This document shows positions 1 through 64,000 of a stretch of 64,000 bases of DNA, piece by piece. Origin of the DNA: Astropecten irregularis (Eukaryota; Echinodermata; Asteroidea; Paxillosida; Astropectinidae). Where the stretch lies: positions 16,414,499 through 16,478,498 of the forward strand of contig OZ020250.1 in the NCBI GenBank assembly GCA_963971285.1. Reading direction: 5' to 3'. Made by a program: the position numbers and the translations under genes. The notes below the pieces were generated by a model. The model was not told the DNA's origin, did no database searches, and saw only the letters and a list, made by a program, of their open reading frames with translations. Numbering within the stretch: position 1 is the stretch's first letter; the number at the start of each line of letters is the position of its first letter.

Positions 1-1006
1 CATGCAAGGTGTACGTGCTGAACTTGAAAGTTCGAATGATAGTTTCAATGGTCACGACGAAGTGAAGTATCAGACATCACAAGCAATGCACAGGGTCACA
101 CTCTAGAATAGTTCTGCCACATAGGAAGAGAACAAGAAAGGAATTTAGAAGTGAACTGAGTGTGCATGGAACATCAATCTAATACTTAGAGCATGTCAGG
201 AAATTTATTCTATCCAAAGAGCGGCTGAAATAGACCCACTTTCTCACCCAATTGCATCAAAAACGGTCACAAATGAAAGCCCACAGTCCAGACAAGATCG
301 AGGTCCAGTGCCCTATATTTCTTCAATCCCTCAATTTCAGGGCTCTAAGAACTCTCTCATTTATAATATATTGCGTGCTTAAGTTTTATTAATGAGCTCG
401 GCGGACGGATTTTGGGACTACATGTATTTTACTTGGGTGCACCCTAGAGTAGTCTGGTTCCCTGCCCAAAGATTCCCTGACGACTCTTATTCAAAATCTT
501 AGGTCAGGTATCGGCTACAGTTAAAAATAGATCATGACACAGCTGTCATGTCTGCGCCTGCGTGGAAGCTAGTTTTAGAGTTCAGTGAGTTACCATTTAA
601 GCATTAGTTTTTGCACTTTTGTAAGCACATGCAATTTTATCTGGGCAAAATAAGAGTTAAAAAGAGTGGGGGAAAAAGCCATGCAACAAACTACCCAAAA
701 AGTGCATACATGTTGTTGTATATGGACAATAATCATGCTCTATTTTGGCTAACTGCAGCATGGGATCAAACATATTTACACGAAATGTCTTGTCCTATGC
801 GCGACTTCGGGTGACCTGTCGGAAATAGCCGACAGTGTGACGTAACTATCCGAAGTTGGACGAAAATGAGTTCATAATGTTTCAGATAAATCCGTAAAAA
901 GTAAAAAATTGACTTTTTTGGTCATGTGACCCTCCAGTAAATTTAGCCGATACCAGACCCTATATTTGACAGACAATACAGTGTAGTCGCGAGCTTTTTG
1001 GGTCAG
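1..1006. other. Unique left flank of tandem array, no gene seen
   Basis: No coding exon is recognisable here. Positions 450-486 match, in inverted orientation, the right half of the small inverted-repeat element found inside each array unit at 2261-2332 (terminal motif TAGTCTGGTTCC). The segment 505-520 (GGTCAGGTATCGGCTAC) reappears inverted near 950-965, so most of 450-1000 may be one degenerate fold-back transposon abutting the array. Confidence 0.5.
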
Positions 1007-2260
1007 GGAATCTATCATACACATAAAAACACAACATTTATGTGAGGGCACTGTTTATGTCAGCCACCAGGGTGCACCACACTAAATAAACTCCATTGAC
1101 AATAGTGTAAAATCCCTCAACTTCACAGTTCAAAACACCTCAGCCAGTACTGCAAATGGTAGTTTGAACCATTATCTATTTTATAACTCTTTTCAATTCT
1201 GTTGTGGGTCAACCACTGGGATATTTTGCTTATTGCCCCAAGAAAAAAAACACCCCCCAAAATGTCAATTTTCCCAAGCCCATGCACTTTCTGCCGGTTT
1301 TCTCAAAGCAACCCTCCACATTCAAAGCCAATTAGAGCCCATTTATAATGCCATAATTTCTCAAGTATCCACAACAGCTTGAAGCACTGAACCCCCAGGT
1401 TGTGATAACCCATCATAATTACACACTATAATAACTGTATGACCCCACAAAATGCACACTTATTTAAACAGATTTTGAGAGTACATGTATACAAATTATG
1501 ATAATCAGTTCGGCGCATTGATTTAGGACTGAGCTATTTTGTGAAGTGCACCATCAGACTGGGTACATACATGGTAGAAACATTTGCACAGTACATACAT
1601 GTAAGTAGGATTATGACCTTCAGTACAGATGTTTACAAGCTAATGATTTAACATGGAAAGAAAGCTAATTCAGAAATAAATTTCACTCGTCCGTCCTGCT
1701 AATATCCAACAGGAAACCTAAAACTTGGTCATGGGGCTGAAAAACTATATATATATATTTTATAGTGAATTATTGCATTCTTCGTAAAGGAGGTGGGGGC
1801 ACTGCAGACTCCTGTGGGTGCACCACACTAAAATGAAATTCTTTGATTATTTGCGTTATATAATGGAAAGAATGATAGGAATGAGCACGATTGTATGTTT
1901 ACAACATCGAACAGAAATGTGTAACTGAAAACAGGCCTTCCTTACTTTGTTTTTGTCACTCCTGATATATTTCTCTTTCTAAATAGGTCAACTCATAGTT
2001 CCCTGCATAGCTCAATACAAGGCTTGTCTGTGTGGACAAAATGTCAACAACAAAATATAAATATCAAAATACTGCACGCCACTTTGGTTAATCCATGCAT
2101 TCCTAGTATTGTTGCTTGATATCGTCCATGAACAGATATTTGAAAAGATTATTTATTTCCGCATTCTTTGTAAAGGAGGTGGGGTCACTGCAGACTCCCG
2201 TGGCTTATTGAGAACCTCTATCCGTGAACGTGAATAAGGCAGGAGAAGCGTCTCCTCTCC

Positions 2261-2332
2261 TAGTCTGGTTCCCAGATCATGAATCTTCCAACTACGAGTC
2301 GTCAGCGAATCTTTGGGCATGGAACCAGACTA
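2261..2332. repeat. 72-bp short inverted-repeat element (in each unit)
   Basis: Bounded by a perfect 12-bp inverted repeat, TAGTCTGGTTCC / GGAACCAGACTA. Copies recur at the same place in units 2-4 (6567, 10873, 15162). A related half-copy lies outside the array at 450-486. Confidence 0.6.
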
Positions 2333-2943
2333 ATTCTCTCCTCTCGTCATTTTTGCCAAGAAATCACATCGAGATGGTTAAATATACTAAAGAGTATGTG
2401 TAGTACTTGTCGCTTCAAAGCACAATGTAAGAAACTTTATCATCCAAAAATTGGATAGCTACACACCGGATGCTTTGTGGGTATGCTGTAGTTTGGACGC
2501 CCTGGTGGCTGGTATGAAAAACATGACTGCTCTTGCAGGTTTGGGTTTACTTGGTATTGGACCTCCAGCAAAATGGTCACTCAATCAATGTCACATCCCG
2601 CTAGAATCTCGTCGCGTGAGGCCAGAGGACTAAGCTATATCAGTGGTTTATCAGTAAAGGGACGTTTAAGTAGAGTGAAATTGGGAACATTGTTAACTGA
2701 GGTTGCTTCACACTAGGATTTTAGATGGGGAGAAGCTATAGGGCCTACAGCTATAATATTACTTTTTACATACAGCTTGAAAAAGAAATATGGGATTGTA
2801 AAATGGCTCTCGCTTGTACATAAGGTTTGGTTTGGAATTCTATGTCTAGAGAGATGTAGATTTTGTCAAATGAGCAAAGAAACCAGTCATACAGTATCAG
2901 CAAAGGGGAAAAGAGAAAATGATGAGTTGACTAGAATTTCCAG

Positions 2944-3735
2944 GGGATTCCAAAGTTTGTTTATCTGCTGGGGTCCCTTTATCTCTGCGCTTTTTGTTTG
3001 GCACTTGCAAATCAATCATTTTATTATCAGCAGGATTGGAACCGTTTGAAAAGCTATGGTATGTATTTACCTTATGGCCCCGAGGCACTGGCAAGTAAAA
3101 GTGACAATGATGTGCCAGCCACCAATGGGCCCAATGCAGCAACTTCCACCAGAATCTACAAACACGGATTTGATCCGTCTACATCATTCTTTTCTCAATA
3201 TTCAATGGATTTTTATTTGGTAAGGGGACCTTTCTATATAATAGCTATGTAGCCTTGTACAGTCCCGTGATCAGACAAAAGCTCCATTAAAGGTAGTATC
3301 ATACTTTGGTTTTTGTCAAAGAAGTATACAGGTTCATGGAAAAAAAATATCAAGGAAGATACAGTAACAGTCACCTGTAAAAATGTCAGTCCCATACGGT
3401 GCCCACTTTTTGAGAAAACAGTGAAAAACAGCCACAGCATTTCTTTAAGTCTTTTCTCTTTTATTTTTGATCTTTTAAAAGATCAATAAGATTTTTGATC
3501 GTTGTTTTTACTAATTTCTGGATAAATACACCATTTCAGACGGAACAATTTTAACAGTATATTTCTATTAGCATCATCTTCATACCCTGTAAGTTATACG
3601 TAAATCTGTGAACATTTTTGTTTTGGTCTCTTACCAAAGTATGATACTACCTTTAAGAGCTCGCGGTCTGTCAATTCAACTGAACTCTCTTCAGGATCAT
3701 TATGGGTCAAGGCGCATGCAGGAAATATGCCTCAG
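2944..3735 (+). CDS. Exon-like ORF pair in array unit 1, unknown protein
   Basis: Not recognised as any family. A 276-bp stretch (2944-3219) is open for exactly 92 codons between an acceptor (TTTCCAG) and a donor (GTAAGG). The frame has a TAG stop only two codons upstream of the acceptor. It reads as a hydrophobic, membrane-anchor-like start (FVYLLGSLYLCALFCLALA), then a polar segment rich in Tyr, Ser and Asn. A second candidate exon (3695-3735, acceptor CTCTTCAG, donor GTAAAC) continues in phase. All three acceptors visible after it give an early stop, and an AATAAA signal lies at 3976. The intron between the two exons contains a MITE. This may be the 3' end of a gene fragment captured in the repeat. 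No start codon or promoter is identified, and chance is possible. Confidence 0.3.
3290..3653. mobile_element. MITE family A copy in unit 1
   Basis: 364-bp non-autonomous DNA transposon. The termini are inverted repeats, AAGGTAGTATCATACTTTGG and its reverse complement, bounded by TA on both sides, as expected for Tc1/mariner-type target duplications. The centre holds the palindrome GATCTTTTAAAAGATC. The same family recurs at least six more times in the window outside the array. Confidence 0.8.
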
Positions 3736-5203
3736 GTAAACACTGCATTGCACGCAAAATCACTCGTCTGAAAATCAAATGGTATGCATATAACTTGGTG
3801 TTGCAGTGTTCACAGGTAGTATGCCAGCCATCAGTGATGATGATGATGTACAAGAACATTCTCTGCTTCAACATGGTATTAGTCATCTTCTTCATCTCTC
3901 TCAATTTCGTCATGTTAAGTGGCTCTCTTTGCCTTGAAATGATAGCTTCTGTGTACAAAAAGGGGGACTATGTGAAATAAAACAAAACATTTATATGTAT
4001 GAACATGAACAACATGAAGTGTTTATGATACAAAGTTTCATTTGACAGATATGGGTGTAGTAATTATATTAGCCACAAACTTTTACCTGCACAAGGACTG
4101 ACATCGCCTTCCCCTCTAGCCACTCTAGGGTACCTCTAGCACTTCCTCCATGAGATCATTCTTCTAAGTCACCTCGTCCTGAATTGATACAATCAGTAAA
4201 ATAAGTTAGCACTGGAAAAGAAAAGAAAATCCTTCATTATCAATGTTCTTCATGTGTATGGAAAATGTAGGGCCTACCTCTGTTTTTTACCAAGTGTATA
4301 CACATTTTCCAATCCATCAATTGTAAACAGACAAAACCAATTGCCATTTTGGACTGACTGAAGCATAATAATCAAACTGTCTGCTCCAAGTTCCCATTGA
4401 GGTATTCACTGATCAATCTAACCCTACCCCCTCCCTCCATAAAAAAAAAATAATTCAATGGGTCATCAGGAAAAAAGTATGGAGCCACTCGCCTCTTTTC
4501 TTTTTTGTCTTGGAACATACAAAATAAGTGTTTCATCAATTTACAAATACGAGTAGGGCCTACAAGTTAAATTTCTCAAATCTTTTTTTTATTTCCAAAA
4601 TACCAAAAAGGCTATTATTTTGTGTTTGTGTCTGCCCTAACAAATTCTACAAATAAATAAAGAAGCTCTCCCTACACCCAGTTGCTACCGCGAGATTTAT
4701 CCATGATACGTGTACATATATCCCTTAATACCCTGAAGCTGAAGTCTGTTAAATTTTTTATAGGCCGAGGCCTAAATACGGTACTTACAAGGGAGTGAAT
4801 CACTGAATGTAAACAGCATAGCGTAGGCTAACCGCATGCAGCCCCATGACGAGTGCCGTGTTCGCTTGTCCATTTCCTGCAAAATTGCACTTTTCGTCAC
4901 GATAATGCCGCAAATGTATAAACTACACATGGTTTTCGTCAAGGGAATTTATCTTCGTACGAGCTCATTTACTACTTTATGCCTCTAATCGTGAAAAGTT
5001 GTTCACTTTCCGATCACCACCGCGACGTATCAACAAATTGCAAATGGCTGCCTTCGAGAAAACTTTTGCAACGGTGTGCTCAACGAACGTTTCATGTATA
5101 AAGGCATGAATACTCAAACAGTCGCTGGCCATATACGAGGTCATCCTCGTCCTAGGAACATTAAAATATAAAAGTGTAAATCGGACGTTGCACAGCTAAG
5201 TCG

Positions 5204-5315
5204 AGTTTCGTGAAATCGGTTTTAAGATATGGCGCAGCTACGCCATAATTTTATGGCGTAAGTCTTACGCCATAAGTAGATATGGCGTAAGCTACGCCAA
5301 GTTTCGTGAAATCGG
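5204..5315. repeat. Hairpin cluster between 16-bp direct repeats, unit 1
   Basis: Three adjacent hairpins share the core TGGCGTA/TACGCCA (5228-5247, 5251-5275 and 5281-5299). The middle one, TTATGGCGTAA / TTACGCCATAA, is perfect. The block sits between two copies of AGTTTCGTGAAATCGG (5204-5219 and 5300-5315). The arrangement resembles a tiny fold-back insertion with a long target duplication, or a recombination site. Confidence 0.65.
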
Positions 5316-7249
5316 CTGCTGGAATCTATCATTCACATAAAAACACAACATTTATGTGAGGGCACTGTTTATGTCAGCCACCAGGGTGCACCACACTAAA
5401 TAAACTCCATTGACAATAGTGTAAAATCCCTTAACTTCACAGTTCAAAACACCTCAGCCAGTACTGCAAATGGTAGTTTGAACCATTATCTATTTTATAA
5501 CTCTTTTCAATTTTGTTGTGGGTCAACCACTGAGATATTTTGCTTATTGCCCCAAGAAAAAAAACACCCCCCAAAATGTCAATTTTCCCAAGCCCATGCA
5601 CTTTCTGCCGGTTTTCTCGAAGCAACCCTCCACATTCAAAGCCAATTAGAGCCCATTTATAATGCCATAATTTCTCAAGTATCCACAACAGCTTGAAGCA
5701 CTGAACCCCCAGGTTGTGATAACCCATCATAATTACACACTATAATAACTGTATGACCCCACAAAATGCACACTTTTTAAACAGATTTTGAGAGTACATG
5801 TATACAAATTATGATAATCAGTTTGGCGCATTGATTTAGGACTGAGCTATTTTGTGAAGTGCACCATCAGACTGGGTACATACATGTACATGGTAGAAAC
5901 ATTTGCACAGTACATACATGTAAGTAGGATTATGACCTTCAGTACAGATGTTTACAAGCTATGATTTAACATGGAAAGAAAGCTAATTCAGAAAATGTTT
6001 TAACTCGTCCGTCCTGCTTATCCAACAGGAAACCTAAAACTTGGTCATGGGGCTGAAAAACTATTTTATAGTGAATTATTGCATTCTTCGTAAAGGAGGT
6101 GGGGGCACTGCAGACTCCTGTGGGTGCACCACACTAAAATGAAATTCTTTGATTATTTGCGTTATATAATGGAAAGAATGATAGGAATGAGCACAATTGT
6201 ATGTTTACAACATCGAACAGAAATGTGTAACTGAAAACAGGCCTTCCTTACTTTGTTTTTGTCACTCCTGATATATTTCTCTTTCCAAATAGGTCAACTC
6301 ATAGTTCCCTGCATAGCTCAATACAAGGCTTGTCTGTGTGGACAAAATGTCAACAACAAAATATAAATATCAAAATACTGCACGCCACTTTGGTTAATCC
6401 ATGCATTCCTAGTATTGTTGCTTGATATCGTCCATGAACAGATATTTGAAAAGATTATTTATTTCCGCATTCTTTGTAAAGGAGGTGGGGTCACTGCAGA
6501 CTCCCGTGGCTTATTGAGAACCTCTATCCGTGAACGTGAATAAGGCAGGAGAAGCGTCTCCTCTCCTAGTCTGGTTCCCAGATCATGAATCTTCCAACTA
6601 GGAGTCGTCAGCGAATCTTTGGGCATGGAACCAGACTAATTCTCTCCTCTCGTCATTTTTGCCAAGAAATCACATCGAGATGGTTAAATATACTAAAGAG
6701 TATGTGTAGTACTTGTCGCTTCAAAGCACAATGTAAGAAACTTTATCATCCAAAAATTGGATAGCTACACACCGGATGCTTTGTGGGTATGCTGTAGTTT
6801 GGACGCCCTGGTGGCTGGTATGAAAAACATGACTGCTCTTGCAGGTTTGGGTTTACTTGGTATTGGACCTCCAGCAAAATGGTCACTCAATCAATGTCAC
6901 ATCCCGCTAGAATCTCGTCGCGTGAGGCCAGAGGACTAAGCTATATCAGTGGTTTATCAGTAAAGGGACGTTTAAGTAGAGTGAAATTGGGAACATTGTT
7001 AACTGAGGTTGCTTCACACTAGGATTTTAGATGGGGAGAAGCTATAGGGCCTACAGCTATAATATTACTTTTTACATACAGCTTGAAAAAGAAATATGGG
7101 ATTGTAAAATGGCTCTCGCTTGTACATAAGGTTTGGTTTGGAATTCTATGTCTAGAGAGATGTAGATTTTGTCAAATGAGCAAAGAAACCAGTCATACAG
7201 TATCAGCAAAGGGGAAAAGAGAAAATGATGAGTTGACTAGAATTTCCAG

Positions 7250-8041
7250 GGGATTCCAAAGTTTGTTTATCTGCTGGGGTCCCTTTATCTCTGCGCTTTT
7301 TGTTTGGCACTTGCAAATCAATCATTTTATTATCAGCAGGATTGGAACCGTTTGAAAAGCTATGGTATGTATTTACCTTATGGCCCCGAGGCACTGGCAA
7401 GTAAAAGTGACAATGATGTGCCAGCCACCAATGGGCCCAATGCAGCAACTTCCACCAGAATCTACAAACACGGATTTGATCCGTCTACATCATTCTTTTC
7501 TCAATATTCAATGGATTTTTATTTGGTAAGGGGACCTTTCTATATAATAGCTATGTAGCCTTGTACAGTCCCGTGATCAGACAAAAGCTCCATTAAAGGT
7601 AGTATCATACTTTGGTTTTTGTCAAAGAAGTATACAGGTTCATGGAAAAAAAATATCAAGGAAGATACAGTAACAGTCACCTGTGAAAATGTCAGTCCCA
7701 TACGGTGCCCACTTTTTGAGAAAACAGTGAAAAACAGCCACAGCATTTCTTTAAGTCTTTTCTCTTTTATTTTTGATCTTTTAAAAGATCAATAAGATTT
7801 TTGATCGTTGTTTTTACTAATTTCTGGATAAATACACCATTTCAGACGGAACAATTTTAACAGTATATTTCTATTAGCATCATCTTCATACCCTGTAAGT
7901 TATACGTAAATCTGTGAACATTTTTGTTTTGGTCTCTTACCAAAGTATGATACTACCTTTAAGAGCTCGCGGTCTGTCAATTCAACTGAACTCTCTTCAG
8001 GATCATTATGGGTCAAGGCGCATGCAGGAAATATGCCTCAG
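7250..8041 (+). CDS. Exon-like ORF pair in array unit 2
   Basis: Copy of the unit 1 exon-like pair, with first ORF 7250-7525, second 8001-8041, and the GTAAGG donor retained. It has the same unidentified product and the same doubts as the unit 1 copy. Confidence 0.28.
7596..7959. mobile_element. MITE family A copy in unit 2
   Basis: Same position within the unit as in unit 1, so the insertion predates array amplification. Confidence 0.8.
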
Positions 8042-9509
8042 GTAAACACTGCATTGCACGCAAAATCACTCGTCTGAAAATCAAATGGTATGCATATAAC
8101 TTGGTGTTGCAGTGTTCACAGGTAGTATGCCAGCCATCAGTGATGATGATGATGTACAAGAACATTCTCTGCTTCAACATGGTATTAGTCATCTTCTTCA
8201 TCTCTCTCAATTTCGTCATGTTAAGTGGCTCTCTTTGCCTTGAAATGATAGCTTCTGTGTACAAAAAGGGGGACTATGTGAAATAAAACAAAACATTTAT
8301 ATGTATGAACATGAACAACATGAAGTGTTTATGATACAAAGTTTCATTTGACAGATATGGGTGTAGTAATTATATTAGCCACAAACTTTTACCTGCACAA
8401 GGACTGACATCGCCTTCCCCTCTAGCCACTCTAGGGTACCTCTAGCACTTCCTCCATGAGATCATTCTTCTAAGTCACCTCGTCCTGAATTGATACAATC
8501 AGTAAAATAAGTTAGCACTGGAAAAGAAAAGAAAATCCTTCATTATCAATGTTCTTCATGTGTATGGAAAATGTAGGGCCTACCTCTGTTTTTTACCAAG
8601 TGTATACACATTTTCCAATCCATCAATTGTAAACAGACAAAACCAATTGCCATTTTGGACTGACTGAAGCATAATAATCAAACTGTCTGCTCCAAGTTCC
8701 CATTGAGGTATTCACTGATCAATCTAACCCTACCCCCTCCCTCCATAAAAAAAAAATAATTCAATGGGTCATCAGGAAAAAAGTATGGAGCCACTCGCCT
8801 CTTTTCTTTTTTGTCTTGGAACATACAAAATAAGTGTTTCATCAATTTACAAATACGAGTAGGGCCTACAAGTTAAATTTCTCAAATCTTTTTTTTATTT
8901 CCAAAATACCAAAAAGGCTATTATTTTGTGTTTGTGTCTGCCCTAACAAATTCTACAAATAAATAAAGAAGCTCTCCCTACACCCAGTTGCTACCGCGAG
9001 ATTTATCCATGATACGTGTACATATATCCCTTAATACCCTGAAGCTGAAGTCTGTTAAATTTTTTATAGGCCGAGGCCTAAATACGGTACTTACAAGGGA
9101 GTGAATCACTGAATGTAAACAGCATAGCGTAGGCTAACCGCATGCAGCCCCATGACGAGTGCCGTGTTCGCTTGTCCATTTCCTGCAAAATTGCACTTTT
9201 CGTCACGATAATGCCGCAAATGTATAAACTACACATGGTTTTCGTCAAGGGAATTTATCTTCGTACGAGCTCATTTACTACTTTATGCCTCTAATCGTGA
9301 AAAGTTGTTCACTTTCCGATCACCACCGCGACGTATCAACAAATTGCAAATGGCTGCCTTCGAGAAAACTTTTGCAACGGTGTGCTCAACGAACGTTTCA
9401 TGTATAAAGGCATGAATACTCAAACAGTCGCTGGCCATATACGAGGTCATCCTCGTCCTAGGAACATTAAAATATAAAAGTGTAAATCGGACGTTGCACA
9501 GCTAAGTCG

Positions 9510-9621
9510 AGTTTCGTGAAATCGGTTTTAAGATATGGCGCAGCTACGCCATAATTTTATGGCGTAAGTCTTACGCCATAAGTAGATATGGCGTAAGCTA
9601 CGCCAAGTTTCGTGAAATCGG
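9510..9621. repeat. Hairpin cluster, unit 2
   Basis: Identical in layout to 5204-5315, amplified with the array. Confidence 0.65.
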
Positions 9622-11550
9622 CTGCTGGAATCTATCATTCACATAAAAACACAACATTTATGTGAGGGCACTGTTTATGTCAGCCACCAGGGTGCACCAC
9701 ACTAAATAAACTCCATTGACAATAGTGTAAAATCCCTTAACTTCACAGTTCAAAACACCTCAGCCAGTACTGCAAATGGTAGTTTGAACCATTATCTATT
9801 TTATAACTCTTTTCAATTTTGTTGTGGGTCAACCACTGAGATATTTTGCTTATTGCCCCAAGAAAAAAAACACCCCCCAAAATGTCAATTTTCCCAAGCC
9901 CATGCACTTTCTGCCGGTTTTCTCGAAGCAACCCTCCACATTCAAAGCCAATTAGAGCCCATTTATAATGCCATAATTTCTCAAGTATCCACAACAGCTT
10001 GAAGCACTGAACCCCCAGGTTGTGATAACCCATCATAATTACACACTATAATAACTGTATGACCCCACAAAATGCACACTTTTTAAACAGATTTTGAGAG
10101 TACATGTATACAAATTATGATAATCAGTTTGGCGCATTGATTTAGGACTGAGCTATTTTGTGAAGTGCACCATCAGACTGGGTACATACATGTACATGGT
10201 AGAAACATTTGCACAGTACATACATGTAAGTAGGATTATGACCTTCAGTACAGATGTTTACAAGCTATGATTTAACATGGAAAGAAAGCTAATTCAGAAA
10301 ATGTTTTAACTCGTCCGTCCTGCTTATCCAACAGGAAACCTAAAACTTGGTCATGGGGCTGAAAAACTATTTTATAGTGAATTATTGCATTCTTCGTAAA
10401 GGAGGTGGGGGCACTGCAGACTCCTGTGGGTGCACCACACTAAAATGAAATTCTTTGATTATTTGCGTTATATAATGGAAAGAATGATAGGAATGAGCAC
10501 AATTGTATGTTTACAACATCGAACAGAAATGTGTAACTGAAAACAGGCCTTCCTTACTTTGTTTTTGTCACTCCTGATATATTTCTCTTTCCAAATAGGT
10601 CAACTCATAGTTCCCTGCATAGCTCAATACAAGGCTTGTCTGTGTGGACAAAATGTCAACAACAAAATATAAATATCAAAATACTGCACGCCACTTTGGT
10701 TAATCCATGCATTCCTAGTATTGTTGCTTGATATCGTCCATGAACAGATATTTGAAAAGATTATTTATTTCCGCATTCTTTGTAAAGGAGGTGGGGTCAC
10801 TGCAGACTCCCGTGGCTTATTGAGAACCTCTATCCGTGAACGTGAATAAGGCAGGAGAAGCGTCTCCTCTCCTAGTCTGGTTCCCAGATCATGAATCTTC
10901 CAACTAGGAGTCGTCAGCGAATCTTTGGGCATGGAACCAGACTAATTCTCTCCTCTCGTCATTTTTGCCAAGAAATCACATCGAGATGGTTAAATATACT
11001 AAAGAGTATGTGTAGTACTTGTCGCTTCAAAGCACAATGTAAGAAACTTTATCATCCAAAAATTGGATAGCTACACACCGGATGCTTTGTGGGTATGCTG
11101 TAGTTTGGACGCCCTGGTGGCTGGTATGAAAAACATGACTGCTCTTGCAGGTTTGGGTTTACTTGGTATTGGACCTCCAGCAAAATGGTCACTCAATCAA
11201 TGTCACATCCCGCTAGAATCTCGTCGCGTGAGGCCAGAGGACTAAGCTATATCAGTGGTTTATCAGTAACGGGACGTTTAAGTAGAGTGAAATTGGGAAC
11301 ATTGTTAACTGAGGTTGCTTCACACTAGGATTTTAGATGGGGAGAAGCTATAGGGCCTACAGCTATAATATTACTTTTTACATACAGCTTGAAAAAGAAA
11401 TATGGGATTGTAAAATGGCTCTCGCTTGTAGGTTTGGTTTGGAATTCTATGTCTAGAGAGATGTAGATTTTGTCAAATGAGCAAAGAAACCAGTCATACA
11501 GTATCAGCAAAGGGGAAAAGAGAAAATGATGAGTTGACTAGAATTTCCAG

Positions 11551-12340
11551 GGGATTCCAAAGTTTGTTTATCTGCTGGGGTCCCTTTATCTCTGCGCTTT
11601 TTGTTTGGCACTTGCAAATCAATCATTTTATTATCAGCAGGATTGGAACCGTTTGAAAAGCTATGGTATGTATTTACCTTATGGCCCCGAGGCACTGGCA
11701 AGTAAAAGTGACAATGATGTGCCAGCCACCAATGGGCCCAATGCAGCAACTTCCACCAGAATCTACAAACACGGATTTGATCCGTCTACATCATTCTTTT
11801 CTCAATATTCAATGGATTTTTATTTGTTAAGGGGACTTTTCTATAATAGCTCTGCAGCCTTGTACAGTCCCGTGATCAGACAAAAGCTCCATTAAAGGTA
11901 GTATCATACTTTGGTTTTTGTCAAAGAAGTATACAGGTTCATGGAAAAAAAATATCAAGGAAGATACAGTAACAGTCACCTGTGAAAATGTCAGTCCCAT
12001 ACGGTGCCCACTTTTTGAGAAAACAGTGAAAAACAGCCACAGTATTTCTTTAAGTCTTTTCTCTTTTATTTTTGATCTTTTAAAAGATCAATAAGATTTT
12101 TGATCGTTGTTTTTACTAATTTCTGGATAAATACACCATTTCAGACGGAACAATTTTAACAGTATATTTCTATTAGCATCATCTTCATACCCTGTAAGTT
12201 ATACGTAAATCTGTGAACATTTTTGTTTTGGTCTCTTACCAAAGTATGATACTACCTTTAAGAGCTCGCGGTCTGTCAATTCAACTGAACTCTCTTCAGG
12301 ATCATTATGGGTCAAGGCGCATGCAGGAAATATGCCTCAG
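11551..12340 (+). pseudogene. Exon-like ORF pair in array unit 3, donor site lost
   Basis: Copy of the unit 1 exon-like pair (11551-11826 and 12300-12340). Here the donor GGTAAGG has become GTTAAGG, so the GT-AG pairing seen in units 1 and 2 is gone. The first ORF instead reads through to a TAA about 20 codons later. If the pair was ever part of a gene, this copy is altered or dead. Confidence 0.28.
11895..12258. mobile_element. MITE family A copy in unit 3
   Basis: Same position and near-identical sequence to units 1 and 2, amplified with the array. Confidence 0.8.
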
Positions 12341-13798
12341 GTAAACACTGCATTGCACGCAAAATCACTCGTCTGAAAATCAAATGGTATGCATATAACT
12401 TGGTGTTGCAGTGTTCACAGGTAGTATGCCAGCCATCAGTGATGATGATGATGTACAAGAACATTCTCTGCTTCAACATGGTATTAGTCATCTTCTTCAT
12501 CTCTCTCAATTTCGTCATGTTAAGTGGCTCTCTTTGCCTTGAAATGATAGCTTCTGTGTACACAAAGGGGGAGTTGTATGAAATAAAACAAAACATTTAT
12601 ATGTATGAACATGAACAACATGAAGTGTTTATGATACAAAGTTTCATTTGACAGATATGTGTGTAGTAATTATATTAGCCACAAACTTTTACCTGCACAA
12701 GGACTGACATCGCCTTCCCCTCTAGCCACTCTAGGGTACCTCTAGCACTTCCTCCATGAGATCATTCTTCTCAGTCACCTCGTCCTGAATTGATACAATC
12801 AGTAAAATAAGTTAGCACTGGAAAAGAAAAGAAAACCCTTCATTATCAATGTTCTTCATGTGTATGGAAAATGTAGGGCCTACCTCTGTTTTTTACCAAG
12901 TGTATACACATTTTCCAATCCATCAATTGTAAACAGACAAAACCAATTGCCATTTTGGACTGACTGAAGCATAATAATCAAACTGTCTGCTCCAAGTTTC
13001 CATTGAGGTATTCACTGATCAATCTAACCCTACCCCCTCCCTCCATAAAAAAAAAATAATTCAATGGGTCATCAGGAAAAAAATATGGAGCCACTCGCCT
13101 CTTTTCTTTTTTGTCTTGGAACATACAAAATAAGTGTTTCATCAATTTACAAATACGAGTAGGGCCTACAAGTTAAATTTCTCAAATCTTTTTTTTATTT
13201 CCAAAATACCAAAAAGGCTATTATTTTGTGTTTGTGTCTGCCCTAACAAATTCTACAAATAAATAAAGAAGCTCTCCCTACACCCAGTTGCTACCGCGAG
13301 ATACGTGTACATATATCCCTTAATACCCTGAAGCTGAAGTCTGTTAAATTTTTTATAGGCCGAGGCCTAAATACGGTACTTACAAGGGAGTGAATCACTG
13401 AATGTAAACAGCATAGCGTAGGCTAACCGCATGCAGCCCCATGACGAGTGCCGTGTTCGCTTGTCCATTTCCTGCAAAATTGCACTTTTCGTCACGATAA
13501 TGCCGCAAATGTATAAACTACACATGGTTTTCGTCAAGGGAATTTATCTTCGTACGAGCTCATTTACTACTTTATGCCTCTAATCGTGAAAAGTTGTTCA
13601 CTTTCCGATCACCACCGCGACGTATCAACAAATTGCAAATGGCTGCCTTCGAGAAAACTTTTGCAACGGTGTGCTCAACGAACGTTTCATGTATAAAGGC
13701 ATGAATACTCAAACAGTCGCTGGCCATATACGAGGTCATCCTCGTCCTAGGAACATTAAAATATAAAAGTGTAAATCGGACGTTGCACAGCTAAGTCG

Positions 13799-13910
13799 AG
13801 TTTCGTGAAATCGGTTTTAAGATATGGCGCAGCTACGCCATAATTTTATGGCGTAAGTCTTACGCCATAAGTAGATATGGCGTAAGCTACGCCAAGTTTC
13901 GTGAAATCGG
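13799..13910. repeat. Hairpin cluster, unit 3
   Basis: Identical in layout to 5204-5315, amplified with the array. Confidence 0.65.
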
Positions 13911-15839
13911 CTGCTGGAATCTATCATTCACATAAAAACACAACATTTATGTGAGGGCACTGTTTATGTCAGCCACCAGGGTGCACCACACTAAATAAAC
14001 TCCATTGACAATAGTGTAAAATCCCTTAACTTCACAGTTCAAAACACCTCAGCCAGTACTGCAAATGGTAGTTTGAACCATTATCTATTTTATAACTCTT
14101 TTCAATTTTGTTGTGGGTCAACCACTGAGATATTTTGCTTATTGCCCCAAGAAAAAAAACACCCCCCAAAATGTCAATTTTCCCAAGCCCATGCACTTTC
14201 TGCCGGTTTTCTCGAAGCAACCCTCCACATTCAAAGCCAATTAGAGCCCATTTATAATGCCATAATTTCTCAAGTATCCACAACAGCTTGAAGCACTGAA
14301 CCCCCAGGTTGTGATAACCCATCATAATTACACACTATAATAACTGTATGACCCCACAAAATGCACACTTTTTAAACAGATTTTGAGAGTACATGTATAC
14401 AAATTATGATAATCAGTTTGGCGCATTGATTTAGGACTGAGCTATTTTGTGAAGTGCACCATCAGACTGGGTACATACATGTACATGGTAGAAACATTTG
14501 CACAGTACATACATGTAAGTAGGATTATGACCTTCAGTACAGATGTTTACAAGCTATGATTTAACATGGAAAGAAAGCTAATTCAGAAAATGTTTTAACT
14601 CGTCCGTCCTGCTTATCCAACAGGAAACCTAAAACTTGGTCATGGGGCTGAAAAACTATTTTATAGTGAATTATTGCATTCTTCGTAAAGGAGGTGGGGG
14701 CACTGCAGACTCCTGTGGGTGCACCACACTAAAATGAAATTCTTTGATTATTTGCGTTATATAATGGAAAGAATGATAGGAATGAGCACAATTGTATGTT
14801 TACAACATCGAACAGAAATGTGTAACTGAAAACAGGCCTTCCTTACTTTGTTTTTGTCACTCCTGATATATTTCTCTTTCCAAATAGGTCAACTCATAGT
14901 TCCCTGCATAGCTCAATACAAGGCTTGTCTGTGTGGACAAAATGTCAACAACAAAATATAAATATCAAAATACTGCACGCCACTTTGGTTAATCCATGCA
15001 TTCCTAGTATTGTTGCTTGATATCGTCCATGAACAGATATTTGAAAAGATTATTTATTTCCGCATTCTTTGTAAAGGAGGTGGGGTCACTGCAGACTCCC
15101 GTGGCTTATTGAGAACCTCTATCCGTGAACGTGAATAAGGCAGGAGAAGCGTCTCCTCTCCTAGTCTGGTTCCCAGATCATGAATCTTCCAACTAGGAGT
15201 CGTCAGCGAATCTTTGGGCATGGAACCAGACTAATTCTCTCCTCTCGTCATTTTTGCCAAGAAATCACATCGAGATGGTTAAATATACTAAAGAGTATGT
15301 GTAGTACTTGTCGCTTCAAAGCACAATGTAAGAAACTTTATCATCCAAAAATTGGATAGCTACACACCGGATGCTTTGTGGGTATGCTGTAGTTTGGACG
15401 CCCTGGTGGCTGGTATGAAAAACATGACTGCTCTTGCAGGTTTGGGTTTACTTGGTATTGGACCTCCAGCAAAATGGTCACTCAATCAATGTCACATCCC
15501 GCTAGAATCTCGTCGCGTGAGGCCAGAGGACTAAGCTATATCAGTGGTTTATCAGTAACGGGACGTTTAAGTAGAGTGAAATTGGGAACATTGTTAACTG
15601 AGGTTGCTTCACACTAGGATTTTAGATGGGGAGAAGCTATAGGGCCTACAGCTATAATATTACTTTTTACATACAGCTTGAAAAAGAAATATGGGATTGT
15701 AAAATGGCTCTCGCTTGTAGGTTTGGTTTGGAATTCTATGTCTAGAGAGATGTAGATTTTGTCAAATGAGCAAAGAAACCAGTCATACAGTATCAGCAAA
15801 GGGGAAAAGAGAAAATGATGAGTTGACTAGAATTTCCAG

Positions 15840-16629
15840 GGGATTCCAAAGTTTGTTTATCTGCTGGGGTCCCTTTATCTCTGCGCTTTTTGTTTGGCAC
15901 TTGCAAATCAATCATTTTATTATCAGCAGGATTGGAACCGTTTGAAAAGCTATGGTATGTATTTACCTTATGGCCCCGAGGCACTGGCAAGTAAAAGTGA
16001 CAATGATGTGCCAGCCACCAATGGGCCCAATGCAGCAACTTCCACCAGAATCTACAAACACGGATTTGATCCGTCTACATCATTCTTTTCTCAATATTCA
16101 ATGGATTTTTATTTGTTAAGGGGACTTTTCTATAATAGCTCTGCAGCCTTGTACAGTCCCGTGATCAGACAAAAGCTCCATTAAAGGTAGTATCATACTT
16201 TGGTTTTTGTCAAAGAAGTATACAGGTTCATGGAAAAAAAATATCAAGGAAGATACAGTAACAGTCACCTGTGAAAATGTCAGTCCCATACGGTGCCCAC
16301 TTTTTGAGAAAACAGTGAAAAACAGCCACAGTATTTCTTTAAGTCTTTTCTCTTTTATTTTTGATCTTTTAAAAGATCAATAAGATTTTTGATCGTTGTT
16401 TTTACTAATTTCTGGATAAATACACCATTTCAGACGGAACAATTTTAACAGTATATTTCTATTAGCATCATCTTCATACCCTGTAAGTTATACGTAAATC
16501 TGTGAACATTTTTGTTTTGGTCTCTTACCAAAGTATGATACTACCTTTAAGAGCTCGCGGTCTGTCAATTCAACTGAACTCTCTTCAGGATCATTATGGG
16601 TCAAGGCGCATGCAGGAAATATGCCTCAG
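15840..16629 (+). pseudogene. Exon-like ORF pair in array unit 4, donor site lost
   Basis: As in unit 3: first ORF 15840-16115, second 16589-16629, with the same GT-to-TT change at the candidate splice donor and the same read-through extension. Confidence 0.28.
16184..16547. mobile_element. MITE family A copy in unit 4
   Basis: Same position and near-identical sequence to unit 3, amplified with the array. Confidence 0.8.
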
Positions 16630-18083
16630 GTAAACACTGCATTGCACGCAAAATCACTCGTCTGAAAATCAAATGGTATGCATATAACTTGGTGTTGCAG
16701 TGTTCACAGGTAGTATGCCAGCCATCAGTGATGATGATGATGTACAAGAACATTCTCTGCTTCAACATGGTATTAGTCATCTTCTTCATCTCTCTCAATT
16801 TCGTCATGTTAAGTGGCTCTCTTTGCCTTGAAATGATAGCTTCTGTGTACACAAAGGGGGAGTTGTATGAAATAAAACAAAACATTTATATGTATGAACA
16901 TGAACAACATGAAGTGTTTATGATACAAAGTTTCATTTGACAGATATGTGTGTAGTAATTATATTAGCCACAAACTTTTACCTGCACAAGGACTGACATC
17001 GCCTTCCCCTCTAGCCACTCTAGGGTACCTCTAGCACTTCCTCCATGAGATCATTCTTCTCAGTCACCTCGTCCTGAATTGATACAATCAGTAAAATAAG
17101 TTAGCACTGGAAAAGAAAAGAAAACCCTTCATTATCAATGTTCTTCATGTGTATGGAAAATGTAGGGCCTACCTCTGTTTTTTACCAAGTGTATACACAT
17201 TTTCCAATCCATCAATTGTAAACAGACAAAACCAATTGCCATTTTGGACTGACTGAAGCATAATAATCAAACTGTCTGCTCCAAGTTTCCATTGAGGTAT
17301 TCACTGATCAATCTAACCCTACCCCCTCCCTCCATAAAAAAAAAATAATTCAATGGGTCATCAGGAAAAAAATATGGAGCCACTCGCCTCTTTTCTTTTT
17401 TGTCTTGGAACATACAAAATAAGTGTTTCATCAATTTACAAATACGAGTAGGGCCTACAAGTTAAATTTCTCAAATCTTTTTTTTATTTCCAAAATACCA
17501 AAAAGGCTATTATTTTGTGTTTGTGTCTGCCCTAACAAATTCTACAAATAAATAAAGAAGCTCTCCCTACACCCAGTTGCTACCGCGAGATACGTGTACA
17601 TATATCCCTTAATACCCTGAAGCTGAAGTCTGTTAAATTTTTTATAGGCCGAGGCCTAAATACGGTACTTACAAGGGAGTGAATCACTGAATGTAAACAG
17701 CATAGCGTAGGCTAACCGCATGCAGCCCCATGACGAGTGCCGTGTTCGCTTGTCCATTTCCTGCAAAATTGCACTTTTCGTCACGATAATGCCGCAAATG
17801 TATAAACTACACATGGTTTTCGTCAAGGGAATTTATCTTCGTACGAGCTCATTTACTACTTTATGCCTCCAATCGTGAAAAGTTGTTCACTTTCCGATCA
17901 CCACCGCGACGTATCAACAAATTGCAAATGGCTGCCTTCGAGAAAACTTTTGCAACGGTGTGCTCAACGAACGTTTCATGTATAAAGGCATGAATACTCA
18001 AACAGTCGCTGACCTTATACGAGGTCATCCTCGTCCTAGGAACATCAAAATATAAAAGTGTAAATCGGACGTTGCACAGCTAA

Positions 18084-19176
18084 AGGCCGCCGCACACGAG
18101 AGCTATCTGCTGAGCAAAAAATCTCTCGAGGCCGTTAGCTCAGCACTTACCTCACGTGTGCGGTCGATTTTTGGTGAGATTTCTGCCTCTCGAGGCCGTG
18201 AGACCAAAATCTAACATGTTTGATATTTTTTGCCTCGCGTGGATAAAAACTCACCGTGTGCGGTGACTTGAGCTACGTGCTGAGCAAAAAATGGGCAACT
18301 GGCCAATAAAAGCGCACGCTCTGTGCCATGTGACTTCCAAAATAGCGGCGCCCATTTTGTCATCACATCCAACAGTGAAATGACCGCCAATTACAGGAAT
18401 GGGAATAAACATAAATAGCTGAAATAAACAAATCACGAATATGAAAATATATAAACGGCTGAAACAAAAACTGGGTACTAGGGTACACAAAATTAATTAT
18501 AATAGCCTATAATAAAATAATATATTAATGAACCTGATTTCATGTGAACACTTTGTATAAAGGGATAAGTAAAACGTTGGTAAAGGAGACAGAACAGCAC
18601 TCACACTTTGTCTAATCCACCATGTACATGAATTTTTAAGCCTGTACTATTTTGAGCTCAAAACCCGACTCAATTGTTCTTATAAAGCATACACAAGGAT
18701 TTTTCATCTTGCGAAAATCAAAAATGTTCAAACGGGAGTCGGGAACAAGTTCGGCTATACCCCCCCCCCACACCCACATCTGCCATAATATCCTTATTCA
18801 TAAAATCAGGCGAATGCGCATTATATAAAAGAAAGGGAAAGTCCGGCCACAAATCGACCGACTTCTCCAAAATGTAGTCAGTGACAACGTTGCTAACGTT
18901 GTCCATGGGCGCAGCCATTTTGGAAATCACACGGCACAGAGCGTGCGCTTTTATTGGCCAGTTGCCCTTTTTTTGCTCAGCACGTAGCTCAAGTCACCGC
19001 ACACGGTGAGTTTTTATCCACGCGAGGCAAAAAATATCAAACATGTTAGATTTTGGTCTCACGGCCTCGAGAGGCAGAAATCTCACCAAAAATCGACCGC
19101 ACACATGAGGTAAGTGCTGAGCTAACGGCCTCGAGAGATTTTTTGCTCAGCAGATAGCTCTCGTGTGCGGCGGCCT
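18084..19176. mobile_element. Fold-back DNA transposon, PIF/Harbinger-like
   Basis: 1093-bp element with nearly identical terminal inverted repeats of about 270 bp, starting AGGCCGCCGCACACGAG. It is flanked by a TAA direct duplication (18081-18083 and 19177-19179). The uninterrupted target, CACAGCTAAGTCGAG, is preserved in units 1-3. A 3-bp TAA/TTA duplication fits the PIF/Harbinger superfamily; that assignment is inference. The arms contain an internal repeat of CTGAGCAAAAAAT. The middle (about 18356-18905) has no transposase ORF, so the element is non-autonomous. Confidence 0.88.
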
Positions 19177-19183
19177 TAAGTCG

Positions 19184-19295
19184 AGTTTCGTGAAATCGGT
19201 TTTAAGATATGGCGCAGCTACGCCATAATTTTATGGCGTAAGTCTTACGCCATAAGTAGATATGGCGTAAGCTACGCCAAGTTTCGTGAAATCGG
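19184..19295. repeat. Hairpin cluster, unit 4
   Basis: Identical in layout to 5204-5315. It begins only 5 bp to the right of the TAA target duplication of the 1.1-kb transposon. Confidence 0.65.
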
Positions 19296-19300
19296 CTGCT

Positions 19301-19634
19301 GGAATCTATCATTCACATAAAAACACAACATTTATGTGAGGGCACTGTTTATGTCAGCCACCAGGGTGCACCACACTAAATAAACTCCATTGACAATAGT
19401 GTAAAATCCCTTAACTTCACAGTTCAAAACACCTCAGCCAGTACTGCAAATGGTAGTTTGAACCATTATCTATTTTATAACTCTTTTCAATTTTGTTGTG
19501 GGTCAACCACTGGGATATTTTGCTTATTGCCCCAAGAAAAAAAACACCCCCCAAAATATCAATTTTCCCAAGCCCATGCACTTTCTGCCGGTTTTCTCGA
19601 AGCAACCCTCCACATTCAAAGCCAATTAGAGCCC
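19301..19634 (+). repeat. Tandem array unit 5, truncated
   Basis: The first 334 bp of a fifth unit. Homology stops at ATTAGAGCCC (19634), after which the sequence becomes unrelated (GATTCGATCG onward). This marks the right edge of the array. Confidence 0.9.
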
Positions 19635-19821
19635 GATTCGATCGTACCACAAGTTACGAAAGATAACCTATCGTATCCTAGGACTTCTATGTGGGCGTGC
19701 AATGCATCACAATTCCTACGACTGATAGTAAGTTTGGTGAAGTCGATCCCCGATCACTTGAACCATGCAAACTGTAAGTGTAAAGAGAATCAATAGTTTT
19801 GTCTGTCTATGTATACGTATT
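19635..19821. other. Junction sequence right of the array
   Basis: Unique 187-bp stretch between the broken fifth unit and the (TTTA)n tail of the LINE fragment. No gene or repeat is recognised. Confidence 0.5.
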
Positions 19822-20738
19822 ATTTATTTATTTATTTATTTATTTCTTCTTTAAACTGGGTGTCCCATTCAGTGCTTACAAAGTACTGATCTCCCATGGG
19901 TCCCAGCAACATGAATACATACAGTTTAATAAATAAAAAAAAAAAACACTAAAAATGACATTATTTTCGAAGTAAATAAAATTACATTGCACACAAAAGA
20001 CCAAAAATTATATACTTAAATATTGGCTAAAAACATTTCAATGTAAACAAAACAATAAAAGAAACAGTCAGATTACAAATTTACAATAAATAAAAAAACC
20101 GTACATGAAAAAACCCACGTCATGCCCCCAGTGCACCCCAAGCCCCCCGGGCTACAAATAAAAGGTACACATAAAAAGGTGAACTATGATTAAAATTGGT
20201 TAACAAAGCTTTGTATTGATGTGGGGAAAGGATTTTTTAGTCCGGCTGGAATGTTATTCCAGGCTTGAGCACCACGATATTGAAAGGTATTTCTACCAAA
20301 TTTGGTTCTAGGAAGTGGTAAAATAACGTTCCCATTAGTACTGGATCTAGTGCGATGTGAATGGTGTTCGTTGACCCTAATAAAATTGTCACTAAGATAA
20401 GTTGGAACCAACTTCGCTAAACATTTAAAAACCATGGTGTTCAGATGCAATTCCCTTCGTTCATGTAAAGTTTTCCAGCCCAGGCGATTAAATATGTCAC
20501 TAGTAGATGTTCTATAGGGATATAATGTAAAACAAATTGAGGAAGAATATGAGACAAAAAGGCTTTACTAAGGCACATGGTGAAGTTATAAGAGCTAATC
20601 AATGCCTTCAATGTGGGTTTCAATTTGATTTCAAAAAATTCCATTTATAATCCTGGTGGAAAATTTAGTATTCCCACGGAGAAAGCCTGTCTCAATCAAA
20701 GTACGAGCAAAAAAACGATACAACAGACTATGAAGTAA
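19822..20738 (-). mobile_element. Non-LTR retrotransposon 3' end (LINE fragment)
   Basis: The minus strand from about 20530 to 20190 reads as the region after the reverse transcriptase of LINE ORF2. Visible blocks are STSDIFNRLGWKTLHERR, then HLNTMVFKCLAKLVPTYLS, LPLPRTKFGRNTFQYRGA and AWNNIP. A 3' UTR follows, ending in an (AAATA)n-type tail at 19822-19855. The 5' part of ORF2, including the catalytic reverse transcriptase, is absent, so the copy is 5'-truncated and dead. It is CR1/L2-like by style; the exact clade is not determined. Confidence 0.78.
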
Positions 20739-21000
20739 CTAGTAGCATGTACATACTTGAAACTTGAACTTGAACTTGTGCACAGTACAAACAGACTGTG
20801 CATGCAAGCCGGGCTGCAGTGGAGCTGGCTCATTATTTATGCAGACAGTGACTTTGGATGTTGACCAATAACGTGCCACAGATGCATGTAATGTAATGAA
20901 ATATTGATTGCGTGCTGCAGGGGAGTTCCCCATTGCTTGGGGCTGGTACGCAGGCTGAGCTAACAGGCTAAAAGAGGTGTGGCTGGTGTTCTGAGGGGAG

Positions 21001-21112
21001 TATATAAGCGTGTTGCACAGACGGATCGGGTCCAATCTCTCGCTCCTGCTCTTTCAACCTGTTTGCGCTGTCTGTTCCAGAGAACACTACAAGTATTACT
21101 GCTGATGCTGGG
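21001..21112 (+). promoter_or_regulatory. TATA promoter and probable non-coding first exon
   Basis: A canonical TATA box, TATATAAG (21001-21008), is followed about 25-30 bp later by a probable start site and a pyrimidine-rich leader. The leader ends at a strong splice donor, GGG|GTAAGT (exon end 21112). No ORF begins in this exon. The nearest downstream acceptor with a good polypyrimidine tract is at 22896-22897 (CCTTTTGATCAG), which opens the exon holding the deaminase start codon. I therefore infer that this is the deaminase promoter and 5' UTR exon. RNA evidence would settle it. Confidence 0.55.
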
Positions 21113-21514
21113 GTAAGTACCTGCATTTTGATTAATTGTTGATTTATTTGATGTGTAGTGTTTGGAAATGTTTGTTTTGTCTCACAGAGGAAGAAAGGCA
21201 GGTTGAGCTAAGGATACCCCTTGGTCAAACTGTTGGTTGGCTGACGGTTGGTACACTCGCTGTCTGGAAGGGCCGGGGCTCAGGGGCGTGGGCCCCAGGG
21301 CAGCTGGAGCTGCCACTCATGGTGTCTGCAGAAGTTAAAATCCTTTTAGGCATTTCATGTACAGAATTTCATTTACGGAAAAAAATAATCCTTACCGTTT
21401 TGGCATTGAAAGATTTAATTCGGAAAGAAAAGGAACAAGGAAACACAAGATTGGTAGCTATTCAAGGCAAATTCGTGATGATCAGGCATTTTTACTATGC
21501 AATAAAAATAAGCA

Positions 21515-21860
21515 TTTTGATGACGTCACAGTTAGTTTAACAGCAGCATGCATATCTAAAGGCTATCCAAAGCTTTTACAAAAAAGAACCAGTATCATAG
21601 CACTTCTCGAGATATGCTGAGCTTTAACAAAATATCAGCCATTTTGAGGATATCATGATGACGTCACAGTTAATTAACAGCAGCATGCAATATTTGAAGG
21701 ATCTGAAAAAGCATTTACAAAAAGAACCAGTATTGTAGCAATTGCCGTTCTTGAGATATGCTGAGCACTTATATAATATCAGCCATTTTGATGATGTCAT
21801 GATGATGTCACGGTTAATTTAACAGCAGCATACATATTTACAGGATCTAACTAGACATGT
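21515..21860 (+). repeat. Diverged tandem repeat with CRE-like TGACGTCA sites
   Basis: About 2.5 copies of a 138-144 bp unit. Each begins with a TGACGTCA or TGATGTCA octamer (21521, 21659, 21803), followed by a block containing TTTAACAGCAGCAT, the motif AAAGAACCAGTAT, and GAGATATGCTGAGC. TGACGTCA is the consensus CREB/ATF site. Whether it is bound here is unknown. Confidence 0.7.
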
Positions 21861-22305
21861 GGTTGTGGGAACAACCACTAGGTGTTCTGGGTCTCTTCCC
21901 AAATCCAGCTGTTTTCTAATTATTTTGTGTCAAACTTCAACTTCCGGTTGTGAGGTCATGATGACAATTATGGCAGCATGCACATCTCCATGGTGTTACT
22001 AAGCTTTTGAATTATTGAAGCAGAAGAATTATTTTTGTACCATTTGTTGTTCTCACAAAATTAACTAGATAAATATTCAAATGACTGTCGCGTGACTAAT
22101 TAATTAAGAATTTGTACAACTCAGTGCCAGAATGATCCTTAGCTTATAAGCTTTCATAAGATACCTCATCTAAGCTGATCAGAAGAAGCTAAGAAGAGAT
22201 ACAAAAAAATTAACAAACTTAGTGCGCAAAGCTAATGAGCAAGAAAATCCGAACAAAAAAAATACCTGTTCCGTCAGAACAGCTAATAATATTCAGAACA
22301 AAAAC

Positions 22306-22347
22306 TTAACCTGTTCCGACACAGGAACGAATGTCGGAACAGGTTAA
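22306..22347. repeat. Perfect 16-bp stem hairpin
   Basis: TTAACCTGTTCCGACA (22306-22321) and its exact reverse complement (22332-22347) with a 10-bp loop. A related CTGTTCCG motif occurs just upstream at 22266. It could be a remnant of a fold-back element. Confidence 0.7.
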
Positions 22348-22897
22348 AAGAAAAGAAGAACGAAAAATGCAAAAGAGGTGTTACTGAGGAGAACTTGCGA
22401 GTCAAGTCACCCCGGGGCACCATGCACAGACAGAAATGTTCCGCCATATTCATAATCAACATGTTGTTACATGTATTAGGGCATATACCTATCGTGTATA
22501 GAAATCTCATACGGCAGCTGCAACATTTAGTCACACCTACAAGTACCAGTCTACATGGTCTAAAACCATTGGTGTGCCACATCCTTCTAACATGTCTAAC
22601 ACTTGCTGAGGCTGGAAATGCGTATACGCTGACCTCTGACCTTATTTTGTATTTCTTTTAATTAACCTTAATTACACGATATATTTATGATTTTTATTTA
22701 ACGAAAACCTTCATTAAGTGTTCTAGAAAAATTGTGTTATACTCTGCAATATCAATTTTTAGAACTTTGTTCCTTTAATATCTCAAACGGTTGATTTCAC
22801 AAAATTTTGATTAAAATCATTTGTAATTTGATACCTGAAAAGGAGAATGTAAGTCAAATTACTAACACTTGCACCCTTTCCCAATCCTTTTGATCAG

Positions 22898-23009
22898 CTG
22901 TGAAACAAATTCAAGATCTGATGACAACTACATGAAGTTATACAGCATCGAGAGTGACAAGCTTCATCATTGAACCAGACACACTACTGAGGCTTTATCT
23001 TGTCTGAAG
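22898..23009 (+). promoter_or_regulatory. 5' UTR with two short upstream ORFs
   Basis: The leader between the acceptor at 22896-22897 and the start ATG contains two upstream ATGs. The first opens a 4-codon ORF (ATGACAACTACATGA). The second overlaps its stop and opens a 13-codon ORF ending TGA just before the main start. Overlapping upstream ORFs of this kind commonly reduce translation; here that is inference. Confidence 0.5.
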
Positions 23010-25813
23010 ATGGCTCAACCAAGCCCGGACACGACTGGTAAATGACAGTTGGTTTTATTTATTGACTTGCTTGCCTCCTCGATTGTCTGCTTGCCCACTA
23101 TTAGCTTCCTTTCCTTCTCCCCTACACTAAAAATGTTTGTTCCTAAACCAGGGCCCAATTTCATGGAATCCGTTACCGTTAGCAAAAATTCTTCGCTTAC
23201 GGTAGCACTAGCAGATATTTCTGCTTTTATACAGTTTGAGTGTTTCATGGGAGAGTATTCTTTATGGTAACGGTAAGCAACAAATTTCTGCAGAATGCAT
23301 ATGATAACGCATTAGCAGAAAATAATTTTCTAGGTTACCCTAGGTTACCCTAGGTTACCCTACAAATTCTTCGCTAACCGAGAGTCTTGCTTACTGATTC
23401 CATAAAATAGATTTCACACAAAGCAGTGCCTGTAAGCACAAAAATAGGTTGTTACTGATTCCATGAAAATGGGGCCTGGTCACAAGTCTCATAATGGCTA
23501 TTTCACTCAACTGGAAGTCACATTTTTTTTTTTTTTTTACTAGACACACTCCTACTTTTGTGGGTCTTTTTATGGCACTTAACGGGGAATAGCTTCTAAA
23601 TGTGATGGGATTTGGTGCCGATTCTGGGGTGTTCTCCTACAGTTGTGAAGCACACGATCTCAAACCCCATGAGACTGTCACATCAAATGTTCGGAAATAG
23701 ATATGCCCACTCTGCTTTGCCATTCATTATGCAAATTAGCCTTGCCCTTCGAATGCCATTCACCTTGAATATAACCTGCCTTGTATTTAACCCACAACTT
23801 GATCTTGTGTCTTCCTTTCCAGATTCAGAGGAAGAATTATTGCTTGAGACCATCGAGATGAGACCTGACAGGATTGGTAAATGACAGTTGGTTTTATTTA
23901 TAGACTTGCTTGCCTCCTTGATTGCCTGCTTGGCTATTATAAGCTTCCTTCCCTTCTCCACTACACTGAAACGTGTTTGTAAGTTTGTCTCTAAATCAGG
24001 GCCCAATTTCATGGAATCCGTATATACAGTTAGCAAAAAGTCTTCGCTTACGGTAGCAGATTTTTTTGCTTACGGTTTGAGTATTTCATGGGAGAGTAGT
24101 CTTTTTGGTAATGGTAAGCAACAAATTTCTGCAGAATGCATATGACAGCACAATGGCACATTAGCAGCAAATAATCATGGTTACCCTAGAAATTCTTCGC
24201 TAACCGAAAGTCTTGCTTATGGATTCCATGAAATAGATTTCACGTGTAGCAGTGCCCGTAAGCACAAAAATAGGTTGTAACGGATTCTATGAAATTGGGC
24301 CCTGGTCACAAGTTTCATAATGGCTAATTCACTCAACTCGAAGTCACATTTTCTTTTTTGACTCGACACACTCCTATTTTTATGGGCCTTTTTATGGCAC
24401 TTAATTTGCTTTTTATGGCACTTCTATAAATGTGATGGGATTTGGTGCCGATTCTGAGGTGTTCTCCTACAATTGCGAAGCACACAATCTCAAACCCCAT
24501 GAGATTGTCACATCACATGTTCGGATATAGATATGCCCACTCTGCTTTGCCATTCATTATGCAAATTAGGAATGCCATTCACTTTGAATATAACCTGCCT
24601 TGTATTTAACCCACAACTTGATCTTTTGTCTTCCTTTCCAGATACAATGAAAAAAATGATCGAGAAAATCAAAGAAGACATCGAGACATTCACCCGAACA
24701 TGCACTATAAATGACGAATGGAAAAGGAATACAATCTTGATTGCCAATGATCAAGTGTATTATAATTCCAGTGACTCACAACAACATGCAGAGATTTATG
24801 CCATAGAGGCAATGAAAAATGAAATCCCCAAAAAGGTCATAATGTACATGAATTATTCTCCATGTATAAAATGTGCCGAACAGATACAAACATTTCAGGA
24901 AGACATGGCTAAAAACGCTGAAAAGGCTGAAAAGGCTGAAAAGGCTGAAAAGGTTGAAATTGTAATCAAATATGCCTCAGTATATTATAACAGGACAAAA
25001 GGTGAAACTAACAGCAATGGGCTGAGACATTTGCTGACATTGAAAACAAATGGAATAAGCATACAAGCATTACAAGGTAGAGACTGGAAAACTATCATCC
25101 AAAAGATTCTGACAATCCATGGCAAATCTCTCCTGAGTCATCTCATCACTAAACACCAAAAGATGTCAACATGGGAGGAAGTATACAAGGCAATTTGCAA
25201 AGAAATTGGGGAGAAGGGTACAGGTGACCATGACGATATAGAGCTAGGTATGGCGGCCATGTCCTTGGAAGACCAGCCAAACCAATGGCTGACTTCCTTG
25301 AGGAATATTCTTCAAGAAAACTGGGATAAAGGCTGGGAGACTGCACTGAGAAAGATAAATGAGACAGAGTGGTGGGAAACTGTCTTGAAGTGGCTTCCCA
25401 AACGCGGATGGGAGGAAGAATGGGAAAAGGAAAACATTGTCAAATATGATGAATGGAAAAAAGCTACAGGGATTTTGGTTGGTACACGGGAATGCAAGAA
25501 GAATGATAGTTGGAAAGACAAATATAGAACTATCCAGAAAAATGACCCGAAAATAAAAATGCAAGAAGAATACCTTCTTCCAGCAAGGGCTCCTTATTTG
25601 AATCAAAATTTAAATGATTTAGAGAATGAAGATAGACAGGGCTACTTCTGGTTGAAGAAGCTGCTTTCTGCATTTGAGATTTATGGTAGAACCACTCAAC
25701 AACAACAACTGAACAAGAATATCCCTCAAGACTGGCTCAAGCGGCGAATTGTGGCAGACCTTGTAGCAGCACATGAAAGAAAGTACCAGCATGAGCAGTT
25801 ACAGCTTAAATAA
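23010..25813 (+). CDS. AID/APOBEC-like cytidine deaminase
   Basis: Coding exons are 23010-23037, 23823-23876 and 24642-25813. The 1254 nt join in phase to give a 417-residue protein. Family knowledge: AID/APOBEC enzymes deaminate cytosine in DNA or RNA through a zinc-bound HxE...PCxxC site. Seen here: H76-A-E78 and SP101-C102-x2-C105, then a strand-like EIVIKYASVYY (133-143) and GLRHL...NGISIQAL (154-171), equivalent to the fourth strand and the following helix-strand of AID. The usual Trp before SPC is Tyr. An (AEK)4 tract (120-131) lies between the zinc helix and that strand. About 230 Trp- and Lys-rich C-terminal residues match no family I know. There is no signal peptide or membrane segment, so it is probably intracellular. 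The start ATG follows two short upstream ORFs in a leader exon (22898-23009). The third exon has no internal stop. The alternative, a generic CDA/ADAT deaminase, fits the strand order less well. Confidence 0.78.
23149..23478. mobile_element. MITE family B, copy 1
   Basis: Inverted-repeat element with left end CAGGGCCCAATTTCATGGAA and right end CCATGAAAATGGGGCCTG. Internal short inverted repeats are built on CTTACGGTAGC. It lies in the first intron copy of the deaminase gene. Confidence 0.7.
23997..24304. mobile_element. MITE family B, copy 2
   Basis: Duplicate of copy 1 at the matching place in the second intron copy. Its presence in both copies shows that it inserted before the intron duplication. 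The right end is TATGAAATTGGGCCCTG. Confidence 0.7.
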
Positions 25814-26656
25814 TTCAAATGCAAACTCACAACCTCCCCATTTCCCTCCCCAAAAAAACCCCAAACATACAATGAGTATATCTTTCAGAATGCCAAGAGA
25901 TGCAAATAGTCCATTCTGACCGGTCAATTTCTTTGTTGATATCTAATGGAGCTGAGCGTTCACGGGTAATTTGAGAACCGGGTACCCGTTTCCCAAATAT
26001 AATATAAAACATAAGAAATTAAGGACCCAGAAGTATGTTTCGTAATGGCCTCTGGCGAGTACCGGGGCGTCGCGCCAGGTATGCTTAAAAATTACAAGTC
26101 ATTGAATTGACCAGACCCTCCAAAAACACCCCACCCTATTTCGCCTTTTTATGAGTGTGACAAATTTAATTTTCTGTTATTTCTACCAACAAGACAGGCC
26201 AAGCAAATCTTAGCACAATCTTTTTTTCCCTGACATTGAACACTGACATCGAACACACAATGTATGCATTGTATCGTTGCGAGTTCCCCATAAAAACAGT
26301 ACCGTTCATTTAAAGTACCGTAAATCACATTTTCCTGATCAGCTACATCTAATACTTGAATTTCAGTGGGTTATTTTGTCCAATGGACCAAAGTAGAAAC
26401 ACACTCTTCACATGCATGATCTCAACAAAACATCATGAAAAGATTTTGCAGCAAGAAATATGCTTTTGACTTTGCCAAAAACTACAAATTTTACAGATAG
26501 GCCTATTATGTGAAAAAGGGCATGGTTTTTATAATTTTTTTTCGGGTACTCATATAAAAAGACTGGAATCGAGTACCTGTTGTTTTGGGTTGAGTTTCGG
26601 GTACACTGGTACCCCATACAGCACTAATATCTGATGAACAAACAAGCACTGCTTAC
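25814..26656. other. Deaminase 3' flank / ATIC intron
   Basis: No further exon is seen on either strand. A TATAAA hexamer at 26003-26008 could serve as a weak poly(A) signal for the deaminase; no AATAAA is present. ATIC coding sequence for the residues after exon 11 was looked for on the minus strand here and not found. Confidence 0.45.
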
Positions 26657-29600
26657 CGTCAGGACGCAGTATTTACCTCCTTTCTTCTTCGAGAGAATGT
26701 CTCGGGCTTCAGGCTCGTACCCAGGGGCTATGATTCCATCCGACACCTTCAGGAAATTCACAAAAATATAGATATATATAACAAATTAGACTACTAACTT
26801 CTGTTAACTTCAAACCTTGAACCCCCCTTTTTGTCCTGATCCTCTCATCCATTTATATGTGTATCTTTACTAGCAAGTTCTTGTCCCCTTCGATAAAGAT
26901 CCTACTAGGATTGAAACGCGTTAGGCCCTCCTAACTCTAAGCAATTGAAAATCTTATTTGTGTAGATTGGCTGATGATTAAAAATGATTACAAATCTACA
27001 ATGTGTTATAATGTATTATTACATAATTGTCAAGGTAAATTTGAGTGACTGACCTCCCTGGCAAGGATTTTTGCCGTGGGTACATCACAGATGTCCGACA
27101 AAGCGACAAAGTCGCCAAAGAACGACATACGATCGGCACCTGATTTTGAAATCAAACGAAACAAACATGTTTACCATGGTCACGTCTAAAATGATACAAA
27201 TTGAAGGATTTATAAGCGTGAATATAGCTGTAAGCAAAATGTGCACGGACACAACTTGAATGGATAACAGCAGTAACTATGCATAAAACTGATTACAGCA
27301 AATTAAAAAAAAACCCAAAATACACACTTTAAAGTTATGTAGTAAGTTGTAAGTTTAAATAGACATTTATTCTATGAAAGCAGAGAAAAAGAGGTTTAAA
27401 GGCATAATTTGTCAAATTGTAGATGTATCAGTAGATAAGCTTTTTTTAAAAATATTTTAGCAATTCATATCTATTAAGTTTGTGTCACATATCCAAAGAC
27501 CTCTGGCAGAATTTGTGTATCACCAAAAAGTTGCAGAATTTCAAGGAGTCGAGCAAAGTTTTTAGCTTAAAATCTACCCTGTCACATATAAAAAAGCGTT
27601 TGCAGGAAGAATGCCTGTGCCGACAAAAATATGCTGTGCCTATTTACAGCTGAGAAAGTTAATGACCATGTATGGTGTAGTTTATAAGCATATATGGGTG
27701 TAGTTTATAATCACGTATAAGTGATTAAAATTCCTTCTTTCAGTCAACAGACTTGCACGAAACTAACTTGCTACATGGCTTCAAGTGAATGCCAACAATG
27801 TAACTATTAAAGCCAAGTTTCGTTTGGTTGTTGGATGGTTATTTTCAGTTTCAATTCTTTTCAAAAGCCTTTGAAATTTAATTTCATTTAAGCTGAAATG
27901 GATTTAATAACAATTTCAACTTGTTCTAAATGTTGTTAAAAATTAAAATAATATACAGTCGAACCTCATTAATACGAGCTCTCTTAAGACGAGATCTCGG
28001 TTAAGACGAGCATATCACGCCGGTCCCGACCGAGTTGTGCACGTTTCTATGGGAAAATATTTGCTTAATACGAGCACTGATAATACGAAAAACCTTTTAA
28101 TACGAGCGTTTTGGGCTGACCCAGTTGCGTGGAAGTCATTGTAACAACCCATTTAATACGAGGATTTTTTAATCTGGCTTCTTTTAGAATCGATTTTCGG
28201 ATTTCTTTGTACAGATTAAGAAAAATCCCACCACCATCAAGTCGCCGTTGTTTTTTATGTTACCGAAAGCTAAATTCACCGCAGCGCTAATGCCCACTAA
28301 TCCCCTCCTGCGGTTTTACCAGCGGCTTGCCCAGTGGTAAGTGTAAACAAAAAACAGACAACGTACGGCCCATAGTATTTTCTTTTATTGAGCGTGATCC
28401 ACGTGGGTTTTTTGGCTGTCACGAAAGTCAAAACCCGCCCGAGGAAAACGGCGAGGTCTTCCATTTTGTCGATTCGTTTTCGTAAGGAGAAAAACTTCTT
28501 CATTTTTTTCCACAAATCAAACAAAGTCCACGCTAATCTCCAGACAATTTTACCTTACTGATGACGTGTAAGAAGGATTTTGGTCACAACAAATTCTTCA
28601 AAGTGTAGCCAACATGTATCCGAACAAAATAATATTCCATGAACGGACCGATACGATCCGACTGCGGCCCGACCGATCGGCCGATGTTACAGCTACACGT
28701 GGTCACCATGCACGTGATCGGATATAATGTGGCTAAACTGCAGCATTGGTCACCGTTACGAAGTGCCGACATAGCGCAAATTTTGTGATTGGCTACATGA
28801 AGGGAAGGGGAAAAAAGACAGATGTTGGACTGCTAAAAAACCCGACATCTTAAAAAAAATAATCCGTGTCAAAAAAACCCCCAAAAAACCACGAACGCAC
28901 TTATTAATTTAAGTTAAAATGGCGCCCTCTCGTGTCCATCAAAATATCACTGGTTCCCTGCGGTGCACATTGCTTCATACTGCACACATTGTTTGGCAAC
29001 CAACTTGTCTGAACGTGCGGTGCTAACGTTCGTCGCTGTCATCCACTCGCAATTTTCATGTCGTTTTCGTGTTGCATTATTTTTATTTACTTGGTTTTTA
29101 TTATTCTTACATATTGTAATGAAAACCCTTTTACAACCGTGACAATTCAACAAAATGAAATTTATCAAGCACATTTATTAAGTACTTCTAAAATGTAAAC
29201 ACGGACTTGACACGTAATTATGGGTTACCGGAGGGATAGTGCATGCTGTATGTGCAGTGTACCGCACAAACGTGCATTTTGGTTGACAAAATATGGATCC
29301 CGCATAATACGAGGCCCCGCTTAATACGAGCATTTTCGGTAAGTCCCGGCGACCTCGTATTAACGAGGTTCAACTGTATATAACATATATGTGTATTTTT
29401 TTTTACAGAATTATCTGCTTGTACTAATACATCAGTTATTTAATCAATTTTTAGATTTTATGTATTAGTTGAAAGTAATTGTATGCAAATTTAATATCAT
29501 TTTAGATGAAATGGATTCAATATAAATTTCTTCTCGTTCTCAATGTTAAAGGAAAATTATATATAACATATGGTATACATTTTTTTTTACAGAATTATAT

Positions 29601-32600
29601 ACTTGTACTTAATTCATCAGTTATATAATTACTTTTAATATTTGAAAAGTGAACAAAGAACAATGACTGTAGAGGGATTCAAACCGGCGACCTTCTGAAT
29701 ACTGTACAGGCGCTCTACCAACTGAGCCAACCATCCCTACATTGGTGGTGACCCCAATAGTCAATTATCTTTGTTCGTTTGGTAGTCAGAAGCCATGAAA
29801 CCACGCACACACCGCCACACCCCAGGGATCATTTCAATGATACACGCAGCAATGCTGCAACCTGGGAACGGTACATGGGGGATGACTCAAAGAGGATACA
29901 ACTTTTTAATTAAAAGAATCATCAAATAAACACAAGGGAAACTGACTGAATTTCTAAAAAAAAATTTAGAATTCAGTCAGGTTCCCTTGTGGTTACATGT
30001 ATTTAATGATTACATTATTTTTAATATTTTATGTAAGTTGTAAAGTAAAAATGTACACAGATCATGACAAATAAAAGCCATATAGCAGTAAAAATGTTTG
30101 AAGATTAAGTTCTGTGGGGAGACATGAATACTCCAGACTAGCTGACAGTTAATGATCATTGTGCCACTGAACTGGCATGTGGCGGAACACTGATAAGACT
30201 GCTTTCTTGCTAGGAGTTTTGACTTGTGTCGAGTTACGGATGTCCCACTGACATGTTGCACAAACGATTTCCCCAAACACAGGATGCACTGACTGCACAT
30301 TTTGACTTTGTTTGCATTCATTGCACAGACTGCTTACATGTTGTTACAGATGTGTATTTCCAAATGGAATGTACATGCCAGATTTACACTGGTGTCCAAC
30401 ATGGTATCCAAAGGATGCCTAAAACCTTGCTATAAACACTCCACAATATATGACCTTCTGTGATACCCCATCATATCTTCCTAATCAAAACCTGGGGCCT
30501 TTCTCAAAGCTCGGCTCCGGCTCAGGCTCTGGCTTCGTCTCTGTGATCCATATGCTGAAAATATGGGTTGTGGTTTTGCATTGAAGCTGAAGCTCTGTTT
30601 TCTTGTTCAAACCAGAGAATATACTCCCGAACCGTAGCCAAAAGTCTCTATTTTGATACCCATAATTTTAAAATGGATTTACGAAATGGAGCCAGAGCCG
30701 GATCCAGCGCCGGATCCAGAGCTTTGAGAAAGGCCCCTTGCCTTCGCAAACCGACCAAAACAGGGTGGAGTCTGAGATTTTCAATCCGTATGGCTTACCT
30801 CTGGCCCGGGCATAGGCCGTTGCTAGAGGTGTCAATGGCATGAGATCAGCCACCATGCACAGCTTGGCCTGGTCAGGGGTCAGCTCAACTCCAATTGCAG
30901 CACCTGGAGGCAAACAAAACAAGAGGAAGGTCACATTTACTGGAAAGAGAAGAGGGGGAAGGGGATGGGTTGGGGCAGGAGAGGAGGAGAGTATTAAAGG
31001 AAGGGTAGGGCAAGGATGGAAGAGTCCACTTTATACAGACGATGAACTGGAAAAAACACTACCTGCCGGACTGACGTGCTTGAATGAAGTTGCGGCGGGA
31101 ACACCGAGGGCAGCCTTCAACTCCCTGACCAGTTGCCAGGCGTTGAGAGCGTCGCAGAGGTTGATGAACCCCGGCGAGCCATTCAGCACCTTCAGGGGCA
31201 GCTCGGCGCCGGTGGTGTAGAGCTGGGCCGGCTTCTGGTGGGGGTTGGTGCCGTAGCGTAAGCCCAGCTGGGCCACGTCGCTGCAATACTGCTGACAGAA
31301 GTAATCCGAGATGGCTGCGTCGTACAAGGCAGTATGTGTGAAAGCCTGGAGAACATTTTCATTCCAAAAAAAAAAAAAGAGTGCTTTAGTGCTTTAAGAG
31401 TTAGGAGGCCATGATGTTTCAACACTAGTAATATCTTTTTTTTGGTCAAGCTTCAGAGTGCAAAAGATCAAGCTGAAAGAAAAAGGTTACCTTGACGGCA
31501 AGTTTCTGCCTGGTTTCCAGTGTGGTATCTTTGTCTTCCCGTCCTTCAAGTTCTTGCAGCACACTGGATGAGATCAAGTTGATGGAGGAGGAGAAAGAAA
31601 GGCGAACGGCACCAATGAAGGAAGTGAAGAGGTGAACGATCAACTCAAGCAAACTGTATAGCAGGCCCTTTAAGTTTAGGTCTGCCCCTTTAATGCAATG
31701 TGTGAACATGAAACTCTTGCCTATTGTTGGCTCTGGCTATACAGTTGTTCTTTATTCTTACACAGTTTCTTGCAGTGTAAATTCGCCTTATTTACGTCCT
31801 CTTACTGAGGTGGGGGCACAGCTGGTCCTAAGAGGCCGTAGGTTAATTCAAGTCCATTTTACCTTTCGTAGTCAGCGGGGTCACACACCACAGTAACTCG
31901 GGAATGGTTCTTGGCAGCTGCCCGAAGTAGAGTTACACCACCTTCATAAACAACCACAACAAATAATAATACCAACAAATGAACTCACGTAACTGAAATT
32001 ATTTATTTCATAATTATGAAATATCAACTGTCAAATAGTGAATTGGCTTGCAATATTCGGTAGTCTAGTCAGAAGCCATGAAACCACACACATGCCACAG
32101 TAATCAATTTAGGTGCATGCAACAATAGCAGTGCTGTTAAACCAAAGACAAAGAAAATCGGGGACCATGGCGTCTGACCCACTGATCCCCACCCCCATAC
32201 CCCTCCCTCGCGGCCCAACTGACCAGCAGACAAGCATAATCGGCCGACATCATGGCTGGTCGGCCGACATCACTCACCAATGTCAATCTGTTCCACGGCC
32301 GCATCCACAGTCACGTCTGGTTTGGCTATGGTAGACTCAAATGGATACAGGTTACACGCCACCAACCTGCACAAGAAACATTTCAATTATGAATGGTTTT
32401 CAACTCATATGGCAAGAGATTGGGATGATGTGCAGAGTGCACCCTCCATATTCTAACTACAAATCAGTATTAAACAGGGTGTCCAAAATTAGCTTGTCCA
32501 AATGGTATGTGGACACCAATGCATCGCAAACGCAAACATGGTGGGGGGGGAATGTTGTTCAAGAAATGGTTATAACTATTTCCGCTCGGAAAGTTTCACA

Positions 32601-35166
32601 TACCTGACAAAGTTGAACCCTTGCTGAGTCATGTCTGCCACGTCTTGCTCGATCTTTCGCGATAAAATGCCTGAAACGATACAGAAATCATAAATTTCTG
32701 TAAGGTAATCTGTACAGGACCTTGGTTCTTGGGCCAAGAAAAATGACCCAATGACCCCTTGATAAAGGGAAATAGATAACAGCAATTACTGAAACAACAA
32801 TAATGCAGTTTTTATATATCACAATGGGTTTTAGTGTCTATGCACTTTTACACATAATATGAAACGGACACAAAACAAACAAAATGACAATTTAGCAATA
32901 AATACCAATTACAATTAAGGAATTTTAAATAAAACAAAATAAACTAACCCTCACCCACATACATACCACAATTTACCACACAAAGTTTTTTCCTGTGGCA
33001 AGTGTGGTATCCTGCATATACAACAATACACCAAAATGTGTGGTTTGTGTGGTAAGCAGCACTTGTCTTATGTGACAAGTGTAGAGGGTTTAGGGTATGA
33101 CTATGAGTAATTAAAGAGGTATGTTTTCAAACTGATCAGGTGAATTGCAATCTTTGGTAGTAGGAATCAATTTATTCGAGATAAACATTCCTTTAAATGT
33201 GAAAGGTGAGTTATTTTGGAATGAGGGTGCAGTTTTGACGAAAGAAATCAAACCAGCCAGACTTACATCTACTACTGATGGATTAAAAACTGAAACAACA
33301 AGCTTTGAGCTTCATTTCATAATTACTCAATCATGAATACAGGACTTGAAAGATTTGATGTGTGTTCGATCTGGGAGGGCATTTTTGTTGATTGGTTAGT
33401 GCCGGGTCAGTGAGGGAAAAAAGTTCACTTTGAGGCTCGGTAAAAGGTCTTCTTTTGATGGTAGTTTCTTACCAGCATGAACAGCAGGGTGCAGGGTTTT
33501 CACACGCCCCCCCAGCATCTCCGGTGCTCCAGTAACCGAGGCAACGTCACTACATGATACAGGAATAAATCAAGAAAGAAGCTTAACCCCTTCAGCGTCA
33601 GCCCGGGATTTATTAGTTTCCTTTGCTTGTACCGACCTCATTATCAGCCACTGGTTAAACATGTTAAATAGAGGTCATCTGGCTGGGCTAGGAGCTCGGC
33701 ATACACAATGCGGGCACACAATGATCGAATACCGCCGCACAAATCCCAAATTCCAGGCAGTCTGTACTATAAAATGAAACCAGCTGTGTTTGGAACTCAT
33801 AGATTGCAGTCTGCTTGAAAATGTCAATCTATTCAAATGCAAATCAACAATAAAGGTTCGTAAAACCTCTTGTTTTAGACAGTACCCCATTTAATGAATC
33901 TCAATGGAAATAACAAAGAAATCATGAATATTCTCACGCCACAAAGTGGTCTGTTATAGATGCTCCCCAGACGGAAAAAGTTAACCGCAGAGTGAGCAAC
34001 AAGTGTAAATTACTATATTCCATTTGTCTTTCTCTTTTTTTTTCCTCTGACAAATTGAAATAATGCATTTTGCCCAACAGTGACATAGATGAAATTGAAA
34101 TTAAAAATTGAAATTAAAAAAAGGTGTTTTAATTGTTTTACCCTCAAAACCATCTTAGGGTCCCACATGATCGCCCTGTAGGCTTCAGGGTGTAGGGTTT
34201 AGAATTTAAGAAAACAGGGTAAAGGTTATCAGCTGAGACAATTGAAAAGAAGGATTAGGGTCAAACTGGGGGAGGGGAAAGGGGGGAGGGAAACAAACAA
34301 GGACAAAAGGTTTTTTTCATTTTCATCTGATACCTGACAGGGATGCCAGCCTCTCTTATAGCTCGTGCTGTCCCACCAGAGGCCACAAGCTGAAGACCTA
34401 TAGCGTGGAGACGCTTGGCAAATTCAACGAGGCCATCCTTCTTGGAAACACTCAGCAGAGCTGGAAAAAGAATGAAAGAACAGAACGGCAATTAGAGGAA
34501 GGGGCACAAAATAAGAAAACATGTGATTATGTGAAAACGAAACTATAGGCCCTATATCACTTATCAGTATATGACTCACAGCGGTAGGGGTAGGCTAATG
34601 CAAATGGTTGGTTTACAAATACAATTTAGCAGCCCATAGTAATTGTTCTGAAATTGCTTTTTAACATTCAAAAATTAACTTCTACAGCATAATAGAATGG
34701 AATTTTTAATGCTGAATTTTGAAAATGCTGAATGCCTGAAAGTTAGAAGGCCAATTAACTTTACAACATTCCAGTGAAGGCGTGTTGAATGTAATTCTTC
34801 ATGTTCTTCTTACCTCTGGCTGACTCCCCACATAATTTACCCCCAAAACTCAAAACCCTCCCTGCCAAGTGGCAAGTTGCCAACTTTCCAAAACCTAACC
34901 TTGCTGACATCAAAATGGATACATATCAAAACCAACTGTGCAAAGACTTCCACTGACGGACAGTACAGTGAAAGTTTTACGGGGTGTTTTTGACAGTAAG
35001 CTGCAGCGACATGGCAGTCACTTTTTATCAAACAAAACGGCCTCTGTCGTGCACACCAGATTCAGTCCCATAGGGTTTGTGCACAAGTTGTCGAGTGTTG
35101 TCTGTAGCTGTCAGTGGAAATCAAATCTCTCCCAAATTGATACTCACCTATTTCGCCACTTGCCAT
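26657..35166 (-). CDS. ATIC: ATIC, N-terminal 365 codons (11 exons)
   Basis: Bifunctional purine enzyme: AICAR formyltransferase and IMP cyclohydrolase, the last two steps of IMP synthesis in the cytosol. Exons, 5' to 3': 35148-35166, 34334-34460, 33473-33549, 32604-32670, 32278-32366, 31863-31941, 31491-31563, 31063-31345, 30799-30903, 27054-27139, 26657-26746. All join in phase with GT-AG introns. The protein starts [16 protein letters not shown]. It contains the cyclohydrolase motif [14 protein letters not shown] (K66), [18 protein letters not shown] and the transformylase catalytic pair K266-H267 in SFKHVSPAG. All of these fall at the same residue numbers as in human ATIC. The last exon seen, ending at GGKYCVLT, has a good donor (GTAAGC), so splicing should continue. 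The remaining roughly 220 residues (human total 592) are not in the window, which makes this copy incomplete here. No stops or frameshifts are seen. Confidence 0.95.
27140..27955. other. ATIC intron 9, right of exon 10
   Basis: AT-rich intronic DNA between exon 10 and the pogo-like element. Low-complexity stretches only; no gene is seen. Confidence 0.5.
27956..29376. mobile_element. Pogo/Tigger-like non-autonomous DNA transposon
   Basis: 1421-bp element in the large ATIC intron. The termini are inverted repeats, CAGTCGAACCTCATTAATAC and CTCGTATTAACGAGGTTCAACTG, flanked by TA on both sides (27954-27955, 29377-29378). The short motif TAATACGAG recurs many times inside both ends. Termini of the form CAGT-GAACCTCG and TA duplications are typical of pogo/Tigger-type Tc1/mariner elements. 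No transposase ORF remains. Confidence 0.82.
29379..30493. other. ATIC intron 9, middle part
   Basis: Contains a tRNA-derived SINE (29643-29830) and a short near-palindrome around 29938-29995 (CACAAGGGAAACTGACTGAA / TTCAGTCAGGTTCCCTTGTG). No coding sequence is seen. Confidence 0.5.
29643..29830 (-). mobile_element. tRNA-derived SINE
   Basis: The minus strand has a tRNA-like head with an A box (TGGCTCAGTTGG) and a B box (GGTTTGAATCCC). It is adjoined by a conserved body, AGTCAATTATCTTTGTTCG and AGTCAGAAGCCATGAAACCA (plus-strand sense), shared with copies at 52797 and 53015 and a tail fragment near 32070. The acceptor stem is not intact, so it is not a working tRNA gene. Confidence 0.7.
30494..30737. 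mobile_element. MITE with GGGGCCTTTCTCAAAGCTC termini
   Basis: 244-bp element with 19-bp terminal inverted repeats (GGGGCCTTTCTCAAAGCTC at the left; the right end closes GAGAAAGGCCCC). It lies 61 bp from ATIC exon 9 on the intron side. The superfamily is undetermined. Confidence 0.72.
32070..32110 (-). mobile_element. SINE body fragment
   Basis: Short match to the SINE body (AGTCAGAAGCCATGAAACCA followed by CACACA) in an ATIC intron, without the tRNA-like head. Confidence 0.5.
32671..33472. other. ATIC intron 3
   Basis: No gene. Around 32960-33055 there are inverted runs of the word TACCACAC and its complement GTGTGGTA, a possible decayed fold-back element. Confidence 0.45.
33550..34333. 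other. ATIC intron 2
   Basis: Intronic DNA with nothing recognisable except an A-rich stretch near 34093-34123 (two GAAATTAAAAA words). Confidence 0.5.
34461..35147. other. ATIC intron 1
   Basis: Intronic DNA between the short first coding exon (19 nt) and exon 2. No other feature is recognised. Confidence 0.5.
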
Positions 35167-35464
35167 GATGCTTGTCTAAATATCAAACTGTTTGAGAATG
35201 TCAGAGCAAGTCGTCAGTACTTCTGAGCGCATGAATTCATCCAGGTGCTCTAAAAGAAAAGATTTTAACCTCGTGTTCTGGGGAAGTTTGTGATAAGAAT
35301 TCGCGAAGATCTATTCGAAAGCACTAGCGAAACACGTGCATTGACGTGACCAGACTGATTCGGCCTGCATTTGGGTTGGCCGAATTTTCGGCTGCACGCT
35401 ATTTCACCGTCAACGACGAAATACTCTACGGAGAATCTAACTGTACGTCATTATTTCCAAAAAC
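35167..35464 (-). promoter_or_regulatory. Probable ATIC promoter region
   Basis: About 300 bp between the ATIC start codon and a LINE fragment. It is richer in CpG than its surroundings (for example GGCCGAATTTTCGGCTGCAC near 35379). It has no TATA box, as expected for a housekeeping promoter. The transcription start is not defined by sequence alone. Confidence 0.4.
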
Positions 35465-35966
35465 AGAAGTGTGGGCGGGAAGACCTATGAACTTGATAAA
35501 ATTCAACGACGTATTTCAAATCTAGTTGGAGATGACTTGGCTTCAACTCTGGAACCCCTATCTCTCCGTCGTTCTGTAGCCTCTTTGAGCCTCTTTTACA
35601 GATACTTTTTTGGTAGGTGCTCCAATGGACTCTCACTGGTTGTTCCACCCAACCGTACCTTTGGTCGCACCACACGCCCGTTTCTCTGCTCAGTCACATT
35701 CTTACACTGTGGTGGTCCCCAAGTCAAATACTCGGGGATACTCATCCAGTTTCTTCCCGCGTACCGCCTTGCTGTGGAATTCACTCCCTGCATCCTGCTT
35801 CCCTTCCACTTACAATTTGTCTCAATTTAAGTGCAACATCAACAGTTATCTTTCTACCCCATGATTTCTTCTTTGTTCCCTTTTCTCCTCGTTTTAGCCA
35901 TCACCTCGAGTGGCCTGTTTTGGGCCTTGTGATTGGCGATTTTTCATAAAAAAAAAAAAAAAAAAA
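35465..35966 (+). mobile_element. LINE 3' end with poly(A) tail
   Basis: The plus strand reads as the C-terminal part of a Jockey-superfamily (CR1/L2/Daphne-like) ORF2. Visible blocks are LDKIQRRISNLVGDDL, SLRRSVASLSLFYRYFFGRC, then after a frameshift near 35670 ARFSAQSHSYTVVVPKSNTR, SSFFPRTALLWNSLPASCF and YNLSQFKCNINSYL. It ends in a poly-A run at 35948-35966. It is 5'-truncated and frameshifted, hence inactive. Confidence 0.85.
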
Positions 35967-38900
35967 CTTAATAATTTCCTCGCCCTTCAAAATGTAAAAT
36001 TTTTCTTTTAGCATTTTGTACAGGGATGTCACACAGTAAAAAAAGAAGAAGACCGAATTAAGATAATCCTTCATAGGTAATTAAAACATTTATTAATTAA
36101 GTAAACCTTGCATTGTACACACCCTTTTCATACTTGACAATTATGACTACATGTATTTACTTTAATACGTTTTCCCATTTAGGGATCGGAACGTCCAGCC
36201 TAAACGTTGTAAGTGGTGTGTATGCCCATGGAGGTAGAAATGAAATCATGTCCATCTTTGCAGTGCGTAACAAGAGGAAAACACTTTTTTTCGGGGTTCT
36301 GAATCAGGGTTTTGTCTTTGTAAACATTTTCTGGGATTCCCTGGGTAGGCTCAATGACATGGCAGGATCAGTTGTATTCCTTGAATCTATTGGACTAACG
36401 ATGGTCATGGATTTATTATTGCAATTCCGAATTTTTTGTGTGTGACCATCCATTTTTACAAAATGTTGAAAGAAAATTTAACATATCTGAAACTAGGGGG
36501 AGAGACTAAGTTTGATTTTTGCTATCATTCAAAATTAATCTGTCTAAAGAAAGCTGTTATTTTGAGATTTGTGTCTCCTTTTTGATCCATAAACAGTTAA
36601 GACTCGTGAAATAATTCTGTTGCTGAGATACATGTACTTTGCTATAATTATGTATTCAATGAGACACCGTAGTGTACGTGTTTTATGTACGGTGTAATAA
36701 GAGTCGGCACGGCAGAAATTTCTGCCTAGCATCAGTCTGGTGCACATTGTTATTATTGCACACGTGTTCACAGCGCGCGAAAATCATTGATATGGTTATC
36801 GCCTACATGATCACCTACACGTAGCGCACGAAATAATGGTGGCGCACTTCCACCCAATTAATAACTTTGTCCCACTCGATCCAAATTATGCAAATGAATC
36901 ATTTCAAGAGGTGGAGCCATTCAAACATATGCAAATTACAAAAGTTGTGGACCAATGAAATTATACGTTTACAATTCATCGTGAAATCGCCAGGCAATGT
37001 AAAAATGAGTCATGGTTGGACTTCCAGACATTCATGACAGTGCAGTATAAGATCATTATTAATAAATTAATAAATAAAATAAACAAATATGGCGACCCTG
37101 CAATAATCAGCAAATCAAAAACATTTACTTCGGAAAATGTTTTGTTGCATCTCATCTTGTTTTGATTTGTCTTGTCTTTTAATTTTGCTCTCTTTTCCAG
37201 AAAAGGAGGACAAAAAGAGAAGCCGAAACTAGCCTAAATATCTCTACATTCTCTTACTAATTTCTTCATTCCTTTGGCCAAAACAGGTAATCAATCTTTA
37301 ACAAAACGTTTTGGTTTTAAAGGGGTATAGGGCCAGGGTAGGGCGACATCAGACAGAAAAAAACAATGAAATAATCACACACAATAATATACAGACAAAG
37401 CCAATTTTCATGAAATTACATTGGTGTGTAATGATGCCAACTTGGTATATACATAATCACTACAGTCTGATCATTCATACATGTAGAAATGTTTGCCAGG
37501 AAGCCATCACACAAAAATGATGTCCTTTCTTACAAAAATAGCACGTTGACATAACCGTCTAATCGTTTCTTCTTTGTGTTTGTGGTTTTTGTTTTTAATA
37601 ATAGCAGTATGCAAGGACCAACCCCACTGAGGTTACATACATTCATTTTACAATTAAACTCGTAAGCATTTTGTCTGGGGTCTAGCTATATAGTTTCAAG
37701 CGAATGCACTCCAGGCAAACCTACATGAAAATAACCACCAGCAGAAAAACCTCAGTGAAAGTTGGCCCGTGCACTGAACAGACACAATGTGTTTTTAATG
37801 GTACAATCGTAATTTATCATTTTATGTACAAACGTATAATTAGTCTCTTTCAATGTCAGGCCCCGTCTGGCACATTCATTGTGCATCCGGACGCCAACGA
37901 CATCGGTAAATAAATTAATGTGATTTATGATACATAATGCTTTTTTGCCTCAAGCACTGATATTATATAGTATAAAACATGTATTACAGGAAGATAATTG
38001 TTATGCAAATCACTGTTTTTTTTCCTTTCTTAGGTATATTAATTTATTTTGTTGCGTGGTTAGACAAAAAATCTGAGCAGTATATGACATGCATAAATAC
38101 CCACACGATTATGACGACCATTTATGTTTTTGTTTTGTTTTAGCATGTAGAATTTCAAAGGTTAGACGTGATCTTTGTTACTTCATCTTGTAAATTTTTT
38201 TTTTTGTAAATTACAACGGGCAAATTCCACATCTGTTAATACATCTCAAAAACACCGAAACTCAATTCACCTTTTGCCCCTTTTCCTTGAAAAAGAAGAA
38301 ATAATTTAGAAAGTTTGGTTAAGAGTTTAACGAAGTATACATACATACTTCCTGAAACAGACATCATGTTTTATATCAATCCTACTATTTACTTTTTAGG
38401 ATATGAAATTTACACTTTAAGTATCATTACATCAAATATGAAAATGATGGAAAAAAACTGGACCATTTTATCATCATCATCATCAATTGCAAACAATTTT
38501 TTCATTAATACAGGTAATTATTTTTGATTCCCTTTCCTCCAAATGAAATCTTCAAAAGACATTACCAATATACCTATCAGTTTTTCATGTTACCACATAT
38601 TAGATTGGGACAAATTACTGCATTTATTTTAAGTCCTACATTTAAAGAGTTCAAGTTACGTTTTCCATTTTTTTCCCATACAAATTACAAAGTGGCATTC
38701 ATAGTTATTCAGAAAATAATACCCACAAAACAAACATGCAAATAGTTCTATATCTTAACTTCTGTGCCTCAGAAGAGCTCCAAGATTTTGGATGTCTAAA
38801 GTTGGCCGTGGTTTGTGATAGTAGAAAGTGGAATAGGGAATGGGCAACTGGTTTTTAGTGCTGTACACGTGATAAAAAATGGTTATCTACAAAGTTTATA

Positions 38901-39520
38901 AGCATTTAGTGCACGCTGGATATATATAACTCTGACAATTTCATTTGTGATCGGTGGAAAGGACTGCTCCCACATCAACCTGAACAAAATTCTTTCATCC
39001 AAATGACCCAATTATTTTGCTGTTGGCAAAGGACAGATTTTTTTGAAATCTTAAAAACCACTGTGATATGTTGACTGGTACTTATACATGCAAGACTCAG
39101 TCTGCCCACCATGTGCAAAAACATGTCAATGTACATTAATCTAAACAAGCACTGGTATATTTTCAAGATATACAGGGTGCAAACGGATTTTACTGTAATA
39201 CTCCTTTCTCCTGACTAAATGCCACAGAAGTTCTTCCAGCTTTTCATGCAATTTTCACCCACTGTGTCTTAACGGCTTGCCTTCCCTTTATATGAAACCA
39301 TGCCATGACAGGCCCTTGACTCTCATGTAGCGTGGTAACAGTGTCCTTAGTCTGGAGAAATCATATGATTATGATTAGATGCAAGTGACATCAGTTATTA
39401 AAGTCAGTTTACCAGACATTGGTCAATGTTAACAAGCAGAAGGCTACATACAGCTTATAGTTTGACCAACTTCTTCCCTACAATGCCTCAATTACACTAA
39501 GGTAATAAATAATCTGGCCT
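35967..39520. other. Intergenic region, 3.5 kb
   Basis: No gene is supported. The sequence is AT-rich with short runs such as TCATCATCATCA (38472). A 46-nt exon-like stretch at 37860-37905 is listed separately. Other candidate splice pairs, for example TTTCCCATTTAG at 36182, enclose only tiny ORFs. Confidence 0.5.
37860..37905 (+). other. Isolated exon-like sequence
   Basis: A 46-nt stretch between an acceptor (TTTCAATGTCAG) and a donor (GTAAAT) reads APSGTFIVHPDANDI in phase 0. It has higher GC than its surroundings. Phrases like PSGTYTVYPD occur at the start of fibrinogen-like domains, so it may be an orphan exon of a secreted protein gene. No partner exon was found and chance is possible. 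Confidence 0.25.
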
Positions 39521-39761
39521 GGGGCCAATTTCATACAGCTGCTTAGCACACAAAAAATCGCTTAGCATGACATTTCTGTCTTAATAAAAACAGGATTAAC
39601 AACCAAATTTCCATGTGTTGTGTATCACTTGCAATTGTTCTTTGGCTGTTGTTCCCTGACCATAAATATCAAATCGAATTTTCAATGGTGGTTTGATTTA
39701 TTGGGCAAGCCATTTTTGTGCTAAGCAACTTGGTGCTAAGCATCTCTATGAAATTGGCCCC
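39521..39761. mobile_element. MITE family C, copy 1
   Basis: Inverted-repeat element with left end GGGGCCAATTTCATACAGCT and right end TATGAAATTGGCCCC. It contains the subterminal word CTTAGCACAAAAA and its complement, and an internal block AACCAAATTTCCATGTGTTG shared with the copy at 55879. Confidence 0.75.
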
Positions 39762-40090
39762 TGTTCCCAACCAATTTTCTTTCAAATTACACCCTTTTAC
39801 ACTGCATCTCTTTGGTACAATGCTTATGTATAAAATGTAAATAGCACTGTATATATTTACTGCCTTACAAATACACCTTCTGTATCCCAGTTCAAATCAT
39901 TTATAAATATCTATACATCTCAAATCAAATACAAGAATTTTTTCTATGTTTTCAAGCACTGATGGCATAGAAACGTGCAAAGAAATGTGTATATTCACAG
40001 CGGATTTTAAATGTGGACATGGGGTAAAATGGCATTAAATGCAAGCATCAAATGGTCCATACTTTGAAATTTCTCCAATAACTGAATACC

Positions 40091-40139
40091 GGTAAATAAA
40101 TAAATAAATGAATAAATAAATAAAAAAAATAAATAAATA
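40091..40139. repeat. (AAAT)n microsatellite
   Basis: Tetranucleotide run AAATAAATAAATAAATGAAT and onward, slightly imperfect. Confidence 0.8.
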
Positions 40140-40213
40140 GGTCATCATTTTTGCAGATGTTTCAAAACAAGCTGGCTGAAAAGCTGAAATGATGACTAAT
40201 TCCACATATTAGT

Positions 40214-40391
40214 CATGGACCTTATCGAAGATAGCCCGTTTTCGGCACTAGGCTTGCGCACGCAAAGGACAGTGGGTAAATCTTGTGGATTTGAACATCA
40301 CTCAGGCCGTGCCCTAGCAACAATTTTACCCAGAATGCTTTGCGCATACCCCGTTTGGGTCCGTTTTGCACTATCTTCAATAAGGTCCATG
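40214..40391. mobile_element. MITE with CATGGACCTTAT termini
   Basis: 178-bp palindromic element. The left end CATGGACCTTATCGAAGATA is the inverted counterpart of the right end CTATCTTCAATAAGGTCCATG, with a single mismatch. The interior carries no ORF of note. Confidence 0.75.
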
Positions 40392-40596
40392 GTGATTGCA
40401 ATGCTTGCTACACACAGTATAGAAAAAACATAATATTTGTATCTCTTCGTCCAAGAGTGACTGGGTTTTGGGGTACGTAGAGCAAGCTTTGCATTTTGGC
40501 TTTGTGTGTTTCGAAAGCAGGCCTTGAGGGTTATTCCAATGGAGTTGAGATGAAGTCCGAACGGTCAATTTTGGTAGAATGACCGGGGATGACCGG

Positions 40597-40924
40597 TAGC
40601 ATTCCGAAACAGAAATCTTCACAAATTTACCTATAACTTACAGGGTATGAAGATGGTGATGGTAGAAACACACCATCAAGTATGTATCCATCAAGAAAAG
40701 GGTAAAACCAATTGGCCAAAAACAATTTTGATCTTCAGAAGATCAAACATCCTGTGAACAGACTTTTATTAAAAATACCATGGCCGTTTTCACTGTTTTC
40801 TCTAACTAAAAGTGGGCACCGTATGAGATTGGAAATTTCACAGATGACTGTTACTGTGTCTTTCTTGATATTTTTGCCCATGAATCTGCATTTTATTACA
40901 AAAACCAAAGTATGAAATTACCTT
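40597..40924. mobile_element. MITE family A copy, left end lost
   Basis: Matches family A through its interior (GATCTTCAGAAGATCAAA centre, AAAAGTGGGCACCGTATG). The right terminus is CCAAAGTATGAAATTACCTT followed by TA. The left terminus is not recognisable, so the copy is decayed. Confidence 0.65.
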
Positions 40925-41806
40925 TAATAAAGTATCTGCAGTTTTCACAAGAATTTTCTTTTTGTCCCCAAACAACATCTCTTAATATACCGTAAAACAC
41001 AAAGGCGGAGAGATGCGCATTTTTATGAGAATAGATTTATTTGATTTGTGAAAGGGAGAAAATAAAGCAGTGCCGACCATTTGCAATGGTTTCGTCAGAC
41101 GAGTCAACTGCTATGAAATTTATAAAATAAAATAATTTCAAGTAAAAAAAACAGGAAAAGAAAAATATTTTTGCTTTGAAGCTAACACATGCAAAAGGCC
41201 ATGCAAAAGAAGCTTCATTCTCTATATTTTCACGCTCTCTCTCTCTGGTTTTTTGGATGCCCAAATGGCAACAAGTTGAAATAATTGATCTCCATGTCTA
41301 CCAAAGTCGCATGTTTTTAATTTTTTGAAGTTTCGGGCAAATTTCTGTGGATTCCCAACTCGCTGTTTTGCAGTCTTTTCCGTGGGAGCTGCTTTGACAA
41401 CAGAGGGCCTAACCTAACCAGGCACGGAAGAAAACTTCTAAAATGCAACCCTCACCCCCTGATACACAAAGCTTTACACCAATAAACATCATTCAGGGCA
41501 CTGCATTTCTTTATTATCATAACCTCTGAGAATATGACAGCATTTCAGAGGGGATAATTCACAGAAATGATTGGTTCGGGTGTGAATTTTTATGAATAGG
41601 ACGCTTCCAGTTCCAAACCATACAAATTTCCTGATCCTCATCAATCCTTCCACTCTTCCTTTGATTATTCTAATCTGAGAATAATTGAGAATATCTTTAC
41701 GACATCTTTAAGACCCTCTGTTGATTGATGATTTAGAGAAACCGAAAGCTCGTAACTCTGGGAATCCTAGTCAATATTCATGTTCCATTTCAATCAAGTC
41801 TTTATC

Positions 41807-41872
41807 AAAAGCACAAGTCTTCAAGTCTTCGTGCAAAAGCACAAGTCTTCAAGTCTTCGTGCAAAAGCACAA
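41807..41872 (+). repeat. 28-bp direct tandem repeat, 2.3 copies
   Basis: The unit AAAAGCACAAGTCTTCAAGT plus CTTCGTGC starts at 41807, 41835 and (partial) 41863. The unit itself contains an internal CAAGTCTT duplication. Confidence 0.85.
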
Positions 41873-42102
41873 GGACAAAGACACCTTCACGGCCGGACAG
41901 CAAAGTCAAGCAATGCTGGGCCAATTCATACATGCAGTGATGCATTACATCAACTGAACAATGTCTTCCTTTACTTTCAGGGAAGTGGAAGTCAAATATG
42001 AAAAAGACTTCACTAGCACACATGTGGAGTGAGAATGCCGCACCGATACACAAATAAATAAAAATGATAACAAAATAATACTTTATGCTCATGAATATCA
42101 AT

Positions 42103-42125
42103 TAAAAAAAAAAAAAAAAAAAAAA
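42103..42125. repeat. Poly-A run
   Basis: A run of 23 A, possibly the tail of a decayed retroelement, although no body is recognised to its left. Confidence 0.75.
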
Positions 42126-42462
42126 TAGGATGCGAAGCCAAGACCAATGGGATAACAACACGGTGGTGCCCTATCACCATCCCAGCCAACCAGAATCAAA
42201 ATTGGGTAGATTATTAATAACGTCATAATAATTTTCAAATCTGTCAATAAATCTGACAAAATACACGTTCTCTAAAACCTGCTTTAGATATTCCAATCAT
42301 TTTCAGATCACACACTGCTATATATGAGCTTGTCGGACCCATCCATAGGGGTGCTTCGAGCAAATGACGACATCGCGTACCCTACCGTGTATAAACTGCC
42401 AGTGCATATTATCATATGTACAATAAGTGTTCATGGTAGGATCTAATATTTGAGGTTACAAC

Positions 42463-42486
42463 ATATATATATATATATATATATAT
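42463..42486. repeat. (AT)n microsatellite
   Basis: Twelve AT dinucleotides directly to the left of a family A MITE. Confidence 0.85.
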
Positions 42487-42497
42487 TACAACCTTTA

Positions 42498-42853
42498 AAG
42501 GTAGTATCATACTTTGGTAAGAAACCAAAACAGAAATGTTCGCAGATTTACGTAAAACTTTCTGGGTATGAAGATGGTGCTGGTAGAAACATACCGTTAA
42601 AATATTTCCGCCTGAAATGGTGTATTTATCCAGAAATTAGTAAAACAACGACCAAAAATCTTTTTGATCTTTTAAAAGATCAAAAATAAAAGAGAAAAGA
42701 CTAAAGAAATACTGTTGCTGTTTTTCACCGTTTTCTCAAAAAGTGGGCACCATATGGGACTGAAAATTTCACAGTTTCACAGATGATTGTTACTGTATCT
42801 GTCTTGATGTTTTTGCCCATTTTATTATAAAAACCAAAGTATGATATTAACTT
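42498..42853. mobile_element. MITE family A copy
   Basis: Near-complete copy flanked by TA. Left end AAGGTAGTATCATACTTTGG, centre GATCTTTTAAAAGATC, right end ACCAAAGTATGATATTAACTT. Confidence 0.8.
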
Positions 42854-43650
42854 TAACTTCCACTGGAATGGAAGGTCAGAATGATTTGCACAACTGCCGC
42901 TGGTTATGTATTAAAATTTATGTATATCTAAGAGTGTTAACATTTGGGCAAGAAAAATGGTTATTAAAAACTAAATTGTGAACGACCGATGGACTGCTTT
43001 GACTGAACTTGGTTCCAGTCTAGCATGTAGCATGGGCTACCTACTGTATTCCTGTATTCCAACAAATGCATTGGTGAAAACTTTCTCAATTATATCACTT
43101 TTTCCATTGTCCTAACCACATCCTACATACTGGTCACGAAGTGGTCAGCACATATGCCACGATATCAAATGCCGGCAAATGCTGTACATTCTACTGGGGC
43201 CAGTGACTTAAAACTCTGCCTGTAACTTTTGTGTACAAAATCGGGACATCAATTGTCAATGGTAGATATGACTCAGTGGATGTAAGTCAAGTTAAGCTAT
43301 AAAATGTTAAATCAGCTGGACTTGGTTAACCACTCGAGCAAAGTCACTCCATCAAATTGAGGAATCAATGTCCCTCACCCATTAACAAAATAATCCTCAT
43401 ATATTTTGGTGATTCTTGGCCACATGGCCACAAAAACAAAAGTGTTTTTGCATCATTCCCAAATCTATGGGGTCAGTTGCTACCATACAGCATTTGGTAT
43501 TATTAGACTTGACCAAGTGGACACAATTTATTCAGGCAGTGTTACTCCAGAGAGGCAATGGAGGAATAGAATCACATGAATACTGCAAGCTCTATTTAAC
43601 TGTGGCATAAACACAAATAACCTATAATTAAGACTTCAGAGTGAAGATTA

Positions 43651-43840
43651 AAGGTACTATCATACTTCGGTAGCATACCCAAACACAAATCTTCACAGAT
43701 TTACCTTTAACTTACTGGGTATAAAGATGGTGATGGTAGAAACATACCATTAATATATTTCTGCCTGAAATGCTGTATTTATCCAGAAAAGAGTCATTTG
43801 AAAAAACTGTGAGCATTTTCACTGTTTTCTCAAAAAGTGA
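43651..43840. mobile_element. MITE family A copy, truncated
   Basis: Left terminus AAGGTACTATCATACTTCGG and about half the interior are present. The right half has been lost after the CTCAAAAAGTG block. Confidence 0.65.
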
Positions 43841-44254
43841 AGTAGACTTGGAGTTGGAAGTCTTCTGGTTTTTTTTTTCATGGCCGGCTTTAGTACTATA
43901 AAGATGGACGTGATGGGGCGTGATTTCAAGGCTGAGCACATTGTCGTGATTTTCCCTCTAGCAGCCCCAGTCTGGAAAAACAACATCAGCAGGCTTTTGG
44001 AGTTTGACATTACCTGGGGGAGGATGGGTGGGGATGGGGGTAGGGTGGTCTCCTACAGAAGATGACCAGTGGAGATACCTGTATGTAGTTCCATCATTAC
44101 CCAGCCAGCCAGTATCCTAGCATGCTTGAAGCCTGCTGGCGACGAATCAGAGCTTGGGACGTCCGATGTAAGTGATCACAAGTCATGTACTTCCTGTTAT
44201 GTGTAAGTGCAAGTGTTTTTGGATTTTGGGGGAGAGTTGATTTGGTCATTAATC

Positions 44255-47200
44255 TTAGAGTATGGTGCAGCACCTACAGTACCGTGGTCTGCCCCCGCCC
44301 ACCGAAGGGGGAGGCGTGACGGGAGCGAAGTAAGCTTGAACTTTGACATCGGGATGTTGGGCCTGTATGCAAGGAGATAAAGATCAGATTGACATACTGA
44401 ATCAAGAGACTGGATGAGTCTTTTTGAATGAATACATTTGGAAGATGAGCGTTTGAATAAGTGTTTCAAGTGATGTTTGAATATACCGATCCAGTAGGCC
44501 ACGCGTCGCCCCTTGACAAATTGACCAATCACAACATATGATTGAAGGTCTGACAAATTGCTGCCATTTTGTTCAATATACATGTAACTCTTCAAATTTT
44601 GTATTCTTTATCACACACTTTTACTTTTGTTTCGTATGCACAAGGCAATTCTTTAAAAAACTTGAGTTTTATCCTTAACCATTGTCAAACAATGTTTATA
44701 TTTTCATTGCAATTCTGACTCTCGATGTCCTAGCTGAGAGGAAATGTACATGTTTTGGCCTTTTCCAAAACCAAAGTCCAACGGAGAGAACTGCTTTCGG
44801 TGGTTGAGTGCATGCAGCTGTATGGCACGGCAAGCATGTGGGTGATCTAGACAATGCGTGCATGTACGGTTGCTTGGCCGTTGCTATGGTGGGTGTGGCC
44901 TACTTAATCGGTGTATTAACTCGAGCCTAAATTTTCTTAGGAATTCTTTCATCTGTTGGAAATTCAAATGAGGTTTTAAAATGTGTCTGCAACTCCAGAG
45001 AGTAGAGCCATGAAACTGAAACCAAGGCCAAATTTCAGTATTTTGCTGGGCAACAATTTTAACAATTGAACAGGACTGTGACATTATACTTGTTCTTACC
45101 CGTAGCCGCCTTATACCGGCTCTCGTGATCAACTGGCAGTCGTACAGCTCTATCCTCTGTAGGCTCTGGCAGCCCATGAGGTGTTCTAGTGAGACGTCTG
45201 TGATCAGCGGGCAGTTGTCCAGCTCGATGACTTGCAGGTGTTCCGTGGCGCAGGCGCTGGTGCCTATGTGACGGATTCCGTCGTCTGTGATCAGTTCACA
45301 GTGAGAGAAGCTCTGTTTTCACCGAGGAGAAGGAGAAAGGAATAAATGATGATCAAACTCAAACTTGAAATGACAGATTTCTTCAGTACCAGCGTGAATA
45401 ACGGTTTCAGTTTTCTGACAGCTGACAGCATTTTCATAGGGAAATATTTAACAGGAAGATTGATATCATATAAACCTTTTATTAAGAAGAAAAGGTTTCA
45501 AACAGAAAATGAAGAGTGGTTTTGATGTCATTAAACTAGTTGGGTCTAGTTAGGCTAGGCTGGGCTGGGTTGGGTTGGGCTGGGCTGGGCTGGGCTGGGA
45601 TGGGCTGGGCTGGGCTGGGTTGGGATGGGTTGGGATGGGTTGAGTTGGGCAGGGCAGGGCAGGGCAGGGCAGGACTGGATTGGGTTGGGCTGGGTTGGAT
45701 AGGGTTGGGTCGGGCTGGGTTGGGCCAGGCTGGGTCGGTCTAGGTTGGGTTGGGTTGGGCTGGGGGCTGATAGGGTTGGGTCGGGCTGGGTTGGGCCAGG
45801 CTGGGTCGGGCTTGGTTGGGTTGGGCTGGGCTTAAATGGGCTGGGTTTGGTTGAAATTCGTTTGGAAGTTTACAATTGAAAGGGCCTACCAATTCCTGCA
45901 TCTTTGGGCAACCGTTGGCCAAGTGCAACAATGTGACATCAGTAATCTACAGCAAAAACCAAAAACAAAATGAGTATTAATAGTATATAAAATACATCTA
46001 CAACCACCACCATCATTTGTCACTGCGTGCAAGCTGTCAAACAATACAAGATTGTGAGAAACAGTTGATCTACAAAACTTCAAGTTAAACCTCCTGTTCC
46101 AATTCAATACAACACTCACAGAAATGTATAAATAACATGTACAAAAAAAGTGAAAAAAAAAATCTTACCAAAGAACATTCTTCAAGGTCCATCCTTTCCA
46201 ATTCTGAACATGTCTGAAAATAAAATTGGAAGAAGATCACTCGACAATGATTACAATTTGTTTTGGGGAAAGAGAGAAAAATCAAAATGTTTAAATCCTT
46301 CCGCTGGGTAAGCTGAAACAAAATGGATACCAAGTCATTACTACACTTTGAACAAAATGATCACCATATTGGCAGAGAACTTCCGTCGATTTCACCAAAC
46401 TTGCTATCAATCGTAGGACTTATGATGCACTGCAGCCCTACGTAGGATGGACCCCCTACGATGGGTTATCCTTCATAACTCCAGCTACGATTGATCTGAG
46501 GGCTTAGCCTGTGCTGTGTTTCATAGTCTACACGCCGCCAAATTCAGAGTTTGCAAGCTGAAGACACAGCAATGGTCCAAGATCGTCTTCGCTGCCAATA
46601 TCAGGCTACAAGATTGGCCTAGAGTGACAACCAAACTGAATCGCTTCAGGATTTCTTGCAATCACACAATGGTCTCATCACCATTTTGGAGCTCAAATTG
46701 AAAAGGAAAAGTTTCTTCATGGTGTGTATGGCGAAAGGCAGAAAGCTCACACTATGACATTACCAACTGCCGCGGTTGAATGCAACATTTAGAAACTTCT
46801 ATAACTGAGACCTCATGCAAAACGCTGAATGGTTTTAACTCACTCTTGCTAAAGCTTGAAAACCGTTGTCTGTGAATTGCGAACACCCTGCCACCTCCAG
46901 CGTTCTGTCAAAATAAAAACCACACAGAGAAGTAGAGCATTTACAACACTACAGTGCTGCATAAAAAATGTGTAGGCCCACTGACCAGGGGTTCCCATCT
47001 CCGGGCTTAATAGGCTATGCCCTGCCTTGCCCAGGTTTACAGACCCCTAACCCTAGTTTATCCGACTCTAAAACCCAATTTAGCATTCAATTTTAAACCC
47101 TTTAAAAAGTTCATGGCTCCTTCATGCGTGTTTATTTACTCCTACCTGAGTTTTGCACCCCTACCCCACCTTATCTGAGTAAATGACTTTCTGGCCTCTT

Positions 47201-50200
47201 ATACACATCATTGCCCCCAAGTTTATAGCCCCATTCTTTGTTAATTGTCCCCACTCCTGACTTGCATTTATGGCCTACATGTGGCTTCCAGGCTAGTTAA
47301 CCAGAGTATCTAGCCCCCTTTGCCTGCATTCAAGGCTCCTTCACACGAATATGTAGCCTCCATGCCATACTTTATGGTCTCCTCACTTGGCTACCGCTGC
47401 TGTTTTATCCAAGCTGATTTATTATGTCTGGCACCCAACACCAGAGCCTTGTAGGCATTATTTTGGGCGATGAGTTTAAGACCCCCTGATCTGGGTTGAA
47501 CTGGCTTCCCACTCACCTTAGCTTCTGGCAAAAGTTACTGAGTGCTACTAGCGTTGCGTCTGTCAGTTGTGTGCAGCCAGATAGGCATAGTGATTGGAGT
47601 TGACTGCAACCCCTTGCCAGATTCTGCATGCCCGTGTCCGTCAGAGACTAGGAGAAGAAAATGCAAACACCTTTATTTATAATAATAATAATAATATAGA
47701 CATTTATAATGCGTCCAGCTTTTTGTATAATGTTGTATAAAAATACTGGACAGATGTGTTCATGTTGTGTATTTTGAGCACCTATTTAATGCGGCATGGT
47801 GCAATATAAGTCAACAGCACAGTGGAACCCTGGTATAATGAGTATGGCGGGATGCAGCGAAGATATTGTCCGCTATTGTGGTTGTTCGTTATAGTGAATT
47901 GAAGAACAATATTCAGTATGTATGGTTCACAAAAATTGGGAGCCAAGGATGATGTTCGGTATAGACAAATGTTTGGTATAGCGGTGTTTGTTATAGTGGC
48001 ATTCCACTGTACCGCTAACATCGAGCTGTTATGTACTTACAGTGCAACCTTGAACATTGAGGGTTGTCAGGTGAGGACTATAGGTGCCTAAATGTGAGAG
48101 AGAATCGTCTGTTAACTGCAAAACAAGAATAAAAAATAAAAAATCAATCACCAATCAGATATGTGCATCAAAAGCAGGCTGTTCAATTCAATGTTTCCGA
48201 CGACTGGTAACCAAAAATGACTAATTATATTAATGGATGGATGAAGTTTTCAGAATGCTCGCAGACGCAGATCATGAGAAGTTGAGTTTGTATTTACGGA
48301 CCCAAAGGCTGGGAGCTGCCTACTCAGGACTTACTTTATGGCATCCTTTACAGATTAGCACAGCGAGTTTGGGGCATCCCCGGGCCAAAGCCTCGATACC
48401 GTTGTCTGAAAGGCCACACCACGACACGTTGAGATTGTTCAGATTGTGGCACCCGTCACTGCAAAGAAAAACAACACAGGGTGCCTCACATTGAAACTCA
48501 TGTTTCTACTGGTAGAAGTTGACGGTTTCGGTGACACAAACCCAAGATTTATCCCGATGCTGATACATGTCCTAAATCTCACTGACCAACTTCTTTTGGT
48601 CTGGAGATTGGATGTATGGACCTCATGATACCTCAGCGAATGGCCATATTGTATTACACCATGCGTCATTAAACTTCACTGCACCTCACCACACCAAATC
48701 ACACTTATCAGCACCTCTCTAGATTTTATCACATCTCATTACAGCTTATGACATCGTATCACAGCCTCTCCATGGCTCATCCTAAATCACGTACCTCACA
48801 CCTCACCTCGCCACAACCTCATCATACCTTACACTTTACCAAATCAAGCCACACCCAACTTCTCACCACACCTTGCCACACCTTACCATGCCTCATCCCA
48901 ACCAAAACCATACCACACCTCACTTTTACTAACCATGAAATCAGCTCTTGCTCAGGTTTGGGATTTTTCTTGTCAGCAGTAGCCCACAGACCATAAAATG
49001 AGACCATAACACAAAGGCCATGATGCCAGACCATGCGGGCTCCGAACAGAGATGGGCTGCATCGTGGACATACCCTACCTTAAATGCTTGAGTGCCTGGT
49101 CTGTGATGGAGGTACAGGAATCCAGCTTGAGCCGGTGGAGTTTGCTGCAGTACTTGCTCAGGCTCCGGGTCGTGTCGTCCGTGATCTTCTTGCAGTCGCT
49201 CATCTTAAGCACCTCTATATTTCGGCAGTTCTGCGCAAACGTGCTGCAGGGGACGAAGCAAGAGGATTAAGCATACAGTGAAAAGGGCGTGGGAAGGAGG
49301 GGGAGGGGAGGAGCGGGTCTTGCTGGCTTCAATGCCTAACTGACCTAGAGCAAGTTAAACCTGAGTGAGCTTTGAAGATAACAGCATCAACCATATCTTC
49401 ATCATCGTACGCGTTCGTGATTTTAGTCACTTTTTTCCAGTTTTGCAAACACACACTGCAGCTTGTGGTAAATTAATGAAAATATGCAGGTGTTTTTCTA
49501 AATTTTCTCACACATTTTGTTGAATGAATTACTCTACAATGAAGAGTGGTTGTCCAAGCCAAGCCTCAAACCAAGCACCAAGCCCAAGGCATAGCCACAC
49601 ACTGGACAGTGTGAACTCAGATCCTTTTCCAAACTACGGCTTGGGCTAGGCTCAGACAGACTTCTGGGCTAGGTTCAGGCTTCTGATCTAGGCTCTCACC
49701 TCATGTCTAGTGTCCTGAACACAAAGCATGCATCAGCCTGAACTTCAGCAGACGGTGCCTGTCTTGCAAATGCACCCACGATCACAAATTGGACAAAGCA
49801 ACCCAAAGCCCTATGGCCTTGCTTTCAGGCTTCATGTCTGGTGCCCTGAACACATAGCACAATTCAGATCCCCAAAACTAAGAGTGCCTGTCTAGCCCAA
49901 GCACAAAGCACGAAGCCTAAGCCCAAGCCGATTCTCCTTCTTGTCTCCCTCCAGTCTAGGACGCAACCACTGGGCAGTCTGCTCAGCTGTCCCCTACTGC
50001 CCTGTCAACCCTTCTACTCACTTGAGTGCATCATCTGTGACGTTCTGACAGCCATACAGGCTAAGATTCTTCAGGAAGCCCCCACATCGTTTGGAGATAT
50101 GTTCCACCACTTTGCCCTGAAAACAAACAAAGACAATGCATACATTATTCATTGGGCATCAACTGTGAGGCCATGTCATGAAACAAATTAACACATGATA

Positions 50201-53200
50201 TTCTATGGATAAGGGGCTACTACAAGAAGGGGTTAAAAAGATCCTAAACTCAAAGAAAGGACAGTGACTGATGCTCCTCTTACAAGTATCAACACAAGTA
50301 ATACACTGCTTCAAACTGCTCATCAACCAAACTTAAGACATGAAATCTTTCTTAATAGTCCTTGAGAGAGATCCTGCTAGCATTAATATTCTCAGGCCCT
50401 AGCTCATAACTCTTTGAGTCTCGTAAACTGGTTAGATTTGTAGGCTGAACAGAAACACGTACACACTGTTCAGGGAGTTCCAAAGAGATGTTGTTCTTGT
50501 ATGCATGTTTAAAAAACAAAACTGCTGTTGGATTTTGTAATGGGTCTTTGTCATACACCATTGAAAGGCTGGGGTATTATGAGTGAAAACAAAGGAGATG
50601 AGCCCCTCTTTGTTTTTGCTACCAATCGCCTTTGTAAAATCCATATCTTGCACTCTGAGATAATAGTCTTGGAAGCTGACCAGCTGATCAGACTTTTGCA
50701 CTACAAAGCAGAAGTCACACTCAAGAGTCTGGGACCCAAATTCATGCCTCAGCTTATTACCGCAGAATTCTGCACTTATGATCTCCATTCTTCGTCTACA
50801 GGTTTAGCTCCGTATTTCTATGCCAGCCGAGTCCTTAGATATGTGCACTATGCACGCCCTTCAATAACTAGAAATCTCTGATGATCCCATGAAATAGGAT
50901 CTCAAAAGCACTGAATCTTCTGCTTCTGTAGGAGCCGATTCTACGCTTACAGTATTAGCGGAGCTATGAAATTGAGCCCTTGTCTGAGTCACTTGTGAAT
51001 TGATTTTGATTTTTTCGCAGGCACTTGGGAAAGAGTACACAGAAAAAAGTGCCTCTGCACTTAGGAAAGGACAAACCATATTCAATTATATTGTAATCAG
51101 CACATATGCACTTATCCATGTCAGGGATAAATTGTATGGGTTTTGTTTTTACCTGCTGAAGACACAAACCCTAAAAGTCCAATTTGTTTTCATGACATGG
51201 TCATTTAAAAAAAAAAAAGAATTAGTGGAGATTTACAAATCTAAGAGCAAAGATAGAAAAAAATGTACAGATGAAACTTGAACAATCAAATTAGCATGTG
51301 GTGTTTAATGGTTTACTAATTAGTGACCACAGAAGTCGGACGTCCTGCATTGTCATTAGTACTCACTACAGTACAAAATAGCACAGCCTGATATATCTGT
51401 CTGAGGACACCAAGGACAAAATACAGACAACCAAGAAAGAAAAAATTGTCGACGAAGCTCATCCGGAAAACAAGGTAAAGCCGCCTGGGGTAGGAGTAAT
51501 ATTTACTTTGGAGATGGCCCACTTGCTGCCTTGGCCAGTTAAAATGCCAACAGGCATCCACAGCAAGATTTAGACAGATACACACGTGTACAGTCGGAGA
51601 GTGGCTAGTATAAGAGAATTTAGGAGCAAAGATATAATTGAAACTGTCACCGGTGGCCTCAGGGGCCAGAAACAATTGGATATTGAAAACGGGAAAGAAA
51701 AACAAAGGTCAGGGGGTTTTTGCTGAGGGGCGGGTGGGGCAGGCAGGGCATCTGTCTGTCTGTCTAATTGGGGAAGGGGCACTCAAAAGTATAACTCTGC
51801 GTACTGTACAGTACTATTCGGCTGCACGTACTGTGTGCAATAGCAAAATCAGATTTGTGTAGCTTGTGTTTGGTTGAATGCAGAGCACTATAAAGCAAAT
51901 GACCAAGTTGGCATTCACTTCAAGGTGAAGGTTTACTGTGCATAGGGCACAACACCGAAATGAGGCAGGATATGTATGTCCACTAATTATTAAAAGCACC
52001 AGATAGAATGATGCAAGTCTAATGATGCAGCACATGTGCTTTTAAGTGGATGCCTTAAAAATCATGTCCCAACATGGCAGAATGAATAGACAAGTGTGGC
52101 ATCTTTCCGGTGAAAACCTGAGGCTATTTGACCCTGTACAGGACAAATAGGACTGCCTGTGGGACCTAGAGGTGCATGTGCCTCCGCATCCAGGGGCCAA
52201 TTTCATAAAACTGTTAAGCACAAAAAAAATTTGCTTAGCACAAAAATGTCTCGCCCAATAAAACGAACCACTATTGAAAATTCCATTTGATATTCATGGT
52301 CAGCGAACAACAGCCAAAGAACAATCACAAGACAGAAATATCATGCTTAGCAAATTTTTGTGCTAACAGTTTTATGAAAGTGGCCCCTGGTTTATTCCTG
52401 GAATTACATTGTCAGGAATACATTGAAAAATCTCTCATTCAGGCAGTGCATATTGGTCAATGTGATTCCAATTTGGTGACTGCTTGTTGGCTCTGGGCAG
52501 AAATTAAGGGCCTGTTTGTTTCACGCAAAGGATCATGAATCCTTCGGATCCGGATCCCATTTTAGCGTACCCTGCATAGGAGGTGGACCCGAAAAATGGG
52601 ATCCGGATCCGCAGGATTCGTCCGAAACACTTAGTTGTGTGCTTAATAAAAGATCCCTCGAAGGTTTCTTTATCTCACCTCTACATCTGTCTGAAAGTTA
52701 AATAAGTCCACTTTCTGCCAATTGCTGCCATCCAGGGCAAGTTGGTTCCAAGCCTGCACAGGGATGGAAGAAACAACAAACAAGATGAGTTTTTAGAAAA
52801 GTGAACAAAAGAAAAATTGACTGGAGCGGGATTCCAACCAGTGACCTCCGGAATACCGAACCAGTGCTCTTACCAACTGAGCTATCCAGCCCTATGTTAG
52901 AAGTGGCCGTTAGTCAATTATCTTTGTTCGTTTGGCAGTCAGAAGCCATGAAACCACTTCACATACTGCTATATCCCAAGGGACACGAGAAGAGGTTTTT
53001 AATCAATAGAAAGGTAAACAAATAAAACTGACTGGAGTGGGATTCGAACATGTGGCCCCTGAATACCGTACCTGTTGCTCTACAAACCTATTCAGCCCTA
53101 CATTAGCAGTGTCCCAAATTGTCAAATATCTTTGTTTTCAAATTAAATTACAGGTCCGCATGAAAACCGTAAGCAACACTGCTCTGCAGGAACTTGTGGG

Positions 53201-56200
53201 TTACAGCCTCAGCGCTCGGGCAACTTTGTGAATCTGCAACCCACGGGCACTGGCAAACATGAACAAGGTTCGCACATCACGGGGGAAGAGGCTAGGTTAG
53301 AATACCTTGTCAGAATTTGGATTTGGTTCAGCTGACAGCTGTTTTTTTTCCGCCAAGGAAAATGCCCGAGCTCTAAAATAATCAAATTTGGGGACTGTCC
53401 TATGATATTAATAAGCCATTTGCGATTTAAATCTGAATAGTATCGATCCGCATACAGACTTCTTTCATTGCAAATAAACATCCCAATTTGAATATTTCCC
53501 AGACTTAAGATTGTTGCTATATCACATGATTCAGGGCAAGCTTTTGTATAGCCATACCCATCTCTGGAATGGACTGGTTCCTTTGTGCCATTCTCATCAG
53601 TTATAAACAGTGCATTGGTGCAAGACATAGTCTGTTATGTAACCATCAAAAGCTTGCCTCGAATCATGTGATATTGTAGCAACAGTGCCTAGTCTGGAGA
53701 ATTCAGGTTTTGATATTCATGTACGGTGGAAGAATTCAGTGTACCAGATATTGTTCAGTTTTAACTTGCGAAAGGCTTATTGTCAAATACCGATACGATT
53801 TGAATGTTTGCCTGATGAAGATAACAAAGCAAAGGTTTTCAAGGGACTGAGTCAGTCCACCTTTCCAATGGAAGGGGAAGGTGAGATTCTACTGAGACAA
53901 CCATCACCTGGCAAGGGGCCAGAGAGAAGCACAGTAACTGGTCCAGCATGTGAATGATTTCTCAAAGAAGAACTGTGAGTTCTTGAAAGAGATGAAGGTG
54001 ATAAATGTCACACCCAGTATGCTCTGGGGCAAATGAAGGCCAAGGCCATCACCAGCAGCCAATCCCGCAGTGCAGATAGAGGCCCAAATACAGGCCAGTT
54101 CACAATTCTGTGGACTGAGATGCGAGGCGAAACACGACATCGTTTAAGTTGCAGCAGATTATAAAGTCGTACCGAAATCAAAATGTGCTCTCGACTGTCG
54201 GCAAATCTCTGTGGGAAAATATCTCACAATGCAATTTGCAGGAAGGAAATATGAGCTTGCCCTTGGTGCCCAGTGGGCCTCCTTGTGAGAGGACTAATGT
54301 TCCACTAACCCTCCTCTTCCAACCCTTCCTCCCACCCTAGCCTGAGTCCCTCATATCTCCCATCTGCCCTGTACCTCCTTCAAGTTGCTGGCTTCAATCA
54401 GATACTCACTTCCCATATGCCTATACACTGCCATATACCCCACCCCTCCTGCAACACTTGCACACGTACATACTGCACGCGCTGGCCTAATAATGAGGTA
54501 CATACATTCAAACAGGCACGTACCTTGGAAACCTGGGCACACCGACATAGGCTCACCACGTCTAGGTATGAAAATATCCTGCAGGAACAAACACACACAC
54601 ACACCCAGGAACGAAAAAAAAAAGAAGAAGAAAGAATTGAAGTTATAATCCAATCAAATCCAACGTAATCATATTTATCAGATCGGGATTTTATTATTTT
54701 TTCCAATCATCATAAACATGACTGTGTTTCCATTAGGAGGCAATTTTTTTATATGCGACACAGTCACAGTCATATTTTTTTTTTTCAGTTTTAATGTCAT
54801 TGGAAGTCTGGAATTTATGACGGACTCTCACGAATTTGACTAGGACTGCATGCATGCATGCAGGTAATCCCAAACAGAGATCACATCAATCTGTAAAGGT
54901 TATCCAAACCAAAATGTACTAGCCACATTGTAATTCTTGTTTTTAAGTACAATATAGGAAATTATACCGATATTTCTTTTAAGTTTATAATTTCAAATAG
55001 GCCTACCCTTCCGAAACCATTTCTTTTAAAAATATTGTACAAAATTTAATTCTGACTGTAAAAACACATATGATTACGTAAGATCAAAATCAACTTCTTT
55101 TCGGAATCGGGCCTCGGTCGATCCCCCCATCACATGACCACTAATACATGTCTGCACACAAACCAGAGGGATTACTTTGAAAATCCTCTCATCAAAATTG
55201 AATGGCATGCTCAAATCCCACAGCGGTATGATATTGTGCATGCATACATACTGCACGTACATATTCATTTCTCAAATGGACTTTCTCAATATTATTGTAG
55301 AGAAAAACCAACGACCACAACCCCCTACACAATTTATTAGACAGCAGGCATATTCTGCAAACCACAGTGTCATGTACATGTACTCCCATAAGCCTTTACG
55401 ACTAGCACTCCATGGCAATTTCCAAGAAACTGCAATTTAAAAATAAATCAAAATTATAAAACCAACCCATCCGAAACAGAGGGTGGTGTTTGATAAAACC
55501 TGTATATTAAATCAAGTTTTGCATGCATACACACGGTGACCCTTAGAAAGAAGAAAAAAAAAAAATCTTAATTTCATTTGGACAAACTGATTCACGGTAC
55601 ATTTGGGCACATGTGGTGCAGTACATGTGTGGTTGAACCACATCAATTACATGTACTTGCAACCAAATAAATATAGTATATTACTGCTACATGTTACATA
55701 CATGCATGTAGCATCGTATAAAGCCTACATGTATTAAATATGTACAAATTTATGCATTTCAAATTTCAAATTGACTTATCAATAGACGTTTTTTGGTTGT
55801 TAGATGGTTATAAAAAGCTGCCCTCTTGTTTCAAAACGGAAAGTCCATTAAAAATTTCTTTTAAACCTTCACATGCCGAGGCCAATTTCATAGAGCTGCT
55901 TAGCACAAAAATTCGCTAATGAGGATTAACAACCAAATTTCCATGTGTTGTGTATCACTTGCAATTGGTCTTTGGCTATTGTTCGCTGACCATGAATATC
56001 AAATGGATTTTTCAATGGTGGTTTGTTTTATTGTATGGGCAAGCTATTTTTGTGCTAAGCAATTTTTTTGTGCTAAGCAGGTCTATGAAACTGGCCCCTG
56101 TTCTTGTCAAGGTTATTGCAGAAATTCTACGTACACTGAGTGTCCTGTTGAAATGTTGATTCAATCAACACAGGTTCTCTTCCTTTTAACATCACATAAA

Positions 56201-58188
56201 TTTACAGAAAAAAACAACATCTGTGTTAATCTTTCTATTCTTGGATACTGTAGAATGTTTAATATGTCACATTTAGAAATGAAGGTCAATCTTAGGGGAA
56301 GGATATTACATTTTAGTTCAGTAATTATATACAAGAATGGAAAACAAGTTACCATGACGACCTTCTGCTAAAAAAAAAATTAATTTTTTTTTTTTTTCAG
56401 TTGAATTTTTTTCTCGAAGGGGGTTGGGGTGTTAATAAAACCTTTCTCGGTATTGGCAGGGTCAAATTGATAATGTTATCTGCCTGACGTGTCAAATCAT
56501 GTGCCAGATACGTCTAGACAAAATTTCAGAAGCCTCACATGATAATAATCCCAATGGAATGAAAAACAAACAAACAAACAAGAAAAAAAGGACAGTAGGA
56601 CAGTTGACCTTATATAATCAGGTACAATCACAGCACAGTCTGGGTGTGAACATTTGTTACTTAGAAGGAAAAAAGTGTCAGTAAGTTAATTGGACGGCAT
56701 AAGATCTTATTATACGTAATTGATTTTTCAATTCCGTGGCATTAAATATAAATAATCTGTGCATCTGGAATACATTATTTCAGGTCTGGACATGAAGTCG
56801 TGAACATGCATGTATTTAAAAGCCCTGCGTGCATGAGGTACATTCTTTGTGCCTATCCTGAAAAACACACCCAGAAAAACACAAGGTTTCTGTCTGTGCG
56901 CGCTTGAAATGTCAGGACAACCACATGGAATGCACATCTGAATTCAAATCTAAAAACATCCCCCTTGAAATATTGGCCTAAGTTCTTTTCATGATGTGTG
57001 TTCAAATACATACATATGGTTCACTGTCCTTCAAACATGCATTTCCAAAAAAAAGAGGAAAAAAACTTACGGAGAGCATTGTATCTGATGGGACATACAT
57101 ACAGCTAATTATATCCTAAGCAGTACCTGTATACAAGTTACATATTTTCACATGTATGAATACTTACAGCAGCAGAACCATTTTCAAAGTGGGGGCAATG
57201 CTCTGAAACTGGTGAATCTCACTCAAATCAAACCATTTTGTAACCCATATTGTAAACCCCCCCCCCTTCCAGTCCATTGGCCCGTGAAGTTGGCATGCAT
57301 CCTGTGCTAAACTCTCGGGCCCGCCTTGCATGATGTGATATAAAAAACCGGTATTTTTTGGTGCACCGTTCACACAGCAAATAATCGTGACTATTTGCAA
57401 AAAGACGCTCCAAATCGTGATTATTTGTGTCCCCAAACAAATAAGCTTGACTATTTGGGTAGCGTTGCAAATTGCAACCCAAATAGTCGCGCTTTTTTGG
57501 TGTGTGAGAACGTGCCTAGTGGAACATCTCTATACCCAACACCATCCTTGGCATCCCAATTCTTGTGTACAATGTATAGCCTGCTGCATATTGTTCACTA
57601 TAACCAACGACCACTAAAATGAACAATTTTTGAACAATTTCTATATATCCCGGTGTGTTCTTTATAGAGGCGTTCCACTTTATACAGCGGCTTTCATGAT
57701 TTGTACCGTATTGAAAAGTCATGATAATTTCCCACAAATTTGAACATTCTCAAGGTCCGAGCTACATGTATTTTAATGTTGAAAAAAAGAGGATAGCATC
57801 ATTTTTAAATTGTAAAGCGAATAGCATGTTTTGCCCAGCAGGCTCTGCCCAGAATTTTACCAATGAATAATCAAATGCATTTTTTTTGGGGGGGGGGATA
57901 ATTTATGCAGCTTGTGAGTATTTTGACGCCCATATTGAAATCACTCTAGGCAAAAAAGCTGAAGCTAGGTAGCTTAATTGGGCTGATTCCTTGGCCTTTT
58001 GGGCTGGGAGGGGTAATCAGAATACAGAGTGAAACTAACATAGCTAGCCATAATCAACCAGAGCTATAGAGGATCAGAGACCAAATCGGCTGACTTGCGA
58101 CGGTGTCATGTCCAGAATTTACGTCTTACCTTAAAGTGTCTTCCTTGGGTAGTTTCTGGTTGATGAGGCATTCATCATCCCGCAGGAC
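44255..58188 (-). CDS. FBXL20: F-box and leucine-rich repeat protein, FBXL2/20 type
   Basis: Substrate-recognition subunit of an SCF (SKP1-CUL1-F-box) ubiquitin ligase. Exons, 5' to 3': 58130-58188, 54524-54578, 52679-52753, 50022-50116, 49079-49243, 48335-48458, 48041-48115, 47517-47647, 46844-46904, 46169-46213, 45890-45946, 45100-45312, 44255-44362. They join in phase to 420 residues plus stop. Order: INQKLPKEDTLRIFSYLDVV (F-box), CRCAQVSK, AWNQLALDGSNWQKVDLFNF, then about eleven Cys-type LRRs (for example ELERMDLEECSLITD, VIELDNCPLITD, RIELYDCQLITRAGI). The tail is VQAYFAPVTPPPSVGG...CRCCTIL. The terminal CTIL is a CaaX box; vertebrate FBXL2 uses such a box for geranylgeranylation and membrane targeting. 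The N-terminal exon with the start codon was not found and should lie right of 58188. FBXL2 and FBXL20 are vertebrate paralogues, so this is probably their single ancestor-type gene. One LRR (SWCGLSDNGIEAL) is one residue short. Confidence 0.94.
44363..45099. other. FBXL last intron
   Basis: Non-coding 737 bp between the CaaX exon and the preceding exon. No repeat or RNA gene is recognised. Confidence 0.5.
45538..45850 (+). repeat. G-rich TGGGCTGGGT minisatellite in FBXL intron
   Basis: About 310 bp of imperfect 5- and 10-bp repeats built from TGGGC, TGGGT and AGGGC words. A longer block (about GATAGGGTTGGGTCGGGCTG) appears twice, near 45698 and 45769. Dense GGG triplets on the plus strand could form G-quadruplexes. 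On the transcribed-sense (minus) strand it is C-rich, and it starts about 40 bp inside the intron after exon 45890-45946. The spurious Gly/Trp/Leu-rich ORF here is a by-product of the repeat. Confidence 0.9.
46214..46843. other. FBXL intron
   Basis: No coding sequence. Around 46385-46500 there are inverted words on CCTACG / CGTAGG (AATCGTAGGACTTATG, CCCTACGTAGGATGG, CCCCCTACGATGGG), a likely decayed fold-back element. Confidence 0.5.
46905..47516. other. FBXL intron with degenerate low-order repeat
   Basis: Between about 46975 and 47480 the sequence is an irregular run of CT-rich words (CCTAGTTTA, GCCTCC, AAGGCTCCTTCA). It looks like a very decayed minisatellite. No gene is seen. Confidence 0.4.
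47820..48009. mobile_element. Short pogo-like MITE beside an FBXL exon
   Basis: 190-bp element with inverted termini CAGTGGAACCCTGGTATAAT and ATAGTGGCATTCCACTG, and internal GTATAG/CTATA-type words. The right flank is TA and the left flank CA, so the TA duplication is imperfect. It ends 31 bp from the donor side of exon 48041-48115. Confidence 0.72.
48665..48935. repeat. Degenerate CCTCACCACACCTTA-type minisatellite
   Basis: Irregular repetition of CCTCACCACACC, CACCTTGCCACACCTTACCA and related words in an FBXL intron. There is no clear constant period. Confidence 0.6.
49244..50021. other. FBXL intron with AAGCCCAAGC-type repeat
   Basis: From about 49555 to 49935 the words AAGCCAAGCCTC, AAGCCCAAGG, CCCAAGCCG and CTAGGCTC recur irregularly, with two related blocks (TCTAGTGTCCTGAACACAAA near 49707 and its relative near 49845). 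It is a decayed minisatellite or tandem duplication. No gene is seen. Confidence 0.5.
50117..52192. other. FBXL intron, 2.1 kb
   Basis: No coding sequence is supported. Includes short runs (GTCTGTCTGTCT near 51752) and a fragment near 50940-50985 resembling the right end of a family B MITE (GCTATGAAATTGAGCCC). Confidence 0.45.
52193..52387. mobile_element. MITE family C, copy 2
   Basis: Left end GGGGCCAATTTCATAAAACT, right end TTTATGAAAGTGGCCCC. Internal TTAGCAAATTTTTGTGCTAA pairs with the left CTTAGCACAAAAA block. Confidence 0.75.
52508..52632. repeat. Fold-back with GGATCCGGATCC arms
   Basis: Inverted arms at about 52537-52562 and 52592-52619 share the core CGGATCCGGATCCCATTTT and its complement around a 30-bp loop. 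Outer ends (GGGCCTGTTTGTTTC and GAAACACTTAG) suggest a small MITE. It lies within 50 bp of FBXL exon 52679-52753. Confidence 0.65.
52797..52985 (-). mobile_element. tRNA-derived SINE copy
   Basis: The minus strand shows GATAGCTCAGTTGGTAAGAG (A-box region) and GGTTGGAATCCC (B-box region). The body AGTCAATTATCTTTGTTCG and the AGAAGCCATGAAACCAC tail are as in the copy at 29643. Confidence 0.7.
53015..53150 (-). mobile_element. Second tRNA-derived SINE copy, decayed
   Basis: Starts 30 bp after the first copy with the same TTGACTGGAG-type junction (CTGACTGGAGTGGGATTCGA). It carries a weaker A-box region and a body remnant, GTCAAATATCTTTGTT. Confidence 0.6.
53403..53810. repeat. Large inverted repeat (fold-back) in FBXL intron
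   Basis: A strong inner pair at about 53511-53547 and 53646-53684 (TTGTTGCTATATCACATGAT against ATCATGTGATATTGTAGCAA) extends outward with gaps. The outer match is TTTAAATCTGAATAGTATCG against CGATACGATTTGAATG. Probably a decayed MITE. Confidence 0.6.
53811..54523. other. FBXL intron, no feature recognised
   Basis: A 78-codon minus-strand ORF (53904-54140) is present but shows no domain. Nothing else stands out. Confidence 0.45.
54579..55878. other. FBXL intron, 1.3 kb
   Basis: Contains a short (AC)n run near 54590-54604, a poly-T run near 54774 and GCATGCATGCATGC (about 54849). No gene is seen. Confidence 0.5.
55879..56098. mobile_element. MITE family C, copy 3
   Basis: Left end GAGGCCAATTTCATAGAGCT, right end TCTATGAAACTGGCCCC. 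The interior block AACCAAATTTCCATGTGTTG is shared with copy 1. A partial ORF through it is a by-product. Confidence 0.75.
57340..57510. repeat. Fold-back element with GACTATTTG words
   Basis: The outer pair GGTGCACCGTTCACAC / GGTGTGTGAGAACGTGCC is imperfectly inverted. Inside, ATCGTGACTATTTGC, ATCGTGATTATTTG and CTTGACTATTTGGG recur on both strands. It is probably a hAT-like MITE; no target duplication is confirmed. Confidence 0.5.
57516..57680. mobile_element. Small pogo-like MITE
   Basis: Inverted termini TAGTGGAACATCTCTATA and TATAGAGGCGTTCCACTT resemble the ends of the 47820 element. The right flank has TA. Confidence 0.6.
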
Positions 58189-58190
58189 CT

Positions 58191-58214
58191 GAAAGAGAGA
58201 GAGAGAGAGAGAGG
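58191..58214 (+). repeat. (GA)n run forming the polypyrimidine tract of an FBXL acceptor
   Basis: On the minus strand this is (CT)n directly before TTTCAG, the acceptor of exon 58130-58188. The microsatellite therefore doubles as the splice-site pyrimidine tract and is a plausible length-sensitive element. Confidence 0.75.
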
Positions 58215-58265
58215 AGAAAAAGGGGGAAAATTGAGTTTTGTTTCGCCTTATAACCATGTTTTATA

Positions 58266-58593
58266 AAGGTAGTATCATACTTTGGTTTTTGTCAAAGAAG
58301 TACAGATTCATGGGCAAAAATATCAAGGAAGATACAATCACAGTCTGTGAAAATTTCAGTCCCATACAGTGCCCACTTCTTAAGAAAATCATGAAAAACG
58401 GCCACAGCATTTCTTAAGTCTTTTCTCTTTTATTTTTGGTCGTTGTTTTACTAATTTCTGGATAAATACACCATTTCAGGTGGAAAAATTTCAACGGTAG
58501 GTTTCTACCAGCATCATCTTCATACCCTGAAAGTTATATGTAAATCTGTGAACATCTCTGTTTTGGTCTCTTACCAAAGTATGATACAACCTT
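58266..58593. mobile_element. MITE family A copy
   Basis: Complete ends (AAGGTAGTATCATACTTTGG and CCAAAGTATGATACAACCTT) flanked by TA on both sides. The central palindrome has been lost. Confidence 0.8.
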
Positions 58594-58691
58594 TAAGGTT
58601 AGAGTATATTGCACTATGTATGAAAGTAGCTGCTGCAGGTTGATGTATTTTGCAATCAATTTCATGGCTCTGCTTAATACCACAGATGTTT

Positions 58692-59045
58692 TAGGGCTTT
58701 TCACACTATCCCAAATCTCGGGGTTGAAACCGGACCAAACCCCCCAGATTTTGTTCAACCCTTTTCACATTTGAAAAGTTTCAACCCCGAGGCAACCCGG
58801 GTAAGGATGGTTTAACCAGATCAAATCAACCCTTGGAAGTGACCAGGGTTAAAAATCTCAACCCGGTTCCAAACTGCATTTTTCGTCCACGATAGGCCCT
58901 AAGTGTGGTATGAGCCGGTTCACCAAAAACGAAGTGTGAACGTTGCATCTCTTTGATCCAGTTCATAAACTTGCCAGGACTGATTCGGGATGGATCCGGG
59001 TTGGCTTCAACACAGATTGAAAAGGAGATGGAGTGAAAAGGCCTA
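58692..59045. mobile_element. MITE with TAGGGCTTTTCACAC termini
   Basis: 354-bp element. The left end TAGGGCTTTTCACACT pairs with the right end GAGTGAAAAGGCCTA. The interior carries paired words CAACCC/GGGTT. The target duplication is unclear (hAT or PIF/Harbinger). Confidence 0.65.
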
Positions 59046-59684
59046 TTAGTTTCTATGTGCTTATGATCCTCATCCTTTGCTCACAGTGCTCGTGTCCAAT
59101 TTCTATGCTGGCCAAAAAAAGTAAGAAATTTAAGCGTCTCAAATTGTCAATTACCTTTTGATTGCTCACTAAGCCACAAAAGCGTTATACAGGCTCGTTT
59201 ACACACATCTTTTTCATTACCAAGGATAAATTACCTAGTAAAAGCTCATTTGTACCTTAATTAATACTGTATAAAACAAAACAAAAAAATCCACACCAAA
59301 ACAAAAAAATTACAGCATATCTTTAATTTCATCCTGTGAAGCACTTAACCAACCTCACTTCTCCAAAGGAAGATGCAGGTACATATACATTGTAACTTTA
59401 AAGGTCAGATCCAATATAAACACTGCCAACATCATGTATACATAGCTACTGTACATAAAGTGGACTTGACTGTTATCAACTATTGTATCAACCTTCAACT
59501 GCTGTATCAAAACCAGTGCTTTTTGTTGCAACGATAAAGCACAACCCTTTCCTTTGTCGTCATCACGTAACCATTGTTATAGGTATATTTACATATGTAC
59601 TTCAAAAACTAATCTCTCTTAAGGTCCAGAAATAAACTGCCTTCACTTGTAACTATAGCTACATGTATATGTATGTATATGTAC

Positions 59685-60052
59685 TAAGGCTGCAGTTTGT
59701 ATCCGGTTACCCGGTTAACCGACCGTTCAAAAGGGTACCCGGGTACATTTTCCCAGTTAGGTTAATCGAAAAGTATCTTTTTAATGGCTTCTTTTTGAAA
59801 CATAGACACTTCTAGAGTTCACAAAGAAAAAAGATTTCAATGATCTTTGAAAATTGGACCAGCAGGCTTATGCAATGTCTACCATTGCCAAATGTTGTGA
59901 CAAAAGAATGTTGTCAACCAAGTTCCTAAAAGACCCAAACTGACTATTTCTTTGATTTTCTTTGTTTTCTTTGTCAATACGGGTAATCGTAACCGTAACC
60001 GAAAAACAGACGGGTAACCAGTTACAAAATTATTCGTAAACTTACAGCCCTA
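59685..60052. mobile_element. hAT-type MITE with perfect 8-bp target duplication
   Basis: 368-bp element with ends TAAGGCTGCAG and TTACAGCCCTA, flanked by identical octamers ATATGTAC (59677-59684 and 60053-60060). Subterminal GGTTACCCGGTTAACCG and CGGGTAACCAGTTAC are inverted. An 8-bp duplication is the signature of the hAT superfamily. Confidence 0.85.
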
Positions 60053-61112
60053 ATATGTACAGTACATCAGTAGGCAACTTCTTGTCTCCGGATTGATTCA
60101 GCCCAAACTTTTCATCAAAACTCGATAAGTCAGAAACCTCAAGGGAAACTGACTGCATTAATTTTAAGTCATTGAAAGGTGAACTAAGCAAAATTTCGCT
60201 CAAGTGACTTTTTCTTTGTTCATCAACACACAGTGACTTGTTATTGACTGTCATAGTTACAAACTGACACGTGGTGTTGTAATCATGTATTATCATGTTC
60301 CAGGAGAATAAACATGAACTTGTGCTTGTACAATAATGTCAATATACCTTTTTTGATCAATGGTTCTGAGTGTCTGAGCAGCTATAGCAATCTCATTGGT
60401 TGATAATTAACATTATAATAGCGGTGTCTCCAAGACTGCCTCATTAGCGTAAATGTGACTTTACTGTGTGGTTTTTCCCGCGAAAAATCCCGCCGCGGTC
60501 TGACAGCGGACTTAGCAACAGGGCCAGCCGCTAGTGTCAGAGCGCAGCCAGACCGCGTCAACCTTTCTGCAAGGGCGCCTTATACTAAATACCACATGAC
60601 ACTTTGGCGAGGTAAATGAGGGTTTTTGTTTTAATATTTAGAGACTGGTAAAACAAATCATGCAAATTGCCACCTTCAATAATACATGTAGCTGGATATG
60701 ATAAATTAGTGTTGATTTAATGTGCAACAAGCTGACAGACTAGGGTACTTACTACTATGTGGTACATGTACGACTATCAAATGCATCATTATAATACATT
60801 ATACATGTATGTCATAGATGTATCCAGCCATGAACAATGTCCATCATGAATGCATTGAGGCATGTATGTAGCACATGTACATTGCGTGTACGCATATATT
60901 ATATGCAGTTGATGTTATTGCTTATTTTTCTATGCTGATTGACAATATGGTTTTTCTTTGTTGATATCTTCAAGGAAAAAGGAAAAATTCCCTTTTTCCA
61001 ATTTAACTAAAAAACAAGGTTTCAGTTCCAGTTTTAGTTCCATATTATGCGCACTTGGGGTCTCCAAACAAGAGTGATTTCAGGAGATTTGAAAATATAA
61101 TTGTTGTGCTTA

Positions 61113-61478
61113 AAGGTAACTTTATACTTTGGTTTTTGTCAAAGAATTGCAGATTCATGGGAAAAATATCAAGGAGGATACAGTAACAGTCATCAGTGAA
61201 AATTTTAGTTCCATACGGTGCCTTCTTTTTGAGAAAACAATGAAAACGCTCACAGTATTTTCAAATTTATTCACAGGAGTTTGATCTCACCCCGAGATGA
61301 AAACTGTTTTTGGTCTTTGGTTATTTACTCTTTTCTGGAAAAATACAGTATTTCAGACAGACAAAATTCAACGGTTTATGTTTCTACCATCACCATCTTT
61401 ATATCCTGTAAAATATAGGTAAATCTGCAAAGATTTCTGTTTCTGTATTGGTATGCTGCCAGAGTATGAAACTACCTT
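61113..61478. mobile_element. MITE family A copy
   Basis: Diverged copy with ends AAGGTAACTTTATACTTTGG and CCAGAGTATGAAACTACCTT, flanked by TA. Confidence 0.75.
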
Positions 61479-61833
61479 TAAGTCGCTATTATACATGTAC
61501 GTGTCATTCTAAATTTAATAATAAAAATTTATTGTTCAGGTTACCGGCAAGTTGTTTTTTTTTTATTTAAGGGACATAAAACAAAAATTGCACATTATGA
61601 AAAAAACTTCAGAATGATACATACAATGAATGAGACAAACAAAACCAAAAAATCAGCAATTCTAAAGATAACGCATAACGGTTGCCTAAAAAATCAATCA
61701 GAAATTGTTACAATTGCCTTGAAATTATCTAAGGGCCTTGAGAAAAACCAGTCTCTGATTATCAACTTAATTATCATTGAAAAAAGAATCTACTGTATTT
61801 ACACACTCCTAAAATTGGGGCCCAAAAAGGTTA

Positions 61834-62192
61834 AAGGATGATCATACTTTGGTAAGAAACCAAAACAGAAATGTTCACATATTTACGTATAACTTACAGG
61901 GTATGAAGATGGTGGTGGTAGAAACATACCGTTAAAATGTTTCCGCCTGAAATGGTGTATTTATCCAGAAATTAGTAAAACAACGACCGAAAATCTTTTT
62001 GATCTTTTAAAAGATCAAAAATAAAAGAGAAAAGACTTAAGAAATACTGTGGCTGTTTTTCACTGTTTTCTCAAAAAGTGGGCACCGTATGGGACTGAAA
62101 TTTTCACAGACTACTGTTACTGTATCTGTCTTGATACTTTTGCCCATAAAATCTGTATTTCTTTGATAAAAACCAAAGTATGATATTACCTT
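61834..62192. mobile_element. MITE family A copy
   Basis: Near-complete copy with ends AAGGATGATCATACTTTGG and CCAAAGTATGATATTACCTT, flanked by TA, with an intact GATCTTTTAAAAGATC centre. Confidence 0.8.
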
Positions 62193-63258
62193 TAATGAAA
62201 AGCGACTCTCTTAAAAAAAAAACATGAGCTCTGTTTGTGTCTCTGAGAATTCTAATTGGAAGATCTTTAGGGGGTCAGGTGAAACCAGACTATATACTTG
62301 CACCTCTGTGGTCGCTGGCAGTTCACTCATGGGTTAAATTGGTATTGAAGATTCTGACAGCAACGTCAGGACAGTTCCTGGCAATCTGATTTAATAGACC
62401 CCATTTGGTTCTTCGAAGTGAACTGCCTGAAATTAACCTCATTTGAGGGGTACGATCTCAGGTTGGGATGTTCAAGCTATAGCCAGAATGCATTGAATAC
62501 ACGTACACACATACTGAATCTGTACACTACTGAATCTCAATGCCAAGAAACGACACATTGATGTATGCGGGTTGGAAATTGGACAGCTGAGTGTAGGTAC
62601 GGTTTATAACAAGCTTTATAGAGAGGGGTGTGTCCCAGCTCCTTCATTTCAATGGTAATTAGAAGAACCATCAATTACCTGTTTTAAATGATGCCTAATA
62701 AACAAACACAGTCCTAATCTCCGCTTCAAGGAATTGGGAATTGGATTCGTTCTCATTTGCGAAAAGGATCTACTGAATATTAAAATGAACCTTGAGGTTT
62801 TTCCATTTATTTACTGTACATGTGTGTCTAGAGAGTTGGAGGGACTATGCTTGGCTGTCGCTTCTGGGATATCACTCACACTCATCCTAAGAGAACAAGG
62901 ACATCATCATGGGGCCAAAACATCATCTATTTCCATGCATTGATTTGCATGGTGCAATAGCATAATTTGTTCATGGTCTCCATATATACTCAAATACATA
63001 CATGTATCACCTTCAATGGCAAACTCATGACTAATTTTAGTACCGTACTCAAGTTGGGTCACATTCAACTGTAACATGCACTCATATTCAGGACTTGAAT
63101 TACGTGAAAAAAAAGCTTTGGATGGAAGGTCTAGTAACTGAAGCATTTTACTAGTCCTGAACTATTTTCACTAGACCTGTGGCATAAATACAGTAATTAT
63201 ACGTGATATCACAGTTGTGACACTTTGTGTGACAGATATAACATATTAATTTCCACGA

Positions 63259-63459
63259 GACCGTGGACCGAGTCTAGTGATTTCAGTGTCGGTCTATTTC
63301 TTACAATAAAGTAAGAAATAAAGCCACAAAATCATTATAAATTTGGGCAACATTTACGATTCTAATTGTGCACGGAAAACATGGTCAATAGACAGCCAGA
63401 CTAGTGTGGTACACATTTAACTAGACAGACACTGAAATCACTAGACTCGGTCCACGGTC
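63259..63459. repeat. Perfect 32-bp inverted repeat (fold-back)
   Basis: Positions 63259-63290 (GACCGTGGACCGAGTCTAGT and on) and 63428-63459 are exact reverse complements around 137 bp of loop. Outer words ATTCAGGACT (about 63088) and AGCCCTGAAT (about 63474) may be the true ends of a larger MITE. Confidence 0.8.
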
Positions 63460-64000
63460 TAGCGGATATTTTGAGCCCTGAATTATTTGGTAATTATTTG
63501 TGAATACTGAGGTATAGGACGGGTCATCATTACAAATTGTTATGACATCAAATTAAGACACCTCATTGGTCACAACCTGATCATGTGATTTCATACATGA
63601 GCGGATGTGCAACTACCTACAGTGATGTACCTGCAGTTCACTGAATAATTCTAACAATACCATAAGCTTTCTAACACTGTGGTTTTTAAAACTGCAGACT
63701 TTCATTGGTCAAAACCTAGCTGGTTACATGGTGTAAAACAACCATAGACAGTCACATTGGTCGTTTAGGATGACTACACGTACATATAATGTGTCTATTG
63801 TACATCCTACAATTGTAGGGCCATCGGCCCCTTCACAAAGCCACATGATACGTACAGTACGTACATGTGTAGATACTCCTGAAATTTAATCTATTACTTT
63901 ACCAACAAGCAACAAATAAGAACTACATGTAGATCATAACCTTTACAATTAATCAAGAAATGAAATGTTCATGAATATTAAATGATTTCTTTAATGATTT

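Follow-up and report, generated by a model that had tools for sequence, protein, structure and literature searches.

A two-part AID/APOBEC-like deaminase gene and its divergent tandem paralog in the sea star Astropecten irregularis

AID/APOBEC-like enzymes are known from invertebrates. Among the vertebrate members, APOBEC4 carries a long C-terminal extension behind its single deaminase domain, while APOBEC3 genes are marked by tandem duplication and fast evolution, with diversifying selection imposed by viruses or retroelements. In sea urchin, the ORFs of SpAIDL1-9 were amplified from genomic DNA (Liu et al. 2018, PMC5956068). In the excerpts of that paper used here, SpAIDL1 and SpAIDL4a are 193 and 194 aa long and five V5-tagged SpAIDLs have predicted masses of 22.3-24.6 kD, sizes which imply that the SpAIDLs so described have no C-terminal half like the one reported below. 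The same excerpts give a spacing of x24-36 for the AID/APOBEC motif, and describe the Lingula protein LaAIDL1 as having two tandem deaminase domains. According to the consulted parts of PMC11004436, a signal peptide is the hallmark of SNADs, and sponges are the only known source of SNAD4. Within the titles and abstract openings covered by our literature search (the survey of Krishnan et al. 2018, PNAS, lies outside this set), no C-terminal module was named on an echinoderm AID/APOBEC-like protein.

Gene structure and family assignment

The mitochondrial code of the host is of the type that echinoderms use, as flatworms also do. The window, here the whole 64-kb stretch of DNA that was analysed, contains a plus-strand stop-to-stop frame of 436 codons (24503-25813). 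The next frame by length in the window has 155 codons, and in a set of 30 random 64-kb sequences with matching first-order composition the longest frame of each has 132-202, which argues that the long exon proposed in the sequence-only reading is real. This frame contains the last of three predicted exons (23010-23037 + 23823-23876 + 24642-25813), joined across two GT-AG phase-1 introns to encode a 417-aa protein. Coding begins at 23010 rather than at 22898, where the feature had been taken to start, and 22898-23009 is upstream sequence. A second full-length copy, newly found here, lies 59 kb upstream; it is 65% identical over both halves. The gene features are as follows.

22865-23009, plus strand: upstream flank with 93.1% identity between the copies, a probable promoter or 5' UTR
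23010-23037, plus strand: coding part of exon 1, with the start codon, the first 9 codons and a GT donor, phase 1
23022-23827, plus strand: duplicated intron unit, copy 1, 82% identical to copy 2 with gaps counted
23823-23876, plus strand: predicted exon 2, 18 codons, flanked by both copies of the duplicated intron
23861-24646, plus strand: duplicated intron unit, copy 2
24642-25813, plus strand: exon 3, with the deaminase core, the C-terminal half and the stop
24647-25213, plus strand: AID/APOBEC-type deaminase core, residues 30-218, its end inferred
24785-24793, plus strand: H76-A-E78, identical in the paralog
24857-24874, plus strand: S100-P-C102-x2-C105, identical in the paralog
24907-24959, plus strand: minisatellite with an in-frame 9-bp unit (AEK repeats), located after the PCxxC helix and before strand 4; the paralog lacks it

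The paralog keeps the exon 1 start and donor (L003 5410-5437) and is without exon 2, whose use in the window gene is a prediction. Both copies carry an intact zinc motif of the form H[AVS]E plus PCxxC, and the residues H76-A-E78 and SPC102-x2-C105 (PCxxC itself at P101-C102-x2-C105) stand at the numbers assigned to them from the sequence. From family knowledge we take H76, C102 and C105 to be zinc ligands and E78 to be the proton shuttle; the element borders and loop names used here are likewise putative, being taken from AID/APOBEC topology. The 22 residues from E78 to P101 (HAE-x22-PCxxC) fall outside the x24-36 range of Liu et al. (2018). Given profile scores above the cut-offs, we read that range as a description of the then-known members and not as a defining rule.

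These profile matches are numerous. For the window protein, seven AID/APOBEC-clade Pfam models exceed their curated cut-offs, namely APOBEC4 (49.3 bits), SNAD4 (47.9), APOBEC_N (47.1), NAD1 (41.8), APOBEC2 (36), APOBEC4_like (32) and NAD2 (28.1), while APOBEC3 (23.6 bits, cut-off 27) and APOBEC1 (20.5 bits) stay below theirs. The lead of APOBEC4 over SNAD4 and APOBEC_N is small. For the paralog eight such models pass, with SNAD4 best (46.9 bits) and APOBEC4 fourth. The proposed HMM check thus bears out an AID/APOBEC-like identity, and these matches support membership of the protein in the AID/APOBEC superfamily. A search of the PDB with a two-sequence profile of the core placed APOBEC3G structures first (1.1e-5), while the single sequence gave nothing below E 0.13. 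Across the genome, over-cut-off profile matches fell only on these two loci, which account for 2 of 2 matches with APOBEC_N, 2 of 7 with SNAD4 and 2 of 2 with NAD2; the other 5 SNAD4 matches are below cut-off, one being ADAT2-like and four having in-frame stops. In each of these searches all 14 control genomes stayed below the cut-off, a mild control since those named are prokaryotes.

The APOBEC_N match ends at residue 208, and allowing for the expected last helix we place the end of the core near residue 218. AlphaFold2 on the exon 3 protein gave a mean pLDDT of 37 with single-sequence input. No hydrophobic or signal-like stretch was found at the N-terminus by the hydropathy of the first 45 residues, where the best 11-residue mean is 0.05.

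The C-terminal half

With the core ending near residue 218, the extra part comprises about 199 residues and not the roughly 230 first estimated.

25214-25810, plus strand: C-terminal module, residues 219-417, Trp-rich, without known family
25274-25324, plus strand: residues 239-255, 17 of 17 identical between the copies

This half had been described as rich in Trp, Lys and Glu. The enrichment in Trp stands (6.0% versus 1.6% in the core), whereas Lys and Glu are similarly frequent in the core. Its lack of a recognisable domain was borne out, as no Pfam family and no PDB chain matched it. The module is integral to the gene, for the second copy aligns over both halves with its frame open. It is probably helical and, judging from its sequence, may be lineage-specific; AlphaFold2 on the 199 residues gave a mean pLDDT of 38 (single-sequence input). 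A role for it in targeting or in partner binding is a guess.

A second, degenerate deaminase domain in this half was considered and found no support: comparing its profile with that of the core, from non-overlapping inputs, gave a probability of 0.7% over 18 residues, HxE and PCxxC are absent from the second half, and Pfam has no match there. A short resemblance links residues 309-319 to residues 45-55, with identity at 7 of 11 positions and a BLASTP E value of 0.022 that refers to this single comparison. In a genome search for standalone module copies, the 2 of 4 matches below E 1e-3 were the two gene copies themselves and the rest had E 2.8 and 9, the former lying in a frame of coiled-coil-like appearance. 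No prokaryotic or viral relative of the module was confirmed in genome_contigs, viral_contigs or phage records, where the contig scans used a few short peptide patterns and were sensitive only to fairly close relatives. Several weak matches were treated as chance: the best PHROGs match (a dCMP deaminase family at 22 bits, within the paralog core), Cas1_II from PADLOC (13.5 bits, in the paralog C-terminal half), and two NCBIfam matches far under cut-off, among them a single-stranded DNA-binding protein model over residues 286-347 (15.9 versus 161 bits).

Divergence of the tandem copies

The two genes lie in a tandem segmental duplication of about 28 kb, with a spacer of about 27 kb between its copies.

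20720-48635, strand not applicable: copy B of the duplication
G000:C14:16378067-16408048, outside the window: copy A of the duplication

Exon 3 stands out within this segment. It differs between the copies at 201 of 1076 positions (18.7%), versus 87 of 1068 (8.1%) in the near flanks (Fisher p 7e-13), and the contrast holds (p 9e-10) when the flanks are extended to 164 of 1599 by the divergent block 20720-21269, which differs at 14.5%. The stretch 26384-48635 differs at 4.3%. Among 72 bins of 300 bp, the four full exon 3 bins rank 1, 2, 4 and 6; third is a repeat-rich bin at 45600 (17.8% differences), and a few noncoding stretches are nearly as divergent as exon 3.

Both dN and dS of exon 3 are about 0.22, and their ratios to the flank distance are 2.0-3.7 for dN (95% bootstrap) and 1.7-3.5 for dS. 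Sampled pieces of ATIC exons in the same duplication, used as a control, gave dN 0.006 and dS 0.058. The dN/dS ratio is about 1 (0.70-2.2 in the catalytic part, 0.57-1.6 in the C-terminal part), which by itself is no proof of positive selection, and since dS is raised like dN, part of the divergence comes from an old exon (or from flanks that have been homogenised) and not from positive selection alone. All of these comparisons are between two sequences, the window copy and its paralog.

The reading frame has been preserved throughout. With 207 random substitutions a mean of 8.7 stops is expected and 0 of 3000 simulations were stop-free, while the real frames are open, and 11 of 11 alignment gaps in exon 3 are multiples of three. 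Codons with at least two changes number 53 versus 34.8 expected (maximum over 2000 shuffles, 48). Weighing against a selective reading of this within-codon clustering, it is found at positions 1-2 (31) and not at positions 2-3 (16, versus 18 across codon borders), and multi-base mutations could contribute to it. The changes are also unevenly placed along the protein. Identity is low in putative loop 1 (27% of 11 residues), loop 3 (40% of 5) and residues 310-329 (25% of 20), and reaches 90-100% in residues 59-68, 134-142, 173-192 and 239-255. Loop 7, the AID/APOBEC specificity loop, is no hot spot (62% identity). Overall, the coding exon diverges fast with its frame preserved, as defence genes often do. 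Self-mutation, with the enzyme editing the gene that encodes it, was rejected as a cause, for exon 3 has no excess of transitions (99 versus 102 transversions); outside exon 3 there are 480 transitions to 395 transversions.

Interpretation and comparison with known systems

The reading that we favour, and regard as reasonably probable, is that the locus encodes an intracellular zinc-dependent AID/APOBEC cytidine deaminase with a C-terminal module, present as a tandem pair and diversifying as a defence gene. Its intracellular placement is suggested by the lack of a hydrophobic N-terminal stretch. As judged from sequence, the enzyme would deaminate cytosine in single-stranded DNA or RNA of foreign or selfish origin, and the module might supply localisation, oligomerisation or target or partner binding. 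By analogy with vertebrate APOBEC3, viruses or retroelements could impose a diversifying selection that keeps the two copies different. A bolder form, to which we subscribe only tentatively and would sooner doubt than accept, makes the protein a restriction factor whose catalytic loops and pathogen-facing targeting module have been kept old and diversified by antagonistic or balancing selection while the flanks were homogenised. If true, exon 3 would be a germline-diversified innate mutator locus, and the gene would parallel, in an invertebrate, the APOBEC3 genes and their arms races, with a specificity domain that is not a deaminase.

The joint rise of dS and dN beside less divergent flanks is better fitted by an origin of the copies from divergent alleles than by positive selection alone. 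The copies would then descend from an old balanced polymorphism, through assembly misplacement or unequal crossing-over between haplotypes, and the deaminase exon might be a long-lived polymorphism peak of the MHC kind. The tract-wise variation of identity along the duplication (82-100% in 300-bp bins, exon 3 excluded) is consistent with this, as is the high number of SpAIDL alleles in sea urchin noted in the excerpts of Liu et al. (PMC5956068). Plain misplacement is opposed by the genome, in which no third gene copy was found, and by the surroundings: when 44 kb upstream, 55 kb downstream and the spacer are compared with one another, the only matches of at least 400 bp are two of about 540 bp. 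Neither finding speaks against unequal crossing-over. We consider an allelic origin unlikely, though a serious competitor.

Somewhat less likely still is a member that lacks catalytic activity, as APOBEC2 or APOBEC4 do, and in which the fold and module would serve for binding to nucleic acid or protein and not for editing. The rank of APOBEC4 as top Pfam model for the window protein points this way, and several SpAIDLs were inactive in E. coli assays according to the consulted parts of Liu et al. (PMC5956068), but both copies retain all four residues of the zinc site, and the S that precedes PC, while much else changed. Drift of recent duplicates toward loss under relaxed constraint would account for a dN/dS near 1 and for an in-frame minisatellite within the core; we think it improbable, as it sits poorly with the absence of stops in either copy and the in-frame gaps, with blocks of 90-100% identity adjoining blocks of 25-40%, with the clustering of changes within codons, and with an exon divergence that exceeds that of adjoining DNA. 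Another deaminase family resembling AID/APOBEC (dCMP deaminase, TadA/ADAT2 or a bacterial toxin deaminase) is very improbable: the general model dCMP_cyt_deam_1 scores 28.0 bits in the window protein and 34.9 in the paralog, above its cut-off of 25, toxin-type models match weakly below cut-off, and the PHROGs dCMP deaminase family matches the paralog, but the top four AID/APOBEC models score higher (41.8-49.3 bits in the window protein, 43.7-46.9 in the paralog), their matches extend past the zinc motif into the later strand and helix part, and the genome has its ADAT2-like gene at a different locus, which scores under the SNAD4 cut-off.

On the favoured reading of a diversifying deaminase pair, the locus would let one ask whether mutator enzymes were drawn into arms races outside vertebrates too, and what such an enzyme gains from a domain that is not a deaminase. 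The duplication carries its own yardstick, so population data can test the question of selection directly.

Among known systems, vertebrate APOBEC4 (PF18775) is the top-scoring model for the window protein, covering residues 93-182 only. SNAD4 (PF18750) ranks second with the window protein and first with the paralog; unlike the SNADs as characterised in the parts of PMC11004436 used here, the protein has no signal-like stretch. Vertebrate APOBEC3, through APOBEC3G, gives the best PDB match of the core profile, but the second half here is no recognisable deaminase domain and the Pfam APOBEC3 model stays under its cut-off. In the excerpts of PMC5956068, Lingula LaAIDL1 is also of about double length, whereas the second half here carries no HxE or PCxxC. 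As far as those excerpts go, the echinoderm enzymes described there are single-domain; SpAIDL1-9 share with the present pair an echinoderm AID/APOBEC-like character, an APOBEC_N domain, the HxE...PCxxC motif and the occurrence of several paralogs, while both copies here add about 199 residues of unclassified sequence to a core of similar size, with a spacing of x22 against x24-36.

Gene model and family placement

A stop-to-stop frame of 436 codons at 24503-25813 (+) stands out against 155 codons for the runner-up in the window and 132-202 codons for the longest frames of 30 random sequences, each 64 kb long and matched in first-order make-up. Joining three exons across GT-AG, phase-1 introns yields a predicted 417-residue protein:

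23010-23037, +, exon 1
23823-23876, +, exon 2
24642-25813, +, exon 3

The residues H76, E78, C102 and C105, located in an earlier sequence-only reading, are confirmed in the joined protein, and a hydropathy scan of its first 45 residues detected no signal-like stretch. That reading had proposed an AID/APOBEC protein, and the proposal passed the profile check: seven AID/APOBEC clade models exceed their curated Pfam cut-offs in hmmscan (APOBEC4, 49.3 bits; SNAD4, 47.9; APOBEC_N, 47.1; NAD1, 41.8; APOBEC2, 36; APOBEC4_like, 32; NAD2, 28.1). A generic dCMP/cytidine deaminase model is also over cut-off (28.0 bits); the APOBEC3 and APOBEC1 models are below it. For a second copy of the gene the scores are 46.9 (SNAD4), 45.8 (NAD1), 45.1 (APOBEC_N), 43.7 (APOBEC4) and 34.9 (generic deaminase), and a profile built from both deaminase domains (cores) has APOBEC3G structures as its top PDB matches (1.1e-5). 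On these profile scores the gene is a predicted member of the AID/APOBEC superfamily, placed at that level rather than in one clade.

APOBEC_N, SNAD4 and NAD2 searches of the source genome (475.7 Mb, 168 contigs) found two loci above cut-off, the window gene and the second copy; such counts are lower bounds, as an intron-split relative may escape a search that reads exon by exon. With each model 0/14 control genomes passed (the named controls are prokaryotes). Below cut-off, the SNAD4 search reached a separate gene on another stretch of the genome:

L010 1246-1905, −, ADAT2-like frame (tRNA adenosine deaminase), 219 open codons, the name being our own reading

Translated under NCBI table 9, the mitochondrial code of echinoderms and flatworms, COX1 on contig C168 stays open, and AAA stands at the family's Asn positions, e.g. 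in the start region FFSTNHKDIG; the host is therefore taken to be probably an echinoderm. There are two further COX1 matches. One is a 552-codon frame without TGA (L025, G000:C131:32162-33484), whose contig may be bacterial; the other, with 7 TGA, lies on a large contig (L027, G000:C25:9951047-9952018) and may be mitochondrial DNA copied into the nucleus.

The tandem duplication and its surroundings

The second copy is full length with an open frame, lies 59 kb upstream of the window gene (G000:C14:16379865-16380965) and shares 65% identity with it across both halves. Exon 1 and its donor site are common to both copies; exon 2 is absent from the second copy, and in the window gene it sits between two near-duplicate introns (88.7% identity, 745 aligned bases). 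Both genes are parts of one ~28-kb tandem duplication:

G000:C14 16378067-16408048, copy A
window 20720-48635, copy B

The two units are ~27 kb apart, with a 4.3-kb tandem array inside the spacer. That array aside, comparing 44 kb of upstream sequence, the spacer and 55 kb of downstream sequence with each other gave only two matches of at least 400 bp, ~540 bp each. The array (window 1007-18083, with a further 458 bp at 19177-19634) holds ~4 tandem copies of its unit at 98.3-99.4% identity, and the one 120-codon frame searched in it had no Pfam match. Homology between the gene copies breaks near the second copy's stop codon, and ~2.4 kb after that codon (6973-9338 of L003, the stretch around this copy) are without counterpart beside the window copy. 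Other features of the window are as follows:

26676-31393, −, ATIC (AICARFT/IMPCHase) exons, PF01808 at 73.9 bits for one exon
52818-52891, −, tRNA-like stretch in a dispersed repeat with copies at 52793-52981 and 29641-29827
3285, 7591, 11890, 16179, 42495, 58264, 61110 and 61831, both orientations, dispersed repeat of ~370 bp in many copies

ATIC and the deaminase gene are arranged tail to tail and were duplicated together; two further putative ATIC exons are assigned by our reading. The tRNA-like stretch and its repeat are perhaps a tRNA-derived SINE, and a frame at 20193-20564 (−), without a Pfam match, resembles the last part of a reverse transcriptase from a non-LTR retrotransposon.

Divergence and selection in exon 3

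Between the copies, exon 3 differs at 201/1076 aligned sites, compared with 87/1068 in the near flanks (22865-23078, 23480-23822, 25814-26383; Fisher p = 7e-13) and 711/16570 in the aligned blocks of 26384-48635. This comparison leaves out intron 2 of the window gene, segments that carry large insertions, and blocks 20720-21269 (77/531 differ) and 40595-42476 (181/1788); adding 20720-21269 to the flank gives 201/1076 versus 164/1599 (p = 9e-10). Exon 3 is the strongest divergence peak in the duplication and not the sole one, since its four full bins rank 1, 2, 4 and 6 among 72 bins of 300 bp and a repeat-rich bin at 45600 (17.8% divergent) ranks third. The internally repeated stretch 45558-45846 differs at 53/248 aligned sites, matching the exon's level.

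For exon 3, dN is 0.226 and dS 0.218 (core, 0.251 and 0.222; C-terminal module, 0.203 and 0.214). Differences are near even over codon positions (77, 66, 64) and cluster within codons, 53 codons carrying at least two against 34.8 expected on shuffling (maximum 48, 2000 shuffles). This clustering, together with dN ~2.6x the near-flank distance, points to diversifying selection. Positive selection alone leaves dS unraised, and here dS is raised as much as dN, so an older exon 3 would be needed beside it, as read from one assembly; its greater age may stem from balanced alleles that the duplication took in, or from gene conversion homogenising the flanks while sparing the exon. The frame is conserved and constraint is patchy along the protein, both of which argue against plain decay of the genes. 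Neutral change of equal size gives a mean of 8.7 stops (stop-free in 0/3000 simulations), and 11/11 exon 3 alignment gaps are multiples of three, one 13-base gap appearing in another alignment that extended 22 bases beyond the paralog's stop. Identity is lowest (25-40%) at residues 48-58, 69-75 and 310-329, highest (90-100%) at 59-68, 134-142, 173-192 and 239-255, and 62% in loop 7 (143-151), a label taken from AID/APOBEC topology on the assumption that it applies here. ATIC, as a control within the same duplication, gave dN 0.006 and dS 0.058 (three exon pieces, 148 codons, picked by eye; one piece probably has a few intron codons at its ends); the sampled pieces are under strong constraint.

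The C-terminal module, a proposed role and known relatives

The APOBEC_N match stops at residue 208, and we set the core end near residue 218, which makes 219-417 the putative extra part. The sequence-only reading had this half outside recognised domains, and it indeed drew no Pfam match in either copy and no PDB match with a two-sequence profile. Its description as rich in Trp, Lys and Glu is borne out for Trp (6.0% versus 1.6% in the core); the pI is 6.4 versus 8.7. A second deaminase domain is not supported as its identity, the profile comparison with the core giving a probability of 0.7%. A genome search with the module gave 4 matches, of which only the 2 gene copies fell below E 1e-3. Low-confidence structure models hint at a largely helical fold.

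An intracellular C-to-U deaminase is the most likely function, a reading supported by the family placement, the zinc motif, the missing signal-like stretch and the pattern of evolution. It also draws on described relatives: SpAIDL1 and SpAIDL2 increase mutation in E. coli, and Vibrio injection raises SpAIDL2 transcripts (PMC5956068). By analogy, the protein would most likely act on single-stranded DNA or RNA of foreign or selfish origin, and the module would most likely serve as a targeting or partner-binding part.

Double-domain APOBEC3 proteins have two deaminase domains, the second of which is absent from the window protein. The same difference separates it from LaAIDL1, described with two such domains (PMC5956068). 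The sea urchin proteins SpAIDL1 and SpAIDL4a have 193 and 194 aa (PMC5956068), against 417 residues here, and SNADs, among which SNAD4 is stated to be sponge-only, bear signal peptides (PMC11004436), whereas the window protein has no signal-like stretch. A variant by architecture, the protein appears new relative to SpAIDL, SNAD, LaAIDL1 and APOBEC3, and this architecture may have been listed earlier among surveyed clades.
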